Below are positions 1-64,000 of a DNA stretch of 64,000 nucleotides, one piece after another. How positions within the stretch are numbered: position 1 is the first letter of the stretch; each line of letters begins with the position of its first letter. The stretch spans positions 1 through 64,000 of the forward strand of contig JAJDUG010000002.1 in the NCBI GenBank assembly GCA_022826755.1, written 5' to 3'. A program made the position numbers and the translations under genes. The DNA is from Acidobacteriota bacterium. GTDB lineage: Bacteria; Acidobacteriota; Terriglobia; Versatilivoradales; Versatilivoraceae. Below the pieces are notes generated by a model that did not search any database, was not told where the DNA came from, and was given only the letters and a program-made list of their open reading frames with translations.

Positions 1-556
1 GCAGCCTTTCCCGATCGGGATGCCGGAAGGTTGACGCCTGCTCGATGGCCGAGACGGCCCCATGGTTGCCGTGCTTCAAGGCCGTCTCGTAGGCCGTCAC
101 CCCGACATCGTTCGGGAGGTTCGGGTTGCCCCCTGCCTTGAGCAGCACACCCATGAGGGCTTCAGGGGCCTGGTAGGCAGCCGCATGTAGCGGCGTGTCC
201 CCGTATTCATCCTCCAGGTTGGGATCCGCCCCGGCAGCCAGCAAGGTTTCCACTTGCCCCTGGGAGGCCGGGACTCCGCCGGATTGCTCGATGATCGACC
301 TCAGCGGCGTGTTCCCGAAAACGTCTGCCGCATCGGGATCGATGCCGGAGTCGAGGACCTCCTTCAGTTGGTCGTTGCTGCCCGAAACTATCGCCAGGTT
401 CAAGTCCTCGACCGTCGCCATGGGTCTCGATTGGCTGCCTTCCGCGTTCTGCCAGGACAGGACGTGGGATACCCCGAAGATCCAGCCCATCAAACCGAAT
501 GCAGCAATCACAAGGTGAAACACCGGCGTCATCCATTTTCTTCCGAAGATATCCAT
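1..556 (-). CDS. Ankyrin-repeat protein, N-terminal part (runs off left edge)
   Basis: The frame is open from an ATG at 556 to the window edge, so the C-terminus is missing; 185 codons are visible. A Shine-Dalgarno GAGGAGG lies 5 nt upstream. Residues about 10-33 form a hydrophobic segment (VIAAFGLMGWIFG), probably a signal anchor. From about residue 55 there are ankyrin-like repeats with the usual G(D/N)TPL cores (FGNTPLRSII, YGDTPLHAAA) and AGADPN-type loops. Ankyrin repeats bind proteins, so a membrane-anchored protein-interaction role is likely, but no partner is indicated. The gene is followed by about 100 bp without coding. Longer frames in other phases here are shadows. Confidence 0.8.
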   Translation of the reverse strand, partial: MDIFGRKWMTPVFHLVIAAFGLMGWIFGVSHVLSWQNAEGSQSRPMATVEDLNLAIVSGSNDQLKEVLDSGIDPDAADVFGNTPLRSIIEQSGGVPASQGQVETLLAAGADPNLEDEYGDTPLHAAAYQAPEALMGVLLKAGGNPNLPNDVGVTAYETALKHGNHGAVSAIEQASTFRHPDRERL

Positions 557-660
557 CGCGTCCTCCTCGGTCGGCGGTTCGGATTGGAAGGGAATTCTCC
601 CCTACTCCTATAAACCGTCGAAACGGGGATTTATTACAGTTTTTTTTCGGATGGGACTGT

Positions 661-996
661 TCAGGACTGTCTGGAGGCTTTGGGCGGCAGGGATTGAGTG
701 CGTGCGTCGATGCGGCGCTTGAGCAGATTGATGGCCCGGTTCATGCGGACGGCGACGTTGCCGCGGGAGACGTGAAGGAGTCGAGCGATCCGCTTGGCTA
801 GAGGGAAAAATCGGCGGGAGCAGCAGACGCTCCAGGCTTCGCTATTGCCTTCAAGCAGGGGGCAATCTTTAGCGGCTTGTTTCAGTTCAGGAGTGGGCAG
901 GAGGTGAAACTCGTCGGGCATGAGGATTGCTCTTTTGATAGATTGCAGGCGGTGCAGGAACCTCACGTCCTGTTCATCCTGTGGATCGATGTTCAA
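661..996 (-). CDS. Small protein resembling sigma-70 region 4 (possible remnant)
   Basis: A 111-residue frame. Residues about 65-95 (LAKRIARLLHVSRGNVAVRM then NRAINLLKRRI) look like the helix-turn-helix of sigma-70 region 4 or an ECF sigma factor. The region 2 expected upstream is absent. The only start is a TTG directly after a run of eight T on the coding strand, with an in-frame TGA just before, and the divergent gene starts 100 bp away. It may therefore be a decayed sigma-factor end or a spurious frame. No ribosome site is evident. Function as a regulator is only a possibility. Confidence 0.35.
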   Translation of the reverse strand: MNIDPQDEQDVRFLHRLQSIKRAILMPDEFHLLPTPELKQAAKDCPLLEGNSEAWSVCCSRRFFPLAKRIARLLHVSRGNVAVRMNRAINLLKRRIDARTQSLPPKASRQS

Positions 997-1076
997 AAAA
1001 AACTTGCTTCCTCAGCGCCGACCGGTCGCGGCCGACATTGAACGTCGGATTGGCGACGCCCCCGTTCACGGCCTGC

Positions 1077-1082
1077 TATAAT
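1077..1082 (+). promoter_or_regulatory. Candidate -10 element (TATAAT) upstream of the epimerase gene
   Basis: A perfect TATAAT ends 14 nt before the ATG at 1097. No convincing -35 hexamer sits 16-18 bp upstream. If used, the transcript would have almost no leader, which would fit the lack of a Shine-Dalgarno before that ATG. Confidence 0.3.
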
Positions 1083-1096
1083 CCACCCGATTCGCC

Positions 1097-1849
1097 ATGC
1101 CCAAGCCCAAACTGCTCATCACCGGCATCAACGGCCTTATCGGAAGGGTCATCCGGGATCCCCTGGAAAAGTCCTTCGAGGTCTACGGACTGGATCTCAC
1201 GCCGCCATTTTCCGACCGGGTCTTCCAGGCCGATATCGCCGACGCCCGGCAGGTGTCGCAGGTCCTCGACAGGCTGGCGCCGGTCCGGAGCGTCGTCCAC
1301 CTGGCGGCCCAGATCGCCGTCGATACCGCCTGGGAGCCCGTGCTCCGGGTGAACATCCAGGGCACCCGCAACCTCTACGAGGCTGCCAGGGTGTCGGGTG
1401 TCAAACGGGTGGTCTTCGCCAGCTCGAACCACGTGACCGGCGCCTACGAGGGATTCGCGCCCCACCTGCATCTCCACCGGCAGGCGGAACCGGTTCCCAT
1501 CTCGGTGAAACACCCCGTGCGGCCGGACAGCGACTATGGCGTCAGCAAGGCCTTTGGCGAGATTCTGGCCCGCTACTACTGCGCCCGCTGGGGATTGGAA
1601 TCGATCTGTCTCAGGATCGGGTCGGTGCGGGCGGACGACGATCCCACCACCGATCCCAGGTTTCTGCGAACCTGGCTGAGCCACCGCGACCTGGTCCACC
1701 TGGTGGAGTGTTGTCTGCACGCCAATGTGACCTACGGGGTCTACTACGCGATCTCCAACAACAAGGGGGCCTTCTGGGACCTCTCCAATGCCCGCGCCGA
1801 GCTGGGCTATGCTCCCCGGGACGATGCCTCGCGGCGGGCCTCAGGATAG
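1097..1849 (+). CDS. NAD-dependent epimerase/dehydratase (extended SDR)
   Basis: A 250-residue extended short-chain dehydrogenase. The N-terminal TGINGLIG is the Rossmann TGxxGxxG motif for NAD(P), followed by the conserved acidic ends of strands 2 and 3 (GLDL, ADIAD) and VVHLAA. The catalytic YGVSK (YxxxK) is near residue 155. The C-terminal part is short, as in uronate-dehydrogenase-like members rather than UDP-galactose epimerases. It likely oxidises or epimerises a sugar or sugar acid in the cytoplasm. It precedes two more co-directional enzymes (PLP enzyme, SAF dehydrogenase), which suggests a catabolic unit, although a repeat-containing gap of 109 bp separates it from the next gene. No Shine-Dalgarno is visible. 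Confidence 0.8.
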   Translation: MPKPKLLITGINGLIGRVIRDPLEKSFEVYGLDLTPPFSDRVFQADIADARQVSQVLDRLAPVRSVVHLAAQIAVDTAWEPVLRVNIQGTRNLYEAARVSGVKRVVFASSNHVTGAYEGFAPHLHLHRQAEPVPISVKHPVRPDSDYGVSKAFGEILARYYCARWGLESICLRIGSVRADDDPTTDPRFLRTWLSHRDLVHLVECCLHANVTYGVYYAISNNKGAFWDLSNARAELGYAPRDDASRRASG

Positions 1850-1857
1850 GGGTGTCA

Positions 1858-1930
1858 GTCCCCTCTTGAGGGGGAGTCGCGGAAGCCGTGCCGCGGGCGA
1901 CGGCCGATGCAGCCGGGCCGGCGGACACCC
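1858..1930. repeat. Degenerate copy of a dispersed intergenic repeat
   Basis: The segment opens with a hairpin-forming CCCTCTTGAGGGGG and continues with GAGTCG..AAGCC and GC-rich sequence ending GCCGG. The same order (hairpin, GAGTCGGCAAGCC, then GCCGG) occurs on the minus strand at 26186-26262, and the GC-rich part at 14651-14753. This copy is the most diverged. It lies between two genes and does not appear to be coded. Confidence 0.45.
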
Positions 1931-1958
1931 TTACTTCCAATCAGGGCAAGGAGGAGCC

Positions 1959-3212
1959 ATGCAACCGAAACACCACCTGTTGGGCCGCCGCCGTTTCCTG
2001 TCGGGAGCCGCCTGGCTCTCGACCTCACCGACCCTGCTGGCTGCCGCCGGGCTCGAAACGACGACGGCCTCCCCTCCGAAACCGAAAGACAATGTCTACA
2101 GCCGGCTGGGTGTGCCCACCTACATCAACGCCCTGGGGACGGTCACACGGCTGGGGGGGACCATCATGCCGCCCGAGGTGCTCCGGGCCATGGACGAGGC
2201 CGGACAGCACTTCGTCCCCATGCCCGATCTCCACGAAAAAGTGGGCGAGCGCCTCGCCCGGCTGATTGGGGTGGAGGCCGCCACCGTCACCAGCGGGGCC
2301 GCCGGCGCCATCACCCAGGGAACCGCGGCTTGCGTCACCCGGGGAGACCCGGACAGGATGGCCCGACTGCCCGACACCACCGGCATGCCCAACCAGGTCG
2401 TCATCCAGAAATCACACCGGGAAGCCTACGAAGCCCAGATCAAGCTGGTGGGCACCCGGCTCGTGGAAGTCGAAACCATCGACCAGGTGGAAGCCGCCAT
2501 CAATCCCGCGACCGCCATGCTCTTCTTCATCAACACCTTCAACCCCAAGGGCCGGATCGATCGGCGCACCTGGGTTGCCATGGGGAAGAAGCACGGGGTT
2601 CCCACTTTCAACGACGCCGCCGCCGACGTGCCCCCCAAGGGGCGGCTGTCCGAGTATGTCAGCATGGGATTCGACCTGGTGGCCTTCAGCGGCGGCAAGG
2701 GCCTGCTGGGTCCCCAGAGTTCCGGCCTCCTGCTGGGCCGCAGCGACCTGGTGCTGGCCGCCAGGCGATGCGGGAGCCCCTGGGGCGGCATCGGGCGGGG
2801 CATGAAGGTCGGCAAGGAGGAGATGATCGGCCTGCTGGCGGCGGTGGAGCGCTATCTCACGATCGACCACCAGGCAGAGAAACGCCTCCTTCGGTCCCGG
2901 GTGGACACCATTGCCGCGGCCCTGGCATCCATCCCGGGGGTACAGGCGGAACCCTTTGTGCCGGAGATCGCCAACCACGTCCCCCACCTCAGCCTGGAGT
3001 GGGACTACGAGCGGATCCCCATCACCACCTCCCAGGCTTCCGCGCGCCTCAAGCAGGGAGACCCGCCTATCGAGGTGGGCGGCCACCACTGGATGCAGCC
3101 CAACCGCCAATCCCCCGACAACATGCAGGGCTTGACCGTTTCCGTCTGGATGCTGCGACCGGGCGAAGCCCGAATCGTGGCCGAGCGCCTGAAATCGCTG
3201 TTGGTCGGCTAG
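1959..3212 (+). CDS. SelA-like PLP-dependent enzyme with twin-arginine signal
   Basis: The ATG at 1959 is preceded by AAGGAGGAGCC, a strong ribosome site; longer in-frame starts run through the repeat and are rejected. The product is 417 residues. It begins LGRRRFLSGAAW followed by a hydrophobic stretch, a Tat-like signal peptide. The rest is a fold-type I PLP enzyme of the SelA/D-glucosaminate-6-phosphate ammonia-lyase group: TSGAAGAITQGTAA near residue 110 (phosphate loop), FNDAAAD, and FSGGKGLLGPQ around residue 245, whose Lys should bind PLP. Members of this group eliminate or transfer amino/hydroxyl groups on sugar acids; the substrate here is unknown. It is followed 14 bp later by a SAF-domain dehydrogenase, probably in the same transcript. 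Confidence 0.8.
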   Translation: MQPKHHLLGRRRFLSGAAWLSTSPTLLAAAGLETTTASPPKPKDNVYSRLGVPTYINALGTVTRLGGTIMPPEVLRAMDEAGQHFVPMPDLHEKVGERLARLIGVEAATVTSGAAGAITQGTAACVTRGDPDRMARLPDTTGMPNQVVIQKSHREAYEAQIKLVGTRLVEVETIDQVEAAINPATAMLFFINTFNPKGRIDRRTWVAMGKKHGVPTFNDAAADVPPKGRLSEYVSMGFDLVAFSGGKGLLGPQSSGLLLGRSDLVLAARRCGSPWGGIGRGMKVGKEEMIGLLAAVERYLTIDHQAEKRLLRSRVDTIAAALASIPGVQAEPFVPEIANHVPHLSLEWDYERIPITTSQASARLKQGDPPIEVGGHHWMQPNRQSPDNMQGLTVSVWMLRPGEARIVAERLKSLLVG

Positions 3213-3226
3213 AGAGGACAACCAAG

Positions 3227-4564
3227 ATGCTTCATCAACGACTGGCTGAACTGGAGAGAGGCGGGCGTCCGATCCAGGTGGGAATCATCGGCGCCGGAAC
3301 CTTCGGAACTCAAATCGTGGCTCAAACCTGCCGTATCGAAGGCATGCGAGTCGCGGCCATTGCCGACCTCAAGCCGGAGCGGGCTGTCCGGGCCCTGAGC
3401 CTCGGGGGCGTCCCCCGCGAGGACGTCCGGATCGCCAAGACGGCCGGCGAGATCGACCGGGCCATGGATGGGGATCGCCCGGCCGTGACCGCGGGGGCCG
3501 AAGAGCTGCTCGGCAGCCGGGTGGACGTGGTGGTGGAAGCCACCGGAATTCCCGAGGTTGGCGCCGCCAACGGCTATGGGGCCATCCGGCAGAAGAAGAA
3601 CCTGGTCATGGTGACGGTGGAAGCCGACATCCTGGTGGGGACACTGCTCAAACGGATGGCCGACCAGGCGGGCGTGCTTTACAGCATGGCCTATGGAGAC
3701 GAGCCGGCCCTGGCCGCCGAACTCTGCGACTGGGCGCGGACGCTGGGGTTCAAGCTGATCGCCTCCGGCAAGGGAACCCGCTTCAAGCTGGCCTTCCGCA
3801 AGGCCAATCCCGACGACGTCCCCAGGATGTACGGTTTCAAGGGCAAGGATTACAACGCCAGCATGTTCTGCTCTTTCCTGGACGGCACCAAGCACTCCAT
3901 CGAGATGGCGGCCCTCTCCAACGCCACCGGCCTGGTCCCCGACATCCGCGGGATGCACTTCCCGACGGCCGACTTGCGGGAGATCCCCGAAAAGCTCTGC
4001 CTCAAGGAGCGCGGCGGCATTCTGGAGACGGAGGGAGTGGTGGAGGCCGTCAGCTCCATCTTTCCCGACGACACCCCGGTGGAGCGCAGCCTGCGCGGCG
4101 GCCTCTATGCGGTGGTCGAAGGCCAGGACGACTTCCCGGTGGAGTCGATGGCCTCCTACGGAGAAATCACCGGCATGATCATCGGCGCCAGGAGCAGGCA
4201 CGCCATGATCTACCGTCCCCAGCACTTCATCGGGCACGAAGTCCCCATCGGGATCGCCCGCATGATGATCCACCGGGAACCGGTGGCCTCGGTGATCGGG
4301 CAGATTTCCGAGGTGGTGGCGTCCGCCAAGAAGCCTCTGAAGGCGGGAACCGTGCTGGATGGCGAGGGCGGCTACGCCACCTATGGAATGGTCGAACGGG
4401 CCGAGGTGGCCCGGGAGGAACGACTGGTTCCCATCGGCCTGACCCACGGCGCCGAAGTGATCGAGGACATCCCGGAAGACGGCATGATCACTTACGACAA
4501 CGTGAACCTGGTGGATTCGGAGCTGCTGGAGCTCAGAAAGAAGCAGGACGAACTGGGGGGTTAA
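3227..4564 (+). CDS. Homoserine-dehydrogenase-like oxidoreductase with C-terminal SAF domain
   Basis: The 445-residue product starts at the ATG 14 bp after the PLP enzyme stop, with AGAGGA upstream. The N-terminal VGIIGAGTFGTQI is a Rossmann nucleotide-binding motif; DVVVEATGIPEVGA and KKNLVMVTVEAD match the homoserine-dehydrogenase-like family COG4091 (predicted NAD(P) dehydrogenase with SAF domain). The C-terminal part from about residue 345 (ASAKKPLKAGTVLDGEGG) is the SAF region. In related operons such proteins act on branched or C4 sugar acids; here the substrate cannot be read. The pairing with the SelA-like enzyme suggests sequential steps in one pathway. The much longer open frame extending upstream is only absence of stops in GC-rich DNA. 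Confidence 0.82.
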   Translation: MLHQRLAELERGGRPIQVGIIGAGTFGTQIVAQTCRIEGMRVAAIADLKPERAVRALSLGGVPREDVRIAKTAGEIDRAMDGDRPAVTAGAEELLGSRVDVVVEATGIPEVGAANGYGAIRQKKNLVMVTVEADILVGTLLKRMADQAGVLYSMAYGDEPALAAELCDWARTLGFKLIASGKGTRFKLAFRKANPDDVPRMYGFKGKDYNASMFCSFLDGTKHSIEMAALSNATGLVPDIRGMHFPTADLREIPEKLCLKERGGILETEGVVEAVSSIFPDDTPVERSLRGGLYAVVEGQDDFPVESMASYGEITGMIIGARSRHAMIYRPQHFIGHEVPIGIARMMIHREPVASVIGQISEVVASAKKPLKAGTVLDGEGGYATYGMVERAEVAREERLVPIGLTHGAEVIEDIPEDGMITYDNVNLVDSELLELRKKQDELGG

Positions 4565-4574
4565 GAGCTGGGGG

Positions 4575-5192
4575 TTAAACCTCAGTCGCCGAGTAGCTGG
4601 TACTCCTCCCGCCTGCCGGGTCCTTCTTGAGGACGCCGCGCGCCACCAGGTCCTGAATGTCCCGGATCGCCGTGTCCTGGGAACACTTCGCAATCCTGGC
4701 CCACTTTGACGAGGTCAGCTTTCCGTCGAATCCGTCCAGCATCCTGTCGAGGAGCAGGCGCTGTCGGTCGTTGGTCTTCACGCCAGCGTGTTTCTGCCAG
4801 AACCGGGCCTTGTGAAGCACAGCGGCCAGCGTTGCCTCGGTTCCCTCGAACGCGCGTCCCAGGCAGACCAGGAACCACGCCATCCACGGCGTGACATCCA
4901 GCCTTCCCTTCTGCGTCCTTTCCAGAATCCTGTAATAGGCATCCCGTTCCTGGCGGATCTGCGAGGACATGCTGTAGAAGCGCTGCGGGCTCTTCTCGGA
5001 TCGCGCCAGCGCCCAGTCGGAAATCGCCCGCGCGATGCGGCCGTTGCCATCGTCGAGCGGGTGGATGGTGACAAACCACAGGTGCGCCAGCGCCGCCCGG
5101 AGTACGGGATCGGTACCGTCAGGCTCGTTCGCCCAATCAAGGAACCGAGCCATCTCCCTTTTTTTCCGCATCGCCAAACCTATTCTTTGCAC
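4575..5192 (-). pseudogene. Fic-family protein lacking its N-terminal part
   Basis: A 205-residue frame with the Fic core. HPLDDGNGRIAR is the catalytic HPFx(D/E)GNGR motif (Phe replaced by Leu), which holds the His that drives AMP transfer from ATP to a target hydroxyl. The C-terminal 70 residues form a winged-helix-like tail. Family members of this type are usually about 350-380 residues, with an N-terminal regulatory domain. Here similarity begins abruptly at REMARFLDW, next to a run of seven A, and only a GTG is available as start. No frame upstream restores the missing part. I read it as a 5'-truncated gene; a short active protein is possible but unlikely. It converges on the SAF dehydrogenase, 10 bp away. 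Confidence 0.6.
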
Positions 5193-5374
5193 ACAATGCC
5201 AAGAATGAGTCCGATATTCTCTGCAATCCTGGACTCGACGATTCTTGGAGGCGCTTGAGACCCCATTCCAAAAAGGCTATAGTTCCAAGGTGTTGGGTCT
5301 TGGCGAGATGCCGGATTTCGATTGGCGGGCTTGGCTTCCAGCCGGACGCGGCCCCCAATAGCATGGAGTCTATT

Positions 5375-7402
5375 ATGAACACGCGTCTCTACACCTCCAT
5401 CCGGCGTCATTGGCCCAAGCGGGGGCCGGTGCTGCCGGCGCTGATTCTGCTGACGGTGGTGGCCGGCTCCTACCAGGCGCTGGCGACCGTCCCTGTCCCG
5501 CAGGAAGGCCGGCCTGCCCCGCAGGAACCCAACGCTGAAACCCCGCGATTCACCTATCGGGGCGAACAGGGCTGCGCCGACGACGCCGGAGTCCAGGGAC
5601 TCAATCCCGATTTTCGAGGAGAGTGCGGCGACCTCCGCAAGGCGGACCTGTTCAAGACCGACCTGCAGGGCCGCAACCTATCCGGCGCCAATCTTTCGGG
5701 CGCATCCCTGACCGACGTCCATCTCCGGGGAGCAAAACTGGTTGGAGCCAGGTTCATCGAAGCCACCCTCACCCGAACCGACCTGCGGGAAGCCGACCTG
5801 ACCGGCGCCGATTTGACGGGCGCCCACGTTTCGGGGACCCAGTTTCAGGGAGCCAGGCTGAATCGAGCCAACCTGAGCGAGGCCGTCATCCGGAACACCG
5901 ACCTGCGGGGCGTCGAGTTGGACCAGGCGCAGTTCTCCCGAGTGATCCTGTTCGGGGTCAACCTCAGCGGGGTCGACTTGAGCGGGCGGAACTGGGAGGG
6001 AGTGGAGGTCTCTTCCTCCGACCTCAGCCAGGCGGTGCTCACCGGACTCAACTTCCGAAACGGGTTTTCCGACAAGGTGGACTTCATGCAGGCCGACCTC
6101 GGTCAGGCCGACTTCACCAAGGCGGAGGTGTACCGCGGCAACTTCATCGGAGCCAATCTACAGGAAGCCAGGCTCTCCCAGAGCCTGCTGACTCAAGCCA
6201 ATCTGACCGGTGCTCAACTGGAGAAGGCCGATCTCAGCCAGGCCGACCTGACCCAGGCCGACCTGAGCGACGCCTCGCTGGCCGAGGCTAACTTGAGTAA
6301 AGCCACCCTGGATGAGGCGCTGCTGACGGGAGCCGATCTGCGGAACGCCGATCTGTCCGGGGTCTCCCTGTCGGGGAGCGACCTCAAGGAGACCGACCTG
6401 CGGGGAGCCAACCTGACCGGGGCGGTGGTGGGAGATGAGGGACGGGTCCTGGCCACCGGCAACCCGGACGCCCCGCTGCTGCGGCCGACCGAAGTGGCGG
6501 GGGCCACCTGTGATCAGGCAAGCCGGCTCCCGGACAAGTTGCTGTGCAAGAAGCAGGCCGTGGAATTCGTGGCCTCGGCCCGGGTGGTCAAGGTCTCCCG
6601 CAAAAAACGCCCCCGGCGCGTCGCCGCCAAGGCGTCAGACCTTCTGAAGCCGGGGACCAGGCCCACCAGCAAGAACTGGCCGCTGTTCCTCAAGACCGTT
6701 CGCGCCAAGACCTTCGACTATGAGCGCAAACTGCCCGAATTCGTCTGCAATCAGACCACCCGCCGCTACCGCCGGATCGGGCAGGGAGGATGGACGCAGG
6801 AGGATTTCCTGGCTCACGAACTCTCCTATCACGGCAGGAAGAAGCACTACAGGAACGTGGGCGCCAGTAGCGCGCCTCCCCAGACGGCGGGGGAGTTTGG
6901 TCCCGTCATCGCCGAGCTCTTCTCCCCTCAATCCCAGGCCACCCTGGAACTGGAACGCATGGAGAAGATCAACGGCCGCGAAGTGGCGCGCCTCCGCTTT
7001 AGCGTCCCGTCCGAGCATTCCAAGCGAACTCTCCGCGTAAGTGAGAAGAAGTCTGTTACTTTCGGGTATGAGGGGCAGTGCTGGATCGACCTCAAGGACT
7101 TCCAGGTGGTACGGTTTCGCGCCAAGGAAACCGAGATCCCCAAGGAGTCACCCATCAAGGCATACGAGCTGACCATCGACTACAAGAAGACTGGAGTCGG
7201 CAAGCGGTCCTACTACCTTCCGACCCGAATGCAGGAAACGGTGAGAACCAGCTTCATCGGAAACAGAAATCTCGACCTGATTGCTCCTGGGGCAGGTCCC
7301 GGGGCTCCGACGCCGTCGAGAAATTTCGACGCTCTGTCCACCAGGTTCGTGACCCTCTTCGGCAAGTACCGGAACTATGCGCAGGGTGCCAAGGCCAATT
7401 GA
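5375..7402 (+). CDS. Exported pentapeptide-repeat protein with Acidobacteria-type C-terminal domain
   Basis: The ATG at 5375 has GGAG 6-7 nt upstream and gives 675 residues; further upstream starts lack support. Residues about 1-45 are a signal peptide (VLPALILLTVVAG, cleavage near ALAT). Residues about 85-355 are some 54 tandem A(D/N)LxX pentapeptides (ADLTGADLTGA, ANLSGASL), which fold as a right-handed quadrilateral beta-helix. After a basic linker (SRKKRPRR) comes a domain from about residue 435: RKLPEFVCNQTTRRYRR, then WTQEDFLAHELSYHGRKKHY. I know this 'LPdFxCxQxTRRY' module mainly from exported Acidobacteria proteins of unknown function. The protein is probably periplasmic. No operon partner is evident; the next gene converges. 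Confidence 0.8.
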   Translation: MNTRLYTSIRRHWPKRGPVLPALILLTVVAGSYQALATVPVPQEGRPAPQEPNAETPRFTYRGEQGCADDAGVQGLNPDFRGECGDLRKADLFKTDLQGRNLSGANLSGASLTDVHLRGAKLVGARFIEATLTRTDLREADLTGADLTGAHVSGTQFQGARLNRANLSEAVIRNTDLRGVELDQAQFSRVILFGVNLSGVDLSGRNWEGVEVSSSDLSQAVLTGLNFRNGFSDKVDFMQADLGQADFTKAEVYRGNFIGANLQEARLSQSLLTQANLTGAQLEKADLSQADLTQADLSDASLAEANLSKATLDEALLTGADLRNADLSGVSLSGSDLKETDLRGANLTGAVVGDEGRVLATGNPDAPLLRPTEVAGATCDQASRLPDKLLCKKQAVEFVASARVVKVSRKKRPRRVAAKASDLLKPGTRPTSKNWPLFLKTVRAKTFDYERKLPEFVCNQTTRRYRRIGQGGWTQEDFLAHELSYHGRKKHYRNVGASSAPPQTAGEFGPVIAELFSPQSQATLELERMEKINGREVARLRFSVPSEHSKRTLRVSEKKSVTFGYEGQCWIDLKDFQVVRFRAKETEIPKESPIKAYELTIDYKKTGVGKRSYYLPTRMQETVRTSFIGNRNLDLIAPGAGPGAPTPSRNFDALSTRFVTLFGKYRNYAQGAKAN

Positions 7403-7526
7403 CCGGCTTTCCTCTCTGGAATCCCTGCCGCGAGAAGACGCCGCCACCCACCACTTCAATCGGCAAAGCGATCGCCGTTGCTTCATTCACACCCACCCTG
7501 CCGGAGGTCCGTATTCTTGGGGTGCC

Positions 7527-10364
7527 TCACCCAATTGGCACCACGGTGGGTTCTTGCACACCTGACTGGGCTGCTGCGTTTTGGAAGAGTTCGACGATCG
7601 TCGGATGGCAGGTGAAGACCAGCACCTGGTTGGCCTCAGACAGTTCCGTGAACGCGACCGCCGACCGCAGTCCCCGGTCCGGATCGAAGTTCACCAGCGC
7701 CTCATCCAGGATCACCGGCAGCCGCTCCGACCGCTGGCCCAATTCGCGGACCAGCCCGAACCGTAGCGACAGGAACAACTGCTCCCGTGTGCCCCGGCTA
7801 AGTTGGTTGGGCTCTTTGGAGATGCCGGCGGAGTCGGTTACGTGTATCTCCGAACTGCCAAGTGGAGAGAACACCGCCTGGTAACGCCCCTCGGTGATTT
7901 CCTTGAAGAACGATTCGGCGTGGCGTATGACGCCGGGTTGGCGCTCTCTCTCGAACTTGCCCTGGGCCTCCTTGAGGAGGTTTTCTGCGACGGTGCGGAT
8001 GACCCACTCCCGTGCGTGGCCGCGCATGTCTTCCAACAACCGATGGCGATCGGCCCGCAGCCTTGATGATTCCTCCTCGGACGTCAGCCTCTTGAGGTCG
8101 GACCGGATCGATCCCTGCTTGGTGGAAAAATTCCTTATCTTTGCGTCGGCGTTGTCAATTTCTCCCTCGGCCGAGCTCACCTGGTCTCGGATTGCCTGAA
8201 TATTCGTGTCCCCGAGTTGCTTCTTCAGGGTTTCGAGCGGCTCTCCGGGTCCGCTGAGGCGCTGCAGCCGACCGAGCGCTTCATCGCGTTTCTCCTTCAG
8301 TTCCGTTCGCCGACCCGCGATCTCTGCTCGATGGCGAAAGTCCTCGGCGTCATCGGCGCCGCCGGCTTGGAGCAGGTCTTTCAACTCCTCCCTCGCTTTC
8401 CGGAGATCACGCTCGCGCTCCTTCAACTGGCGCTCCGCCTTCTTCAAATCGGCCTTCGCGGCCGTCCGATCCGAGACCCCGCGCTCGACACTGGAGTACA
8501 TCTCCACCAGACTGTCGGCCGCGGCGGCGACGGAATTCGAATCGTTCCTGTCGAAAGGAACGCCGAAGTCCGACGCCAGAGACGCAGCCAATTCAATGTA
8601 ACTGTCGATGTCGTTCTGAATGGCGTCGATACGCTCTCGATGGCTTCGTAGACCGAGCAGTTGAGTGCGTCCGAGTTCGACCTTCCCGCGAAGCTCACCC
8701 ACGGTCTCCGGCAGGAACGTCTCCCTCAGATTTCGGTCTGCGAGCCATTGCCGCCATTCTCTCTGGATGGACGCGACTGAACGCTCAGCCTCTTCGACGG
8801 CTTTCTTGCACTTCTCCACTCTGCTCTCACGCTGCCGGGCCAACTCTCTCGCGTCGTCGTGCGCTCGGGAGAGACGCCCATATTCCATGTCGGCGCCGGC
8901 GAATGGCTGGCCGGATGCGAACAAGTAGGCCGCTACAGCCGCGAGCGCAACGCCTGCGGCAATTCCCAGGAAGAGAGCAGGTCCGCCAAGTACCGCCCCC
9001 ACGGCCAAGACCGCGATGCCTGCGGCAACGCAGACGGCCGGCAGCACCTTGCCTCCGCTCTTGCGACCGATCGGCTTGACGGCGGCCTCCAGCTCCCTCT
9101 TGGTCCTGCTCTCCGCCTCGGTGGATTCCTCCAACAAAGTCTCATGCTGAGTGAGTGTGGAATTGCTGTCACCAAGTTTCTGCCCGGCTTCTTGCAGTCG
9201 TTCCTGGAATTGCGAGATGTCCTCGCGGACGGCCAGCGACAGGTCGAAGTTCTCCAGGCGAGCTTCGTCCCAGTCCGGACCCAGCTCCTTCAGGGTTGCG
9301 GCCAAGGAGTTTTTATGCTTGCCGGATTCATCCTTGCGCTTCGGCAAGTCGCGAACGGAGTTGTCGAAGGAAGTACGGCCCCGTTCCAGCCTTCGGATGT
9401 CGGAGGATTTGTTGAGGATGGCTTCATGCTCGACAGTCGCCTCCGCCCCAGCTTTGGCTTCCCTCACATCCCCGCCTGCAGAATTGTATTCTCGCTGCGC
9501 AGCATCGATCCGACCCTCCAGTTTTTCCAGGCGGCCCACACCCTTGACGGGGAAGTCGCCGATGGCCGGCAACTCGGCCAGTTGCCCCTTGGCCTGGTTG
9601 AGGTCGTTCCAGTCCTCCCAGGCGCTTTCCAACAGCTTGTGGTGGTCGAACCGCTTCCGGCAGGAATGGCGGTCCCGGCTGGCCTCTTGCAGGTCCGCCT
9701 CGACTTCCTTCAGTTCGCGGGTCAACCTCCCGTAATCGGCAGCGTGATTCTCCACATCCCTGAGAGAGCCCGCTACCTGATCGAACCGGTGTGCGGCATC
9801 ATGAATAGCGTGTTTGCTGCCGCCTTTCAGAAACAACCCGGTCTTGTCGTTGTTCAACGCCTTCAAAGCATCGGGAAGCCTTGATGCGCCCATGCCGGCG
9901 CTGTAGATCTGGCTGTTGACGCTTTCGTCGCTCAGCAATTTCTGGCTGTGGAGTTCGTCGAGCGTGAACGTAAAGACGTTCTGAAAGACGTCCCTGGAGT
10001 GCTGGCCCAGCAGACGTGGCAATTCTCCCTCCGGGAGCGCCCCGCCGGACTCGGAGGTCAGCGTGACCGTCCCGCCGCCCGTCCCCTGGAATCGCCGGAC
10101 GGTAACGGTTTCGCCAGCGTCGCTGACGATGGACACGCTGCCGCCGTGGCGGCCGCCGGCCAGCGGCGGGTAATCGTTATAGCCGGATGGAGCCCTGCCC
10201 CTGGCCGTGCGAAATCCGAATAACACCCTTCGAATGAACTCCAGGAGCGTGCTCTTGCCCGCCTCGTTGGGACCGAGGAAGACGATAACGGGCCGTTCGA
10301 ACGGCCCGAAGGTTCGCTCGGCGAATCGCCCGAAGCCGTCGATATGCAAACTCGATATCTTCAT
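7527..10364 (-). CDS. YhaN-type AAA/SMC-like ATPase
   Basis: A 945-residue protein with the layout of the YhaN/SbcC group. Walker A GPNEAGKST is at residues 31-39, long coiled coils are at about 190-430 and 490-830, the ABC signature is LSRGTREQLF near 855, and Walker B is LPVILDEALVNFD near 883. Residues about 440-485 are a strongly hydrophobic double segment between the coiled-coil halves, which is also seen in YhaN-like proteins and may anchor the protein to the membrane. Together with the nuclease encoded upstream it should form an Mre11-Rad50-like complex that processes DNA ends. Its ATG overlaps the upstream stop as ATGA (10361-10364), so the two are translationally coupled. Confidence 0.85.
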   Translation of the reverse strand: MKISSLHIDGFGRFAERTFGPFERPVIVFLGPNEAGKSTLLEFIRRVLFGFRTARGRAPSGYNDYPPLAGGRHGGSVSIVSDAGETVTVRRFQGTGGGTVTLTSESGGALPEGELPRLLGQHSRDVFQNVFTFTLDELHSQKLLSDESVNSQIYSAGMGASRLPDALKALNNDKTGLFLKGGSKHAIHDAAHRFDQVAGSLRDVENHAADYGRLTRELKEVEADLQEASRDRHSCRKRFDHHKLLESAWEDWNDLNQAKGQLAELPAIGDFPVKGVGRLEKLEGRIDAAQREYNSAGGDVREAKAGAEATVEHEAILNKSSDIRRLERGRTSFDNSVRDLPKRKDESGKHKNSLAATLKELGPDWDEARLENFDLSLAVREDISQFQERLQEAGQKLGDSNSTLTQHETLLEESTEAESRTKRELEAAVKPIGRKSGGKVLPAVCVAAGIAVLAVGAVLGGPALFLGIAAGVALAAVAAYLFASGQPFAGADMEYGRLSRAHDDARELARQRESRVEKCKKAVEEAERSVASIQREWRQWLADRNLRETFLPETVGELRGKVELGRTQLLGLRSHRERIDAIQNDIDSYIELAASLASDFGVPFDRNDSNSVAAAADSLVEMYSSVERGVSDRTAAKADLKKAERQLKERERDLRKAREELKDLLQAGGADDAEDFRHRAEIAGRRTELKEKRDEALGRLQRLSGPGEPLETLKKQLGDTNIQAIRDQVSSAEGEIDNADAKIRNFSTKQGSIRSDLKRLTSEEESSRLRADRHRLLEDMRGHAREWVIRTVAENLLKEAQGKFERERQPGVIRHAESFFKEITEGRYQAVFSPLGSSEIHVTDSAGISKEPNQLSRGTREQLFLSLRFGLVRELGQRSERLPVILDEALVNFDPDRGLRSAVAFTELSEANQVLVFTCHPTIVELFQNAAAQSGVQEPTVVPIG

Positions 10365-11632
10365 CGGTGGTCGTCCTCGGCAAGCAGGTCCACGGCCATG
10401 GCTTCAGCTTCATCGACCAGAGCGGCGAGTTCCTCCTCGCCGGGGGCGGAATCGGATAAGTACCGGCGAAATCGGTGGTGCTGGTAGAGGTCGGAAAGCC
10501 CGGCGCCAAGCCCAGCCAGAAGTTTCGGATCGGTCTTCGCTCGGTCGGCCGTCTGCAGCACCTCCGCCAGAAAATCCGATCCCTTCAGCCTGGCTTCGCG
10601 GTCGAAGGGAGATGCGGTGGCATCCTCGATTCGCTCGCACCAGACAAAGGGCGACCGTTCGGCCCATTCCCCATTCAATTCGTCGACGAGGTCCTCAATC
10701 GTGTTCGGCCTGCGGAGACTTCGGTTCAGCTCGCCGCGGCCGGTGAGCATAATGCGAACCACCAGGGACCGACCGTCGGCGCGGTTCAGCAGACCCTGCA
10801 TTCCTTCGTGCAATGCATCCAGCAGTTCCTGTTCCGTCTCCGACTTGCCGAGGTCGATCCGGAGTGATTCCCACCGAACTGCGTCCATCGCGTGGAACTC
10901 CAAGCTGACCTTCGCGCCGTCGTCCACCTCGACGAGGTACACGCCTCGAGCTCCGGTCTCGTTCGGATGACGGCCCTGCGGGTTGCCGGGGTAGACGACC
11001 GCCGGCTCCCGCTCTCTCAACTCCCGGCGGGCGTGGACGTGGCCCAGCGCCCAATAGTGGACGTTCGATCGCACCAGGTCGTCGAGCGAGCATGGGGCAT
11101 AGGCGGCGTGTCCGGTGTCGTTGTTGACGTTGGCGTGCAGCAGCCCGATGGAGAACGGGCTGGGCTCGACCTTGCCAAGACGGCGAGCCAGGTTCTCGGT
11201 GACCTCGCGCTTTGGGTAGCTGATGCCGTGTACCACCGCGCGTTCGGGTGCATCCTCGAAAACCGGCGCGGCTTCCCACTCGGGTCCGAAGCGGTGGCAG
11301 CTTGGCGGATAATCCAGCCGGGCCTGCCAGCCCTCCAACGGATCGTGATTGCCGTGGCAGACGAAGGAACGAATACCCTTTGCGTCCAGCTTCTTCAAGC
11401 CCTCGATAAACCTGAGTTGGGCGCGCAGGCTGCGGTCGGCCCCGTCGTATACGTCCCCTGCCACCAGCAGCGCGTCGACTTGTTCGGCAATGCACAGGTC
11501 GATGATGTTCTCGTATGCGTCAAAGGTGGCATTGTACAGCCTGTCGGCCACGGTTTCGGGAGCGGCGGCCTTCAAGCCGGTGAAGGGGCTGTCCAGGTGC
11601 AGGTCGGCGGCATGTACGAAGCGAATCCGCAT
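10361..11632 (-). CDS. YhaO/SbcD/Mre11-type DNA repair exonuclease
   Basis: The start at 11632 has GGAG 7 nt upstream and opens directly with the phosphoesterase motif FVHAADLHLDSPF; a longer in-frame extension looks non-coding. The 423-residue product carries the calcineurin-like metallophosphatase motifs in order: DLHLD, AGDVYD, CHGNHD, LLHANV and LGHVHARR, which bind two metals (usually Mn). It therefore should have 3'-5' exonuclease/endonuclease activity stimulated by the ATPase partner. The C-terminal part (about 300-423) is the capping/partner-binding region. It is the first gene of a two-gene minus-strand operon with the SMC-like ATPase. Confidence 0.87.
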   Translation of the reverse strand: MRIRFVHAADLHLDSPFTGLKAAAPETVADRLYNATFDAYENIIDLCIAEQVDALLVAGDVYDGADRSLRAQLRFIEGLKKLDAKGIRSFVCHGNHDPLEGWQARLDYPPSCHRFGPEWEAAPVFEDAPERAVVHGISYPKREVTENLARRLGKVEPSPFSIGLLHANVNNDTGHAAYAPCSLDDLVRSNVHYWALGHVHARRELREREPAVVYPGNPQGRHPNETGARGVYLVEVDDGAKVSLEFHAMDAVRWESLRIDLGKSETEQELLDALHEGMQGLLNRADGRSLVVRIMLTGRGELNRSLRRPNTIEDLVDELNGEWAERSPFVWCERIEDATASPFDREARLKGSDFLAEVLQTADRAKTDPKLLAGLGAGLSDLYQHHRFRRYLSDSAPGEEELAALVDEAEAMAVDLLAEDDHR

Positions 11633-11933
11633 GGTCGTTCTCCATATCCGCGTCCGGATGGGGCCGCCAGTATAGCAAAGGGCACCCGGCTGCGCCCGCC
11701 GGCGAAACGAAGCGGAAGGACAGTCCTCAAGCAAGGTTGCATCGCTCCACTCCAGACGCTTAAGATAGCAGCCACGAGGCCGGAGCCCATGAAATCCGGT
11801 CTTGCTCGAAGGCTTCCTCGGGGCAATGCCAGGCGCACGCCGGCCATTCATGCGGCCATGGCAGGGATGGCCTGACGGAATGGCACTTCAACACCGCCGG
11901 CCCGAGCGCAAACCGGTTCACCTTTTGCCCACC
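11633..11933. other. Divergent intergenic region
   Basis: About 300 bp between the divergently transcribed nuclease and SDR genes. I see no protein-coding potential with good starts, no clear sigma-70 promoter and no strong hairpin. It presumably holds both promoters. Confidence 0.4.
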
Positions 11934-12689
11934 ATGGATGAACTGAAAGGAAGGGTGGCCATCGTCACCGGGGCGGCCTCCGGGATCGGTCGCAGCGTGG
12001 CTGAACTCTTCGCCCGGGAGGGGGCGGCCGGCCTGGCGCTGGCCGACATTCAAGCGCCCCCCCTTCAAGACCTGGGGTCAGATCTGCGGACGTGTTGCGG
12101 CTGCGACCTGCTGGTTTCGGAAACCGACGTTTCCGACCCGGCCCAGGTGGACCGCATGGTTGAGGCGACCGCGCAACGGTTCGGCCGGATCGATATCCTG
12201 GTCAACAATGCCGGCATCTGCCCCATGGTCCCCTGGGACCGCACCACCCTGGAAAGCTGGAACCGAATGCTCGCGGTCAATTTGACCAGCGCCTTCCTTT
12301 GCAGCAAGGCGGTGCTGCCCCACATGAGGAAGCGCAAGTTCGGCCGGCTGGTCCACATCTCGTCTGTGGGGGCATTCGTGGGCAGCGTCACCGGTCACGT
12401 CGGCTACGGGGTGAGCAAGGCGGGCGTCGTTGCGCTGTCCAAGTACCTGGCCAAGCAGTTTGGCTCCGAGGGCATCCTCTCCAACGCCATCGCGCCCGGA
12501 AGCATCGACACTCCTCTTGCCGAGGCCTTCGGGGAGCAGAACCGGCAGATGTACGTGGAGGCTTCGCTGGTGAAACGCCAGGGAACCCCGATGGAAATCG
12601 CCGAGGCTGTCCTGTTCCTGGCGGGCCCCCGGTCGGGCTACGTGACGGGAGCGACCATGCACGTCAACGGAGGCTCGCTCCTGATCTGA
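11934..12689 (+). CDS. SDR-family oxidoreductase (FabG-like)
   Basis: A classical short-chain dehydrogenase of 251 residues from the ATG at 11934 (MDELKGRVAIVTGAASG). It has the cofactor motif TGAASGIG, the structural NNAG, Ser in HISSVG and the active-site YGVSK. The C-terminal VTGATMHVNGG is typical of 3-oxoacyl-ACP reductase/glucose dehydrogenase-like members. It is cytoplasmic and uses NAD(P)H; the substrate is not defined by sequence. An upstream in-frame ATG at 11880 is possible but adds residues unlike the family. It is followed 95 bp later by a cupin, possibly in the same transcript. Confidence 0.85.
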   Translation: MDELKGRVAIVTGAASGIGRSVAELFAREGAAGLALADIQAPPLQDLGSDLRTCCGCDLLVSETDVSDPAQVDRMVEATAQRFGRIDILVNNAGICPMVPWDRTTLESWNRMLAVNLTSAFLCSKAVLPHMRKRKFGRLVHISSVGAFVGSVTGHVGYGVSKAGVVALSKYLAKQFGSEGILSNAIAPGSIDTPLAEAFGEQNRQMYVEASLVKRQGTPMEIAEAVLFLAGPRSGYVTGATMHVNGGSLLI

Positions 12690-12784
12690 CTTCCAAGCCG
12701 AAAGGGCGGCGGAATGCGTTCAAGGCCGGTCGGCTTCGATCCTGCCGGTTCTCCCCCCGACCCTAAACACGAAAGGCATCCCTA

Positions 12785-13189
12785 ATGGCAAGCAATCCGG
12801 AATGGGTCCTGGACCCCAAGCAGTTTCCCGTCTGGCAGGCTCCCGACGGCTCCCGACGGGTCAATCTGCTGGTGAGCCCCGAAACCTGCGGCGCCGGCGA
12901 CATCTCGGCCGGACTCTTCTGGCTGCACCCCGGGCACGAGACCCAGGCCGACATCCATCCCGAATCGGCCGAAATCTACTACGTGGTGAGCGGGCGGGGG
13001 AAACTGGTCATGGACGGGCAGGAATTCAGGGTCGAGAAGGGCATGACCGTCTACATTCCGGCCGGAGTCGAGCACCAGTCCTTCAACGACGGCCACCAAG
13101 ACCTCTGCTACTTCTACGCCTTCGCTCCGCCGCCCCCGGGTCCCAGCAAGCAGGAGGACCAGGGCTGGAACCGGATCGCCTTCCGGTAG
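12785..13189 (+). CDS. Single-domain cupin protein
   Basis: A 134-residue cupin_2-type beta-barrel. Motif 1 is H-P-E-S-A-E-I-Y-Y-V-V-S-G-x-G near residues 58-72 and motif 2 is IPAGVEHQSFN near residue 92. The His/Glu pattern suits binding of one metal. Such small cupins act as isomerases, dioxygenases or sugar-binding sensors; no choice can be made here. The gene follows the SDR in the same direction, so a role in the same small-molecule pathway is plausible. GAAAGG lies about 8 nt before the ATG. Confidence 0.75.
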   Translation: MASNPEWVLDPKQFPVWQAPDGSRRVNLLVSPETCGAGDISAGLFWLHPGHETQADIHPESAEIYYVVSGRGKLVMDGQEFRVEKGMTVYIPAGVEHQSFNDGHQDLCYFYAFAPPPPGPSKQEDQGWNRIAFR

Positions 13190-13251
13190 CAGGACCCCGC
13201 GAAATCGGCCCCGATTTCCGGTTTTGCAAGGGAGTCAAGGCGGGCAGGCAC

Positions 13252-14463
13252 TCACCCAAAGGTCACCGGGAGCCGCTCCAACCCGCGGAAGACCGTATTC
13301 TTCCAGACCAGCTCGCCGGTCGCCAGCTCCAGGTTGGGCAAGCGCCGCAGCAGCCCATTGATGGCGATGGGAGCTTCCAGGCGCGCCAGCGGGGCTCCCA
13401 CGCAGAAGTGTGGACCCTGACCGAAGGAGACGTGTCGATTGGGGTGCCGCTCGATATCGAATGAGTCCGGGTTCGGGAATACGGCCGGGTCCCGGTTGGC
13501 CGCGCCCAGCATCTGCACCACCAGTTGACCTTTCTTTATGAGGTGGCCGTCCAACTCCACCGCCTCGGTGGCGAGGCGGCGGTTGCGCTGGAACGGCCCC
13601 TCGTAGCGCAGCATCTCTTCCACCGCCGTTCCGGCCTTGTCCGGATCTTCTCTCAACTTCCGCATCTGTTCCGGGTGTTGGATCAGGGCCAGCACCCCAC
13701 TGGAGATCAGGTAGGTGGTGGTCTCGTGCCCGCCGATCAACAAGGTCACGCAAGTCGAAATGAGCTCCTCTTCGGTCAGTCGTTCCCCCTCCTCTTCGGC
13801 AGCCACCAGGGCGCTGATGAGATCGTCTCCCGGCTCCAATCGGCGACGCCTGAAGGTCGATCGAAAGTAGTCCTGCAGCGCCAGCAGAGCCTCCTGGGAT
13901 GACAACAGCACGTCGGGAACCGGCTTGGGGGTGGCCATGAACTCGATGATCTTCCCCGACCAGCGCTTGAGCTTGCCGTGGTCGGCCGCCGGGACTCCCA
14001 GCAGCCTGGCAATGACCGTGACCGGCAAGGGGTAGGAAAAGTCCCAGATGATGTCCATCCTGCCCCGAGGCCGCACCTCGTCGATCAGCCTCTCCACGAT
14101 CTCCTCCACGTAACCGGCCATGGCGGCGATGGTGGCGGGCAGGAAGGCCTTGTGCACCAGCTTGCGCATACGGGTGTGATCGGGCGGGTCGACGTTGATG
14201 AGGCCCTGGGAATAGTGGCGCACCAGGGGCTGGACCTGTTCCCGAACCGCTGGCGGGATCTCCATGGTAGCGGTGAGCCTGCCGACGCTGGTGAAGCGTC
14301 TGGGATTTTGCAGGGTGCTGACAATTTCCCGATAGCGGGTCAGGATCCAGCACCCCCAGAGATCGCTCCAGTAAATGGGAGCTTCTCGACGCAGCAGGTG
14401 GTAGGTGGGATAGGGACTCTGCGCGAATTCGGGGGAAGTGAGGAGGTGATCGAACTCGGCCAT
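13252..14463 (-). CDS. Cytochrome P450
   Basis: With the ATG at 14463 (GGAGAG 8 nt upstream) the product is 403 residues, a normal bacterial P450 length. An in-frame GTG at 14553 is possible but its AGGA is too close. Visible motifs are the I-helix oxygen-binding GGHETT (residues 244-249), the K-helix E-M-L-R pair (283-286) and the haem loop FGQGPHFCVGAPLARLE with Cys 354 as thiolate ligand. There is no membrane segment, so it is a soluble class I enzyme that needs ferredoxin and a reductase, neither of which is in the window. It hydroxylates an unknown substrate. The neighbours (cupin, SDR on the opposite strand) give no firm context. Confidence 0.9.
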   Translation of the reverse strand: MAEFDHLLTSPEFAQSPYPTYHLLRREAPIYWSDLWGCWILTRYREIVSTLQNPRRFTSVGRLTATMEIPPAVREQVQPLVRHYSQGLINVDPPDHTRMRKLVHKAFLPATIAAMAGYVEEIVERLIDEVRPRGRMDIIWDFSYPLPVTVIARLLGVPAADHGKLKRWSGKIIEFMATPKPVPDVLLSSQEALLALQDYFRSTFRRRRLEPGDDLISALVAAEEEGERLTEEELISTCVTLLIGGHETTTYLISSGVLALIQHPEQMRKLREDPDKAGTAVEEMLRYEGPFQRNRRLATEAVELDGHLIKKGQLVVQMLGAANRDPAVFPNPDSFDIERHPNRHVSFGQGPHFCVGAPLARLEAPIAINGLLRRLPNLELATGELVWKNTVFRGLERLPVTFG

Positions 14464-14884
14464 GGGGAGGTCTCTCCAGTCGGATGGATCTTGAGCCCGC
14501 CGGGAAACCTTGGCTCCCTCGACTGACCCTGTCCGGACGGTCAGGACCGGCACATCCTGGGAATACTAGCATGGGAATTCCGCGGGCTGCAGTCTGACGG
14601 CCCGGCGTCTGCCCCCCACCGCATCAGCCTTCGCCATTCGGCTCGACTTCTGCGAGACAAGGGCGAAGCCCGCAGTCGAGCCGGTGGGGGGCCAACGCGG
14701 CGTCCCGTCGACGAAACCCGCGGTCGAGCCGGAGGGTGGCGAACGCCACGCCCCCAATAGCCGATTCTGGATCAGTCGCTCCGCCAAGCGTATAATCGAA
14801 CCCGCAGCCTAAAGGCTCTTTGACGATCCCGAAGTGAACCGAACAGGGGAACAAGCTCCCCGGCCTGGCCCGAGGCCCCCTTCC
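14464..14884. other. Intergenic region carrying a dispersed repeat
   Basis: About 420 bp between the P450 and a broken MetE-like gene. It contains the repeat described at 14651-14753. Otherwise I see no good coding frame, no clear promoter and no RNA. Confidence 0.4.
14651..14753. repeat. Dispersed GC-rich intergenic repeat, one full and one partial unit
   Basis: The stretch AAGGGCGAAGCCCGC followed by GTCGAGCCGG and GACGCCGCG-type sequence (14660-14707) matches the reverse complement of 26186-26233 over about 47 nt with three mismatches. A second, partial unit (CCGCGGTCGAGCCGGAGGG) follows at about 14718-14753. It lies between genes and has inner palindromes (GGGCGAAGCCC). It looks like a short non-autonomous or extragenic palindromic repeat family. 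Confidence 0.6.
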
Positions 14885-15450
14885 ATGGAATCGACACTGT
14901 TTCCCACCACCGTGATCGGCAGCCTGCCCCGTCCGGCCTGGGTGCTGGACCTCATTCTGGACCGCAAGGCCGGCCACGTCTCGGAAGAGGAGGCCGAGCC
15001 GCTGCTGGATCGGGCCATCGAGTCCTCCATCGCCCTCCAGGAACGGGCCGGACTGGAAGAGATCACCGACGGCGAGTGGCGCCGGGAGAGCTACGTCAAG
15101 GTCTTTGCCGAACGGGTGCGCGGCTTCCAGGCCGACCTTCACGACAGCGGAATGCGATGGAATATGCCACCCCGGTGGCCGGGGGGATGGATTCGCTGGC
15201 CCAGTTCCCGGAGAAGGTACGGCTGGGACTGGGCTGCATCGACCACTGTGAACCCAGGGTGGAGAGTGTCGAAGAGGTGGTGAAGCGGGTGGAGGAAGCC
15301 ATGCGGCACCTGGACAAGAGCCGCATCACCCTGCACCCGGACTGCGGATTCGCTCCCTCGGCCCAGAACCCGATGGATCTGGACGAGGCCTATGGAAAAC
15401 TCAAGGCGATGTGCCGGGCGGCGCGGGTGTTGCGGGAAACACATGGCTGA
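14885..15450 (+). pseudogene. Cobalamin-independent methionine-synthase-like gene, deleted and frameshifted
   Basis: The first frame starts at 14885 (MESTLFPTTVIGSLPRP) and matches the N-terminal half of the MetE/UROD-like family (ITDGEWRRESYVKVFAERV) up to about 15150. Coding similarity then moves to the next frame (VRLGLGCIDHCEPRVESVEE, LHPDCGFAPSAQNPMD) and ends at 15450 with the family's C-terminal LKAMCRAARVLRETHG. Only about 188 codons remain, where relatives have roughly 340-390, so an internal deletion and a frameshift removed most of the barrel. The zinc-site Cys in DCGF is retained. It should make no active methyltransferase. Confidence 0.7.
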
Positions 15451-15543
15451 CCGAGTGCCTATCTCGCAGGGAGACGCACTTTCTGTCCGGACCGGCTGCG
15501 CCCGAGAAGCCCTGTCTCGCATCCGGGAAAGGAGACCTCTGCA

Positions 15544-17016
15544 ATGGTGAACCCATTTGGCCGATTGACTGCAACAACCTCGGTCCGGCTGGGGCTGGCC
15601 GGAGGCGCCCTGCTGCTGCTCTTTCTGAGTTGCGTGACCGGCGGTCCGGGGGACTCCGCCGGCGAGCCGCGCTGGCTGGCGGGGGACCACCACATTCACA
15701 GCCGCTTCAGCGTGGGCTGGAACCGGGACAACGATCCACCCACCCCGATCATCGGGGGCGACGCCATCTACCCCATCCCCATGAATGCGCTCATGGGCAG
15801 GCGCTTCGGCCTCTCCTGGGCAGTAGCTACCGACCACGGCGGCCCCAACCACAGCAAGGTCAACCTGGAACGGGCCTATCCCGAGCTGGTGCTCTCGCGG
15901 GAACTGGTTCCCGAGGTGGTCCAGTTCTGGGGCTTGGAGTTCAACTCGCCGGGAGCCGACCACAGCAGCCTCATCATTCCCCACGGCCCGGACGAGGCCC
16001 AGCGGCTGTACGAGCTGGAGTCGCGCTTTGACCGCAACGAGGCCTATCCGATCGATGAGACCCGGGATACCGAGCCCCGCATGATCGAAGCCATCCGGTT
16101 GATGAAGGGTCTGGAGCGCAAGCCGGTCCTGATCGCCAACCACCCTTCGCGCTCGGCTTCGGAGACCGGCGAATACGGGGCCTACGACCCGGCCGAGCTG
16201 CGGAGTTGGAACGACACCGCCCCCGAGGTGGCGGTGGGCATGGCGGGAGCCCCCGGCCACCAGGCCAGGACGCTCAACCCCGACGGCACTCTCGACCCGG
16301 AAAGTCCCCGCGCGTCCTATGGCAGCTATCCCACCTGGGGAGGATTCGACCCCATGACCGCTCGGCTGGGCGGTCTCTGGGACTCGATGCTGGGAGAAGG
16401 GCGCCGCTGGTGGATCACCGCCAATTCCGATTCCCACGTACACTACACCGAGGGTGGCAGTGATTTCTGGCCGGGCGAGTACTCCAAGACCTACGTCCAC
16501 GCCGAGAAGTCGCACGCGGGTATCCTGGACGGGCTCCGCCGGGGCCGTATCTTCGTGACCACCGGAGATCTCCTCTCGGAGCTCTATGTGACGGCGCGTT
16601 CAAAGGACCGGAAGGCGGAAATCGGGGGCACCCTCGAGGCCGCCGAAGCCTCCGTGGAGGTCACCATCCGGCTGAGAGATCCCGAGACCCCCAACTGGCA
16701 TGGCGACAACCCCGAGGTCGCCCGGGTGGACCTGATCGTCGGCAACCTGACCGGTCCGTTGCCCGATCCGGCCCACGACCTCAACCCCACCACCCGGGTG
16801 GTGCGGCGCTTCACACGGGACGACTGGTCCCGCCAGGGGCGGTATCTGACCATGAGCCACACCCTGGCCGACATCGAAAGCGACAGCTACCTCCGCGTTC
16901 GGGGCACCAACACCGAACAGTTGGAGCCCGAGCCCGACCCTCGCGGGGAAGACCCCTGGAAGGACCTCTGGTTCTACTCCAATCCCATTTTCATTGAAGT
17001 GCGAAATGGCCACTGA
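15544..17016 (+). CDS. PHP-domain phosphoesterase-like lipoprotein
   Basis: A 490-residue protein from the ATG at 15544, with AAAGGAG upstream. Residues 15-30 are a lipoprotein signal (LLLLFLSC), with Cys 30 as the likely acylated residue, so it is anchored outside the cytoplasm. GDHHIHSRFS (residues 47-56) is the first PHP metal-binding motif, ATDHGG follows near residue 97, and later ANHPSR and NSDSHVH carry further ligand His/Asp residues. PHP proteins hydrolyse phosphoesters or amide-like bonds with two or three metals; the substrate here is unknown. It is the first gene of a co-directional run, and its stop overlaps the next gene's ATG by 11 bp, implying coexpression. Confidence 0.75.
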   Translation: MVNPFGRLTATTSVRLGLAGGALLLLFLSCVTGGPGDSAGEPRWLAGDHHIHSRFSVGWNRDNDPPTPIIGGDAIYPIPMNALMGRRFGLSWAVATDHGGPNHSKVNLERAYPELVLSRELVPEVVQFWGLEFNSPGADHSSLIIPHGPDEAQRLYELESRFDRNEAYPIDETRDTEPRMIEAIRLMKGLERKPVLIANHPSRSASETGEYGAYDPAELRSWNDTAPEVAVGMAGAPGHQARTLNPDGTLDPESPRASYGSYPTWGGFDPMTARLGGLWDSMLGEGRRWWITANSDSHVHYTEGGSDFWPGEYSKTYVHAEKSHAGILDGLRRGRIFVTTGDLLSELYVTARSKDRKAEIGGTLEAAEASVEVTIRLRDPETPNWHGDNPEVARVDLIVGNLTGPLPDPAHDLNPTTRVVRRFTRDDWSRQGRYLTMSHTLADIESDSYLRVRGTNTEQLEPEPDPRGEDPWKDLWFYSNPIFIEVRNGH

Positions 17017-18271
17017 TTCCTCGCCCAACGACAGCCGGTGCCGAATCGCCGTGGTGGGCGGAGGCATCGTGGGTGTCTGCTGCGCCCTCTACCTGCAGCG
17101 CGACGGGCACGCCGTGGCGATCATCGATCCCGGCGGACCCGGCGAGGCCTGCAGCAGCGGGAACGCCGGACAGTTCGTCACCGGCTACTGCGTGCCCCTG
17201 GGCCTTCCGGGCATCGCCAAGGACGTGCCCGCCATGGTCCTGGATCCCCTGGGCCCCCTGACCATTCGCTGGCCCTACCTGCCGAGCCTGCTCCCCTGGC
17301 TGCTGAGATTCGTGGCCGCCAGCTCGCCCAGGCGTGTTGACGCAATCGCCAGGGCTCTCTACCGGCTCAACAAGGATGCTCTCATCGCCTTCGGGCCGCT
17401 CCTGGAGCAGGCCGGAGCCGAGCACCTGGTCCGGCGCAGGGGCAGGCTGGACGTCTACCGGTCGGAGCGGGTCTTCGCCAAGGCGCAAGTCAAGTTCGAC
17501 CTGCTGCGCCGCTGCGGCGTCCAGGTGGAGATGCTGGATCAGAAGGGAATCCGCGAACTGGAGCCGGAGCTGGCGGACCGATGCCGGCAGGGAGCCTTCT
17601 ACCCGGAGTCGGGCCATACCACCAGCCCGCTGGGATTGACCCGGTTGCTGGCCGAGGATTTCCTGCGCCGCGGCGGAGAGATATTGCGGGAGAGGGTCAC
17701 CGACTTTCGCATGGGTGCGGACGGCGCCTGGTCGGTGGTTACCGATGTCTCCACACACCCCGCCGATCAACTGGTGGTGGCGGCCGGGGCCTGGTCGCGC
17801 CCCCTGGCGGCCAGGCTGGGCAGCCGGCTGCCGCTGGAGGCCGAGCGCGGCTACCACCTCATGCTGCCCCAGGCCGGAATCAGGCTGCAGCGAACCGTGG
17901 TCCACGGGGACCGGTACTTCGGCCTGACGCCGATGGAGGGGGGGATGCGCCTGGCCGGCACGGTCGAGCTGGCCAGCGTCCACGCCAGACCCAACTTCGC
18001 CAGGGCCCATGCCCTGTTTCAGGCCGCCCGGCAAGCGCTGCCCTCCCTGAACGGCCAGGGGGCGGTTCCCTGGATGGGCTGCCGGCCCTCCATGCCCGAT
18101 TCCCTGCCGGTGCTGGGTCGATCACCGCTCCACCGCTCGGTCTATTTCGCATTCGGCCACGGGCACCTCGGACTGACCGGCGCCGCCACCTCGGGCAAGA
18201 TCATTGCCGACCTGGTGGCCGAGCGGGCGGAGGACAGCCAGTTCGAAGCCTATCGGGCCGACCGGTTCTAG
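17006..18271 (+). CDS. FAD-dependent D-amino-acid-dehydrogenase-like protein (DadA family)
   Basis: The ATG at 17006 overlaps the previous stop by 11 bp; a TTG at 16994 is less likely. The 421-residue flavoprotein has the FAD-binding IAVVGGGIVG at residues about 14-23, the DAO-type CSSGNAGQFVTGY, and the C-terminal GHGHLGLTGAATSGKIIADL. DadA-like enzymes oxidise D-amino acids or related amines to the 2-oxo acid and ammonia and pass electrons to a quinone. It follows a PHP protein and precedes beta-oxidation enzymes, suggesting a catabolic operon whose substrate is unknown. The call to DadA rather than sarcosine or glycine oxidase rests on overall layout. Confidence 0.78.
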   Translation: MATDSSPNDSRCRIAVVGGGIVGVCCALYLQRDGHAVAIIDPGGPGEACSSGNAGQFVTGYCVPLGLPGIAKDVPAMVLDPLGPLTIRWPYLPSLLPWLLRFVAASSPRRVDAIARALYRLNKDALIAFGPLLEQAGAEHLVRRRGRLDVYRSERVFAKAQVKFDLLRRCGVQVEMLDQKGIRELEPELADRCRQGAFYPESGHTTSPLGLTRLLAEDFLRRGGEILRERVTDFRMGADGAWSVVTDVSTHPADQLVVAAGAWSRPLAARLGSRLPLEAERGYHLMLPQAGIRLQRTVVHGDRYFGLTPMEGGMRLAGTVELASVHARPNFARAHALFQAARQALPSLNGQGAVPWMGCRPSMPDSLPVLGRSPLHRSVYFAFGHGHLGLTGAATSGKIIADLVAERAEDSQFEAYRADRF

Positions 18272-18309
18272 CCCCTCAGGCGGAAACAGGTGGCAGGTTG
18301 GGAGGAACC

Positions 18310-19194
18310 ATGGCCATAACAAGGGTTGGAGTGGTGGGGGCCGGTCTGATGGGTTCCGGCATCGCACAGGTCTCGGCCGCGGGCGGCTATCGGACCGTCG
18401 TTCGCGAGGTATCCCGGCAGCTCCTGGACCGAGGCCTGGCGAAGATCGCCGCATCCCTGGATCGGTCGGTCAATAGAGGCAAGACAACCATCGAGCAGAA
18501 GGAGCAGACCCTGAAGAACCTGTCCGGAACCACGGCCCTGGAGGGGTTGGATGAATGCGATCTCGTCATCGAAGCCGTCACCGAAGACATCGCGGTCAAG
18601 AAGGAAGTCTTCGCCGCGCTCGACGGGATCTGCAGGCCGGAGGCGATTTTCGCTACCAACACTTCATCCTTGACAGTCACCGAGATGGCGGTGGTCACTC
18701 GCCGTCCGGAACGGTTTGTTGGTCTCCATTTCTTCAATCCCGTTCCCATCATGCAGTTGGTGGAAGTGGTTCGAACCATTCAGACCAATCAGGCGACCTT
18801 CGACACCGTCTTCAAGTGGGCCCAGTCGGTGGGAAAGGCTCCCATTGCCTGCAAGGACAACTCGGGATTTGTCGTCAACCTGCTTCTGGTGCCCTACCTG
18901 CTCAGCGCCATTCGAGCCGTGGAAAGAGGCACCGCTTCCATCGAGGATATCGATCGAGGCATGACCCTGGGCTGCGGGCATCCCATGGGTCCGCTCACGC
19001 TTCTCGATTTCGTCGGGCTCGACACCATCTACTCCATCGCCAACATCATGTTCGACGAATACCGCGAGGCGCAATACGCACCGCCGCCCTTGCTCAAGCA
19101 GATGGTTCAGGCGGGCTTCTACGGCCGCAAATCGGGAAGGGGCTTCTACGACTACGGTGCTGCCAAGCCGGTCCCCGCAGAACTGGGCCTTTGA
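18310..19194 (+). CDS. 3-hydroxyacyl-CoA dehydrogenase (3-hydroxybutyryl-CoA type)
   Basis: A 294-residue single-function dehydrogenase from the ATG at 18310 with GGAGGAACC upstream. The N-terminal VGVVGAGLMGSGIAQV binds NAD. DLVIEAVTEDIAVKKEVF and ATNTSSLTVTEMA match the HAD family, and the catalytic His lies in GLHFFNPVPIMQLVEV. The C-terminal domain contains DNSGFVVN and MGPLTLLDFVGLD. It oxidises (S)-3-hydroxyacyl-CoA to 3-oxoacyl-CoA. Thirty-eight bases separate it from the flavoprotein and 47 from the acyl-CoA synthetase, so all are probably one operon. Confidence 0.9.
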   Translation: MAITRVGVVGAGLMGSGIAQVSAAGGYRTVVREVSRQLLDRGLAKIAASLDRSVNRGKTTIEQKEQTLKNLSGTTALEGLDECDLVIEAVTEDIAVKKEVFAALDGICRPEAIFATNTSSLTVTEMAVVTRRPERFVGLHFFNPVPIMQLVEVVRTIQTNQATFDTVFKWAQSVGKAPIACKDNSGFVVNLLLVPYLLSAIRAVERGTASIEDIDRGMTLGCGHPMGPLTLLDFVGLDTIYSIANIMFDEYREAQYAPPPLLKQMVQAGFYGRKSGRGFYDYGAAKPVPAELGL

Positions 19195-19241
19195 CCCCCA
19201 ATCTCATCCCCAACCCTGACCTGTCGGAGACCTGTCCCCGC

Positions 19242-20891
19242 ATGCTTCTGAGAAGACCAAGCTACCAGGAGACGTATGACTCATTCCGCTGGGAGATTCC
19301 GCGAGACTACAACATTGCGGTCGACGTCTGCGACAGGCATGCCACCGGAAGGGCCAAGCGGGCCCTGATCTACCACCAGGAAGAGACCGGCGCCACCACC
19401 GAGTATTCCTTCCATCAGCTCAAGAATTGGAGCAACCGGTTGGCCGCCGCTCTCAGGTCCCTGGGCATCGAAAGAGGGGACCGCATCGCCATCGTGCTGC
19501 CGCAGGGCCCGGAGGCCGCACTGACCCACCTGGCCTCCTCCAAGCTGGGAGCCGTCGCGGTGCCCCTGTTCTGCCTGTTCGGCCCCGACGCCCTCCAGTA
19601 TCGGCTGAATGACAGCGGCGCCAAGGCCGTGTTCGTCAATGCCGAGAACCTGGAAAAGATCACCGCCATACGAAGCCGGTTGCCGGCGTTGAAGTTGATC
19701 GTTGTTGTCACCCAGGGCAGTGCCGGCGAGTTTCACCGCTTCGACAAGCTGCTGACCGGGGCAAGGGGCGCCTTCAGGCCGGTGCGGACCAGGGCCGACG
19801 ACCCCGCTTTGCTGATCTATACCTCCGGAACCACGGGCCCGCCCAAGGGAGCTCTGCACGCCCACCGGGCGCTGCTGGGCCATCTCCCGGGAGTTGAATT
19901 CTCCAACAACTTCGCTCCCCAGCCGGAAGACTGCTTTTGGACTCCGGCGGACTGGTCCTGGGTGGCCGGCCTCATGGACGTGTTGCTGCCGGCCTGGCAC
20001 CACGGGCTCCCGGTAGTTGCCGGGACCTTTCGGAAATTCGATCCTGAGCGCGCTTTCGCCCTGTTGGGACAGCACCGGATTCGCAATGCCCTCATTCCTC
20101 CGACGGCTCTGAAAATGATGCGGGAGGTTCCGCAACCGCGGAACCGATACCGTTTCAGCCTGAGATCGATCTTCAGCGGCGGAGAGCCGCTCGGAGCCGA
20201 GGTTCTCGATTGGGCCAAAGGAACTCTGGGTGTAACCATCAACGAGGTATACGGTCAGACCGAAGCCAACATGGTGGTCGGCAGTTGTCACGAGGTGATG
20301 GGAATCAAGCCCGGTTCCATGGGTCGGCCCATCCCGGGACATCAGGTCGAAGTGATTGGCGAGGGCGGGAATCCTTCCCCGGCCGGCGAGATCGGAGAAA
20401 TAGCCGTCAGGCGGCCGGACCCGGTGATGTTCCTGGAGTACTGGAAGAACCCCCGGGCCACCGAGGAAAAGTTCACGGGAGACTGGGCTCGCACCGGCGA
20501 CCTGGCCCGGAAGGACAGCGACGGTTATATCTGGTTCGTGGGACGCAGCGACGATCTCATCACCAGCAGTGGCTATCGCATCGGCCCGGCGGAAGTGGAA
20601 GAGTCGATACTCAAGCACCCGGACGTATCCATGGCGGCTGTCATCGGCGCGCCCCATTCGATCCGCGGCGCCATCGTCAAGGCCTTCGTCAAGCCCAAGC
20701 CCCACTGCCGGCCAACCCTGGAACTCCGGCAATCCATCCAGGAATTTGTCAAGACCCGACTGGGTTCCCACGAATACCCAAGAGAGATCTCCTTTGTCGA
20801 ATCCTTCCCCATGACCACCTCCGGCAAGATCCTGCGCCGCGAACTGCGAAAGCAGGAAGAAGAGAGGCGTCGAAGTCGGGACAATGTCTGA
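19242..20891 (+). CDS. Acyl-CoA synthetase (AMP-forming, medium-chain type)
   Basis: A 549-residue ANL-family enzyme. The P-loop YTSGTTGPPKG is at residues 193-203, the substrate/adenine region VYGQTEANMVVGS follows, then TGDLARKDSDGYIWFVGRSDD (hinge) and the C-terminal catalytic Lys in TTSGKILRREL near residue 530. It converts a carboxylic acid, ATP and CoA into acyl-CoA with AMP and PPi. The opening YQETYDSFRWEIP and PADWSWVAGLMD resemble medium-chain/acetyl-type synthetases of the AcsM group. With the hydroxyacyl-CoA dehydrogenase just upstream it would activate and oxidise an unknown acid. It ends 87 bp before a convergent gene. Confidence 0.88.
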   Translation: MLLRRPSYQETYDSFRWEIPRDYNIAVDVCDRHATGRAKRALIYHQEETGATTEYSFHQLKNWSNRLAAALRSLGIERGDRIAIVLPQGPEAALTHLASSKLGAVAVPLFCLFGPDALQYRLNDSGAKAVFVNAENLEKITAIRSRLPALKLIVVVTQGSAGEFHRFDKLLTGARGAFRPVRTRADDPALLIYTSGTTGPPKGALHAHRALLGHLPGVEFSNNFAPQPEDCFWTPADWSWVAGLMDVLLPAWHHGLPVVAGTFRKFDPERAFALLGQHRIRNALIPPTALKMMREVPQPRNRYRFSLRSIFSGGEPLGAEVLDWAKGTLGVTINEVYGQTEANMVVGSCHEVMGIKPGSMGRPIPGHQVEVIGEGGNPSPAGEIGEIAVRRPDPVMFLEYWKNPRATEEKFTGDWARTGDLARKDSDGYIWFVGRSDDLITSSGYRIGPAEVEESILKHPDVSMAAVIGAPHSIRGAIVKAFVKPKPHCRPTLELRQSIQEFVKTRLGSHEYPREISFVESFPMTTSGKILRRELRKQEEERRRSRDNV

Positions 20892-20978
20892 GCCCGTTCA
20901 AACAGGCAAACTGAAACAGAAATGAAGAGGCTAAAACGGTGCCGGATCGAAGGGAGTCCGGAGGGAGACCATTGAATA

Positions 20979-22829
20979 CTACGAAGAATCGACACCATTC
21001 CGTTGGTTCATGAAACGTGGGATCACACCATCGTCGCCGCCGATTAACTTGAGTATTTCCTCGACATCCACTTCGAATTTAATTCCCGGAACGTGTAGAT
21101 ACTGCCAGCAGCTAAACTCCGATCTCCGTGGGGACCGCCGCATTTCTCGTCTAGCTTTCTCGGCAGCTTCCCGCGCCGCATCGAGTTCGCCCACTGCCCA
21201 ATAGGCGATCGCTATGCATTGGAGATAGTTGGGATGTGGATCCTCCAAGGGATTAGACCGATTGATCTCCACTACGCGATCGAACGGCTCGCGAACGAGT
21301 TGCCCACTCTCTCCCCACAACGCCATACCATAGTTGAATGCGAACTGAATGCTCATCCTACCCACGTCTGGATTTTCGCTCCGAACGACCTCGATGGCAT
21401 CGGAAAACCGTCCCAATGCTATGGACGTCAGGACCCAGGCATGTCGTGCATGCTCGCGCTCCTCGGCAGATAATCGGACATCAACCAACAAGGGCCCCAG
21501 CATGTTTGAGGCGGTCTGGGCCTGGATTCTGGATCGGTTGAGGCCGCTCGCGATCCAGACTTGTTCGCTGGGAGGTAGGGACGCCACGGCCGGGGAGTCA
21601 GCGACCCCATCCAACTGATCCGGTGTGATCAAGGAGAACGCCCGTCTCACTTCCGCTGGTGAGGCATGGACTGATTGAAGGACCGCGACCGCATCCTGGC
21701 AGGCACCATCCCGGTCGTCGTGCTCCCTCCGACGGATGACGGCTCGCCGGAGATAAATCTCCGGTTCGCGGTAGCCCGCCTCGATAGCTCTATCGAACAA
21801 GGCGGCTGAATCCTCGAACTTCCCATCGTCACCTCGCAACAACCCCAACCGGAACAGCACCTCTCCGTCAGCCCGATGATGCTTTTCTATTTTGTTCAGA
21901 TGCTCATCTTCATCCGCCAGGGATGGGCCACGCCTTGTGGGTGTGCGCCGGCCCCACCCCATTTGCTCGATGTAATCCAGTGCTCCGTCGCGGTCCTTGG
22001 GATTGAGTCGTGTGATCTCCGCCGTGACTGCCTGATACTCCCTTGCGAGCCGGCTTCTGGGCCGATCTTTGGTGAAGATGACCTGATTCAGGAGCGACAG
22101 GCTGTCGTAACGATGGATCACCATTGGCTCATTCTGAAAACCGAGATTGTGCTGAAAGGAAGCGATACTCTCCTCGAGAATCTTGTCCTCATCGTCGAGA
22201 TCCGGAACGTTGGACATGACGAAGTGGAGATCAATCGCTTTGTTGCGCGGCTCTGTCCGTTCCGCTCTGATGTCGCGGACCACCTTGCTTAGGCCGCGTA
22301 GGTTTTGTGCGTTGGGGAAAAACAGTAGGACCACCGCATCCGGAAGTTGGCGAGTGCAAATGCCGCCAACATCAGTATAGCCAGTGCGCGAATCAACCAG
22401 CACATAGTCTGGTTGCAGGAACGTCTTCCACTGTTCCTTGAGATCTTCGAACAGCAGATAGCCGTCGTGCTGCTCATAGAGCACACCCCAGTCAATGTGC
22501 GCGAACGTGCTCGCGTAACTCTCATGGTGCGCACCGGACGGCATGATCCATAGCCTGCCGCCGTCGTTCCCGACACCAGATGACTCGAAAACGTATTCTT
22601 CGATACGCGGTGTCTGCCCGGTGCCAAGGTACGAACTTACGAAGTCGATTACTCCAGGGGTTGTTCCCGAGGGCCGGGGAAGGTCGAACGTATCGAGGCT
22701 GGGCGCCTCCAGATCGAAGTCTACCGCAAGCACGCGGCGGCCCCGGCGTGCGAGATCGACAGCTACGTTGACGAGCGCCATCGTTCGCCCCACACCGCCC
22801 TTGAACGAGTAGAAGGTCGTGACGTACAT
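20979..22829 (-). CDS. KGGVGR-variant ParA/MinD-like ATPase with TPR-like C-terminal region
   Basis: A 616-residue protein. It opens MYVTTFYSFKGGVGRTMALV; residues 10-16 are a deviant Walker A in which the usual final Lys (KGGxGK) is Arg. This is the recognised 'KGGVGR-motif variant' of the ParA/MinD group. LAVDFDLEAPS and DYVLVDSRTGYTDVGG are the other switch and Walker B elements. From about residue 320, helical repeats resembling TPRs follow (DGEVLFRLGLLRGDDGKFED, AIAYWAVGELDAAREAAEKA). It likely binds ATP and organises a partner rather than partitioning DNA. It is the last of three minus-strand genes, 5 bp after the Zn-finger/HTH gene. Such ATPases occur in mobile and defence islands; the role here is unknown. 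Confidence 0.75.
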   Translation of the reverse strand: MYVTTFYSFKGGVGRTMALVNVAVDLARRGRRVLAVDFDLEAPSLDTFDLPRPSGTTPGVIDFVSSYLGTGQTPRIEEYVFESSGVGNDGGRLWIMPSGAHHESYASTFAHIDWGVLYEQHDGYLLFEDLKEQWKTFLQPDYVLVDSRTGYTDVGGICTRQLPDAVVLLFFPNAQNLRGLSKVVRDIRAERTEPRNKAIDLHFVMSNVPDLDDEDKILEESIASFQHNLGFQNEPMVIHRYDSLSLLNQVIFTKDRPRSRLAREYQAVTAEITRLNPKDRDGALDYIEQMGWGRRTPTRRGPSLADEDEHLNKIEKHHRADGEVLFRLGLLRGDDGKFEDSAALFDRAIEAGYREPEIYLRRAVIRRREHDDRDGACQDAVAVLQSVHASPAEVRRAFSLITPDQLDGVADSPAVASLPPSEQVWIASGLNRSRIQAQTASNMLGPLLVDVRLSAEEREHARHAWVLTSIALGRFSDAIEVVRSENPDVGRMSIQFAFNYGMALWGESGQLVREPFDRVVEINRSNPLEDPHPNYLQCIAIAYWAVGELDAAREAAEKARREMRRSPRRSEFSCWQYLHVPGIKFEVDVEEILKLIGGDDGVIPRFMNQRNGVDSS

Positions 22830-22834
22830 CGTGG

Positions 22835-23401
22835 TCAGCTCACCAATCTAAGCTGGAATCCTGACTGGCTGCGCCGCTGTTGGTCGGAAACCTTCAATAC
22901 GCGAAACTTCTTGAGATTGCTGGGAACAGTTACCTGAGGCTGAGCAGGCTTGGGAGCCAACAGGGACTTCAGCAAACTCACGACCCCCGGTTTGTCAAGC
23001 AGCCGAAGGTAACGGTCGTTGGCCAGATTCTGAATCACCAAGCCGTTTTCCCAGCGGTTGAGCGTAGCCTCGCCGAAGCCGGTGAACTGAGCGAAGGCCG
23101 ACCGGGTCATTCCGTGCCGCTTCCGGATGCCAAGCACCTTGGCCGGAGTCAGGACGCCCAAATGACGGCACACCGCCTCATGTCTGAGCCGCTCCCCTTC
23201 ATGGTCCAGGAATTCAAAGCTACAGGATCCACAGCGGCGAACCGGAAGATCGACGGGCAGATCTACCGCCGAGCCGCCGCTTCCGTAGCGGAGCCGATCA
23301 TGATGCCAAAATGTAGTGACTGACGCCTTGCCGCACTGCGGGCAGGTGCGATTGCCGGTTGCGCCATTATCATACGAGTCAGCCATGTGGCCAGATCCCA
23401 T
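22835..23401 (-). CDS. Zinc-finger/HTH protein (MqsA/YgiT-type antitoxin-like)
   Basis: A 188-residue protein with two CxxC pairs (Cys 20/23 in TCPQCGK, Cys 57/60 in RRCGSCSF) forming a YgiT-type zinc knuckle, then a Cro/C1-like helix-turn-helix (TRSAFAQFTGFGEATLNRWE, residues about 99-118). This order is that of MqsA antitoxins, which dimerise through the HTH half and repress their own promoter. The C-terminal 60 residues are extra and basic. The gene starts 14 bp after the small upstream gene and ends 5 bp before the ATPase, so all three are cotranscribed. It is probably the operon's repressor and may neutralise the upstream protein. Confidence 0.75.
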   Translation of the reverse strand: MGSGHMADSYDNGATGNRTCPQCGKASVTTFWHHDRLRYGSGGSAVDLPVDLPVRRCGSCSFEFLDHEGERLRHEAVCRHLGVLTPAKVLGIRKRHGMTRSAFAQFTGFGEATLNRWENGLVIQNLANDRYLRLLDKPGVVSLLKSLLAPKPAQPQVTVPSNLKKFRVLKVSDQQRRSQSGFQLRLVS

Positions 23402-23415
23402 GACCTTGAGTCCTT

Positions 23416-23802
23416 TCAGTTGTGTTCGGAATAGTGAAAGCTTCGGCCGATAATTTTTCCGGAGCCCGATTGGAGCTTTACATAGAGCGCAGGCACCTTC
23501 GGTCCGAGATCGATCGTCATGACGTAACCCTTGGCACCCATCGGCGTTTGCAGCTCAATGACCTTTACCTCCTCGCCGCGTTCAAGCCTCGTGGCTATCA
23601 ACTCCCATGCCGACGCATCCGTAAAGTGGGTGTCGAGCAGCCCGTCAGGATTGCGTACCTTGCCCGGGCGCCAATCCGTGGGACGGTCTCGATGGAATTC
23701 TGTGATGCGCGCTCTGCTCCGTCTTGCAAGTACAACCAGTTGATGCCTTGTTTCCTCGTCGATGCCGGTCTGTGAATCTCCGCCTCCAGTGGCAGCTCTC
23801 AC
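23416..23802 (-). CDS. Small protein of unknown function, first gene of the KGGVGR operon
   Basis: A 128-residue frame from a GTG at 23802, with AGGAG 6 nt upstream. I do not recognise a named family with confidence. The C-terminal half (VIELQTPMGAKGYVMTIDLG, LYVKLQSGSGKIIGRSFHYS) is compact and beta-rich, and the N-terminal half is basic. Because it directly precedes an MqsA-like Zn-finger/HTH gene, the position of a toxin in MqsRA/HigBA-type pairs, a toxin or effector role is a reasonable guess, but it does not look like MqsR. The candidate promoter lies immediately upstream, and its predicted transcript start falls inside the ribosome site, so the true start may be further in. Confidence 0.6.
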   Translation of the reverse strand: MRAATGGGDSQTGIDEETRHQLVVLARRSRARITEFHRDRPTDWRPGKVRNPDGLLDTHFTDASAWELIATRLERGEEVKVIELQTPMGAKGYVMTIDLGPKVPALYVKLQSGSGKIIGRSFHYSEHN

Positions 23803-23816
23803 CCTTCACTCCTAAT

Positions 23817-23845
23817 ATCATATGATGTGTTTATATCAATGTAAA
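23817..23845 (-). promoter_or_regulatory. Sigma-70-like promoter of the three-gene KGGVGR operon, with palindrome
   Basis: On the minus strand the -35 is TTTACA (23845-23840) and the -10 is TATGAT (23822-23817), separated by exactly 17 bp. The -10 lies inside a perfect 10-bp palindrome ATCATATGAT (23817-23826), a possible operator for the HTH protein encoded by the operon. The surrounding sequence is much richer in A+T than the rest of the region. Confidence 0.55.
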
Positions 23846-23943
23846 TGCACATTGACCATCATTTGATCGACACTCGGCAAGCAGAAACTCATGGCTAGGC
23901 CGCTTGGATGGGGACTCGTTGCGAATCACTGAGGGAGGGAACT

Positions 23944-24020
<77 letters not shown>

Positions 24021-24098
24021 TTGTCTTCAAGAATATAGTGCCTTTCAGGGTGCAAGTCCACCCGGCGCGGCGGTGACCCTGAGCGCCGGCGGGGCGGG

Positions 24099-26123
24099 TC
24101 AAGGCTTCTCCGGATAGATCCGCATGACGTGGCCTCCGCCGGGCGCCAGCCGGGCTGTCACCGGGTCGCCGGAGCGGACTCGAAGCTGTTGCCGGCGGAC
24201 TCCGGTCGGATCCCCCTCGACATCCGCGTAGACCTCGGCCTGGAAACGCCCGGGCCCCAGGAACCGCAGGGGGATGCTCAGCTCGCGCCGGTCCCAGTCG
24301 GTCATGCTGCCCACGTACCACTCCGTCCCGCTCCTGCGGGCCACGGTAATGAACTCTCCCACGCGGCCATCCAGCACCCGGGTCGCGTCCCAGGAGGTGG
24401 GGACCCTGCCCAGGAACTCGATTCCCGGCTGCCCCCGGTAGGCGGCGGGATAGTCCACCAGCATCTGCAGTGGACTCTCGTAGACCACATACATGGCCAG
24501 TTGGTGGACGCGGGTCCCCTGGGCCAGGGGTTCCCGCGCCCGGGGCTCGAAGTCTTTGCGGAGAACGGTGCGAAAGGCTCCGGGCGTGTAGTCCATGGGC
24601 CCGGCCAGCATCCGGGTGAAGGGCAAGGTCAGGTCGTGGGCGGGGCTGCAGCGGGTGCCCAGCCGGTTCCACTCCAGGCCCAATACGGCTTCCCGGGTAA
24701 TGATGTTGGGCCAGGTGCGGCGCAGGCCGTCGGGCTTGTAGGCCCCATGGAAGTTGACCAGCAGGCGGTGGCCGGCGGCACGGCGGGCCACCTGGTGGTA
24801 AAAGCCGACCATCTCCTGGTCGTCGCGGTCCATGAAGTCGATCTTGACGCCGGCAACCCCCCAGTCCTCATAGAGACTGAAGGCCTTTTCCATCTGAGCC
24901 TTTGCCCTCTTCCAGTGCAGCCACAGCAGGATGCCCACCCCTCGCTCCCGCCCGTATCCGATCAGGGTGGGGAGATCGATCTCGGGCCGGCTTCGGGTGA
25001 TGTCTCCCTCCTCCTCGCTGCCCTGGTGCCAGCCGGCATCGATCTGGAGATATTCCAGGCCCTGGTCGGCGGCGAAGTCCAGGTAGTGCTTCATGGTCGC
25101 CGTATTCATTCCCGGTTCGAATCCGACCCCTCTGGCACTGGTGCCGTTCCACCAGTGCCAGGCGGCCTTGCCGGGCCGGATCCAGGAGAAATCGGCGATC
25201 CGGCTCGGCTCGTTCAGATGCAGCAGCAGCACGTTGTTCTCGATCAGTTCCCCCGGTGTCTTTCCCACAAGGAAGACCCGCCAGGGCGACTGCAGGGGAG
25301 CTGCCGTCCGGACCTTCACTCCCGGACGGAGGGGGTGGGGAGAGAGGCGGCTTGCCAGCGTTTCCGGAATGCCCGGAACGGGGGTCAGGTACATGCCGGC
25401 GTAATCGGTGATGTTGGCTTCGGTGACGGCCAGCCAAGTCCCCCTGAGGGTTTGCAGCAGCAGCGGCAGGCCAACGATGGCGTCCGGCTGCAGGTGCCAC
25501 AGCGGCTGGGGATTGAACTCCGATTCATAGTTGGTGGCATAGTCCCGAAGCTGCAGCACCCAGGCCCGGCAGCCTTCCGGGAAAAAGAAGGTGGAGTTTT
25601 CTTCCACCAGGTCCACACCCGACAGGCCGGGCTGGGGAGGAACCCGGTAGCGGAAGGCGGCCCCCTCGTCGTAGGCGCGAAAGACCAGGTCCAGACGGCG
25701 GCCGGAAGGAGTGCTCTCCCGAAGGCGAAGGACCCCCTGGCGGTAAGCGTTCCGCAGTTCTTCCCGCGTTCCGTAGGGAAGACGGTAGCGCTCATCCCCG
25801 GACGAGGCGTCCCAGCCCAGCAGGACGAAATCCCGCCCAAGCGGCGGTCCGCCCTTGAGATCCAGCCCCAGCCAGGAATCCCGCACCACCGTCGCCCCAT
25901 TGAAGCCGATGCGATAGTAGGGGCGCACTCCCCCGGGATAGGGGGTCCGCAGTTCCTTCAGGCCGACGGTGACCGTGACCTGGCCGTTGGGCGAGCGGAG
26001 CCGGAAATCATCGGCCCGCACCACCGGGTTGGTGACGGCTGGCGGCATGAAGAGAATCAAGGCTGCCAGCGTGCTCTTCAGCGGGTCGATCCGACTGGGG
26101 GTCCTGGTCTTGGTGTCATTCAT
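24099..26123 (-). CDS. Glycoside hydrolase family 97 (alpha-galactosidase/alpha-glucosidase)
   Basis: The ATG at 26123 gives 674 residues, the usual GH97 length; an upstream ATG at 26180 adds a non-family extension. A signal peptide (TLAALILFMPPAV, cleavage near VVRA) sends it out of the cytoplasm. The N-terminal beta-sandwich starts LRSPNGQVTVTVGL and the barrel includes YLQIDAGWH, GVGILLWLHWK and VKIDFMDRDDQEMV. The Asp in that last motif is where retaining GH97 members have their nucleophile, whereas inverting members use Glu bases. A retaining alpha-galactosidase is therefore more likely, by inference. The C-terminal domain is an all-beta tail ending GGGHVMRIYP. No polysaccharide-utilisation partners are adjacent. 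Confidence 0.85.
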   Translation of the reverse strand: MNDTKTRTPSRIDPLKSTLAALILFMPPAVTNPVVRADDFRLRSPNGQVTVTVGLKELRTPYPGGVRPYYRIGFNGATVVRDSWLGLDLKGGPPLGRDFVLLGWDASSGDERYRLPYGTREELRNAYRQGVLRLRESTPSGRRLDLVFRAYDEGAAFRYRVPPQPGLSGVDLVEENSTFFFPEGCRAWVLQLRDYATNYESEFNPQPLWHLQPDAIVGLPLLLQTLRGTWLAVTEANITDYAGMYLTPVPGIPETLASRLSPHPLRPGVKVRTAAPLQSPWRVFLVGKTPGELIENNVLLLHLNEPSRIADFSWIRPGKAAWHWWNGTSARGVGFEPGMNTATMKHYLDFAADQGLEYLQIDAGWHQGSEEEGDITRSRPEIDLPTLIGYGRERGVGILLWLHWKRAKAQMEKAFSLYEDWGVAGVKIDFMDRDDQEMVGFYHQVARRAAGHRLLVNFHGAYKPDGLRRTWPNIITREAVLGLEWNRLGTRCSPAHDLTLPFTRMLAGPMDYTPGAFRTVLRKDFEPRAREPLAQGTRVHQLAMYVVYESPLQMLVDYPAAYRGQPGIEFLGRVPTSWDATRVLDGRVGEFITVARRSGTEWYVGSMTDWDRRELSIPLRFLGPGRFQAEVYADVEGDPTGVRRQQLRVRSGDPVTARLAPGGGHVMRIYPEKP

Positions 26124-26185
26124 TTGGAGCTTCCGCCTTCGCCGTCCAGCTATCCTAGTACAAGTGACGCCGGGCTGCACTCACG

Positions 26186-26262
26186 GGACGCCGCGTCGGC
26201 CCCCCTCCGGCTCGACGGCGGGCTTCGCCCTTGGCTTGCCGACTCCCCCTCGAGGGGGGAGT
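26186..26262. repeat. Dispersed intergenic repeat with terminal hairpin
   Basis: Read on the minus strand it starts with a hairpin (ACTCCCCCTCGAGGGGGGAGT region, 26242-26262) and continues GGCAAGCCAAGGGCGAAGCC to GCGGCGTCCCG. About 47 nt match 14660-14707 with three mismatches, and the hairpin plus GAGTCG..AAGCC matches the degenerate copy at 1858-1930. The strong hairpin could also work as a transcription barrier between the divergent genes. Confidence 0.6.
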
Positions 26263-26340
26263 GATTCTTGAGTGCTGAACCAGGCCTCTTGCCCGATTCC
26301 GGGGCATGATGTAAACCATGTTCCCGGTTTATGGTGTGGA

Positions 26341-26430
26341 GGATGCCCCCCGGGAGCGCGGGCGTCCCGGGGCCGACCTCCGAGGGAGATGCAGCGGGAG
26401 GGGATGCCCCCCGGGAGCGCGGGCGTCCCG
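26341..26430. repeat. Direct repeat, two identical 29-nt units 61 bp apart
   Basis: Units at 26341-26369 and 26402-26430 are identical and have the core CCCCCCGGGAGCGCGGGCG. The 32 bp between them are unrelated. The GGGAGCGCGGGCGTCCC-type core is a recurrent intergenic word in several uncultured high-GC phyla as I recall. No spacer/repeat regularity of a CRISPR exists. Confidence 0.6.
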
Positions 26431-26569
26431 CCCCAACCATGTCGGGCACAGCCTTGGCCTCACCGCCGCTCGGGAGGTGAAGTGCTGCAGGACGAATTTT
26501 GCAAAAGGCTCGACTTGTAAGGTTTTTTCTCCGATATACTTACCACGGCTGCAATCGATGGAGTTGTCC

Positions 26570-29293
26570 ATGGCTGTGTCTCCCATTCCCCGCCGAACGA
26601 CCGTCCTGCTCTGGCAGGCCATCCTGGCTCCCTGCCTCGCCGCCGGCGAACCCACCGATCCCGTCTTTGAAAACGAGGTCAAACCCCTGTTGCTGGCCAG
26701 GTGTCAAGCCTGTCACTCGGAGGCGGAACGAACCAGCGGTTTTTCGGTGGGGAGCCTGCGTTCGGTGATTGCAGGCGGCAACAAGCACGGCAAGGCGGTG
26801 CTGGAGGGTAATGCGGAGGAAAGCCCGCTCGTGGGTCTCCTCAATGGGCAGATCCATCCACGGATGCCTCTGGGCGGAACCTTGACGGAGAGCGAGATTG
26901 CACGGGTCGCAAACTGGATCGGCACCCTCCAACCGGCGGAGCAAATCGAAGCCGAGTCCTGGATGTGGCCATTCCGCCCGCCGGTCAAGACCGTCCCTCC
27001 CGAAGTCGAGAACTCCGGCTGGGTGCGCAATCCCATCGACCGGTTCATCCTGCGCAGGCTTGAGGGAAGCAGCGGGTTGTCTCCCGCTCCCCCTGCCTCC
27101 AGGCGGACGCTGGCGCGCCGCCTCTACCTGGACCTGGTCGGGATGCCGCCCGCGCCCGAGGAAATGCGGCGCTTTCTCACGGATCCTTCGCCCAACGCCT
27201 ACGAAAGGCTGGTGGACACCCTGTTGGCCGACGCCAGGTACGGAGAGCGTTGGGGTCGCCACTGGCTGGACCTGGTCCGATACGGAGAGTCGGACGGCAT
27301 GGAGGGAGATATTCTCATCGGGAATGCCTGGCGTTATCGAGACTGGGTGATCGAGGCCTTCAATTCCGATCTGCCCTACGACCGGTTTGTCATGCTTCAA
27401 CTGGCGGGCGGCGACGAGCACAGCCGCAAGGCCTGGTACGAGCCGCAGATCCAGGGACACATACCCGCCGGTTTCCTGCGGCTGGCGCCCTGGGACCTGG
27501 GCAACCTGGCTTCCGAGCAGTTGAGGCAGGACTACCTGGACGAAGTGACCACGGCGACGGGCTCCGTGTTCCTTGGATTGACCCTCGGCTGCGCCCGCTG
27601 CCACGACCACAAGTACGACCCCATTCCCGCCAGGGACTACTTTCGCTTCCAGGCATTCTTCAACGCCATTCGGGTCCCCCTGCCCCGCAACACCTCGGGC
27701 ATTCCGCCCGAAGAGTTCGTCGTCCCCTACCAGGACACGAATTTCAGGACCCTGGCCGAATCCAAGATCGAGCAGTACCGGGAGCGTCTCGAGAACGGAC
27801 CGGAAAAGCAGGAGTTGGAGGCCCTGGAACAGGCGCTTCTCGACAAGCTGATTTCCAAGAGGATGTCGGAGCCGGCGTCCGAGAAGCTCACCGAAAAGGA
27901 CCTGGAACTCGAATTGGCGCGAAAGGAACAGAAGGTCTTTTCCGCCGAGGAAAAGGCCGAGTATGAACACTTGAAAGAGACGGCCGGGCGCACGCTGGAG
28001 CAGATCGACCACCAGGCCCTGGCCCGCTACCAGGGAGGGCTGTTGGACAAGCTCAGCGCCGCCTATGGCGACCGGACCATCGATCCGCCGGGGCGCTTCC
28101 GGGCGCTGACTGTGGCGGATGTCCGCGCTGAAGCCCGCCGTGTGAATCAACCTTCCAAGTACTTCACCCGAGAGGAGAAACAGCGCCATCTTGAACTCTC
28201 CGACAGCATGGAGTTCCTGCGGCGGCGCCTGTTGCGCTGGAGGCCGCTGGCCCTGACGGTGACCAACGCCATCGGTCCTCCCCTGGGACCCGGCATCCCG
28301 GCCACCCGTGTGCTGAAGGGCGGCGACTACCGGCAGCCCGGAGAGCCGGTCGAGCCCGGATTCCCCAGCGTCCTCGCCGGAAATTCCGAGCCGGCCGTGC
28401 TGGAAAAGGACCGCTACCGCCAGTATCCGACCCGGGGCCGGCGGATGACCCTGGCCAGGTGGATCGCCAGCCCGCAGAATCCGCTCACCGCCCGGGTGAT
28501 GGTCAACCGCATCTGGCAACATCACTTTGGAAACGGCATCGTGGGAACTCCCAGCGACTTCGGCAAGAACGGCGACCGGCCCACCCACCCCGAGCTGCTG
28601 GACTGGCTGGCGCTGCGGTTCGCCCAAGACGGCTGGAGCATCAAGTCCATGCACCGGCTCATGCTGGCCAGCAGCACCTACCGGCAGTCGGCGGACAACC
28701 CCAGGGTGGCAGACACCTCCCCGGATCCGGAGAATCGCCTGCTGTGGCGCTTCAACCGCCGCCGGCTGGAAGCGGAGGCCATCCGGGACAGCATACTGTT
28801 GGCCAGCGGCCGGTTGAATACAGAGCGGAGAGGCCCCAGCGTCTTTCCACCCTTGCCCGACGAAATGAAGCACCTGAGCCGCGCCGCCCGGACCGGCGGG
28901 TCGATGTGGGAGCCCAACGAACGGGAGCGCGACGCCCGGCGGCGGTCCGTCTACATTTTTCAAAGGCGGTCGCTGCCCTTGCCCATGATGGCTTCCTTCG
29001 ACGCCCCGGTCTTCAACGAGTCCTGTGAGCGGCGCAGCGTCACCACCACACCCCTGCAGGCTCTTTCGATGATGAACGGCCGACTGGTGAACGAGGAAGC
29101 GGCCCACTTGGCCGACAGGGTCAAAAGCGAGGCCGGGGGCGGGCGGGCGGACCAGGTGGCCCGACTGTTCGAGATCGTGCTGAACCGCCCGCCCGATGCT
29201 GCCGAACAGCAGCGATTCCTGGAGTTTCAGGGGTCGCTGGAGGCCATTTGCCGGGTCATGCTCAATTCCAACGAGCTCCTCTTCGTGGATTAG
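26570..29293 (+). CDS. DUF1549/DUF1553 protein with N-terminal cytochrome c domain (PSD1 type)
   Basis: The ATG at 26570 has GGAG 6 nt upstream and gives 907 residues; an ATG at 26558 is also possible. A signal peptide (VLLWQAILAPCLAAG) is followed by a single haem-binding CQACH near residue 46 and a distal Met-containing segment (PRMPLGG). This is the PSCyt1-type module. The DUF1549 region (RRTLARRLYLDLVGMPPAPE, YGERWGRHWLDLVRYGESDG) and a second CARCHDHKYDP follow. The DUF1553 part contains MTLARWIASPQNPLTARVMV and NRIWQHHFG. These exported proteins are abundant in Planctomycetes and some Acidobacteria; their substrate is unknown, and a redox role in polymer breakdown is suspected. The DUF1501 gene 55 bp downstream is its usual partner. 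Confidence 0.88.
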   Translation: MAVSPIPRRTTVLLWQAILAPCLAAGEPTDPVFENEVKPLLLARCQACHSEAERTSGFSVGSLRSVIAGGNKHGKAVLEGNAEESPLVGLLNGQIHPRMPLGGTLTESEIARVANWIGTLQPAEQIEAESWMWPFRPPVKTVPPEVENSGWVRNPIDRFILRRLEGSSGLSPAPPASRRTLARRLYLDLVGMPPAPEEMRRFLTDPSPNAYERLVDTLLADARYGERWGRHWLDLVRYGESDGMEGDILIGNAWRYRDWVIEAFNSDLPYDRFVMLQLAGGDEHSRKAWYEPQIQGHIPAGFLRLAPWDLGNLASEQLRQDYLDEVTTATGSVFLGLTLGCARCHDHKYDPIPARDYFRFQAFFNAIRVPLPRNTSGIPPEEFVVPYQDTNFRTLAESKIEQYRERLENGPEKQELEALEQALLDKLISKRMSEPASEKLTEKDLELELARKEQKVFSAEEKAEYEHLKETAGRTLEQIDHQALARYQGGLLDKLSAAYGDRTIDPPGRFRALTVADVRAEARRVNQPSKYFTREEKQRHLELSDSMEFLRRRLLRWRPLALTVTNAIGPPLGPGIPATRVLKGGDYRQPGEPVEPGFPSVLAGNSEPAVLEKDRYRQYPTRGRRMTLARWIASPQNPLTARVMVNRIWQHHFGNGIVGTPSDFGKNGDRPTHPELLDWLALRFAQDGWSIKSMHRLMLASSTYRQSADNPRVADTSPDPENRLLWRFNRRRLEAEAIRDSILLASGRLNTERRGPSVFPPLPDEMKHLSRAARTGGSMWEPNERERDARRRSVYIFQRRSLPLPMMASFDAPVFNESCERRSVTTTPLQALSMMNGRLVNEEAAHLADRVKSEAGGGRADQVARLFEIVLNRPPDAAEQQRFLEFQGSLEAICRVMLNSNELLFVD

Positions 29294-29348
29294 GATAAAA
29301 TAGCCTTCACAACACCCGATCCGAAGACACCCTCACCGGGAATCCAAC

Positions 29349-30776
29349 ATGCACCCTTTCCCTTCTCGCAGGGAGTTTCTGAAGAACACTGGCCTGGGGT
29401 TCGGCAGCCTGGCCCTGATGGATCTGCTGGCCACCGATCTGGCAGCCTCGACCGTTTCGGCCCCCAATCCGCTGCTGCCCAAGCCGGTTCACCTGCCGGC
29501 CAAGGCCAAACACTGCATCTTCCTCTTCATGGAGGGTGGAGTGAGCCAGATGGACACCTTCGAGTACCGGCCGGTCCTCGACAAGTACGCGGGGCGGCAG
29601 ATGCCCTCCGTCCGCGGGACCGACCTGGACGTGGCCAGCCTCGGAGCGGCCCACAACCGAATCATCCCTTCCCCCTTCCGTTTCGCCCGACACGGCCAGA
29701 CCGGCCGGTGGATGTCGGAACTGCTGCCCCATCTGTCGACCTGCGTCGACGACATGGCCTTTCTCCACGGTGTCACCGTCGACAGCAGCAATCACGCCCC
29801 GGCTGTCTATCACGCCTTGACGGGACAGATCCTTCCGGGCGGAGCCTCCATCGGGGCATGGATGACCTACGGCCTGGGAAGCGAGAACCGGAATTTGCCG
29901 GGCTTCATCGTGCTGGGACAGGGGGCTCCCGCGGTGGGCGGCGCTTCCCAGTGGAGCCACGGTTTCCTGCCTGCCGTCCACCAGGGTACGCTCTTCCGAC
30001 CGGGCTCCAATCCCATCGCCGATCTGCACCCGCCGGCCGGGACCTCCCCGGACGGCCAGCGCAGCGAGCTCGACCTGCTGAAATGGCTGAACCGGAGGCA
30101 CGCCCGCCGGCGTACCCGGACCGGAGAGCTCGAAGCCCGAATCGCCGCCTACGAGATGGCGTTCAGAATGCAGAGCGCGGCGCCGGAGTTGATCGACCTC
30201 TCCGGGGAATCGGAAGCCACCAGGAAGCTCTATGGGCTGGATGACCCGGTCGCGGAAACCTTCGGCCGCCAGTGCCTGATGGCCCGCCGCATGGTGGAGC
30301 GGGGGGTCCGCTTCGTCAAGCTCCTTCACGGCAAGGGCAAGCCCTGGGACCAGCACGGAGACCTGGCCGGGCGCCTGCCGGTCTTGTGCCATGAAGTCGA
30401 TCAACCCATTGCCGGCCTGCTGAAGGACCTGAAATCCCGGGGAATGCTGGAAGAGACCCTGGTGGTGTGGGCGTCGGAGATGGGGCGGACGCCATTCGAT
30501 TCCAACGTGGTTTCGGATAAACCCGGACGGGACCACAATCGCTTCGGGCTGGTCATGTGGATGGCCGGCGGAGACGTGCGCCCCGGAGCCACCTTCGGAG
30601 AGACCGACGAATTTGCGCTGCGCAGCGCCGGAGAGTCTCTCCCGGTGCGTGACGTGCACGCCACCCTGCTTCGGCTGATGGGGCTGGATCAGCACCAGTT
30701 GACCTTCCTCCATGCCGGGCGCTTCAAACGGCTCACCGACATCGGCGGACGCGTCATCGACGAAATCCTGCTTTAA
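29349..30776 (+). CDS. DUF1501 (sulfatase-like) Tat-exported protein
   Basis: A 475-residue protein opening PSRREFLKNTGLGFGSLALM, a twin-arginine signal, so it is exported folded. The body has the DUF1501 hallmarks: CIFLFMEGGVSQMDTFEYRP, HGQTGRWMSELLPHLS, WDQHGD and WASEMGRTPF, an alkaline-phosphatase-like core with potential metal ligands (Asp, His). No reaction has been assigned to the family to my knowledge. It follows the DUF1549/DUF1553 cytochrome by 55 bp in the same direction; this pairing is typical, and the two probably work on the same exported substrate. Confidence 0.88.
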   Translation: MHPFPSRREFLKNTGLGFGSLALMDLLATDLAASTVSAPNPLLPKPVHLPAKAKHCIFLFMEGGVSQMDTFEYRPVLDKYAGRQMPSVRGTDLDVASLGAAHNRIIPSPFRFARHGQTGRWMSELLPHLSTCVDDMAFLHGVTVDSSNHAPAVYHALTGQILPGGASIGAWMTYGLGSENRNLPGFIVLGQGAPAVGGASQWSHGFLPAVHQGTLFRPGSNPIADLHPPAGTSPDGQRSELDLLKWLNRRHARRRTRTGELEARIAAYEMAFRMQSAAPELIDLSGESEATRKLYGLDDPVAETFGRQCLMARRMVERGVRFVKLLHGKGKPWDQHGDLAGRLPVLCHEVDQPIAGLLKDLKSRGMLEETLVVWASEMGRTPFDSNVVSDKPGRDHNRFGLVMWMAGGDVRPGATFGETDEFALRSAGESLPVRDVHATLLRLMGLDQHQLTFLHAGRFKRLTDIGGRVIDEILL

Positions 30777-30816
30777 ACCGTAGGCGAGCTCTTACTTTCT
30801 TCGACCCGTCTGCGTC

Positions 30817-31147
30817 ATGTCCGATCTCCTGATCATGGGGAGTGGTGTCGTCGGCAACTTCGCGGCGGCCTGCTTCCGGCGCTATTTCCCCTCGGTGAGG
30901 GTGACGGTGGTGGGCCGTTCCGATCAGGAACTGCCCATCGTGGGCGAGTCCCTGGTGGAGCTCAGCACCCGTTTCCTCCAGGACCTCGGACTCAGCCGCA
31001 CCCTCATTACCCGAGCACTTCATCAAGGTGCAGTCCTCCCTTACCCTGAACTTCCGCTATTTTGAGTATCACCGGGAAGAAGACATCCCGCGGGCCATCT
31101 TTCGGATGTACCGGCACATGACGGCTTTGCGCCTGCGCCTGCCCTGA
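30817..31147 (+). pseudogene. Remnant of a FAD-dependent halogenase-like oxidoreductase
   Basis: The first frame (30817 on) reads MSDLLIMGSGVVGNFAAACF, a Rossmann FAD motif, then LPIVGESLVELSTRFLQDLG. The GES after the first beta-alpha-beta unit is typical of tryptophan-halogenase-like flavoproteins. Near 31010 natural codon choice leaves this frame, which stops at 31065, and moves to another frame reading EHFIKVQSSLTLNFRYFEYH then PRAIFRMYRHMTALRLRLP, ending at a stop at 31145-31147. Only about 110 codons remain of a family of roughly 400-500, so there is a large internal loss and a frameshift. No function expected. Confidence 0.6.
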
Positions 31148-31158
31148 CCATAGGCCGA

Positions 31159-32109
31159 TCAGCCGCGGGCCGGGCCGAAGGCCGACCAGCCCAGCAGATA
31201 GCGGGCCCGGGGCGGGTAGCGATCCATGATGTCGTCTGGAGTGCTGCGGGTGTAATCGGTGAAGGGCTTGATCCAGGCACGAATGAAATTTCCCAGCACG
31301 GCCCGCCGCGGGCCGTCCGTCAGGTTGGTGCCGGCCCGGTGCCAGGTCTGGGACAACCACAGCGCCAGGCTGCCGGCAGGGGCCGTCAGAGCCACCTCTC
31401 CCTCGACGGAATCGTAGGTCCAGGGGGGCTTCCTGCCGCTGAGGTGGGTGCCGGGCACCACTCGGGTAGCGCCGTTCTCCACGGTGAAATCGTCCAGCAT
31501 CCAGCCGAGGCCGATCGCCATGGGGATGGTGGGCAGAGGCTCGGGGACCATGGTGAACGGCGAATCGACGTGCCAGTAGGAAGGCTCGGACTGCGGTCCG
31601 ATCCGGGTGGCGGCCATATCGGACAGCACGTAATCCTCCCCCAGCAATTCACCCATGACCTGGCGAAAAATGGGATGGTCGAACAAACGGTCGCAAGCAA
31701 TCAGCTTGGCTGGAAGGTTGAAGCAGCGCTGCATGCGTCCTTCATCCAGGAGAAGGGGAATGTGGAGAAAATTGTGGTTCACCTGGTCCGCCGGCACCGG
31801 CCAGGGAGTATCGTGATTGAGGGCGCGGGTGTGGCGGATCCTCTTCATGACCCGGGCCAACTCGGCCGCGCTTACCTTGTAGGTTCTGGCCAGATAGGCC
31901 TCCATTTCAGCGTCGTCGGGGGATTCCGGTCCGTCCCCGGGATCGAAGTGAAATTCCCGCTCCCTGGCCATCAGCCGGTCACAGTCCGTTACGATCTGCT
32001 GCAGTTCCTTTCCTCGGAAGACCCGGTCGAATATCACGTACCCCTGCCGCTTCAGAAATTCACAAGCGTTCCGAATGTCGTCGGGGTCAAAGACCTTGCC
32101 AGCATCCAT
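31159..32109 (-). CDS. Phytanoyl-CoA dioxygenase (PhyH) family protein
   Basis: A 316-residue Fe(II)/2-oxoglutarate oxygenase. The iron ligands are visible: SYWHVDSP gives His 180 and Asp 182, and QTWHRAG gives His 257. ENGATRVVPGTHLSG is the characteristic loop of the PhyH family, and an Arg about 12 residues after the distal His (GPRRAVL) would bind 2-oxoglutarate. It hydroxylates a small molecule in the cytoplasm; the substrate is undetermined. The gene lies 12 bp beyond the convergent halogenase remnant and has no operon partner. The start at 32109 is the first ATG in frame and fits the family. Confidence 0.87.
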   Translation of the reverse strand: MDAGKVFDPDDIRNACEFLKRQGYVIFDRVFRGKELQQIVTDCDRLMAREREFHFDPGDGPESPDDAEMEAYLARTYKVSAAELARVMKRIRHTRALNHDTPWPVPADQVNHNFLHIPLLLDEGRMQRCFNLPAKLIACDRLFDHPIFRQVMGELLGEDYVLSDMAATRIGPQSEPSYWHVDSPFTMVPEPLPTIPMAIGLGWMLDDFTVENGATRVVPGTHLSGRKPPWTYDSVEGEVALTAPAGSLALWLSQTWHRAGTNLTDGPRRAVLGNFIRAWIKPFTDYTRSTPDDIMDRYPPRARYLLGWSAFGPARG

Positions 32110-32349
32110 CGTCGTGCCTCCCTTCGAACCTCCGGGGCCATATCGGCGAAAACATCATACTCCTTCCCGTGGTAACTCTCCATCTCTCGAAGGCGGCTTG
32201 CTGAATGATTCCACCTCCGGATCGGGTTTCCCGCGGGCGTGGCGGGTCTATGGTAACGGAAATGGCCGATTGTGTGCCTTGCCAACCCGATTTCAAAAAA
32301 TCTGAGTCATCCGGGGTAGACAAATACCCTGGTAAGATGTTAACTTACT

Positions 32350-32366
32350 TGACATGAAAACTGTCA
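32350..32366 (+). promoter_or_regulatory. Inverted repeat over the vapB start codon (possible operator)
   Basis: TGACATGAAAACTGTCA has 5-bp arms (TGACA/TGTCA) and spans the ATG at 32354. VapBC complexes usually bind inverted repeats near their own promoter, so this is a candidate autoregulatory site, although it lies unusually far downstream. Confidence 0.25.
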
Positions 32367-32596
32367 TCTCCACAAAAGGCCAGATCGTCATTCCGGTCGA
32401 ATTGCGCAAGCACGACAACATCCAACCCGGCCAGGCTTTTGAAATTGAACGGGTGGATAAAGGCGAGTATCGCCTGGTACTTACTGAACCGCCGAAAAAT
32501 CAGGGACTGGTGGACATGCTCCTGGCTTGTCCCGTGAAAGGCTGGTTCGTGCCTGTCGAATCGGAGTCTACCGACTTACTGGATCTCTCGCCATGA
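32354..32596 (+). CDS. vapB: AbrB-family antitoxin of a VapBC pair
   Basis: An 80-residue SpoVT/AbrB-fold protein (MKTVISTKGQIVIPVELRKH then PGQAFEIERVDKGEYRLVL). The swapped-hairpin N-terminal domain binds DNA, and the C-terminal tail (about 48-80) should wrap around and inhibit the PIN toxin. Its stop overlaps the toxin start as ATGA at 32593-32596, so antitoxin is made first and coupled. The complex likely represses its own promoter. Confidence 0.87.
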   Translation: MKTVISTKGQIVIPVELRKHDNIQPGQAFEIERVDKGEYRLVLTEPPKNQGLVDMLLACPVKGWFVPVESESTDLLDLSP

Positions 32597-33000
32597 CCCT
32601 GCTGGTCGATGCCAACATACTGTGCGAGCTTACCAAACCCAGGCCCGATCCGCATGTGATCACCTGGCTTCGACACAACGAGCGTAGCCTGGTCATCGAT
32701 CCAGTGATCCTGGGAGAGATTCGTTACGGTATTCTTCTGCTTCCGGGCGGGCGCCGGCGCCGGCGTCTCTCAAGCTGGTTCGAGGAAGTCGTCTCCCGCA
32801 TTCACTGTGTTCCGTGGGAGGCCGAGACGGGATTGCGCTGGGCGGAACTGCTGGCGCGTCTTCGCACCTCCGGAAGGTCGATGCCGATCAAGGACAGCTT
32901 GGTTGCAGCAACCGCACTGACTCATGGGTTTCAACTTGCGACCCGAAATCGGCGGCATTTCGAGGCCTGCGGGGTGGAGCTTGTCGATCCGTTCGCTTGA
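32593..33000 (+). CDS. vapC: PIN-domain ribonuclease toxin of a VapBC pair
   Basis: The ATG at 32593 (overlapping the antitoxin stop) gives 135 residues, the normal VapC length; the earlier in-frame start lies inside vapB. PIN-domain acids are in place: LLVDANILCEL (Asp 6), a Glu in VILGEIRYG, PIKDSLVAATA (Asp) and the C-terminal ATRNRRHFEACGVELVDPF. These coordinate Mg for single-strand RNA cleavage, in known VapCs often of tRNA. Freed toxin would stop translation. The pair stands alone between the PhyH gene and a Tat-exported protein. Confidence 0.9.
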   Translation: MTLLVDANILCELTKPRPDPHVITWLRHNERSLVIDPVILGEIRYGILLLPGGRRRRRLSSWFEEVVSRIHCVPWEAETGLRWAELLARLRTSGRSMPIKDSLVAATALTHGFQLATRNRRHFEACGVELVDPFA

Positions 33001-33118
33001 AGGCGCTTCGCTGGCTCCGTAGCCTGTTCCCGCCGTCGGGCGCCTTGTACCTGGCAGCCCGAATTTCTGTGCAGACGCCGCTGGCCGGGCGGCGCGCAGG
33101 CCTCAAGGAGCATCGACG

Positions 33119-35467
33119 ATGGAGAAAGCATCCAAGCAATTCCCCGGCCGAGGCCGGGAGCCGGGCGGCCAAAGCCGGCGGGACTTTCTGAAGTCCGGAA
33201 CTCTGGTGGGGGCTGCCGGTCTGTTGACCTCCGGATGCGGGCCGGAGAAGGAAGGAAAGGGCGTTTCGGCCTCCGGGAGGCCGATAACTCCGGACCCCGA
33301 CGACATTGTCCTGGAGAACCGGCAAGCCCGGTTGATCATCGGTCTCGACGGTGTTGCCCGCAGCCTCTGGCACAAGGGGAGTGGCCAGGAATGCCTGGCG
33401 CCGGGGAGTGCGACACCCGTTTTTTCGGTGACCCAGTACCGTCCCTACGAGAACGAGCTGCAGCTTCGATATCCCGCTAAATCCAGGACCTTCCCGGTCC
33501 GTTCGGTTCGCCGGCAGGGGGATCGGCTGCTGCTGGAATTCGAGCTGGTGGACCACGAAGTCACCCTCAGGACCGGGGTCACCGAGGACTATTTCAGCTT
33601 TGCCGTGGAAAAGATCGAGTCGGCCACAAGGCCGGGGTTTCGCCGGAAACGGCCGACACCCCTCGACGAGGTGTGCCTGCTTCAACTTCCCGTTCGCGAC
33701 CGCAAGCATTTCGGGGAGTGGCTGAACGTCCAGTGGGACGACTCGGTGGCCGTCTGCCTGCTGGGAACCGACCCCTACCCGCGCATTGACGGGCTGGAGC
33801 GGGACGGTTACCACCTGATGCAGGCCGCGGCCGTGCGGGGAGTCAAGCTGGAGGGGGTGGGAGCGGCGCTCATCGTGACCGGAGCCGAGCGGGTCCTGGA
33901 CGGGGTGGCGCAGGTGGAGAAGGACTTCGATCTGCCTCCCGGTGTGGAGAGCCGGCGGCGGCCGGAGTATTCCTACTCCTACTACTGGGTAAGCGACGTC
34001 AGCCCCGCAAACATCGACCTCCACCTGGAATACGCCAGGCGGGGCGGCTTCCGGACCTTCATGATCTACTACACCGCCTTCGCCCCCAACCCGGGCCACT
34101 ACCGCTTTCGCAAGGACCGCTACCCGAGGGGCATGCGGGACCTGCAGCAGGTCGTCCGCAAGATCAAGGACGCGGGCCTGGTTCCGGGACTCCACCACCA
34201 CTACAACAAGGCCATCGGGCAGGACCCCTATATCACTCCCCGGCCCGATCCTCGCCTGAACCTGAAGCGCACCTTCACCTTGGCAGGCGCTGTGGATGCC
34301 TCGCAGACCACAATCGAGGTCGAGGAAAACCCCGAAGGCTGCGACCTGGACTCGGCGGTCAAGGTGCTGAAGCTGGACGAGGAACTGGCGGAGTACGACT
34401 CCTACGCCACCGAGCGCCCCTACCGATTTCTGGGATGCCGCCGGGGAGCGCTGGGGACCCGGGCCCGGCCGCACCGGTCCGGAGGCAAGTTCGGCCTGCT
34501 GGGAGAGGTGGCCGGCGTGGTCGGCGTCTACGACCAGAAGACCGGCATCCAGGAGGAGGTCGCCCAACGCCTGGGGAAGCTCTATGGCCGGGCCGGCTTC
34601 CGGTTCGCCTACTTCGACGGCGCCGAGGACGTCCCTCCGCCCTACTGGTATAACGTCTCCCGGGCCCAGTGGCTCACCTGGAAGCAGATGAAACCCGGAC
34701 CGCTGTTCGCCGAAGGGGCCTGCAAAGCCCACTTCAGTTGGCACATCCTCACCCGGGGCAACGCCTTCGACATCTTCCGCCCGGAGGTCATGAAGGACGC
34801 CACCCGGGCCCATCCCGGCGAGGAAGCGCCCCGCATCGCCAAGGACTTCACCGGGCTCAACTACGGGTGGATCGATTACTGGGAACCGTCGGCGGAGACC
34901 ATGGGAACCCAGCCCGACATGCTGGAATTCGTCACCAGCCGGGCTGCCGCCTGGGACTGCCCCATTTCCTTCCGGGGCCGACTGGAGCTCTTTTCAAGGC
35001 ACCCCAGAACCCCGGACAACCTGGAGGTGCTGCGGCGGTGGGAGGAGGCGAGGGTGAGCCGCTGGCTGACACCGGCCCACCGGGAGGCCCTCAAGAACCT
35101 CGACCAGGAGCACACCCTGCTGCTGAGCGCAAACGGTGATTTCGAGCTGGCGCCCTGTTGGCAGATCGAGCGCCCTGGCAGCGGCGGCGACCGGCTGCGC
35201 GCCTTCTACTTCGAGCACCGGGGATCTTCCTGGGTCCTCTACTGGCACACGGCGGGCAGCGGTCGAACCGAGCTGGAGCTTCCGGGAGATCGCCTGCGTT
35301 TGTGGCAGGACCCGGGGAAGGGCCGTGTGGCGTTCGACTCCACCGGAGGCCGGGTGGTCCTTCCCGTGGAGGGCCGGCGCTACCTGGAGTGCCCCGGACT
35401 CTCCAGAGAACAGGTCAGCCGTGCCTTTCGGGAAGCTCGGCTTGAAACAACCCATGGGGTCGGGTGA
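33119..35467 (+). CDS. Tat-exported glycosidase-like protein of unknown specificity
   Basis: A 782-residue protein. SRRDFLKSGTLVGAAGLLTS then GCG is a twin-arginine signal that ends in a lipobox-like Cys, so a Tat lipoprotein is likely. Residues about 60-260 look like a beta-sandwich (IVLENRQARLIIGLDGVARS), as in GH36-like or GH31-like N-terminal domains. From about residue 275 a barrel-like region follows (YYWVSDVSPANIDLHLEYAR, FMIYYTAFAPN, DAGLVPGLHHHYN, FAYFDGAEDVPPPYW). The Asp in YFDGAED could be catalytic. I cannot assign a CAZy family. A glycan hydrolase role is inference. The gene is monocistronic as far as visible. Confidence 0.65.
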   Translation: MEKASKQFPGRGREPGGQSRRDFLKSGTLVGAAGLLTSGCGPEKEGKGVSASGRPITPDPDDIVLENRQARLIIGLDGVARSLWHKGSGQECLAPGSATPVFSVTQYRPYENELQLRYPAKSRTFPVRSVRRQGDRLLLEFELVDHEVTLRTGVTEDYFSFAVEKIESATRPGFRRKRPTPLDEVCLLQLPVRDRKHFGEWLNVQWDDSVAVCLLGTDPYPRIDGLERDGYHLMQAAAVRGVKLEGVGAALIVTGAERVLDGVAQVEKDFDLPPGVESRRRPEYSYSYYWVSDVSPANIDLHLEYARRGGFRTFMIYYTAFAPNPGHYRFRKDRYPRGMRDLQQVVRKIKDAGLVPGLHHHYNKAIGQDPYITPRPDPRLNLKRTFTLAGAVDASQTTIEVEENPEGCDLDSAVKVLKLDEELAEYDSYATERPYRFLGCRRGALGTRARPHRSGGKFGLLGEVAGVVGVYDQKTGIQEEVAQRLGKLYGRAGFRFAYFDGAEDVPPPYWYNVSRAQWLTWKQMKPGPLFAEGACKAHFSWHILTRGNAFDIFRPEVMKDATRAHPGEEAPRIAKDFTGLNYGWIDYWEPSAETMGTQPDMLEFVTSRAAAWDCPISFRGRLELFSRHPRTPDNLEVLRRWEEARVSRWLTPAHREALKNLDQEHTLLLSANGDFELAPCWQIERPGSGGDRLRAFYFEHRGSSWVLYWHTAGSGRTELELPGDRLRLWQDPGKGRVAFDSTGGRVVLPVEGRRYLECPGLSREQVSRAFREARLETTHGVG

Positions 35468-35645
35468 AGGGGCACCGGTTCAAAGTCAAGTATCGGTAGA
35501 TTTTCGATTCACATCGATGCACTGGGTTTTTTTGGAGACGGCTGGCTTGCAGCACCGGTCATCCGCAAGGCACAACCTCATGTTGGCCGGCAAGTTGACC
35601 TGGCCGCTGTGAATTTTGCAAAAAGCCCAGTACTTTATCGGAACC

Positions 35646-35659
35646 AAAGGGGCCCCTTT
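35646..35659 (+). promoter_or_regulatory. Perfect palindrome covering the NCS2 translation start
   Basis: AAAGGGGCCCCTTT is a 14-bp perfect palindrome. It contains the only ribosome-site-like AAGGGG, and its last base is the first base of the TTG start at 35659. In RNA it would fold and hide the start region, or it could be a protein-binding site. Confidence 0.4.
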
Positions 35660-37395
35660 TGTCCCCAACAGGTTTGAACAAGAACATCCGCTACGAACTG
35701 GACGAGCCCTGTCCCCCGGTGTTGGCCCTGGGGGTCGCGGCCCAGGGCGTCACCTTTGTGCTGGCGCCGACCGTGTTGATCGTGGCCATCACCGTCCTGG
35801 CGACCGGCCAGGACGGACACTTCATGTCGTGGGCCGTCTTCGCGGCCCTGATCATCACCGGAACGGCCACCGCCTTGCAGGCTGCCAGAATCGGCCGGCT
35901 GGGCGGAGGCCACCTGCTCATTACCACGGTCACTCCCAATTTCATTGCCGTTTCGGTCCTGGCCATGGAAGAAGGAGGGCCCTCCCTGCTGGCGAGCCTG
36001 GTCGTCCTCTCCGCGCTCTTCTACCTGGCGTTGGCGGCGTGGCTGCCCCAACTGCGGCGCATCATTACGCCGGTCGTCTCCGGCACGGTGCTCATGCTCA
36101 TCGCGGCCATGGTCCTGCCCATCGCTTTCGATCGGATGAAAGAGGTCCCCGAAGGCGCGGCTCCGGCGGCGGGTCCTTGCGTGGCGGCAGTGACGCTGGT
36201 CGTGACCACGATGTTGATGCTGCGTGCTCCCGGGATCTGGCGTCCCTGGTCGCTGCTGTTTGGAATCGCGGCGGGCTGCCTGACGGCTGTTCCGTTCGGA
36301 CTGTACGACTTCGAGCGCTTGATGGCGGCTCCTTGGGTTGGAATCCCCGACAGCCGATTCCCGGGACTGGAGCTGACGCCGACCGCCGGCTTCTGGGGGC
36401 TGCTGCCGATGTTCCTGATTGTGGGCCTGGTGCAGGTGATCAAGAGTATCGGCGACGCCATGGTTGCTCAACAGGTGTCGCGGCGACGGCAGCGGGCGAC
36501 CGATTTTCGCCTGATCCAGGGCTCGATCTATGCCAATGGAGTGGGCATTCTGTTATCGGGCCTTGCCGGAACGCCGCCCACGACCTCCTACTCCTCGCTC
36601 ACGGTCTCACTCATCAACCTGTCCGGGGTCGCCGCCCGCAGCGTTGGCTATGCGGTGGGTGGCGTCCTGGTGGTGCTGGCCTTCTTTCCAAAAATCACGG
36701 GCCTTCTGCTCACCATTCCCAGCCCGGTCATGGCCAGCTTCCTGGTGATCGCTCTGGGAATGCTCTTCGTCGAGGGGATACAGACCCTGGTGCGGGCCGG
36801 ACTCGACCCCCAAAAGGCCATGGTGGCAGGACTGGCGTTCTCGATCGGCCTGGGCATGCAGCATCAGAATATTCTCAAGGATCTGGTGAGCAGTCCCTGG
36901 GACATGCTGCTCGGCAACGGCATCACCGTCGGCACGGCCACAGCGATCGCGCTGACCGCCTTTCTGGAATGGACCAGCCCGCGTCGCCGGCGCCTGGAGG
37001 TCCGGTTGGATATCGCCGACCTTCCCCGAATCGATGTCTTTCTCCAGGAGGTTGCAGCCAGGCTGGGTTGGGATGCTTCCGCCGCCGGTCGGCTGCGGTC
37101 CGCGGGAGAGGAGACGCTGGCAAGCTTGTTGCAGCCGTTGGACGAGTTCCAGGATGGCGAGAGGCCGCGCTTGATCTTGGCGGCGCGCTCCAAGGCGGAA
37201 GCCGTGGAACTGGAATTCCTGGCGGTTTTCGACGAGGAGAACCTGGAAGACCGCCTCGCCTTTCTGAATGAACAGACGGAATCCTTCGATGATGAAAGGG
37301 AGCTGTCCTTTCGCCTGCTGCGGCACTACGCTTCTTCGGTACGCCACCAGAAGTATCAGGGACTCGACATCGTCACGGTGCGGGTGACACGCTAG
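35659..37395 (+). CDS. NCS2/SLC23-family nucleobase transporter with extra C-terminal domain
   Basis: A 578-residue protein starting at TTG 35659 (AAGGGG 6 nt upstream; TTG 35674 is an alternative). Residues about 15-440 carry some 12-14 hydrophobic segments of the xanthine/uracil permease family, including VIKSIGDAMVAQQVSRR and SGLAGTPPTTSYSS, the signature substrate-binding region. Family members are usually about 430-460 residues. Here about 132 residues follow from residue 447 (VRLDIADLPRIDVFLQEVA, SAAGRLRSAGEETLASLL, then a beta-rich part), resembling a diverged HATPase/RsbW-like regulatory domain in the cytoplasm. It would import a purine or pyrimidine with H+ or Na+. Confidence 0.8.
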   Translation: MSPTGLNKNIRYELDEPCPPVLALGVAAQGVTFVLAPTVLIVAITVLATGQDGHFMSWAVFAALIITGTATALQAARIGRLGGGHLLITTVTPNFIAVSVLAMEEGGPSLLASLVVLSALFYLALAAWLPQLRRIITPVVSGTVLMLIAAMVLPIAFDRMKEVPEGAAPAAGPCVAAVTLVVTTMLMLRAPGIWRPWSLLFGIAAGCLTAVPFGLYDFERLMAAPWVGIPDSRFPGLELTPTAGFWGLLPMFLIVGLVQVIKSIGDAMVAQQVSRRRQRATDFRLIQGSIYANGVGILLSGLAGTPPTTSYSSLTVSLINLSGVAARSVGYAVGGVLVVLAFFPKITGLLLTIPSPVMASFLVIALGMLFVEGIQTLVRAGLDPQKAMVAGLAFSIGLGMQHQNILKDLVSSPWDMLLGNGITVGTATAIALTAFLEWTSPRRRRLEVRLDIADLPRIDVFLQEVAARLGWDASAAGRLRSAGEETLASLLQPLDEFQDGERPRLILAARSKAEAVELEFLAVFDEENLEDRLAFLNEQTESFDDERELSFRLLRHYASSVRHQKYQGLDIVTVRVTR

Positions 37396-37399
37396 CAGG

Positions 37400-38311
37400 C
37401 TAAGACCGGGCGGTCAGATCGATGAATTCGCGCATGATCCCCACGCATTCCTCCGGTTGCTCCAATTGCAGAAGGTGTGTCGCTTCAGGCAGGAAATCGT
37501 AGTCCACGGTCAACATGTGACTGAGATCGAGCGTCGGCAGGTAGGAGTAGGGCAAGGTAGGATCGGCGCCGAGCACCTTGATGGGACAACGAATGGTTTC
37601 AAAGTCCACCATAACGGCAAAAGCGCGGGCATAATCTACGATCCGCGCTTCATATTCACGCGGGCATCGTAGTTCATACCCTTCCCCGCCAGCACTCTTG
37701 CGTAGCGTTGTCCTGGCCACAAGATCGCAAACCCCGGGCACGACACGCTGGAAGATCGGCAAATAGGAAAGAACTTCCGAAAGCTCTTCCCTGGCCCGGA
37801 ACCGCTGGGCGCGGCGCCGGGTCATGGCGGAGGTGCGGGCCACTGCCGCATCGAATTCTTCATAGTCGTCGTCCGGCTTGCAGAGGGGCGGATCAAAGAG
37901 GACGCACGCCGAGAACTCGCTGCCTCTGGTCGGCGACAGAAGCGTTATCAAGGCCGAGACCGAATGAAATACGCCTATTTTCGGTTTCGTCCCGAAGAGG
38001 CGGTCGATGGCTGCAAGGATGCAGTCGCAATCCTGAGCCAATGTTGGGATATTGTGGTTCTGCATGGAACCCACACTATTCCAACCATGGTTTCTCAGAT
38101 CGTAGATGATCAGATCGAAATCGTCGAGAAGCAGTCGCCAGAAGGGATAATAGAGATCGATCGCCAGACCGTTGCCGTGGCTCAGAACGAGCCGTGGCCC
38201 CGATGGATTTCCATGACGGCGCAGGGTGATGACGGTGCCATGGTCCACCCGAACATCGCTGGTGGAGAGAGGCTCAGGTATCTCCCATGCGGTTTCTGGG
38301 GTCTTGGTCAA
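37400..38311 (-). CDS. Alpha/beta hydrolase of the PKS cluster
   Basis: A 303-residue alpha/beta-hydrolase fold protein. LVLSHGNGLAIDLYYPFW supplies the oxyanion-hole HG, and the nucleophile is probably Ser 117 in VFHSVSAL, an atypical elbow (FHS instead of GHS). The catalytic His is likely the one in PEATHLLQLEQPEECVG near residue 280. The start codon overlaps the phosphopantetheinyl transferase stop (ATGA, 38308-38311), so it is the last gene of the PKS-ACP-PPTase operon. In that setting it may act as a thioesterase, releasing or editing the product, since the PKS has no TE domain. This role is inference from position. Confidence 0.72.
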   Translation of the reverse strand: MTKTPETAWEIPEPLSTSDVRVDHGTVITLRRHGNPSGPRLVLSHGNGLAIDLYYPFWRLLLDDFDLIIYDLRNHGWNSVGSMQNHNIPTLAQDCDCILAAIDRLFGTKPKIGVFHSVSALITLLSPTRGSEFSACVLFDPPLCKPDDDYEEFDAAVARTSAMTRRRAQRFRAREELSEVLSYLPIFQRVVPGVCDLVARTTLRKSAGGEGYELRCPREYEARIVDYARAFAVMVDFETIRCPIKVLGADPTLPYSYLPTLDLSHMLTVDYDFLPEATHLLQLEQPEECVGIMREFIDLTARS

Positions 38312-39024
38312 TGGGAATCCGGGGACAATTCATGAGCGATGGCCGCGGCGAAATGCTCGTTGCCGAGATCTTCCAGCCACCATCGGACTGTCGGAATGTG
38401 GGGAAACCGAAACAGACTCGCCTTCATGCCGCGGCGCATGGCCGATGGAATCTCGAAACGGGATACATCCAGGGAAAATCCTGAGCCCAGCGCCTTGATC
38501 AGTGCTTCCTTGACTGTCCAGAGACGATAGAACAATTGAAGCCTGAGGTCCCCGCGCGCCATGGCCAGTTCGGCCCGTTCGTCCGGCCCCATCACGCTGC
38601 CGATGAGTCCATCGAGGTCACGGGTCGTGCTGGGTTCCTCCACGTCCACCCCCAGCCTTCCCTCGGCGGCAAAGGCAATCAGGCCATGTGCGCTACCGTG
38701 ACTGACATTGAAGCCGATGGGGGCCGGCTTCCCCTTGACCAGGGCGTAGGGCTTTCCATGATGGGAAGCGCCGAAGGCAAGCTGCTGGTTCCGGCAACCG
38801 AGTTCACGACAGAGAACCGCCCTGAGCGCTGCCCGGCACAATGCGAATCGGCGTCTAGCACCGTCGTGCCGAAAGCGCCGCCAACGGGACTGTTCCGCCT
38901 GGTCGAGCCAACCCAGTGCAGCCGCTTCGCAGGCCGCATCAGGCGCCAGACCGACGTGCAGCACCGTAGCCTTGCCAACTTTCCTGAATGGACGCCACCA
39001 GCACTCGGTAACCGATCCAGGCAT
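38308..39024 (-). CDS. 4'-phosphopantetheinyl transferase (Sfp type)
   Basis: From the ATG at 39024 the product is 238 residues; a TTG at 39066 is a possible longer start, neither with a clear ribosome site. Sfp-type motifs, numbered from the longer start, are all present: GFNVSHGSAHGLIAFA (119-123 core), LGVDVE (139-143, Mg-binding Asp and Glu) and WTVKEALIKALG (183-190). It transfers phosphopantetheine from CoA to the conserved Ser of carrier proteins. Partners are at hand: the free-standing ACP 30-70 bp upstream and the ACP domain within the PKS. The stop overlaps the hydrolase start. A dedicated activating enzyme supports a specialised rather than housekeeping pathway. Confidence 0.88.
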   Translation of the reverse strand: MPGSVTECWWRPFRKVGKATVLHVGLAPDAACEAAALGWLDQAEQSRWRRFRHDGARRRFALCRAALRAVLCRELGCRNQQLAFGASHHGKPYALVKGKPAPIGFNVSHGSAHGLIAFAAEGRLGVDVEEPSTTRDLDGLIGSVMGPDERAELAMARGDLRLQLFYRLWTVKEALIKALGSGFSLDVSRFEIPSAMRRGMKASLFRFPHIPTVRWWLEDLGNEHFAAAIAHELSPDSH

Positions 39025-39095
39025 GTTATGTCGGGAGCACTCCTCGAAATCACGCGGAAGCGGCAATGCCGAAAGCCCGCGGATTGGCAGAGGCG

Positions 39096-39341
39096 TCAGC
39101 CGGCGTTTGCGTCCAGGTGCGCAATCAAGCTCTGGACGCTGTTAAGATTCGAACAGTCTTCCAGAGTGAATTTGACGTTGAACTCCTGAGAGACCAGTTT
39201 CGCGAAGGCAACCAGGTCTACCGAGGATACTCCGGCGTCAAGCAAGCTGGCATCCAGATTGTCCGACAGATTTACCGGCTGTCCATCCACCTCAAGGTTG
39301 TCGCTGACGAGTTTCCTGATGCGATCTACTGTTGAGGACAT
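39096..39341 (-). CDS. Free-standing acyl carrier protein
   Basis: An 81-residue acidic protein from the ATG at 39341 (AGGTG 6-7 nt upstream; upstream extension has no support). The helix 2 motif DAGVSSVDLVAF carries the phosphopantetheine Ser 40, where canonical carriers have DSL. The flanking helices (TVDRIRKLVSDNL, FTLEDCSNLNSVQSLIAHL) fit an ACP fold. It lies 87 bp after the PKS stop, and the PKS ends in a KS-AT unit without its own ACP, so this protein may receive or deliver the chain in trans. The PPTase that would activate it is next in the operon. Confidence 0.85.
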   Translation of the reverse strand: MSSTVDRIRKLVSDNLEVDGQPVNLSDNLDASLLDAGVSSVDLVAFAKLVSQEFNVKFTLEDCSNLNSVQSLIAHLDANAG

Positions 39342-39428
39342 TCTTTTCACCTTTCCATATTGGTACAGGGACCTTTTGAGGGAACAGGCAAAATAGCAAG
39401 TGGCGGAGGTCAAGTCAATTCATTTTGC

Positions 39429-42400
39429 TTAACCCGCAGAACTTGAAGTCATTTGCTTGGGCGCGTCGATCCAGTGGCGCCGGCGCTGAAACGGATATCC
39501 CGGCAGCGAGATCCGGCGTCGGGTCTCCCCGGCAAACAACCCCGCAAAGGAAACCCCCAGCCCCGCCTCGTAGGCGCCCGCAACCGCCTTCACGAATTCG
39601 TGGTCTCCCTGCGATTCTCGCCGCAGGCTCGACAGAACGACCGGTGCAGAGATGCCACCGGCCGATTCCGGCCAAGCCGAGGCGACCATCGGGCCCAGCA
39701 CCGCTTGCGGGCCGACCTCCACCACGACCTGCGCACCCCGATCCGCCAGGGTCTCCGCACATTGGTCGAATGCTGCCGTCTCATGCGACTGTCGCTGCCA
39801 GTAGCCCTGGTCGGGCGCCTCACCCGGCTCCATCACCCGCCCCGTCGCGCTGCTCACCAGTGCGAGGAATGGCGGCGCAACCGAGATCCCTTCCGGATGC
39901 CGCTCCTCGCTCAGCGCCGCGGCGAGCCGCAGCCCCTCCTCCAGGCCGAACACCCCCGCGGCATGCGCTGCCGCAAGCTCTCCCACGCCGTGGCCAACCA
40001 CCATGCCAGGTCGAATTCCCACGCTCGACCACAGCGCGGCCAGGGCGCACTCCAGAGCGTAAATAGCCGGCTGCGCCCATGTCGGGGCATCCAGAGCTCC
40101 CTCCGAACCCGACCGACCGAACATGGCCTCCAGCAGCGAAGCACCTCGTTCTTCCTGCAGCATGGCGTCGCAACGATCCAGAACCGCCCGCACCACCGGC
40201 TCGCGTTGGTACAGCGCCTGGCCCATGCCGACCCACTGGCTGCCCTCACCGGTGCAGGCGAATGCAACCTTGGCCGCCGCCGGCTCCGGCCGCTCGTCCG
40301 CCAGCGCTTTCAGCCCGTCCCGCAGCGAGGCGGCATCGTGGAACACCACGCCCGCCCGATAACCGAAGTGACTTCGCCCCACGCCCGCGGTCCAGGCCAG
40401 GTCCGCGAGCAGCGGCTGTTCAGCGGCTCCGGCAAGCTCCTCGCCGCGCTCGTCAAGCCACGACAGGTAGCACCCCGCCAGTTCTCGAAGGGCAGCGTAC
40501 GACTTCCCCGACAGCGGCAGCAAGCGCGTCTCGCGCGTCCGAAACTCTTCCCCCGACAGCGGCAGATCCGCCAGCGGCTCCGGCATGGATACGGCTACGG
40601 GTCGGGCGGAACCTGCCGGCAGAAACCCTTCCGAGCTGGCGCCGCTGTCTGCTTCGTAGCCCTCCAGCACAACGTGCGCGTTCGTTCCCGATACTCCGAA
40701 GGCGCTGACCGCTGCCCTGGGCTGCCGGTCCGCACGAAGAGGCCAGTCGGTGGACTCGGAAGTCACTCGCACCGGGAACCGCTCCCAGTCCAGGTGCGGG
40801 TTCGGGTCCCGGAAGTGCAGTTGCCTCGGTATCAGCCCCCGCTTCATTGCCAACACCGCCTTGATCAGGCCGGCAACACCGGCGGCCGTTTCCAGGTGGC
40901 CGATGTTGGTCTTCACCGAGCCGATCAGCAGGGGTCGGTCCGCTTCGCGTCCCCTGCCGTACACTGCCGCGGCTGCCTGCACCTCGATCGGGTCCCCCAA
41001 GGCGGATCCGGCCCCGTGTGCTTCCAGGTAGTCCACTTCAGAGGGGGGAACCCCCGCCCGAGACAGCGCCTCCTCGATCACCCGTTCCTGCGCCGGACCG
41101 TTCGGCACGGTCGGCCCCGCGGTCGCCCCGTTCTGGTTGACGGCCGATCCCCGGATCACGCCCCAGATGCGGTCGCCGTCCGCCTCCGCCTCGCGCAACC
41201 GCTTCAGGACAACCATCCCGCAGCCCTCGCCCCGCACGAAGCCGTCCGCGGCGGCATCGAAGGTCTTGCACCGACCCTCCCGAGACAACATCCCCAGTTC
41301 CGCCATCTCTCTGGTCAAGCCGGGCGACAGGACTGCGTTCACGCCTCCAACCAGAGCCAGGTCCACTTCACCCTGCCGCAATCCCATCACTGCCTGATGG
41401 GCGGCGACCAGTGACGCGGCGCAGTTCAACTCCACCGGCACGGTCGGCCCCTCCAAACCCAGCACGAAGGCGACTCGCCCGACGGTCATGCTTCCGGCGG
41501 TTCCCAGGTAACTGACAGTGCGGTTACTCGTCATCATCAGGTCCCGATATTCGCTGGCGGCGACACCGGCATACACCCCGGTGCGGCTGCCTCTCAATCC
41601 CTCCGCATCGATCCCCGCATCCTCGAGCGCCTGCCAGCTCGTTTCCAGGAGCATCCGCTGCTGGGGATCCATGCCTCGCGCCTCGATCGGGGCAATCCGA
41701 AAGAATCTCGAGTCGAATTCATCGATCCCTTCCACAAACCCGCCCCGGCGGTAGGGGGCATACTCGCCGGAAAGCTCTGCGGCGCTCCCGGAACCGGAGT
41801 TCCAGCGCCCGTCGGTCAGCGCGTCCGCTCCGGCTTCGAGCTGGCGCCAGAATGCCGCAAGATCCGGCGCGCCGGGGAACCGGCAGGCCATGCCCACGAT
41901 TGCAATACCATCGTCCTCGCTCCCCACCGCTGGCCGGCTTTCCGGCTCGGGTTTGTCCTGAGGGGCGGGCGCACCGCCAACCTCTCCCAGCGCCTCCACC
42001 AGGTGGCCGGCCAGCGCGGCAATGTTCGGGTAGTCGAAGACCAGCGTGTTCGGCGCCACGTACTCCCCGGCAAAGGCCCGGTTGAGCCGGTTCCGCAACT
42101 CCACCGCCATCAGCGAGTCGATCCCCAGATCGAAGAAGCCCACCGCTGACTCGGGCGCCGACGGCAGCCTCAACACCGCCTGCACTTCCTGCTGCAGGAA
42201 GGAAACGAGCAGTTCCTGGCGCGCAGCCGCCGGCGCTCTTCCCAGCCGGGCAAGCAGATCTTCCGGTGCGCCGGCAGAGTCCGCCGAGTCATCCCCGGCG
42301 GCCGGCAGCAGGTCTTCGAACAGGGACGGTCGGCCCTCCACTGCCTCTCCGAACAGGGACCAGTCCGCCGCCAGAACGACCGCGGTGGCGGGATCCTCGC

Positions 42401-45400
42401 GCAGCAGCCGGTCCAACACCCTAAAGCCCTGTTCCGGGCTGAACCAGCCGGTTCCGGCTGCTTCCCGCCGCCGGGCGATCCGACCCCGCTGCTCCTCGGC
42501 CTCCCCGAGTCCCGACCACGCTCCCCAGGCGATGGCCTGTCCGGGAAGCCCCAGCGCGCGCCGGTGGGCGGCGAGTTGATCCAGGAAGGTGTTGGCCGCC
42601 GCGTGGTTGGCCTGTCCCGGATTGCCCAGGATCCCGGCCACGCTCGAGAACAGGACGAAGAGGTCCAGATCGCAGTCGGCGGTCGCCCGGTGCAAATGCC
42701 AGGCGCCCAGGACCTTGGGCCAGATGACCTGCTCGAACCGCTCCCAGCTCTGATTGGCCAGTGAAGCATCCGCCAGCACGCCCACGCTGTGGATCACGCC
42801 TCCAAGCGGCGGCAACTCCTCCTTGATCCGCTCGAGCATTCCGTCCACCGCCTCGGCATCGGTTACATCGGCCAACTCCACCCGCACCTTGACTCCGCGA
42901 TCCTTGAGCGCGCCGATCGCTTCCTCGGCGGCCGCGTCCGGAGACCGCCGGCCGTTCAATACGATCGCCCCGGCACCCCGCTCCGCCAGCCAGCCGGCCA
43001 GGGCGCACCCGATCCCGCCCAGGCCGCCGGTCACCAGGTAGGTGCGATCCGGCCGCAGCCGGCCCTCCACCAGCGACGGCGCGGTCAGTACGATCTTTCC
43101 GATGTGCCGGGCGTCCCGCATGAACTCCATGGCGGCTCCCGACTCGGCCAGCGGCCACCGGCTGTGGATCAGGGGTTTCAGCTCTCCCGCCCCCAGCCGT
43201 TCCATTACCTTGCGGAGGGCCGCTCCCGGCCGCGCCGGATCTTTTTCCTTCAGGACATCCAACTCCAGAATGGAGTAGGCCACATCCGGCCGCGCGGCCG
43301 CCATTTCCTCCTCGCTCAGGATGTCGCGCCTGGCCAACTCCACGAACCGGCCGCCGCGAGCCAGGCAGGACAGACTCGCCTCGATGAAACCCGGCCCCGT
43401 AAGGCTGTTCACGACCACTTCCACACCGGCGCCGGCGGTGGCTTCGAGGATCTCCTTGCCGAAGGAGGTCTGGCGGCTGTCGAACAGGTGCGCCACCCCC
43501 AGCGACCGCAGATAAGCCCGCTTGGGCGCGCTGGCGGTGGCAAAGACTTCCGCGCCGGCGGCCTGGGCCAACTGGACGGCCGCCAGGCCGACACCACCCG
43601 CGGCAGCGTGAATGAGCACCCGATCGCCGGGCCGCAGCCCTGCAAGATCGAAGGACAGGGCGGCGGTCACGAACGCGGTGGGCATGGTGGCCAGCGCGGC
43701 CACCGGAATCCCCGAAGGCGCCGGCGCCACCAGTTCCTCCCTCGTCACCACTTCCGGTCCAAACGTGCCGAACGCCAAGCCGACCACGCGGTCGCCCACC
43801 GAGACGGTTGAGGTCTCGGAACCGACCTCGATGATCCGGCCGCACATCTCCTCGCCCAGCGGGCCTTCACCAACCAGGCCCATGGCCCGGAACACATCGA
43901 GGAAGTTCAGCCCGCGGGCTTCGACCGCGACGCGAACTTCCCTTGGCTCCAGGGAACGGGGCGGCAAAGGCCTGACTTGAAGCTCTCCGAGGGCGCCGCC
44001 GGCGTCCGGCGCCAAATGCCAGTCCGACCCTTCCGGCAAGGCAAGGCGCGCCCGGCCCCGAACCAGGCGGGCCACCCGTCGGCGCCCGCCACGGTAGGCG
44101 ACTTGGGTCTCCGGGTCGGGAAACAGCAGTTCCTCCACCAAGTCGGCCGGCGACTCCCTCTCCTCGGGGTCGAGATCGATCATCTTGGGATTCAACTGCG
44201 CCGCTTCCCGGGCCACCACCCTGCCGAAACCCCACAACGGCGCTCCGGCCAGCTGCCCGGCGCGCTCCCTCTCCAGAACCTGCGCGCCCCGCGTGACCAG
44301 CCACATCCCCTTCGCGGGGGTCAGATCGGCATCGATCACGCCCTGCGTCAGCGCCAGCGCACTCGCCGCCGCTCGTCCGGAGTCCTCCCTCATTTCCTGC
44401 GCGGTCGCCCGGGCCGCCTGACCGTCCAGCCCCGCAAGATGCACAATACCGCCGAGGGGCAGATCACCGGGCAGCCGCTCCAGGAGGGACCGCCACGACT
44501 CCCGCCGATCCATCTCCACGGCTCTTCTGACGACTCCGGTCGCACCTTCCGCGGTTTCCAACTGCCCCGCCGATTCCTCGCCCGCCAGCACCACCGTCTG
44601 GTTCCGCTCCGCGAGTTGGGCCGCCAGCGCCGCCGCCACGCCGCCCCGGTCCGCCGCCAGAACCCATGCGGCCGGCGGCAGGATCACCTCCACCGGTCCC
44701 TGCGCCACGATCACGCCCCGGTCGGGCAACCCGGCCGACTCGGACTCGTCGACTCCCAGGATCCGGACATCGCCGAAACCCACGTCGCCGAGCGCTCGCC
44801 GCCACACCTCCGGCCCCGCCAGGGCGTGGCGCGAGCGGTACCGATCGGCGAATCGCCACCAACCGTCCAATTGTCCGAAAATCAGGTCCATCCAACCTCT
44901 GCCACGCTGGTTCTCCAGCGCCACAAGCTGTCCCGACGGCGCCAGGAGTTCCCGGCAGTGCATCAGCGTCTCGTCGAGATACTGGGTCGCATGCAGCACG
45001 TTGGCGGCAATCACCAGGTCGTAAACGTGGGAGTCGAAGCCCTGAGCCTTCGGCTCCTTCTCGATATCCAGGACGCGGTATTCGATCGGCACATCCGCCT
45101 GGCTGAAACGTCCCTCCGCCTCCGCGAAGAAGCCCGCCGAGATATCGGTGTAGGTGTAGTCGAACCGCCCGGGAGGCAGCCCGGGCAGGACGCACTCGGT
45201 CGCCGACCCGATGCCCGCGCCGACCTCCAGCACCCGGAGCCGCCGTCCGGCCGGCAACCCGGCCGCCAGGGTCTGCACCACCTCTCCCAGCATCAGGTTC
45301 GCCGCTCGCCACACCGCCGCCTTCCGGTAAAGATCGCCAGCCTGCGGTTCCGCGTCGCCGAACAGCAGCGACAGCGGGTCCTCACGGCCGCGAAGCACCT

Positions 45401-48400
45401 CCGGGAGGGCCCCGGCGCATCGCCGCATGAGCCCGATCTCGTTGGAACCGTGCGGGTAACGTGCGATCATGCCGGTCGCATGCTCCTCGGGACCCGGCGG
45501 CATGGCTTCCGGCAACCGATCCTCCGCCCCGACCGCCACCACGAAGCCCTCGCCCGCCGCCTCCAACACGCCCGACCGGGACACGATTTCGAGCATCCGG
45601 CGGAACAGGCGCGAGTGGTCCGGCAAAACCTCCAGGTCCTTCCGCAAGCCCTCGGCGTCCACGGCGGCGCCTGCCCTGCGCCGCCAACCCAGCTTTTCCA
45701 GGGCCGAAAGCGCATGGCACCAAGCCAACCGCTCCAGGTCGGCTTGCAGTGCAGCCTCTTCTTCGACTCCGACCCCTTCGTCGGCCAGGTACCGGGAGAA
45801 TGGCTTCGAGCGGGGGGCCATGTCCGAGGGGCTTGGGAGGAAATCGGCGGACGGCATTCCCGGCGCCAGGAGGCCGTCCCGCCACACCACCTCGTACAGG
45901 AGCTCGTCCACCCCTTCCACGGCCGAGAGCAGCGCTTCCCGGGTGGCCCGCTTCACCGTGTATCCATCCAGCCGGCCCAGCAGGGTCCCGCTCGGGTCGT
46001 AGATGCGGAGGTCCCCGGTAAGGACCTCGGGTAGCTCGGACCCCGCATCCGGCGCCGGAGTCCGCCCGTTCCCCGCCATGCGGGCGTGGCAGACAACCCG
46101 CTCCGGCAGCGCCCCCTTGAGCCACAGCCGTTCCCAACCGAAAGGCAGGTAGGTGACCCCCTCCCGGATCCCAGCCGTGTCGCGCGCCGCGGCCATGACC
46201 TGGAAACAACCGTCGAGCAGGAGAGGATGGACATCGAGCCCACCGGGGCCGATGCCTGCCGGAAGAGCCATCTCGCCAAGCGCCTCGCCCGCCCCGGACC
46301 AGACCGCTTCCAGCCCGCGGAACGAAGGGCCGAGATCGATTCCGACCTCGGCCTTGGCCCGGTAAAGGGCAACCACGTCCCGCGGCGACAGCCCGGTCTT
46401 GAGGCCTTCCAAATCCTCCCGCGGTTCGGCCGGGAGGCCGCCGTCGCCCGGCGACACCCGGGCCTCGGCGTGCAGCGTCCATTCGTCTCCGGATTCTCCC
46501 CGGCTGAGGATCCGGATACGGCGTGACGGCTCCTCGCCGGGACCGTCGAGCAGAACCTGCATCTTCCGGCCCCGTTCAGCCGCCCCCTCCCCGGCATCCT
46601 CGTCCGGGAAGATCAGCGGGTTGCGGAACTGCATATCCTCCAACGCGTCCCCTCCGGCGCCCTCTCCGAGGGAAGCCGATACCGCCATAGCCCCGTAGAG
46701 CGCACCCGGCGCCACCAGCCTGCCGAACACCCGGTGGTCCTCCAGCCAATCCGGGTCCGAGGGAAACACCTCCGTATCGAACGCAACCTCCCCGCTGGCC
46801 GATTCGTGCCGTTCCCCCAGCAGCGGATGGCCGATGCCGGTCCGCTGTCGCTTCCGTCCTTCGACCCAGTGCCGCCGGCGCTGGAAGGGATATTCCGGCA
46901 GCGAGATGCGGCGCCGGGTCTCGCCGGCGAACAACCCCTCGAAGGAAACCGGAAGACCCGCCTCGTAGGCGCTTGCGACCGCGGCCGTGAAGGCGCGGTC
47001 GGCTTCCGCCTGCGACACCCTGGTCGAGGGGCGCAGCAGGCTCGACAGCGCAACCGGCGGCCCACTGCCGTCTGCCGAGTTCGGCCAGGCCAGGGTCGCC
47101 ATCGAACCCAGCACCGCGTGCGGACCCAGTTCAAGGATCAGATCGACACCCAGACCCGCCAGCGTCTCCATGCATTGACGGAACGCCACCGGCTCCCGCG
47201 TATGCCTGCGCCAGTAGGCGGCATCCAGCCGCCCATCCGATTCCAGCACATCCCCGGTTACATTGCTCACCAGCGTAAGAGCCGGCGCCGGGAGTTCGAG
47301 CCGTTCGCAGGTGGCATCCAGCTCGTCCAGCATGGGCTCTACCAGGGCGCTGTGAAAGGCGTGCTCGGTCCGCAGGCGGTTGACCCGAATGTCCCGTGCA
47401 AGGAAACGCTCCGAGATGGCCGCGACCTCTTCTTCTGAGCCGCTCACCACCTGGTGGGCTCCGTTGTAGGCCGCCAGGCTCAGACCCACCCCATTGGAGG
47501 CCTCGTTCAGCTCGCGAACCGCCGCTTCCACCTGCGTCGCCGGCGCAAAGACCGCGGCCATGGCTCCTCTTGGCAGCTTTGCCGTCAGTTCGCCCCTGGC
47601 CGCGGCAAACCGCACCCCTTCCTCCAGGCCGAACACCCCCGCCGCCTGGGCCGCGGCAAGTTCCCCCAGGCTGTGCCCGAGCACGACACCGGGACGGACG
47701 CCCAGGCTCGACCACAGCGCCGTGAGGGCGCACTCCAGCGCGAAAACGGCCGGCTGCGTCCAGGCCTGGTCGGACAAGTCGGCCCCCGACCCGTTCCGTC
47801 CGAACATCACATCCAGCAGCGAGATTCCGCGGTCCTGGCGCAGCACGGAGTCACAGCGGTCCAGCACGGCCCGCGCCACCGGCTCGCTCTGGTACAGCTT
47901 CTCGCCCATGCCGACCCAATGGCTGCCCTGCCCGGTATAGACAAAGGCCACCTTGGACGGCGCCGGCGGCGCCGGCCCGGCGCCCGACGAGGCAAGCGCG
48001 CTCAGTCCGGCGCGCAGGGACTGGGCGTCCCGGAACACCAGGCCTGTCCGGTGCCCAAAGTGACTGCGCCCGACGCCCGCTGTCCAGGCCATGTCCGCAA
48101 GCATGTCCTCTGCGGCGCCAGAGGAAGCCGGTTCGCCCGCGCGCTCGTCGAGCCAGGAGAGATAGCGCCCTGCCAGATCCTTGAGCGCCTGGTCCGACTT
48201 CCCCGACAGCGGCAGGATACGCGTCTCCCGCGCCTGGAGAGCTGCCCCCACCGCGGTCAGATCCGCAAGCGGCTCCGGCATCAGAACCGCAACCCTCCGC
48301 CCGGCGCCGGCAGGCGAGTTCATCCCGTTTCCGGCGGCATCACCGCCCGGGGCGCCGTACCCCTCCACCACCACGTGCGCGTTGGTGCCGGACCATCCGA

Positions 48401-49715
48401 ACCCGCTCATGGCCGCTATCGGGAGCTGATTGCCATGGAGCGGCCAGTCCGCCGGCTCCGAAGCCACCCGCAACGGCAGGCGGTCCCAGTCCACCTCGGG
48501 AGTGGGCTTCCGGAAGTGGAGGTGCCTGGGAATCACTCCCCGCTTCATCGCCAGCATTACCTTGATCAGCGCGGCGACCCCGGCGGCGGACTCCAGGTGG
48601 CCGATATTGGTCTTCACCGAACCGATCAGCAGGGGGCGGTCCATGGCGCGCTCCTTGCCGTAGGCCGCGGCCGCGGCCTGCAATTCGATGGGGTCCCCCA
48701 CCTCTGTTCCCGTTCCGTGGGCCTCCAGATAATCCACCTCCGAAGGCAGAACCCGCGCACGCGACAACGCCGCCTCGATCACACGCGCCTGGGCCGTCCC
48801 GTTCGGCACGGTCAGCCCGGGGCTGGCTCCATCCTGGTTGACTGCCGAGCCGCGGATCACTCCCCAGATCCGGTCTGCGTCCGCCTCTGCTTCCTCGAGC
48901 CGCTTCAGGACCACGATTCCACAGCCTTCGCCCCGCACGTAACCGTCCGCGGCGGCGTCGAAGGTCTTGCAGCGCCCGTCCGGCGCCAGCATCCCGGCCT
49001 TCGCGCGCAGTTCCGAAAGCCGTCCCGACAGGATCAGGTGCACGCCTCCGGCCAGTGCCAGATCCGCCTCCCCCCGCTGCAGTGCCGACACCGCCTGGTG
49101 TATAGCGACCAGCGATGACGAGCAGGCGGTGTCGAGCGCCATCGCCGGTCCCTCCAGACCCAGAGCGAAGGCGACCCGTCCAATGGCCGTGTTGAAGGAA
49201 GTTCCGCTGACGGCATAAAGGCTGGCGGCAGGCTCGGTAATCTCCTTTCCGCCCAGGATCAGGCTACGGTAATCGTGATTGCTGATCCCCGCATACACCC
49301 CGGTGCGACTTCCCCTCAAGCCGTCCGGGTCCATTCCCGCGTCCTCCAGAGCCCGCCAACTGGTCTCCAGCATCATCCGCTGCTGCGGGTCCAGCAGGTC
49401 AGCCTCGACCGGGGAGATCCGAAAGAAGGCTGCGTCGAACAGGTCGATCCTGTCCAGGTAACCCCCGAACCGGCAAGCCTCCCTCTGAACTTCGGCGTCC
49501 GGAAACAGCTCTCCCACCCGACCCACCCCGGAACCCGGGACTCCTTCCGTCACAGCGTTCTCACCAGCCGCCAGCAGGCGCCAGAAGGCCGCAAGGTCCT
49601 CCGCGCCGGGGAACCGGCACGCCATCCCCACCACGGCGATCGGCTCTGCCGCCCGGACCGTCTCCACCCCATGTGCTCGATTCTCAACCGGGTGCGGGGA
49701 TCGATTGCTTCCCAT
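39429..49715 (-). CDS. Type I polyketide synthase: KS-AT-DH-cMT-psiKR-ER-KR-ACP-KS-AT(inactive)
   Basis: A 3428-residue enzyme, ATG at 49715 with AGAGGAG 7 nt upstream. Domains (residues): KS1 24-455 (Cys 198 in DTACSS, His 333, His 373); AT1 588-905 (GHSLGE, Ser 682; HAFH 785-788, malonyl-type); DH 962-1255 (HRVFGRLVAP, His 994; Asp 1168); cMT about 1465-1655 (VLEVGAGIGSAT); structural psiKR about 1680-1890; ER 1905-2215 (AAAGGVGLAAVQ); KR 2224-2400 (TGGLGGIG; His 2371 at the catalytic Tyr position); ACP 2500-2575 (GIDSL, Ser 2534); KS2 2602-3020 (ELNCAASL, Cys 2765; His 2900, His 2940); AT2 3148-3425. AT2 has GHGVGE instead of GHSxGE and lacks about 90 residues including the HAFH region. 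There is no thioesterase. It should extend with malonyl-CoA, C-methylate and fully reduce, suggesting a methyl-branched fatty-acid-like product. Confidence 0.93.
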   Translation of the reverse strand: MGSNRSPHPVENRAHGVETVRAAEPIAVVGMACRFPGAEDLAAFWRLLAAGENAVTEGVPGSGVGRVGELFPDAEVQREACRFGGYLDRIDLFDAAFFRISPVEADLLDPQQRMMLETSWRALEDAGMDPDGLRGSRTGVYAGISNHDYRSLILGGKEITEPAASLYAVSGTSFNTAIGRVAFALGLEGPAMALDTACSSSLVAIHQAVSALQRGEADLALAGGVHLILSGRLSELRAKAGMLAPDGRCKTFDAAADGYVRGEGCGIVVLKRLEEAEADADRIWGVIRGSAVNQDGASPGLTVPNGTAQARVIEAALSRARVLPSEVDYLEAHGTGTEVGDPIELQAAAAAYGKERAMDRPLLIGSVKTNIGHLESAAGVAALIKVMLAMKRGVIPRHLHFRKPTPEVDWDRLPLRVASEPADWPLHGNQLPIAAMSGFGWSGTNAHVVVEGYGAPGGDAAGNGMNSPAGAGRRVAVLMPEPLADLTAVGAALQARETRILPLSGKSDQALKDLAGRYLSWLDERAGEPASSGAAEDMLADMAWTAGVGRSHFGHRTGLVFRDAQSLRAGLSALASSGAGPAPPAPSKVAFVYTGQGSHWVGMGEKLYQSEPVARAVLDRCDSVLRQDRGISLLDVMFGRNGSGADLSDQAWTQPAVFALECALTALWSSLGVRPGVVLGHSLGELAAAQAAGVFGLEEGVRFAAARGELTAKLPRGAMAAVFAPATQVEAAVRELNEASNGVGLSLAAYNGAHQVVSGSEEEVAAISERFLARDIRVNRLRTEHAFHSALVEPMLDELDATCERLELPAPALTLVSNVTGDVLESDGRLDAAYWRRHTREPVAFRQCMETLAGLGVDLILELGPHAVLGSMATLAWPNSADGSGPPVALSSLLRPSTRVSQAEADRAFTAAVASAYEAGLPVSFEGLFAGETRRRISLPEYPFQRRRHWVEGRKRQRTGIGHPLLGERHESASGEVAFDTEVFPSDPDWLEDHRVFGRLVAPGALYGAMAVSASLGEGAGGDALEDMQFRNPLIFPDEDAGEGAAERGRKMQVLLDGPGEEPSRRIRILSRGESGDEWTLHAEARVSPGDGGLPAEPREDLEGLKTGLSPRDVVALYRAKAEVGIDLGPSFRGLEAVWSGAGEALGEMALPAGIGPGGLDVHPLLLDGCFQVMAAARDTAGIREGVTYLPFGWERLWLKGALPERVVCHARMAGNGRTPAPDAGSELPEVLTGDLRIYDPSGTLLGRLDGYTVKRATREALLSAVEGVDELLYEVVWRDGLLAPGMPSADFLPSPSDMAPRSKPFSRYLADEGVGVEEEAALQADLERLAWCHALSALEKLGWRRRAGAAVDAEGLRKDLEVLPDHSRLFRRMLEIVSRSGVLEAAGEGFVVAVGAEDRLPEAMPPGPEEHATGMIARYPHGSNEIGLMRRCAGALPEVLRGREDPLSLLFGDAEPQAGDLYRKAAVWRAANLMLGEVVQTLAAGLPAGRRLRVLEVGAGIGSATECVLPGLPPGRFDYTYTDISAGFFAEAEGRFSQADVPIEYRVLDIEKEPKAQGFDSHVYDLVIAANVLHATQYLDETLMHCRELLAPSGQLVALENQRGRGWMDLIFGQLDGWWRFADRYRSRHALAGPEVWRRALGDVGFGDVRILGVDESESAGLPDRGVIVAQGPVEVILPPAAWVLAADRGGVAAALAAQLAERNQTVVLAGEESAGQLETAEGATGVVRRAVEMDRRESWRSLLERLPGDLPLGGIVHLAGLDGQAARATAQEMREDSGRAAASALALTQGVIDADLTPAKGMWLVTRGAQVLERERAGQLAGAPLWGFGRVVAREAAQLNPKMIDLDPEERESPADLVEELLFPDPETQVAYRGGRRRVARLVRGRARLALPEGSDWHLAPDAGGALGELQVRPLPPRSLEPREVRVAVEARGLNFLDVFRAMGLVGEGPLGEEMCGRIIEVGSETSTVSVGDRVVGLAFGTFGPEVVTREELVAPAPSGIPVAALATMPTAFVTAALSFDLAGLRPGDRVLIHAAAGGVGLAAVQLAQAAGAEVFATASAPKRAYLRSLGVAHLFDSRQTSFGKEILEATAGAGVEVVVNSLTGPGFIEASLSCLARGGRFVELARRDILSEEEMAAARPDVAYSILELDVLKEKDPARPGAALRKVMERLGAGELKPLIHSRWPLAESGAAMEFMRDARHIGKIVLTAPSLVEGRLRPDRTYLVTGGLGGIGCALAGWLAERGAGAIVLNGRRSPDAAAEEAIGALKDRGVKVRVELADVTDAEAVDGMLERIKEELPPLGGVIHSVGVLADASLANQSWERFEQVIWPKVLGAWHLHRATADCDLDLFVLFSSVAGILGNPGQANHAAANTFLDQLAAHRRALGLPGQAIAWGAWSGLGEAEEQRGRIARRREAAGTGWFSPEQGFRVLDRLLREDPATAVVLAADWSLFGEAVEGRPSLFEDLLPAAGDDSADSAGAPEDLLARLGRAPAAARQELLVSFLQQEVQAVLRLPSAPESAVGFFDLGIDSLMAVELRNRLNRAFAGEYVAPNTLVFDYPNIAALAGHLVEALGEVGGAPAPQDKPEPESRPAVGSEDDGIAIVGMACRFPGAPDLAAFWRQLEAGADALTDGRWNSGSGSAAELSGEYAPYRRGGFVEGIDEFDSRFFRIAPIEARGMDPQQRMLLETSWQALEDAGIDAEGLRGSRTGVYAGVAASEYRDLMMTSNRTVSYLGTAGSMTVGRVAFVLGLEGPTVPVELNCAASLVAAHQAVMGLRQGEVDLALVGGVNAVLSPGLTREMAELGMLSREGRCKTFDAAADGFVRGEGCGMVVLKRLREAEADGDRIWGVIRGSAVNQNGATAGPTVPNGPAQERVIEEALSRAGVPPSEVDYLEAHGAGSALGDPIEVQAAAAVYGRGREADRPLLIGSVKTNIGHLETAAGVAGLIKAVLAMKRGLIPRQLHFRDPNPHLDWERFPVRVTSESTDWPLRADRQPRAAVSAFGVSGTNAHVVLEGYEADSGASSEGFLPAGSARPVAVSMPEPLADLPLSGEEFRTRETRLLPLSGKSYAALRELAGCYLSWLDERGEELAGAAEQPLLADLAWTAGVGRSHFGYRAGVVFHDAASLRDGLKALADERPEPAAAKVAFACTGEGSQWVGMGQALYQREPVVRAVLDRCDAMLQEERGASLLEAMFGRSGSEGALDAPTWAQPAIYALECALAALWSSVGIRPGMVVGHGVGELAAAHAAGVFGLEEGLRLAAALSEERHPEGISVAPPFLALVSSATGRVMEPGEAPDQGYWQRQSHETAAFDQCAETLADRGAQVVVEVGPQAVLGPMVASAWPESAGGISAPVVLSSLRRESQGDHEFVKAVAGAYEAGLGVSFAGLFAGETRRRISLPGYPFQRRRHWIDAPKQMTSSSAG

Positions 49716-49755
49716 TTGTGGACTCCTCTATCCCGAGATCACCGGCCTCCACTCA

Positions 49756-49780
49756 AATGCGGTAGGCCAACCGCATTATA
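49756..49780 (-). promoter_or_regulatory. PKS promoter -10 with overlapping inverted repeat
   Basis: On the minus strand TATAAT (49780-49775) lies 60 bp before the PKS start. A perfect inverted repeat with 8-bp arms and a 6-bp loop (AATGCGGT / ACCGCATT, 49756-49777) overlaps its downstream end, covering the expected transcript start. This is the position of a repressor operator. The -35 is weak (TACTAT-like at 17 bp). No regulator gene is adjacent. Confidence 0.5.
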
Positions 49781-49839
49781 CACGGCAGGTACAGGCAATA
49801 GTACCCTCGACCGACCCGAGACGGCAGCCATCCCTCTCC

Positions 49840-51516
49840 CTACTCCACTTCCCTGTAAAGCAGCACCGAACCTGAGGCGGCTTGCTGGAGCTGCAGTCGG
49901 ATGCGGGCCGCGAAGTCGTCCAGCACCGCCCGGGTCAGGAAGCGGGCGCCTGCGCCCGCGATCAGCGTCACCACGGCAACCGCGGCCACCGAGCGGAACA
50001 GGAAGTACTGGACCCCGACCGCGACCCCCACGACCAGGAAGAAGGCCAGCATCAGCACCAGGTCCGCCGCACCGCGGGTCGGCAACGCTTGCTTGCCGAA
50101 GGGCACACCTTCGATCAGCCTCACTCCCACACCCAGATAGAGAGACGCCACGGCCATGCTGAAAGCGACAAAGAGCAAGGCGTCCCGCATCGGCCAGAAC
50201 CAAGCCAGCACCGGCAGCGCCAGGAGGTTGGGAACAACCGCCAGCCAATGCCACAGCGCCGCATGGATTCCTCCCGCGAAGGGGCGGAAAGAAGACTCGG
50301 GAGCGCTGAAGAACCAGGCGATGGCTTTGAAGTCATTGCCATAGGCCAGAAACCGGCAGGTCATGAGAATCGCCAGTCCGAGCACGTGAGGCAGTAAGTG
50401 GGTGAAGGCGAATCCCGGCCCGAAGGGAGAGGCCAACCCGGCGCGGGCCAACACGACGCACAAGAAAAGGATCGGGAAAGCAAGGCGGGTGGCTGCTTCT
50501 CTGCGGAACTGCCAGTCCCGGAGCATCAGGCAACGCAGATATTCGAAGCCCGCGCGGCCGGCCTGGCCGACGGCAACCCGGGCGACCCAGGGGCCCACCG
50601 CCGATCCTTTGCGCTTGAGCTTACGGATCCCGCGGCCGGAGTGCATCAGGCCCGAGACACGGATCAGGTGGTCCACCGAAAGAGCGCGCAGCCCCTGGAG
50701 GACAACGACCAACCCGACCGCAGTGCCCGCCGCCCCCAGCAACACCGGGAATCCGTCCGGCAGGGCGTCGGCTGCAGCCGGCCACCCCTGGAACAGCTCG
50801 ACCGAACCCGCCCAATCCACGAAATCCTGCCACAACCGGATCAGCATCTGGAATCCGAACAGGAGTAGCATGGGGACCACCTGCATCAGGCCGGCAGCCG
50901 CCTTGAGGCGCCGCACCGGAACGAAGCGAATCAGCCAGCCGAACAGGCTGCAGCAGAGCAGGCCGACCACCGTCCCCACTCCCAGGGCAATCAGTAAGTG
51001 TTCCAGGGGATAGAACAACCAACGACTCCCCTCCCCGTGAGGAAGAGAGAGACCGACCAGCGCCGGCACTGTGTTGACTCCCGCCACCACGTAGACCACC
51101 GCCTTGACCAGATGGGTCAGCTTGGCGGCCGACCAGGTGGCTCCGTTGACGGGCTGCTGGGCCAGAATCAGCCCTTCGACGGGGTTGACCAGGTTCTCGG
51201 CCACTACGGGGATCAGGACCACTATGAGATTCAAAAAAGTAATGCCGACAAATACGAGGAGGTACCACCAGGGATCGGTACCGGTGAAGGCCATTACCAG
51301 GCTCATAAGGCCAGCCAGGAAGAACCAGAAGGTCACAAGGACCCGCAGGGAGTAGTCCTGGTTGCCCACCTGGGCCACTTCGCCCCGGTTGCCCAGCGTC
51401 CGGAACAGATCGACCAGGAGCCAGTAGCTGCGGGGCTGGATGCCGCAGCCTTCCAGCAGCCGGGTAAAGGCCCTGCCGCGAAGCCAGCGCCTTGCGATCG
51501 AACCGAGGACCCTCAT
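49840..51516 (-). CDS. ABC transporter permease-like membrane protein
   Basis: A 558-residue protein with about 12 hydrophobic segments (for example VLVTFWFFLAGLMSLVMAF, LVFVGITFLNLIVVLIPVV, LPVLAWFWPM), no periplasmic binding domain and no ATPase motif. Its start overlaps the ABC ATPase stop (51513-51516, ATGA), so it is the membrane half of an export-type ABC system. The family is poorly characterised. Its stop lies 124 bp before the PKS start, with a separate promoter between. A role in exporting or placing the PKS product is possible, but the pair could be unrelated. Confidence 0.75.
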   Translation of the reverse strand: MRVLGSIARRWLRGRAFTRLLEGCGIQPRSYWLLVDLFRTLGNRGEVAQVGNQDYSLRVLVTFWFFLAGLMSLVMAFTGTDPWWYLLVFVGITFLNLIVVLIPVVAENLVNPVEGLILAQQPVNGATWSAAKLTHLVKAVVYVVAGVNTVPALVGLSLPHGEGSRWLFYPLEHLLIALGVGTVVGLLCCSLFGWLIRFVPVRRLKAAAGLMQVVPMLLLFGFQMLIRLWQDFVDWAGSVELFQGWPAAADALPDGFPVLLGAAGTAVGLVVVLQGLRALSVDHLIRVSGLMHSGRGIRKLKRKGSAVGPWVARVAVGQAGRAGFEYLRCLMLRDWQFRREAATRLAFPILFLCVVLARAGLASPFGPGFAFTHLLPHVLGLAILMTCRFLAYGNDFKAIAWFFSAPESSFRPFAGGIHAALWHWLAVVPNLLALPVLAWFWPMRDALLFVAFSMAVASLYLGVGVRLIEGVPFGKQALPTRGAADLVLMLAFFLVVGVAVGVQYFLFRSVAAVAVVTLIAGAGARFLTRAVLDDFAARIRLQLQQAASGSVLLYREVE

Positions 51517-52313
51517 GACCGCAGACCCTCGATGATTTCGGTGACACCGCTCACGGTTTCCTCGGCCTGGGTCAGTTGCCGGAAGACGTCTTCCAGGCTG
51601 CCCCTCTCGGTGGAGGCCTTCAGCGACTCCAGCGACCCGTCCGCGATGAGACGCCCCTCATGGATGATCAGGGCGCGGTCGCAGACGCGCTCCACCACGT
51701 CCAGGACGTGGGAGCTGTAGAGAATGGTCCTGCCCTCAGCGGCCAGGGCGGCCACCAGGTCCCGGACCATGAGCCCGGTGTTGACGTCCAGCCCCGAGAG
51801 TGGCTCGTCCAGCATCACCAGCTCGGGATTGTGCAACAGGGCCGCGCTCAGCAGCACCTTCTGCCGCATGCCCTTCGAGTAACCGTCCAGCCGGCGCCGG
51901 CGCTCCCCGTCCAGGTCGAAGTGCTTGAGGAAGAGGTCAATGCGAGCCTGAAGGGTCGGCTCGGGGACTTCCTGAAGGCGGCCCATCAGCTCCAGGAACT
52001 CCTGCCCCGTCAGGCTCTCGAACAGCGCGGCCGCCTCCGGCACATAGCCGATGCGCTTCTTGGCCTCCACCGCCTCTCCCGGCATGGAAAAACCGGCGAC
52101 CCGAACCGATCCTCCGCCCGGAGGCAGGATGCCCGTCAAGACCTTGATGGTGGTGCTCTTGCCGGCCCCGTTGGGACCCAGCAGCCCCACCACCTCGCCC
52201 CTCCCCAGGGTAAAGGAAATCCCGTGCAGCACCTGCCGGCTGGCATAGCTGAAGGTCAGCCCCTCCACGGTCACGACAGAATCAGAACGACTGGCTTCAC
52301 TGAAGGGAGGCAT
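51513..52313 (-). CDS. ABC transporter ATP-binding protein
   Basis: A 266-residue ABC ATPase of the CcmA/NatA type. Walker A GPNGAGKST is at residues 46-54, the Q-loop region reads IGYVPEAAALFESL, the signature is YSKGMRQKV, Walker B is ELVMLDEPLSGLD, and the switch His is in ILYSSHVLDVVE. It powers the membrane protein encoded immediately downstream, with which it shares an ATGA overlap. NatA-type systems export drugs, ions or lipids. The first residues (MPPFSEASRSDS) are outside the domain and the start could be slightly later. Confidence 0.88.
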   Translation of the reverse strand: MPPFSEASRSDSVVTVEGLTFSYASRQVLHGISFTLGRGEVVGLLGPNGAGKSTTIKVLTGILPPGGGSVRVAGFSMPGEAVEAKKRIGYVPEAAALFESLTGQEFLELMGRLQEVPEPTLQARIDLFLKHFDLDGERRRRLDGYSKGMRQKVLLSAALLHNPELVMLDEPLSGLDVNTGLMVRDLVAALAAEGRTILYSSHVLDVVERVCDRALIIHEGRLIADGSLESLKASTERGSLEDVFRQLTQAEETVSGVTEIIEGLRS

Positions 52314-52325
52314 GGCTGTCTATTG

Positions 52326-52481
52326 CAATTCCGATTTGATATCAATAACTTGGAACTGATAGAAGGAGACTTGCTTAAATGAGTCAAGCATCTTGTCCTT
52401 GAATGGGCAGCTTTACACAGGGCCGAATTGAACGAAGTGTGGAGTTCCCAAGAGTTCCGCAAACTACCACCGCTGGCATAG
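52326..52481 (+). pseudogene. DUF4160 remnant (N-terminus lost, in-frame stop)
   Basis: Reading from 52326 gives FDINNLELIEGDLLK, then TGA (52380-52382), then VKHLVLEWAALHRAELNEVW and a stop TAG at 52479-52481. This matches the second half of DUF4160 proteins (FD..tgel.eGdlpkral.LV.eW..LHr.EL..nW). The N-terminal half is missing because the ABC operon begins here. The remnant ends 2 bp before DUF2442, its usual neighbour, so the pair was once intact. Confidence 0.6.
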
Positions 52482-52483
52482 TC

Positions 52484-52732
52484 ATGCTGTGTCCGAAAAT
52501 AAGATCCGTCGAAACCATTGACGATCATACTCTTGTGGTTGAGTTTGATAACGCACAGAAACGCCAATACGACGTGACTCCGTTGTTAGAAAGGGAATTG
52601 TTTGCCCCCCTGAGAACTCCTGCTTTGTTTAAATCGGTTCAGGTGGAGCAAGGTGGTTATGCCGTAGTGTGGAACACGAATATTGATTTGAGTGAATTTG
52701 AAATCTGGAGCAATGGGAAGACCGCGGTCTGA
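52484..52732 (+). CDS. DUF2442 family protein
   Basis: The ATG at 52484 gives 82 residues (CPKIRSVETIDDHTLVVEFD, YDVTPLLERELFAPLRTPAL, YAVVWNTNIDLSEFEIW). This is the DUF2442 pattern, a small protein usually encoded directly after DUF4160 and suspected to form a toxin-antitoxin-like or host-interaction pair. The upstream DUF4160 is broken here, so the gene is likely an orphan on its way out, though its own frame is intact. An earlier start at 52403 would only read through the remnant in another phase. Confidence 0.7.
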   Translation: MLCPKIRSVETIDDHTLVVEFDNAQKRQYDVTPLLERELFAPLRTPALFKSVQVEQGGYAVVWNTNIDLSEFEIWSNGKTAV

Positions 52733-52982
52733 CAAGGCAATCCACGGCCCGCCAGTCTCATTGCACCTCCCTGATCACTGATAATTCTGGCCACTTTCTC
52801 CCATCAGGCCACCCGCCTCACACGTGCCGTCGCCATTCCAGTCCTCCATGTTGTGAAAGGAGCTTGACCTGCTCGTCCCCGCATATAGGCGCCCGCCGCC
52901 GTTCATCCGCCACACTACACCCTCCGCATCGGCTCCCCAATCCATCAGGATGTCCCCGGCGTGTGGGCAAGAGAAGGCGAAG

Positions 52983-55900
52983 TCAGGCGGCGGACGACTG
53001 CTGCAGCACGTGTCCGATGACCTGCTGCAGGCAATCGGACTCGTTCAGGAAGTAGACGCCGTCATTTTTCCATTCACTGGGAGAACGACCACCGTCGATT
53101 TGCTGGGCCGGCGTGACGGACAGGACGTAGGCGTGCAGGTAGAGGTCGGGCTCGGTTTCCCGAATCCGTTTTTCAATGTCCTTGATGTCGTGGTGCAACT
53201 CAACCTTTCGCCGTTCTCGGGTCCCGAATCGGCTCAACCCTTTGGGATCCAGAAAAACGACGTGCTGACTGCCTGCGCCTTTCAGCCAGACAATGAAGTC
53301 GGGGTAGTAGCCGAAATCGTCGAAAAACGACACGCCCCGACCCCGCGTCAGGTTGCGGATCAGGTATAACTCGTTGCCACTCAAACATGGATCAGCATTC
53401 TTGGCCAAGTCAGCCAAGCCGTTGACGACCTTTTTTTCATTCTCGTCCAGAGCAACCGGACGGACGGTGACCTGGCAGCCCTCCCCGGCATACAACAGCG
53501 GCTGGTAGGCATGGGCGCCGGCCAGAATGACGCCAAGTTTCAGACGGTGCCAATCACCTTCCCGTACCTTCGCCGCCAGATCGTGAAGGTCCTCGACTAA
53601 TTGGCTTTGCATCGCGTCCACCGACAGCTCGTAAGCTTTCGGGTTGTTGGGGTCGTCCTGGTCCAGCGTGACTACCTCAAAATTGTTGCTTTCCCACTTT
53701 CGGCGCTTCCTGCGCCAGAAGCGGTCAGCGTATTCGCTGATGAGATCGACAGCAACATCTTCCAACTGCTTCAAGCTCCGATAGTCGGGCAGGGCCAGTC
53801 GTTCCGGCGGCATATAGAGATCGTACCAGCCCGAATCCTGCAGAAGACGCTGCACCGTCTCAGGCCTGATGACCAAATTGTGCCAGCCGTTCTGCTGCTT
53901 GCGCCTCAGCAGTCTGTCATGCACCTTCGTCAAATCGAAAAAAGCGGTGTGTTGCGGCTTGATTTTGACAGAGTTTTTCTGCTGAGCGGGGCCGGACGGC
54001 GTTTCTCCCGAGGACATGGATTGGAGTTGAGAGTACAGGTCCAGCGTCACGAAAGGGCGGCCTGTCTCGTCTGGATTCGGCAGAATCGGGCGCTCCTCGC
54101 AATATTCAAATTTGCGGTCACCACGCATACGAATCAACTTCAGGTTCGATTTCTTTCCCAAGCTCCAGGTCACGGGCAACTCGACCGTTTCCTGGTCGAT
54201 GCGCATCCCTTCCTTTTCCAACAGATCTCGAAAGGTCTGCATGTAGTTGGCGCGCAATCCAAAGATATAGAGCGTTTCCAGTTCCGCGAGGTCGACGCCC
54301 CCCATCGGTAAGTCTGCGCCACTTTGCCGATGACGCTTCAAACTCGTGTTCCAGCCCTTCAGACGCACTCCGCGCCCAAACATCTGGATGATCTCCGGAC
54401 CCTCGCCGACGCCGACGTGCATCAGCCCCATGGTGCTCACACGCCAGGAATTCCAACCGGCAATGAAACGCCGCGCACCGATCACGATGTTCACCGGCGA
54501 ATCTGGCCTGTCCACATGGGAGAATAGCCGTTCAGCGAACCCCGCTTCCCGGTCGACGATGACGTCGGAGTTGTCCTCGTCCAGCAGCAGCTTATGGAGA
54601 GCCGTCGAGTCGCCGATATTGACCACGCCGAATATGGGATTGTCCGCACTGCGCAGATGCAACTCACCTTCTCCCGCTGTCAGATAGACTACGTGGAGCG
54701 CCCCCTGTCCATGGAACAGAACATCACACAGGTCGGCATACAAGTCGTCCTTCGGATTCCGGTTGAGATAGCCAAACCGACCGGCGAAGTAGTCCCTCCC
54801 GTTCTCGTCGGGCAGTCCGGAATTTCCGGCCACCAGGTTGTTGAGCATGGGGCGCACGGCGCTGCCGTTTGCCAGCAACCAGCCCAAAAAGTTCAATATA
54901 AGGACCACATCGGACTGTGTCGCCTTGTCCGCCCGACTCTTGCCTGTCACCGTTTTGCCTAGAAACACCCACAGAGGCTTCGTCAGGTTGAATGCCTCCC
55001 ATTGCGCCCCCTTGTCCCACCAGATGCGGCACTGCTGGTAGAAGGTCAGCAGGCAGCCCAGCAGGTACATGTGGCTGCTGGCGTCTTCGATCCCACTCGG
55101 CAGGTTGGAGATGGCATAGTCCTTGCCGTATCCGTCCTGGTGAAACTGTCGGTAGGAATAGTCGAACAGCAGGCATTTGCCGTAGGCGTTCAGCAGCGCC
55201 GGATCCTTGTTGACGACCTGGTTGAAGGTGGCCGAATACTCGAAGGTAAAACCGCCGCGGGACAGTTCCTGTCGTCGCTCTCGCCAAACCTTGCCGGAAG
55301 CCCCCAGGTGCCCCTCGTCGACCAGCACCAGATTGTTGTCGCCAAAGTCCTGCACGGCCACGCGCTTGACGCCCTTCTTCTCGGCCAGCTTATTCAGGTC
55401 GATGATCTCGATAGGTGAAAACAGATCGGCGGCGGCTTCAGCGGAAAACAGCCGGGCCCGCAGGCCGCTGGCCTGAAACTCACGCTGGTGCTGCACCGAC
55501 ATCTGCTCGTTGGGAGTCAGCAGGATGATGTTGTTGAGCCTCCCGCCGGACTGGTGCAGGTAGTGTTTGAATTGCAGGACGTGGGCGTGCATGAGAAGAG
55601 TCTTGCCCGACCCGGTCGCGCTCTGAAAGGCAACGGTGCGCAGATCTTCAGGGTCGTATTCCGGCATTGCTACGGTCCAGCGGTTATCGGCCTTGGATTT
55701 ATTCAGGTCGGCGCACACCTTCTCAGGATCGTCAAAATAGCGGTTCAGGTAGTGTTCGGTGAAAAGCAGAGCAAGGTACTGATAGTGCTTCCACTCCCGT
55801 CCCTGCTCGCCGTTCATGCGCAGCTTGAGGCTGTGGGCCGCGATGTTGGCGTCATAGGCAATAAGTTGGTCGGGCGTGACCGTGGCGAGATTCGGATTCA

Positions 55901-56051
55901 GATACAGCGCGCGGGCGTATTCGCTTTCACCGCTACCGGTGAACCCTGCCGGAGCATCTCGAAGGCGCTCCAGCATGGCGGGCAGGTCCTTGTAGCCGAA
56001 CTCGCGGCAGATGAAGCGGTAAAGGACAAGGCGACTTCGGAGGGCCGTCAT
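52983..56051 (-). CDS. Type III-like restriction subunit (DEAD-family helicase-nuclease)
   Basis: A 1022-residue SF2 helicase: Walker A ATGSGKT at 145-151, the DExH box VDEGHLG at 244-250, motif III in FEYSATF, and motif VI-like IIQMFGRGVRLKGW. Near the C-terminus YPDFIVWL (Asp 918) followed by VVFLDPKG (Asp 935, Lys 937) is a PD-(D/E)xK nuclease signature. This layout is that of type III Res subunits, which translocate or slide on DNA with Mod and cut unmodified sites. It is the last gene of a five-gene minus-strand operon, starting 3 bp after the AbiJ-like gene that separates it from Mod. Confidence 0.85.
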   Translation of the reverse strand: MTALRSRLVLYRFICREFGYKDLPAMLERLRDAPAGFTGSGESEYARALYLNPNLATVTPDQLIAYDANIAAHSLKLRMNGEQGREWKHYQYLALLFTEHYLNRYFDDPEKVCADLNKSKADNRWTVAMPEYDPEDLRTVAFQSATGSGKTLLMHAHVLQFKHYLHQSGGRLNNIILLTPNEQMSVQHQREFQASGLRARLFSAEAAADLFSPIEIIDLNKLAEKKGVKRVAVQDFGDNNLVLVDEGHLGASGKVWRERRQELSRGGFTFEYSATFNQVVNKDPALLNAYGKCLLFDYSYRQFHQDGYGKDYAISNLPSGIEDASSHMYLLGCLLTFYQQCRIWWDKGAQWEAFNLTKPLWVFLGKTVTGKSRADKATQSDVVLILNFLGWLLANGSAVRPMLNNLVAGNSGLPDENGRDYFAGRFGYLNRNPKDDLYADLCDVLFHGQGALHVVYLTAGEGELHLRSADNPIFGVVNIGDSTALHKLLLDEDNSDVIVDREAGFAERLFSHVDRPDSPVNIVIGARRFIAGWNSWRVSTMGLMHVGVGEGPEIIQMFGRGVRLKGWNTSLKRHRQSGADLPMGGVDLAELETLYIFGLRANYMQTFRDLLEKEGMRIDQETVELPVTWSLGKKSNLKLIRMRGDRKFEYCEERPILPNPDETGRPFVTLDLYSQLQSMSSGETPSGPAQQKNSVKIKPQHTAFFDLTKVHDRLLRRKQQNGWHNLVIRPETVQRLLQDSGWYDLYMPPERLALPDYRSLKQLEDVAVDLISEYADRFWRRKRRKWESNNFEVVTLDQDDPNNPKAYELSVDAMQSQLVEDLHDLAAKVREGDWHRLKLGVILAGAHAYQPLLYAGEGCQVTVRPVALDENEKKVVNGLADLAKNADPCLSGNELYLIRNLTRGRGVSFFDDFGYYPDFIVWLKGAGSQHVVFLDPKGLSRFGTRERRKVELHHDIKDIEKRIRETEPDLYLHAYVLSVTPAQQIDGGRSPSEWKNDGVYFLNESDCLQQVIGHVLQQSSAA

Positions 56052-56054
56052 TGG

Positions 56055-56939
56055 TCAGCGCTGTTCTCCTTGATTCCTGTGTTTGTTCACAAGATAGGCG
56101 GCGAAGGAGGCGCAAGCCCCAAACATGAACATGGATTCGTCCAGCCCAACATCCGGGGAATCCTTATCAAGAAGGGCGTGCCGGATCCCTTGTTCGTCGC
56201 TTGTATAGCCGTAGAGTTTCTTGAATGCTTCTTTGAGCGCTGGATGATTCAGTAGCCCGCCCCTTTCAAGAGAATCCAGCGCAGGCCCAAGGGTCTGGCT
56301 CGCTCCTGAATCAAGTACCCGTGCGACGGATTCGACCGCATGGACACTGTCGGTGATGGAATCCCCATATTGCCGTGCGTTGATGTGCTCGGCCGCTTGG
56401 CGCAGGTGCGTTGCCGCGCCTTGCATACCACCTTGGTGAAGCGTCTCAATGGCCTGCCTTACAGACTCGCCTTGTTCCTTGCTAGTTTGAGGAAAAAATC
56501 GATATGGACGCCTTGACGTGTCCAGCCGGTAGGCAGCGGAGTTTTCAAACAGATCTCTCAATCGTTCCTTCAGCTCCCCTGTTGCATCTCTGTCGTTAAC
56601 TATGATCTCAACTAGATCGAGAACACGATTGAACTCCCTTTGTAATGCTACCTGCTTAAAAGAGTTTAGAACGTTCTCGTAATTGGTGTTGATTTGATCT
56701 TCGGGTTGCTTCCATAGTTTTCCTAATACACGCTCACAAAATCTTTTGGCCCCCTCATCAAGATAGTAGCCAGCATAATGTCGTCTATGCCTCAGCAGTT
56801 TTTCTCGAATCACATTCCAGACTTCTCGACGCAGATCTTCCGAAATTTCCTCCAGTCGCATAGGCTCCGGCACGGGTTCGTAACTGTAGCGTTGCGAGAA
56901 AGTAAGATGACAAGGAGAGTTGTTTCGGTTAATTGTCAT
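56055..56939 (-). CDS. AbiJ-like abortive-infection/HEPN-type protein
   Basis: The ATG at 56939 shares a base with the methyltransferase stop (TGATG), giving 294 residues; the longer frame would overlap that gene. The N-terminal 140 residues (LTFSQRYSYEPVPEP, LRREVWNVIREKL) resemble the AbiJ N-terminal domain family (NTD4). The C-terminal part (RGGLLNHPALKEAFKKLYGY, DEQGIRHALL, FMFGACASFAAYLV) is the HEPN-like module common in such proteins; Arg 253-His 254 could belong to an RNase-type RxxxxH-like site, but the motif is not complete in my reading. AbiJ-type proteins stop phage by killing or arresting the cell. Being placed between Mod and Res with no gap points to a joint function. Confidence 0.72.
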   Translation of the reverse strand: MTINRNNSPCHLTFSQRYSYEPVPEPMRLEEISEDLRREVWNVIREKLLRHRRHYAGYYLDEGAKRFCERVLGKLWKQPEDQINTNYENVLNSFKQVALQREFNRVLDLVEIIVNDRDATGELKERLRDLFENSAAYRLDTSRRPYRFFPQTSKEQGESVRQAIETLHQGGMQGAATHLRQAAEHINARQYGDSITDSVHAVESVARVLDSGASQTLGPALDSLERGGLLNHPALKEAFKKLYGYTSDEQGIRHALLDKDSPDVGLDESMFMFGACASFAAYLVNKHRNQGEQR

Positions 56940-59900
56940 CAATCTACTCCTTCGAACATCAACTCTCTGAAAAACGGTTCGATGGTTTTGGCGTTCCAGC
57001 ATTCGTCCGGCTGCCGCACGGCGTTCAAGGTGTGGTCACCGTTGACATAGACGATATCGAGCGAGTCAGCGAATTGCGCCCGGTTGCGGACAAACCATGC
57101 TTCCAGCGCGGTGTTATCTGTTTCGATCAGATTTCGCCAGAGGATCAAGCACTTGCGCCCTTGGACGTCTGCGCCCGTCTCGGCGAGCACACCGTCGATC
57201 CGTCGGCGGAATTCCAGGCGCAGGCCGATCAGGAAGTTGAAGGTTTCAGGCAGATCGACCGGCGTTTCCTGGCGAATGCCGCCACGGACGACGGAGAGCG
57301 TGTAGGCGAAGGGGTCGGTGAAATGTTTCCCCAGCAGGCAGGCGCTTTCGGAGGTTTCCTGGCCCAATGCATAACGCAGCCGGTAATCCTCGCCCAGCGC
57401 AGGGTTTCCGGCCAACAGTGCCCCTTGTTCATCCGCCCTTGGCGTCAACTCAAGACCGTCCAACGTGTCCTCGTAGGATTCCAGGCGGATGTACTTGAAA
57501 CACTGAGTGGAACCGTTGCGTGAAATCGGCTGGCCGTCCTTCCAGTCCGGCGAATAGACAACCTTTTTCATGCGCGGCAACAAGACCGTATCAAAGTGAT
57601 GTCCAACCTCCACCAGAATGTACTTGCGACTACCGCCATCTTTACGGTTGAGATTTACAACCGCATGACCGGTCGTGCCGGAGCCGGCGAAATGGTCAAG
57701 GATGAGACTCGTTTGTGTGGATGTTTGGGAGATGAATCTCCTGGGTAACGTCGTCGGCTTGGGAGTTGGAAAGAGGCCAGTCACACCAAATAGAGCCGCT
57801 ATTTGCTTCTCGCCATCTGTGTAGTCATGGAAAAGCGATTTGGCGACGTTCGTTTCAACATCATGCACAAATCTCTTATATTGAGGAACCTTCGTCTCAT
57901 CTTCACCCCAGACAATTCGCCCTGCCCGATCCAGTGCCACGAAGCTGTCACGGGTATCATCGGGCCAAATCTGTGGCCATGCCCAACCACGCTTAGGAAC
58001 GCGGCAAGGTTTCTTAGTGACCGGGTGCAGGGGACGGTAGAAGCGGTAATTGGCATGGGTCGGATCTTGTGTGGTGTCGGACTGTTTTTGAGCTGGAGCG
58101 GATGAATCAGATTCCCGCCAAATCACTAGCCGCGCTCCTTTGGCCCTCGCTTCTTGATCGCAAACAACGCGGCCATTGCCATTCCGATACTCTCCATGGC
58201 AATAGTTGTAGATGCCACGCCAAGGGTCTTGCCTTCTCGCTTCCCTGTCATACTCCTGGTTTCGCTGCTGCAATTCGACCTTGTACTGCTCTACGTGGCG
58301 GCTGAACAGATCCTTAATAGCCTCCTCTACTTTGGCTATTGTGGGATAGCGAGGATTCAACTCGTTGACAAGCTCCATGAGTTCCAAAAAACCTGGTTTA
58401 GCCTCGCGGAACATGGCCGTTGCACGTTCGGCAGCGACGCGATTGCGAACATAGACCTCAATATATTCATGATTGGTCGAATACAGTGGCGACTGGCTAT
58501 GGGTTGTATTCTGCCCCCAGATCAATTCCTCGATTCGGTTGGAGCGATCAAACGTTCCGTCGAGTACTGCCTGTAGGCTGTCGCGCTCGTTCTCATCTAT
58601 GTTGGAGAATAATGCTCCATCCCGTTGCAACAGAACCCGCGCAAGATCAAGCCGATCCCGCATCATGGTCAGCCATGACGAGTGACGGTAACTGTCTTTG
58701 TAAAGAAAACTGTCGCCCAAACGGTTGTACGGCGGGTCGATGGCGATGGTTTTTATCTGGCCCCGATATCTCGCCTGCAGCAGGTTCAGCGCCTGGAAAT
58801 TCTCGCCGTGTACGAGCAAACCGTCCAATTGGTCTTCCAGGGGACCGGTGTCTGACAATGCTGCCAACAGCCGGTCCCTAAAGGCACGGTCGAAATGGCG
58901 AGTGTCCAGCACCAGATAGGGGTTGGTCTTGAGAAACTGTTGGGTCAGCGGTTGGGTGTAGCCCGCGTTGTCATTGGCAAGGTTGCCTTCAATTCTGTTG
59001 ATGGCGAACAGGTTCACCCATTCCTGGCGCTGGGCGTCATTCGCGACGATCTCGGGATAGAGAGCCTCCGGCACGCGGTCCAAGGTCACGCACCATTGGG
59101 TTTCCAGGACGAATTTCTTCTTGAGCCAGAGATGTTTTTGGAAGTCCTCAATCTGTGCAAGAAAGGTGGTGATCTTGTCCGCTACTTGGCGAACCGCCCG
59201 CGTTCGAGCCAGCGCTCGGCTCAGCCGGGCCGCCTCCCCGACCGTCAGGTCGTCCAGGTTCAGCACTTCGTTTTTCAGGTAGAAATCCAGCTCCCGGCGC
59301 AGAAATCCACCCAGGTCCTTGTGAATGAAATAGTCGAAGCTGTTCCTGGCCGTGTAGACAGCCAGGTGCTTGTCCAGGACGCTGCGGTCAGGATGACTTT
59401 CCGTGGGGGCTGGTGCGGCCAGCAACGCCAACCAATCCGGCGCCAAGGCCCTGAAGATTCGTTGACGGGCTGATTCATTGATGCGGTCCTGCTGTCTGCT
59501 GCCGCTGCCGGGCCAGGTTTTCTTTTCGCGTTCCGCCAATGGCCGGTGCTCGAAGCGGACGACCAGATCGCGACCTTCGATGGTGATGGCGCTCTTGCCG
59601 CCGGTGAGCACGAAACGGCGCTGCTTGCCGCTGGTTTCCTTGATGTTGTCCTTTTCGCCGTCGGCCGCCGCAATTTCGAAGCGAACGCGACGCTGCTGCG
59701 CACCAGGCCCAACAGTGAAGGCGTAGGAAGAATAATTCTCGGTGGTCTTGACGTAGTACTGATCCTGATTGGCCCAGTGAAGCTTCACTTCCTCGCCGTC
59801 GTAGGGGATGAGATAAGCTGAGCGGCCTCCTCCCGAATAGCGCCGCTGGGAGATGAAGTCGCCTTCGGCGTAGTAGCGGGCAAAGAAGTTGGCGAGATGG

Positions 59901-60289
59901 TTGTAGACCTCGGCTTCCGCGGCTGCGTCGGCCCTGGCCTCTGCCAGCTTTCGTTTCAACTCAACAACTGTCTCCTGTTCGTCGGGATCAATCCTCAACT
60001 TCCAGGCCGCTTCTCTGGCTTCGGTTAGAGCCCCGTACAGCGCTGCCCGCTCGTCGTCAACCAGCTCGGCCAGGACGGTTTTGACCTGCGGCAGCAGATC
60101 GTTTTCCAGGAACGCATCTATCTCGGCCGCCTTCAGGTTCATGATTCGGTACAGACCGAAATCGAGATCGCCGCGGTCAAGCTGGAACATCGCTCGCAAC
60201 AGATCCTTCAGCCTGTCGAATTTGTCGGTGGATTGCGGAGAAGGTTGCGTGCCCTTTGGCCCTGTTCTGAATTCTGTCGATTCGCTCAT
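56939..60289 (-). CDS. Type III-like DNA adenine/cytosine N-methyltransferase (Mod)
   Basis: The ATG at 60289 overlaps the upstream stop (ATGA), giving 1116 residues; a TTG at 60343 lies within the neighbour. Residues 518-522 are DPPYN (catalytic motif IV) and 867-873 FAGSGTT (SAM-binding motif I), in the beta-class order IV then I, as in type III Mod. The N-terminal 500 residues (LDRGDLDFGLYRIMNLKAAE, RYSGGGRSAYLIPYDGEEVK) are a long extension found in large variants; the middle (about 630-790) is the target-recognition region. It should methylate one strand of an asymmetric site. The Res-like helicase-nuclease is in the same operon, with an AbiJ-like gene between. Confidence 0.88.
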   Translation of the reverse strand: MSESTEFRTGPKGTQPSPQSTDKFDRLKDLLRAMFQLDRGDLDFGLYRIMNLKAAEIDAFLENDLLPQVKTVLAELVDDERAALYGALTEAREAAWKLRIDPDEQETVVELKRKLAEARADAAAEAEVYNHLANFFARYYAEGDFISQRRYSGGGRSAYLIPYDGEEVKLHWANQDQYYVKTTENYSSYAFTVGPGAQQRRVRFEIAAADGEKDNIKETSGKQRRFVLTGGKSAITIEGRDLVVRFEHRPLAEREKKTWPGSGSRQQDRINESARQRIFRALAPDWLALLAAPAPTESHPDRSVLDKHLAVYTARNSFDYFIHKDLGGFLRRELDFYLKNEVLNLDDLTVGEAARLSRALARTRAVRQVADKITTFLAQIEDFQKHLWLKKKFVLETQWCVTLDRVPEALYPEIVANDAQRQEWVNLFAINRIEGNLANDNAGYTQPLTQQFLKTNPYLVLDTRHFDRAFRDRLLAALSDTGPLEDQLDGLLVHGENFQALNLLQARYRGQIKTIAIDPPYNRLGDSFLYKDSYRHSSWLTMMRDRLDLARVLLQRDGALFSNIDENERDSLQAVLDGTFDRSNRIEELIWGQNTTHSQSPLYSTNHEYIEVYVRNRVAAERATAMFREAKPGFLELMELVNELNPRYPTIAKVEEAIKDLFSRHVEQYKVELQQRNQEYDREARRQDPWRGIYNYCHGEYRNGNGRVVCDQEARAKGARLVIWRESDSSAPAQKQSDTTQDPTHANYRFYRPLHPVTKKPCRVPKRGWAWPQIWPDDTRDSFVALDRAGRIVWGEDETKVPQYKRFVHDVETNVAKSLFHDYTDGEKQIAALFGVTGLFPTPKPTTLPRRFISQTSTQTSLILDHFAGSGTTGHAVVNLNRKDGGSRKYILVEVGHHFDTVLLPRMKKVVYSPDWKDGQPISRNGSTQCFKYIRLESYEDTLDGLELTPRADEQGALLAGNPALGEDYRLRYALGQETSESACLLGKHFTDPFAYTLSVVRGGIRQETPVDLPETFNFLIGLRLEFRRRIDGVLAETGADVQGRKCLILWRNLIETDNTALEAWFVRNRAQFADSLDIVYVNGDHTLNAVRQPDECWNAKTIEPFFRELMFEGVD

Positions 60290-61386
60290 GACGTAGTCAC
60301 CCACTCCAGTCGCACCTTCAGTTTGTTCAGAGGTGTCCCCCAAGGTATATGGCCTTCGTGCTGGAGCTTCCCGACAACTATGCCCGGGGCTATCCCTTGT
60401 TCCTTGGCGAATTGACGAATTGAACTTTGACTATATAGCGCCGCAGCAACAAACTGTTCCCAATGGGTGTGGGACACAACAACATGAGAGGCCCAATTGT
60501 CGGCTTCTGCTTCGACGTCAGTGGTCTCCTTATTGGCCTTCGTGCCGTCGATAAAGATACCCTTCTTGCTATGTAGAAGAATATGAGCGGCCTCGTGGAA
60601 TAGGCTGAACCACAAATGGTCGTCCGTCTTATGGCGTGCGCTGAGTGCAATCACAGCCTTTCGAGGGGTCAGCCACCAGGCGGCGCCGCTGATGGCGGTT
60701 TTCGGGAACGGTTTAATCAGCTCTAAGGCAACGCCCGCATCGCTACAAAGTTGTTGCGCTTCTTCCATAGCTCCCTCGATCGGTTTTTGCGTGAGTTCGC
60801 GGACCCTCCTCAAGGCTTGTTTGAATCTAACCGGGTTGTAATCGAGACACTTCTTCCGTTCTGCATTGAGCTCTCCAATCCGGAGCCATGCTGTCAGCGA
60901 TGCCTTATCGCTCTCAAAACTGGTCGAGTGCCGAAATGCGACACTCATCCCTTTGTACTTCACGTCCCACGCCTCGACCGATCCGACCCCATAGAAGGCC
61001 AGCAGCTTCGACACCGCGTCCAAATCAGAGGCAGGCCGCGCTACTACCCGGCGTTTCACCAACTCTTTAAGAGGCAATGTCTTCATCCAGGAAGCAGTTT
61101 GTTTTGCTTGCCTCGCCTCCTCCTCGCGCGCCCGATGGAGCTGATAATCCGTTTCAATGCCGAGCCAGATGCCGGCGTCGACTCCCAAGACTCTCTCGAA
61201 CTGCAGCGCAGTCTTCGGCTCGACCGGCGCCTTGCCCGAGATGATCTCACTGATAAGCTTTGCGGAACGGCCGCAGCGCCGGGCGAACTCTGCGTGTGAG
61301 ATACCGTATGCCTCAAGGCGCTCCGCCAGGATCGCCCCCGGTGGAACGGCATAGTCGGGTTGGTATTGATTGGCCTCCTTCACCAT
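60286..61386 (-). CDS. HigA-like HTH fused to ImmA/IrrE metallopeptidase
   Basis: A 366-residue protein. Residues about 15-75 are a HigA-type helix-turn-helix (LAERLEAYGISHAEFARRCG, LISEIISGKAPVEPKTALQF). The C-terminal half is an ImmA/IrrE (DUF955) zinc peptidase with HEAAH at 264-268 and a downstream Glu in VEAEADNWAS as third ligand. Such fusions act as antitoxin and repressor that can be removed or can cleave a partner when the cell is stressed. It starts 15 bp after the HigB-like toxin gene and its stop overlaps the methyltransferase start, which makes it part of the restriction operon. It is the likely binder of the operator at 61754-61770. Confidence 0.87.
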   Translation of the reverse strand: MVKEANQYQPDYAVPPGAILAERLEAYGISHAEFARRCGRSAKLISEIISGKAPVEPKTALQFERVLGVDAGIWLGIETDYQLHRAREEEARQAKQTASWMKTLPLKELVKRRVVARPASDLDAVSKLLAFYGVGSVEAWDVKYKGMSVAFRHSTSFESDKASLTAWLRIGELNAERKKCLDYNPVRFKQALRRVRELTQKPIEGAMEEAQQLCSDAGVALELIKPFPKTAISGAAWWLTPRKAVIALSARHKTDDHLWFSLFHEAAHILLHSKKGIFIDGTKANKETTDVEAEADNWASHVVVSHTHWEQFVAAALYSQSSIRQFAKEQGIAPGIVVGKLQHEGHIPWGTPLNKLKVRLEWVTTS

Positions 61387-61401
61387 GTCGTTTCCCTCCT
61401 T

Positions 61402-61737
61402 CTAATGATAGTCAACGATCTCGATGACAGTAATCGCAGTCACTTGCTCCGTGTCGATCCCCCCGTCCGCTTTAACCGGAATCGGGTCATGATCAGGTCT
61501 GAAAACCAGCCGGTGGGGATGAACGAGATCGACGGCGTACTGCTCATTCCGCCTGCCTTTGAGCGGGTGGCACCGATCCGGACGGGTGGTCGGCACATGC
61601 GACAATGCGCGGGCATTCTTAAGGACGGCGAGACGATACCTGATCGTCTGCGCCATGCGGTTGCCGTATGCCTTACGGAGAGCGTCAATCGAGTTGAATG
61701 TCTTGGCGAGCCTTCGACTACGAAAAGTGATTTCCAC
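61402..61737 (-). CDS. HigB/RelE-family toxin
   Basis: A 111-residue protein starting at GTG 61737. The sequence EITFRSRRLAKTFNSIDALR, MAQTIRYRLAVLKNARALSH, CHPLKGRRNEQYAVDLVHPH, RLVFRP then ITVIEIVDYH fits the RelE/HigB killer-protein fold: basic, with the strand-rich C-terminal half and Arg residues expected to bind ribosome-associated mRNA. Toxin before antitoxin is the HigBA order, and the next gene encodes the HTH antitoxin with a peptidase domain. It is the first gene of the operon, directly downstream of the promoter/operator. No strong ribosome site is visible before the GTG. Confidence 0.8.
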   Translation of the reverse strand: MEITFRSRRLAKTFNSIDALRKAYGNRMAQTIRYRLAVLKNARALSHVPTTRPDRCHPLKGRRNEQYAVDLVHPHRLVFRPDHDPIPVKADGGIDTEQVTAITVIEIVDYH

Positions 61738-61753
61738 ACTCGTGTCTGGTTTA

Positions 61754-61770
61754 GTTACCTATCAGGTAAC
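61754..61770 (-). promoter_or_regulatory. Operator-like perfect palindrome before the HigB/RM operon
   Basis: GTTACCTATCAGGTAAC has perfect 7-bp arms around ATC. It begins right after the -10 hexamer and covers the expected transcript start, 17 bp before the toxin GTG. This is where HigA-type repressors bind, so it is the probable autoregulatory site for the whole five-gene operon. Confidence 0.65.
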
Positions 61771-61800
61771 ATTTTATTCGTACCCGGGCGGGGAAAACAA
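61771..61800 (-). promoter_or_regulatory. Sigma-70-like promoter of the HigB/RM operon
   Basis: On the minus strand -35 TTGTTT (61800-61795) and -10 TAAAAT (61776-61771) are 18 bp apart. No other convincing promoter is seen between the five genes, whose junctions leave no room for one. Confidence 0.5.
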
Positions 61801-62229
61801 GCGGAATCCAGACGCAAGAGCAGGATGATCCCACGCAACCAAATTCGGGGGGCATGGTCGTCGAGGCGCCCTAATCACGCCCAGATTCTATGTGGGACAG
61901 TCCTGCACCAATCCGTAGGCGCGTCCCTTGTGGACTCCCAATCCGGGGATAACCGGGCGAACCCGAACAACGGGCAACCAGAAGGGTTGCCCCTACGGTG
62001 CGGGGACAGAGAGGCAGCCAAATTATCGACTCGGTTGTTCAACTCGCGCAGTTGTCGCGGGCTTGCTGCGCTTGGCGCCGAAAGGGAACTGCTGGACTCA
62101 CTCGGGAGTAACCACCCAACAACACGGTTTCATTCACTCATCGGCTTCAATGGCTATTGCCGAACACCGCTTGACGTGTCTGCTCCTCTGGGGTGAACCG
62201 TAACGCCTCTACCCTCCAGCGGTGCCGGT
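61801..62229. other. Intergenic region with a hairpin; no gene seen
   Basis: About 430 bp between the HigB operon promoter and the outer-membrane barrel gene. Open frames on the plus strand have no start context or family resemblance. The one structural feature is a hairpin at 61972-61992 (GGGCAACC / GGTTGCCC, 5-nt loop) followed by CCTACGG, a word I recall as a common intergenic repeat in diverse bacteria. Confidence 0.4.
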
Positions 62230-63042
62230 TCAGAAATACAAGAGCAGCCCCAGGCGGGCGCTGACGCCGCTGGTTTCCAGCGACAAGGGGACCGTCACCC
62301 CCACGTCGGTGAAGGAAATGGTCCTTGAGGCGCTTCCGTAATCGGTGTAGCGAACTTCGCCCCGCAGGGAGATGTTCCCCAGCTTTTTTTCGATTCCGCC
62401 GCCGGTGGTCCAGCCGGTGAAGTTCTCGTCGAATCGGTCGGTCCCCGAGGTGAACTGGCTGGCATCGGTGCAGGGGGTCGGATTCAGGCACCCCGTATAG
62501 TCCGACCTGAATCCCGCCCCGAGTCGCCGCACCCCGACCAGCCCGTAGACGCTCGGGCCCAGCCCCGGTCCCACCACCGGGATTCCGGCGCCCAGCCGCA
62601 GGGTGAAGCCGAAGCTCTTGTCCTTGTCGAAGGACCAGTCCTCGGGCCAGACCTCTCCCAGTTGGTTGCGGCCCTCGGAAGTCCCCAGCCCCGGAAAGCG
62701 CCCCAACGCCACACCCCGGTGATAGGCCAAATCGCCCTCGCCGGCCACAAAAACACCGGTCAGGCCCAGAGGCACGCGGTAGCCGGCCAGGAAACCGTAG
62801 CCGTAACCCACCTTGGTAGCGGAGTCGTCGGCTCGAAAAACCTGGCCCTGGTTGAGTGATAGGTTGCTGGGGCTGGTGTTGTCCACGGTCTTGTCGTACA
62901 GGACATCCAGACGTTCGCCCGCCCCCGTGACACCGACGTAGAAGTCTCCCCCTTCAGCCGGCGCCGCGCCCGCGAAAATCCAGAGAATTCCGGCCGCAAG
63001 ACAGCCCCGGGTGTGGGCTCTTCGAACGGGAGTCAACCGCAT
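62230..63042 (-). CDS. Outer-membrane beta-barrel protein
   Basis: The ATG at 63042 has GGAGG 5 nt upstream and gives 270 residues. A signal peptide (GCLAAGILWIFAGAAPAEG) precedes alternating hydrophobic strands with aromatic girdle residues (GYGYGFLAGYRVPLGLTGVF, FGFTLRLGAGIPVV, NISLRGEVRYTDYG). The last residues SARLGLLLYF end in Phe, the C-terminal signature recognised by the BAM complex. An eight-stranded Omp-type barrel is likely. Two Cys in GCLNPTPC may form a loop disulfide. Specific function is unknown; it has no operon partner. Confidence 0.8.
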   Translation of the reverse strand: MRLTPVRRAHTRGCLAAGILWIFAGAAPAEGGDFYVGVTGAGERLDVLYDKTVDNTSPSNLSLNQGQVFRADDSATKVGYGYGFLAGYRVPLGLTGVFVAGEGDLAYHRGVALGRFPGLGTSEGRNQLGEVWPEDWSFDKDKSFGFTLRLGAGIPVVGPGLGPSVYGLVGVRRLGAGFRSDYTGCLNPTPCTDASQFTSGTDRFDENFTGWTTGGGIEKKLGNISLRGEVRYTDYGSASRTISFTDVGVTVPLSLETSGVSARLGLLLYF

Positions 63043-63227
63043 AGGGACCTCCATCATGCCCGCGCAACGGCGGGCCATTGAAGTGATTGAAAGGGTTAGG
63101 GGAGCGGGGAAAGAAGACAAGTATCCGGGCTTGCCTTTACTGTTTCAGAAATGAGGACGGGGAGCCCGCGATCGAGCGGCTGGTCTTCAGTCTCAGAAAC
63201 AGGGTCGCCATATTTCCGAGACTGGCA

Positions 63228-64000
63228 CTAGATCTCCAGCAGCCGCTCTTGCGAGTCGCCGAACTCCTTGCGGTGAATGCCGTACTTGTCCAGCATGGAC
63301 AGGAACAGGCTGCACATCTTGCGGTTGGGCTTGTCGAGGTAATTCAGAATCCGGCCGCCCTTCAACTGCCCCCCGGCACCGCCCAGCAGGACCACCGGCA
63401 GTTGCTTGGCGTTGTGGCGGCCCGTCAGCATGCTGGAGCAGATCATCAGCATGGAGTTGTCCAGGGCGGTCCGCTCGCCCTCCTGGACGGCGTCCAGCTT
63501 GCCGGCGATGTAGGCCAACTGCTCCACGAAGAACTGGTTCACTCGCAGCCAGGCCTCGTTGTCCTGGTGGGAGAGCTCGTGGTGGCCGACCGTGACTCCC
63601 AGGTGGCGGAACAGCAGGTAGCTGTGGTCGTTATTGAGCTTCAGCGTGCACACCCGGGTGGTGTCGGTCTGGAAGCCCAGCACCAGAATGTCGCTCATGA
63701 GCCGCATGTGCTCGGGGATGTCCTGCGGCATGCCGTCGGGCGGACGGGGAATGTCGGGCTTGTCCAGGGTCGGGCGCCAGCCCTGCACCTCGCCCCGGTT
63801 GCCGGCCCGCTCGATGCGCCGCTCCACCTCACGCACCGAGTTCAGATACTCGTCCAGCTTGTGCTGATCGTTGGAGCCGATGTCCCGGCGAAGGCGATGG
63901 GCTTCGTCCAGCACCGCATCCAGCACACTCTGGTCTCCACGCTGGACGCTGTCCTTGAACAAGCGGTCGAAAGCCAGGGCGGGATAGACCTCCAGCGGGG
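63228..64000 (-). CDS. DUF1552 family protein, C-terminal part (runs off right edge)
   Basis: The frame is open to the window edge, continuing upstream of the first Met at 63962 with PLEVYPALAFDRLF, so the start lies outside. The visible 257 residues show the DUF1552 pattern: DEAHRLRRDIGSNDQHKLDE, YLNSVREVERRI, MRLMSDILVLGFQTDTTRV, and the C-terminal STLTG-like SSMLTGRHNAKQLPVVLLGG. The family is exported (Tat) in Acidobacteria and Planctomycetes and commonly sits with cytochrome-bearing DUF1592-type genes, which would be beyond the edge. Function is unknown. Confidence 0.85.
   Translation of the reverse strand, partial: PLEVYPALAFDRLFKDSVQRGDQSVLDAVLDEAHRLRRDIGSNDQHKLDEYLNSVREVERRIERAGNRGEVQGWRPTLDKPDIPRPPDGMPQDIPEHMRLMSDILVLGFQTDTTRVCTLKLNNDHSYLLFRHLGVTVGHHELSHQDNEAWLRVNQFFVEQLAYIAGKLDAVQEGERTALDNSMLMICSSMLTGRHNAKQLPVVLLGGAGGQLKGGRILNYLDKPNRKMCSLFLSMLDKYGIHRKEFGDSQERLLEI

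Follow-up and report, generated by a model that had tools for sequence, protein, structure and literature searches.

An AbiJ-type HEPN gene separates mod from res in a type III restriction-modification operon of an Acidobacteriota bacterium

Introduction

In type III restriction-modification (R-M) systems, mod usually lies directly beside res, although this arrangement is not obligatory. In the stretch of Acidobacteriota DNA analysed here (64,000 nucleotides of contig JAJDUG010000002.1, hereafter the window), about 890 bp separate the two genes and carry a third one, which raises the question of what this gene does inside the operon and whether it depends on the enzyme around it. A first-pass annotation had recognised a HEPN/AbiJ-type gene, taken its tight junctions as a sign of selection on stoichiometry, and proposed an effector triggered when Res acts or stalls. 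R-M loci are known to harbour embedded defence genes (PMC11411939, PMC12255303), and some AbiJ members are found in operons with R-M systems (Anantharaman et al. 2013, PMC3710099).

Results

The operon is encoded on the minus strand in the order HigB, HigA-IrrE, mod, HEPN, res (Table 1). Mod belongs to the beta class, with DPPYN preceding the FAGSGTTG motif, and matches both the N6_N4_Mtase and the MTase_III profiles. Res carries the GSGKT and DEGH motifs and a C-terminal PDFIVW...DPK. The features of a type III R-M system, a beta-class Mod and a Res helicase-nuclease, are thus present. The phage collection contained no relative of the window Mod. Elsewhere in the window, a modular type I polyketide synthase of 3428 aa (39429-49715) is followed by ABC transporter genes (49840-52313).

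Table 1 Features of the mod-HEPN-res operon in the window.
Feature	Position	Strand	Evidence
HEPN/AbiJ_NTD4 (PDC-S32) gene, 294 aa, mod/res-embedded	56055..56939	-	PF18863 E=1.2e-15; PDC-S32 E=3.9e-61
TGATG, mod stop/HEPN start overlap	56937..56941	-	sequence; same register in relatives
C-terminal HEPN-fold domain, residues 168-290, putative RNase effector	56070..56438	-	AlphaFold2 and fold search
R253-H254 dyad, loop between last two helices, in place of Rx4-6H	56178..56183	-	20/20 homologues
Helical core of N-terminal domain, residues 36-135, hypervariable, putative sensor	56535..56834	-	block identity, dN
mod, beta-class type III methyltransferase, 1116 aa	56939..60289	-	PF01555 E=7e-29; MTase_III E=1.8e-196
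res, type III restriction subunit, 1022 aa	52983..56051	-	ResIII E=3e-7; REase_III E=2e-150
HigA (XRE) fused to IrrE/M78 peptidase domain	60286..61386	-	PF06114, PF01381; TIGR02607; PD-Lambda-2_B E=2e-38
HigB-like toxin gene, GTG start	61402..61737	-	weak PF05015; orthologues
Palindrome GTTACCTGATAGGTAAC, candidate HigA operator	61754..61770	-	comparison with L078, L080, L084

The position of the HEPN gene was confirmed from the sequence. The Mod stop codon TGA (56941-56939) shares one nucleotide with the HEPN ATG (56939-56937), and the HEPN gene ends at 56055, leaving a 3-bp gap (56052-56054) before the Res ATG at 56051. An ORF reaching to 57002 is a mere in-frame extension into mod, and relatives conserve the start at 56939. 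Translation of the HEPN gene could start at the mod stop. Junctions as tight as a 1-nt overlap or 3-bp gap are commonplace in bacterial operons; hence, spacing alone is a weak argument for stoichiometry. In addition, HEPN and res are each preceded by a Shine-Dalgarno-like AAGGAG of their own, and the stoichiometry argument found no support. The signal that rises above chance is the conservation of the mod-HEPN-res arrangement.

The identity of the embedded protein as an AbiJ/HEPN-type protein was borne out. Its residues 13-165 match the Pfam family AbiJ_NTD4 with 58.7 bits, against a cut-off of 34, and the same family is matched by all 14 aligned members. The PADLOC profile PDC-S32 (positions 7-282 of 285) is matched over 277 residues (12-288). 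In the AlphaFold2 model (mean pLDDT 80.5), the C-terminal half folds as a HEPN domain: among 483 chains, the top five VIA matches of residues 168-290 are all HEPN domains, with Z of 11.7-12.6, values that helical bundles can reach by chance, and Z drops clearly from these five to the non-HEPN rows. The N-terminal domain alone gave a best fold-search Z of 4.8 (death-fold-like helical bundles) and nothing significant with Foldseek. Sequence searches against solved structures returned chance-level matches only, and BFVD gave no significant match. Viral contigs yielded no match to the window HEPN as sole query, and seven distant solo HEPN copies with an alignment as query; these aided structure prediction.

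The search for catalytic residues suggested by the first-pass annotation had a mixed outcome. The canonical HEPN motif Rx4-6H is absent, since R253 and H254 are adjacent and no histidine lies 5-7 residues past the arginine. Instead, the R253-H254 pair itself is invariant in all 20 homologues, and likewise in A1 and A3. E203, an acidic residue upstream of the RH motif, is present in 19 of the 20. Both features, the dyad invariant and E203 nearly so, extend to homologues that have no R-M neighbour. The loop that bears the dyad (247-261) is modelled with pLDDT below 50. RNase activity at a non-canonical site made of the RH dyad and E203 is therefore a prediction from residue conservation, and the effector role initially proposed is probable.

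The order mod-HEPN-res is found in seven complete loci and a truncated one, spread over three phyla. Besides the window, it occurs in another species of the same genus (L094; Res 85% and HEPN 61% identical to those of the window), in a gammaproteobacterium (L004) and in L077-L080, four Nitrospirota loci where mod and res are both present; in Nitrospira (L003), the contig stops after HEPN. The overlap of Mod stop and HEPN start recurs in L003, L004, L077, L078, L079, L080 and L094, and the tight HEPN-res junction in L079 and L094. In L077 and L080, a remnant of the res head stands directly behind HEPN, followed by an insertion. These loci come from a sample of MAGs and other genomes, in which Mod was scored among the top candidates per genome. 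In a Mod tree built without L094, which was found later, one clade (97% SH-aLRT) comprises 9 rows, and 7 of these are HEPN-linked Mods. The remaining two belong to L040, which has mod and res side by side, and to L084, where other genes fill the slot. The comparison of mod-X-res loci proposed in the first-pass annotation thus found the HEPN gene kept between mod and res across three phyla. Repeat-like palindromes, GTCGGGTTAGCCGAAGGCGTAACCCGAC and variants, lie directly behind HEPN in L003 (3035-3080), L078 (9143-9190) and L113 (after 9907).

Strict co-inheritance of HEPN and Mod was considered and rejected, as the linked HEPNs do not form one clade (p-AU 1e-5). The HEPN of L077 falls together with those of L004 and the solo L005, yet its Mod is sister to the window Mod. 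Exchange with unlinked copies has therefore taken place, and the HEPN tree gives no support to strict co-evolution of HEPN with Mod/Res.

HigB and HigA-IrrE stand upstream in most mod-HEPN-res loci, behind a conserved palindrome. HigB orthologues, 58-62% identical, precede HigA in L078, L080 and L084, and HigA overlaps mod in the window by ATGA. The palindrome GTTACCTGATAGGTAAC adjoins a -10-like TAAAAT, 17 bp before HigB; at this position, GTTACCTnnnAGGTAAC is shared by the window, L078 and L084, and with one mismatch by L080. The palindrome came from this comparison, the promoter scan having returned no more sites than expected by chance. We propose it as a candidate HigA operator of the HigB-HigA-mod-HEPN-res operon, which would place mod, HEPN and res under one switch. 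HigA-IrrE also lies near mod in the more distant L042, L044, L046 and L081, accompanied by HigB in L042 and L081, and the toxin-antitoxin-like pair is therefore an old companion of the type III family.

Across the 43 loci of the Mod/Res family that have both genes, mod and res are adjacent in 27 and separated by inserted genes in 16. The inserts are AbiJ-type HEPN genes (seven loci), MNT-HepT (L049, L052, L085), an AAA gene with DUF4276 (L062, L069), RhuM (L064), a YhcG nuclease (L083), AIPR (L081), and an unknown gene with an aspartyl-protease-like gene (L084). The mod|res slot is thus a cargo site in this family, and the MNT-HepT pairs indicate that HEPN-fold RNases entered it more than once. 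Scars of insertion or exchange are visible. In L079, a 285-aa gene between mod and HEPN (7848-8972) is flanked by a 93-bp copy of the mod 3' end, 84% identical, and this duplicated tail is such a scar, as are the res-head remnants of L077 and L080.

Two further observations concern the genome of the window itself. A distantly related second type III R-M system (L039, contig C58, 4769-12863) has two genes in its slot, one for an AAA ATPase (PDC-M07A/HEC-01A-like) and one for a 186-aa protein, and the junctions show two 4-bp overlaps and one 3-bp gap; an AbiJ_NTD4 protein is encoded alongside (2595-3596, minus strand). A relative of the window system, located at contig ends (L043 on C14, L095 on C7), has an empty slot, with mod directly beside res and a DrmD-like SNF2 helicase upstream. 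The SNF2 gene accompanies much of the Mod/Res family and is missing from the HEPN clade.

The N-terminal domain of HEPN changes far faster than its surroundings. Between L078 and L080, identity is 88% for HigB, 86% for HigA, Mod and Res, 94% for the Mod specificity region and 56% for HEPN, where it falls to 25-37% per 40-column block from residue 41 to about 160. In the core, dN reaches 0.74-0.77 with saturated dS (0.74 for L078 vs L080), as compared to a Res dN of about 0.07-0.08. Saturation of the synonymous sites points to replacement by divergent alleles, not only to fast substitution. Between the window and L094, two islands have been replaced, one in Mod (its specificity region) and one in HEPN (the N-terminal core); the other DNA is 80-86% identical. 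The same contrast is seen in the unlinked pair L030 and L031 (core 43%, C-terminal part 75%). The idea that the N-terminal domain is fitted to the Mod specificity region was rejected, as this region is 94% identical in L078 and L080 while the core is replaced. Judged from these alignments, the pattern matches that of a recognition domain joined to an unchanging effector; rapid change of the core could also reflect escape from phage inhibitors.

In three Nitrospirota relatives, the HEPN gene has outlived its neighbours. The close homologues of L111, L112 and L113 look solo, and each directly follows a fossil of the Mod C-terminus (EPTFRELMF, EPVFREMMF and DPVSHELMF, respectively). L112 and L113 retain a HigA tail and occupy the chromosomal site that holds the whole operon in L078. 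HEPN of L112 is followed by a short stretch resembling the res head, as read by eye. In all three, the HEPN ORF is intact and keeps the RH dyad. Hence, mod and res were lost and HEPN was kept, which argues against a toxin that is fired by Res or held by Mod/Res as antidote, although the trigger may have changed in these genomes. Upstream of 15 other HEPN homologues, no Mod fossil was found. The majority of the HEPN family is unlinked to mod or to any R-M system. The trigger first imagined, Res acting or stalling, is at odds with these deletions and with the solo majority, and also with the turnover of a sensor-like domain next to Res and to a Mod (specificity region included) that remain 86-94% identical. 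Of that initial reading, the AbiJ/HEPN type, the conserved order and a probable effector remain.

Discussion

We consider it probable that the HEPN gene encodes an autonomous two-domain sensor-effector that adds a second defence layer to the R-M operon in which it is embedded. The gene would be co-transcribed with mod and res from a HigA-controlled promoter and inherited along with the R-M system as that second layer. Its fast-changing N-terminal helical bundle would sense a component of the invader, most likely a phage protein. Sensing would set free the HEPN domain of the C-terminal half, which would then cleave RNA and halt the infected cell, an abortive outcome.

A wider reading is offered tentatively, as possible rather than expected. 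The family would be a type III subfamily in which the mod|res slot is reserved for effectors. Operons of the HEPN clade would then unite two specificity modules that are exchanged independently of each other, one for DNA (the specificity region of Mod) and one that senses protein (the N-terminal core of HEPN), under one HigA-IrrE switch, and HEPN would work at a non-canonical RH site with or without the R-M enzyme.

The conserved embedding and the overlapping genes also fit a guard of the PrrC type, proposed by Anantharaman et al. 2013 (PMC3710099) for R-M-linked HEPN proteins, in which Mod and Res would keep HEPN inactive until anti-restriction proteins or the action of Res free its RNA cutting. 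The present data weaken this explanation, which we regard as unlikely: HEPN is intact where mod and res are deleted (L111-L113), most homologues are solo, divergence of the N-terminal core is unmatched by change in Mod/Res, and no Pfam match to a PrrC-like regulatory ABC ATPase was found. PrrC of EcoprrI (type Ic) resembles the window protein as a HEPN effector inside an R-M operon; it differs in having an ABC ATPase domain and in being held by its R-M enzyme, whereas the window gene persists without R-M.

Survival of HEPN by itself also agrees with passive cargo, where the mod|res junction would do no more than tolerate recombination and HEPN would share only transcription with the R-M genes. 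Unrelated modules do occupy the slot in relatives, and the duplicated mod tail (L079) and res-head remnants (L077, L080) are marks of insertion; however, the slot contents are nearly all defence or toxin genes rather than a random set, and HEPN is retained beside 7 of the 9 Mods of its clade, which makes mere passage quite unlikely. That HEPN could be catalytically dead, acting as an RNA-binding regulator or as a structural subunit of Mod-Res, is suggested by the absent Rx4-6H and by several top fold matches to non-toxin HEPN proteins. Still, the invariance of R253-H254 and near-invariance of E203, even away from R-M genes, count against it, and a structural subunit should neither carry a hypervariable domain changing beside constant partners nor outlive these partners; we hold it to be very improbable.

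The candidate family PDC-S32, which the window protein matches over its full length, reportedly stems from a survey by Payne et al. 2024 termed 'guilt-by-embedding'. PMC12988326 describes PDC families as derived from a survey of genes embedded in known defence systems. A literature search found no papers on PDC-S32 itself. For what is so far a candidate family, the present data describe the hypervariable core, the RH dyad and the persistence of HEPN where R-M genes are lost. In AbiJ proteins, Rx4-6H is listed as conserved (Anantharaman et al. 2013); the window protein, which belongs to AbiJ-NTD4 above the Pfam cut-off, differs in having its R and H adjacent.

Tha, from Staphylococcus aureus prophages, offers a precedent for the proposed mechanism and is alike by its described architecture: both have about 300 aa, a divergent N-terminal half and a C-terminal HEPN domain. 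Tha (301 aa) has no discernible N-terminal domain, a C-terminal HEPN RNase, and a proven trigger in phage tail proteins (PMC11087260). In contrast to the window protein, which lacks R-x4-H, Tha has R265-x4-H270 and is prophage-borne. TgvAB and DarTG2 are likewise second defence systems nested between R-M subunits (PMC11411939, PMC12255303), with other effectors and in type I systems, unlike the type III operon of the window. In PD-lambda-2 (HigB, HigA-peptidase and a third component), the B component is matched by the window HigA-IrrE, whereas A and C are unmatched and the window pair precedes a type III R-M operon.

Embedding as a phenomenon, the PDC-S32 candidate family and AbiJ genes in R-M operons were thus already known; the present analysis adds the conservation of this operon, the varying content of its slot, a hypervariable HEPN core that changes independently of the Mod specificity region, and the Mod fossils. 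Whether an embedded gene depends on its host R-M system is usually an open question, and here natural deletions answer it in one direction: the HEPN gene outlives mod and res. The invariant RH in place of Rx4-6H bears on the range of variation that a HEPN active site tolerates. Finally, a recognition-like domain that changes amid constancy points to the part that meets the phage.
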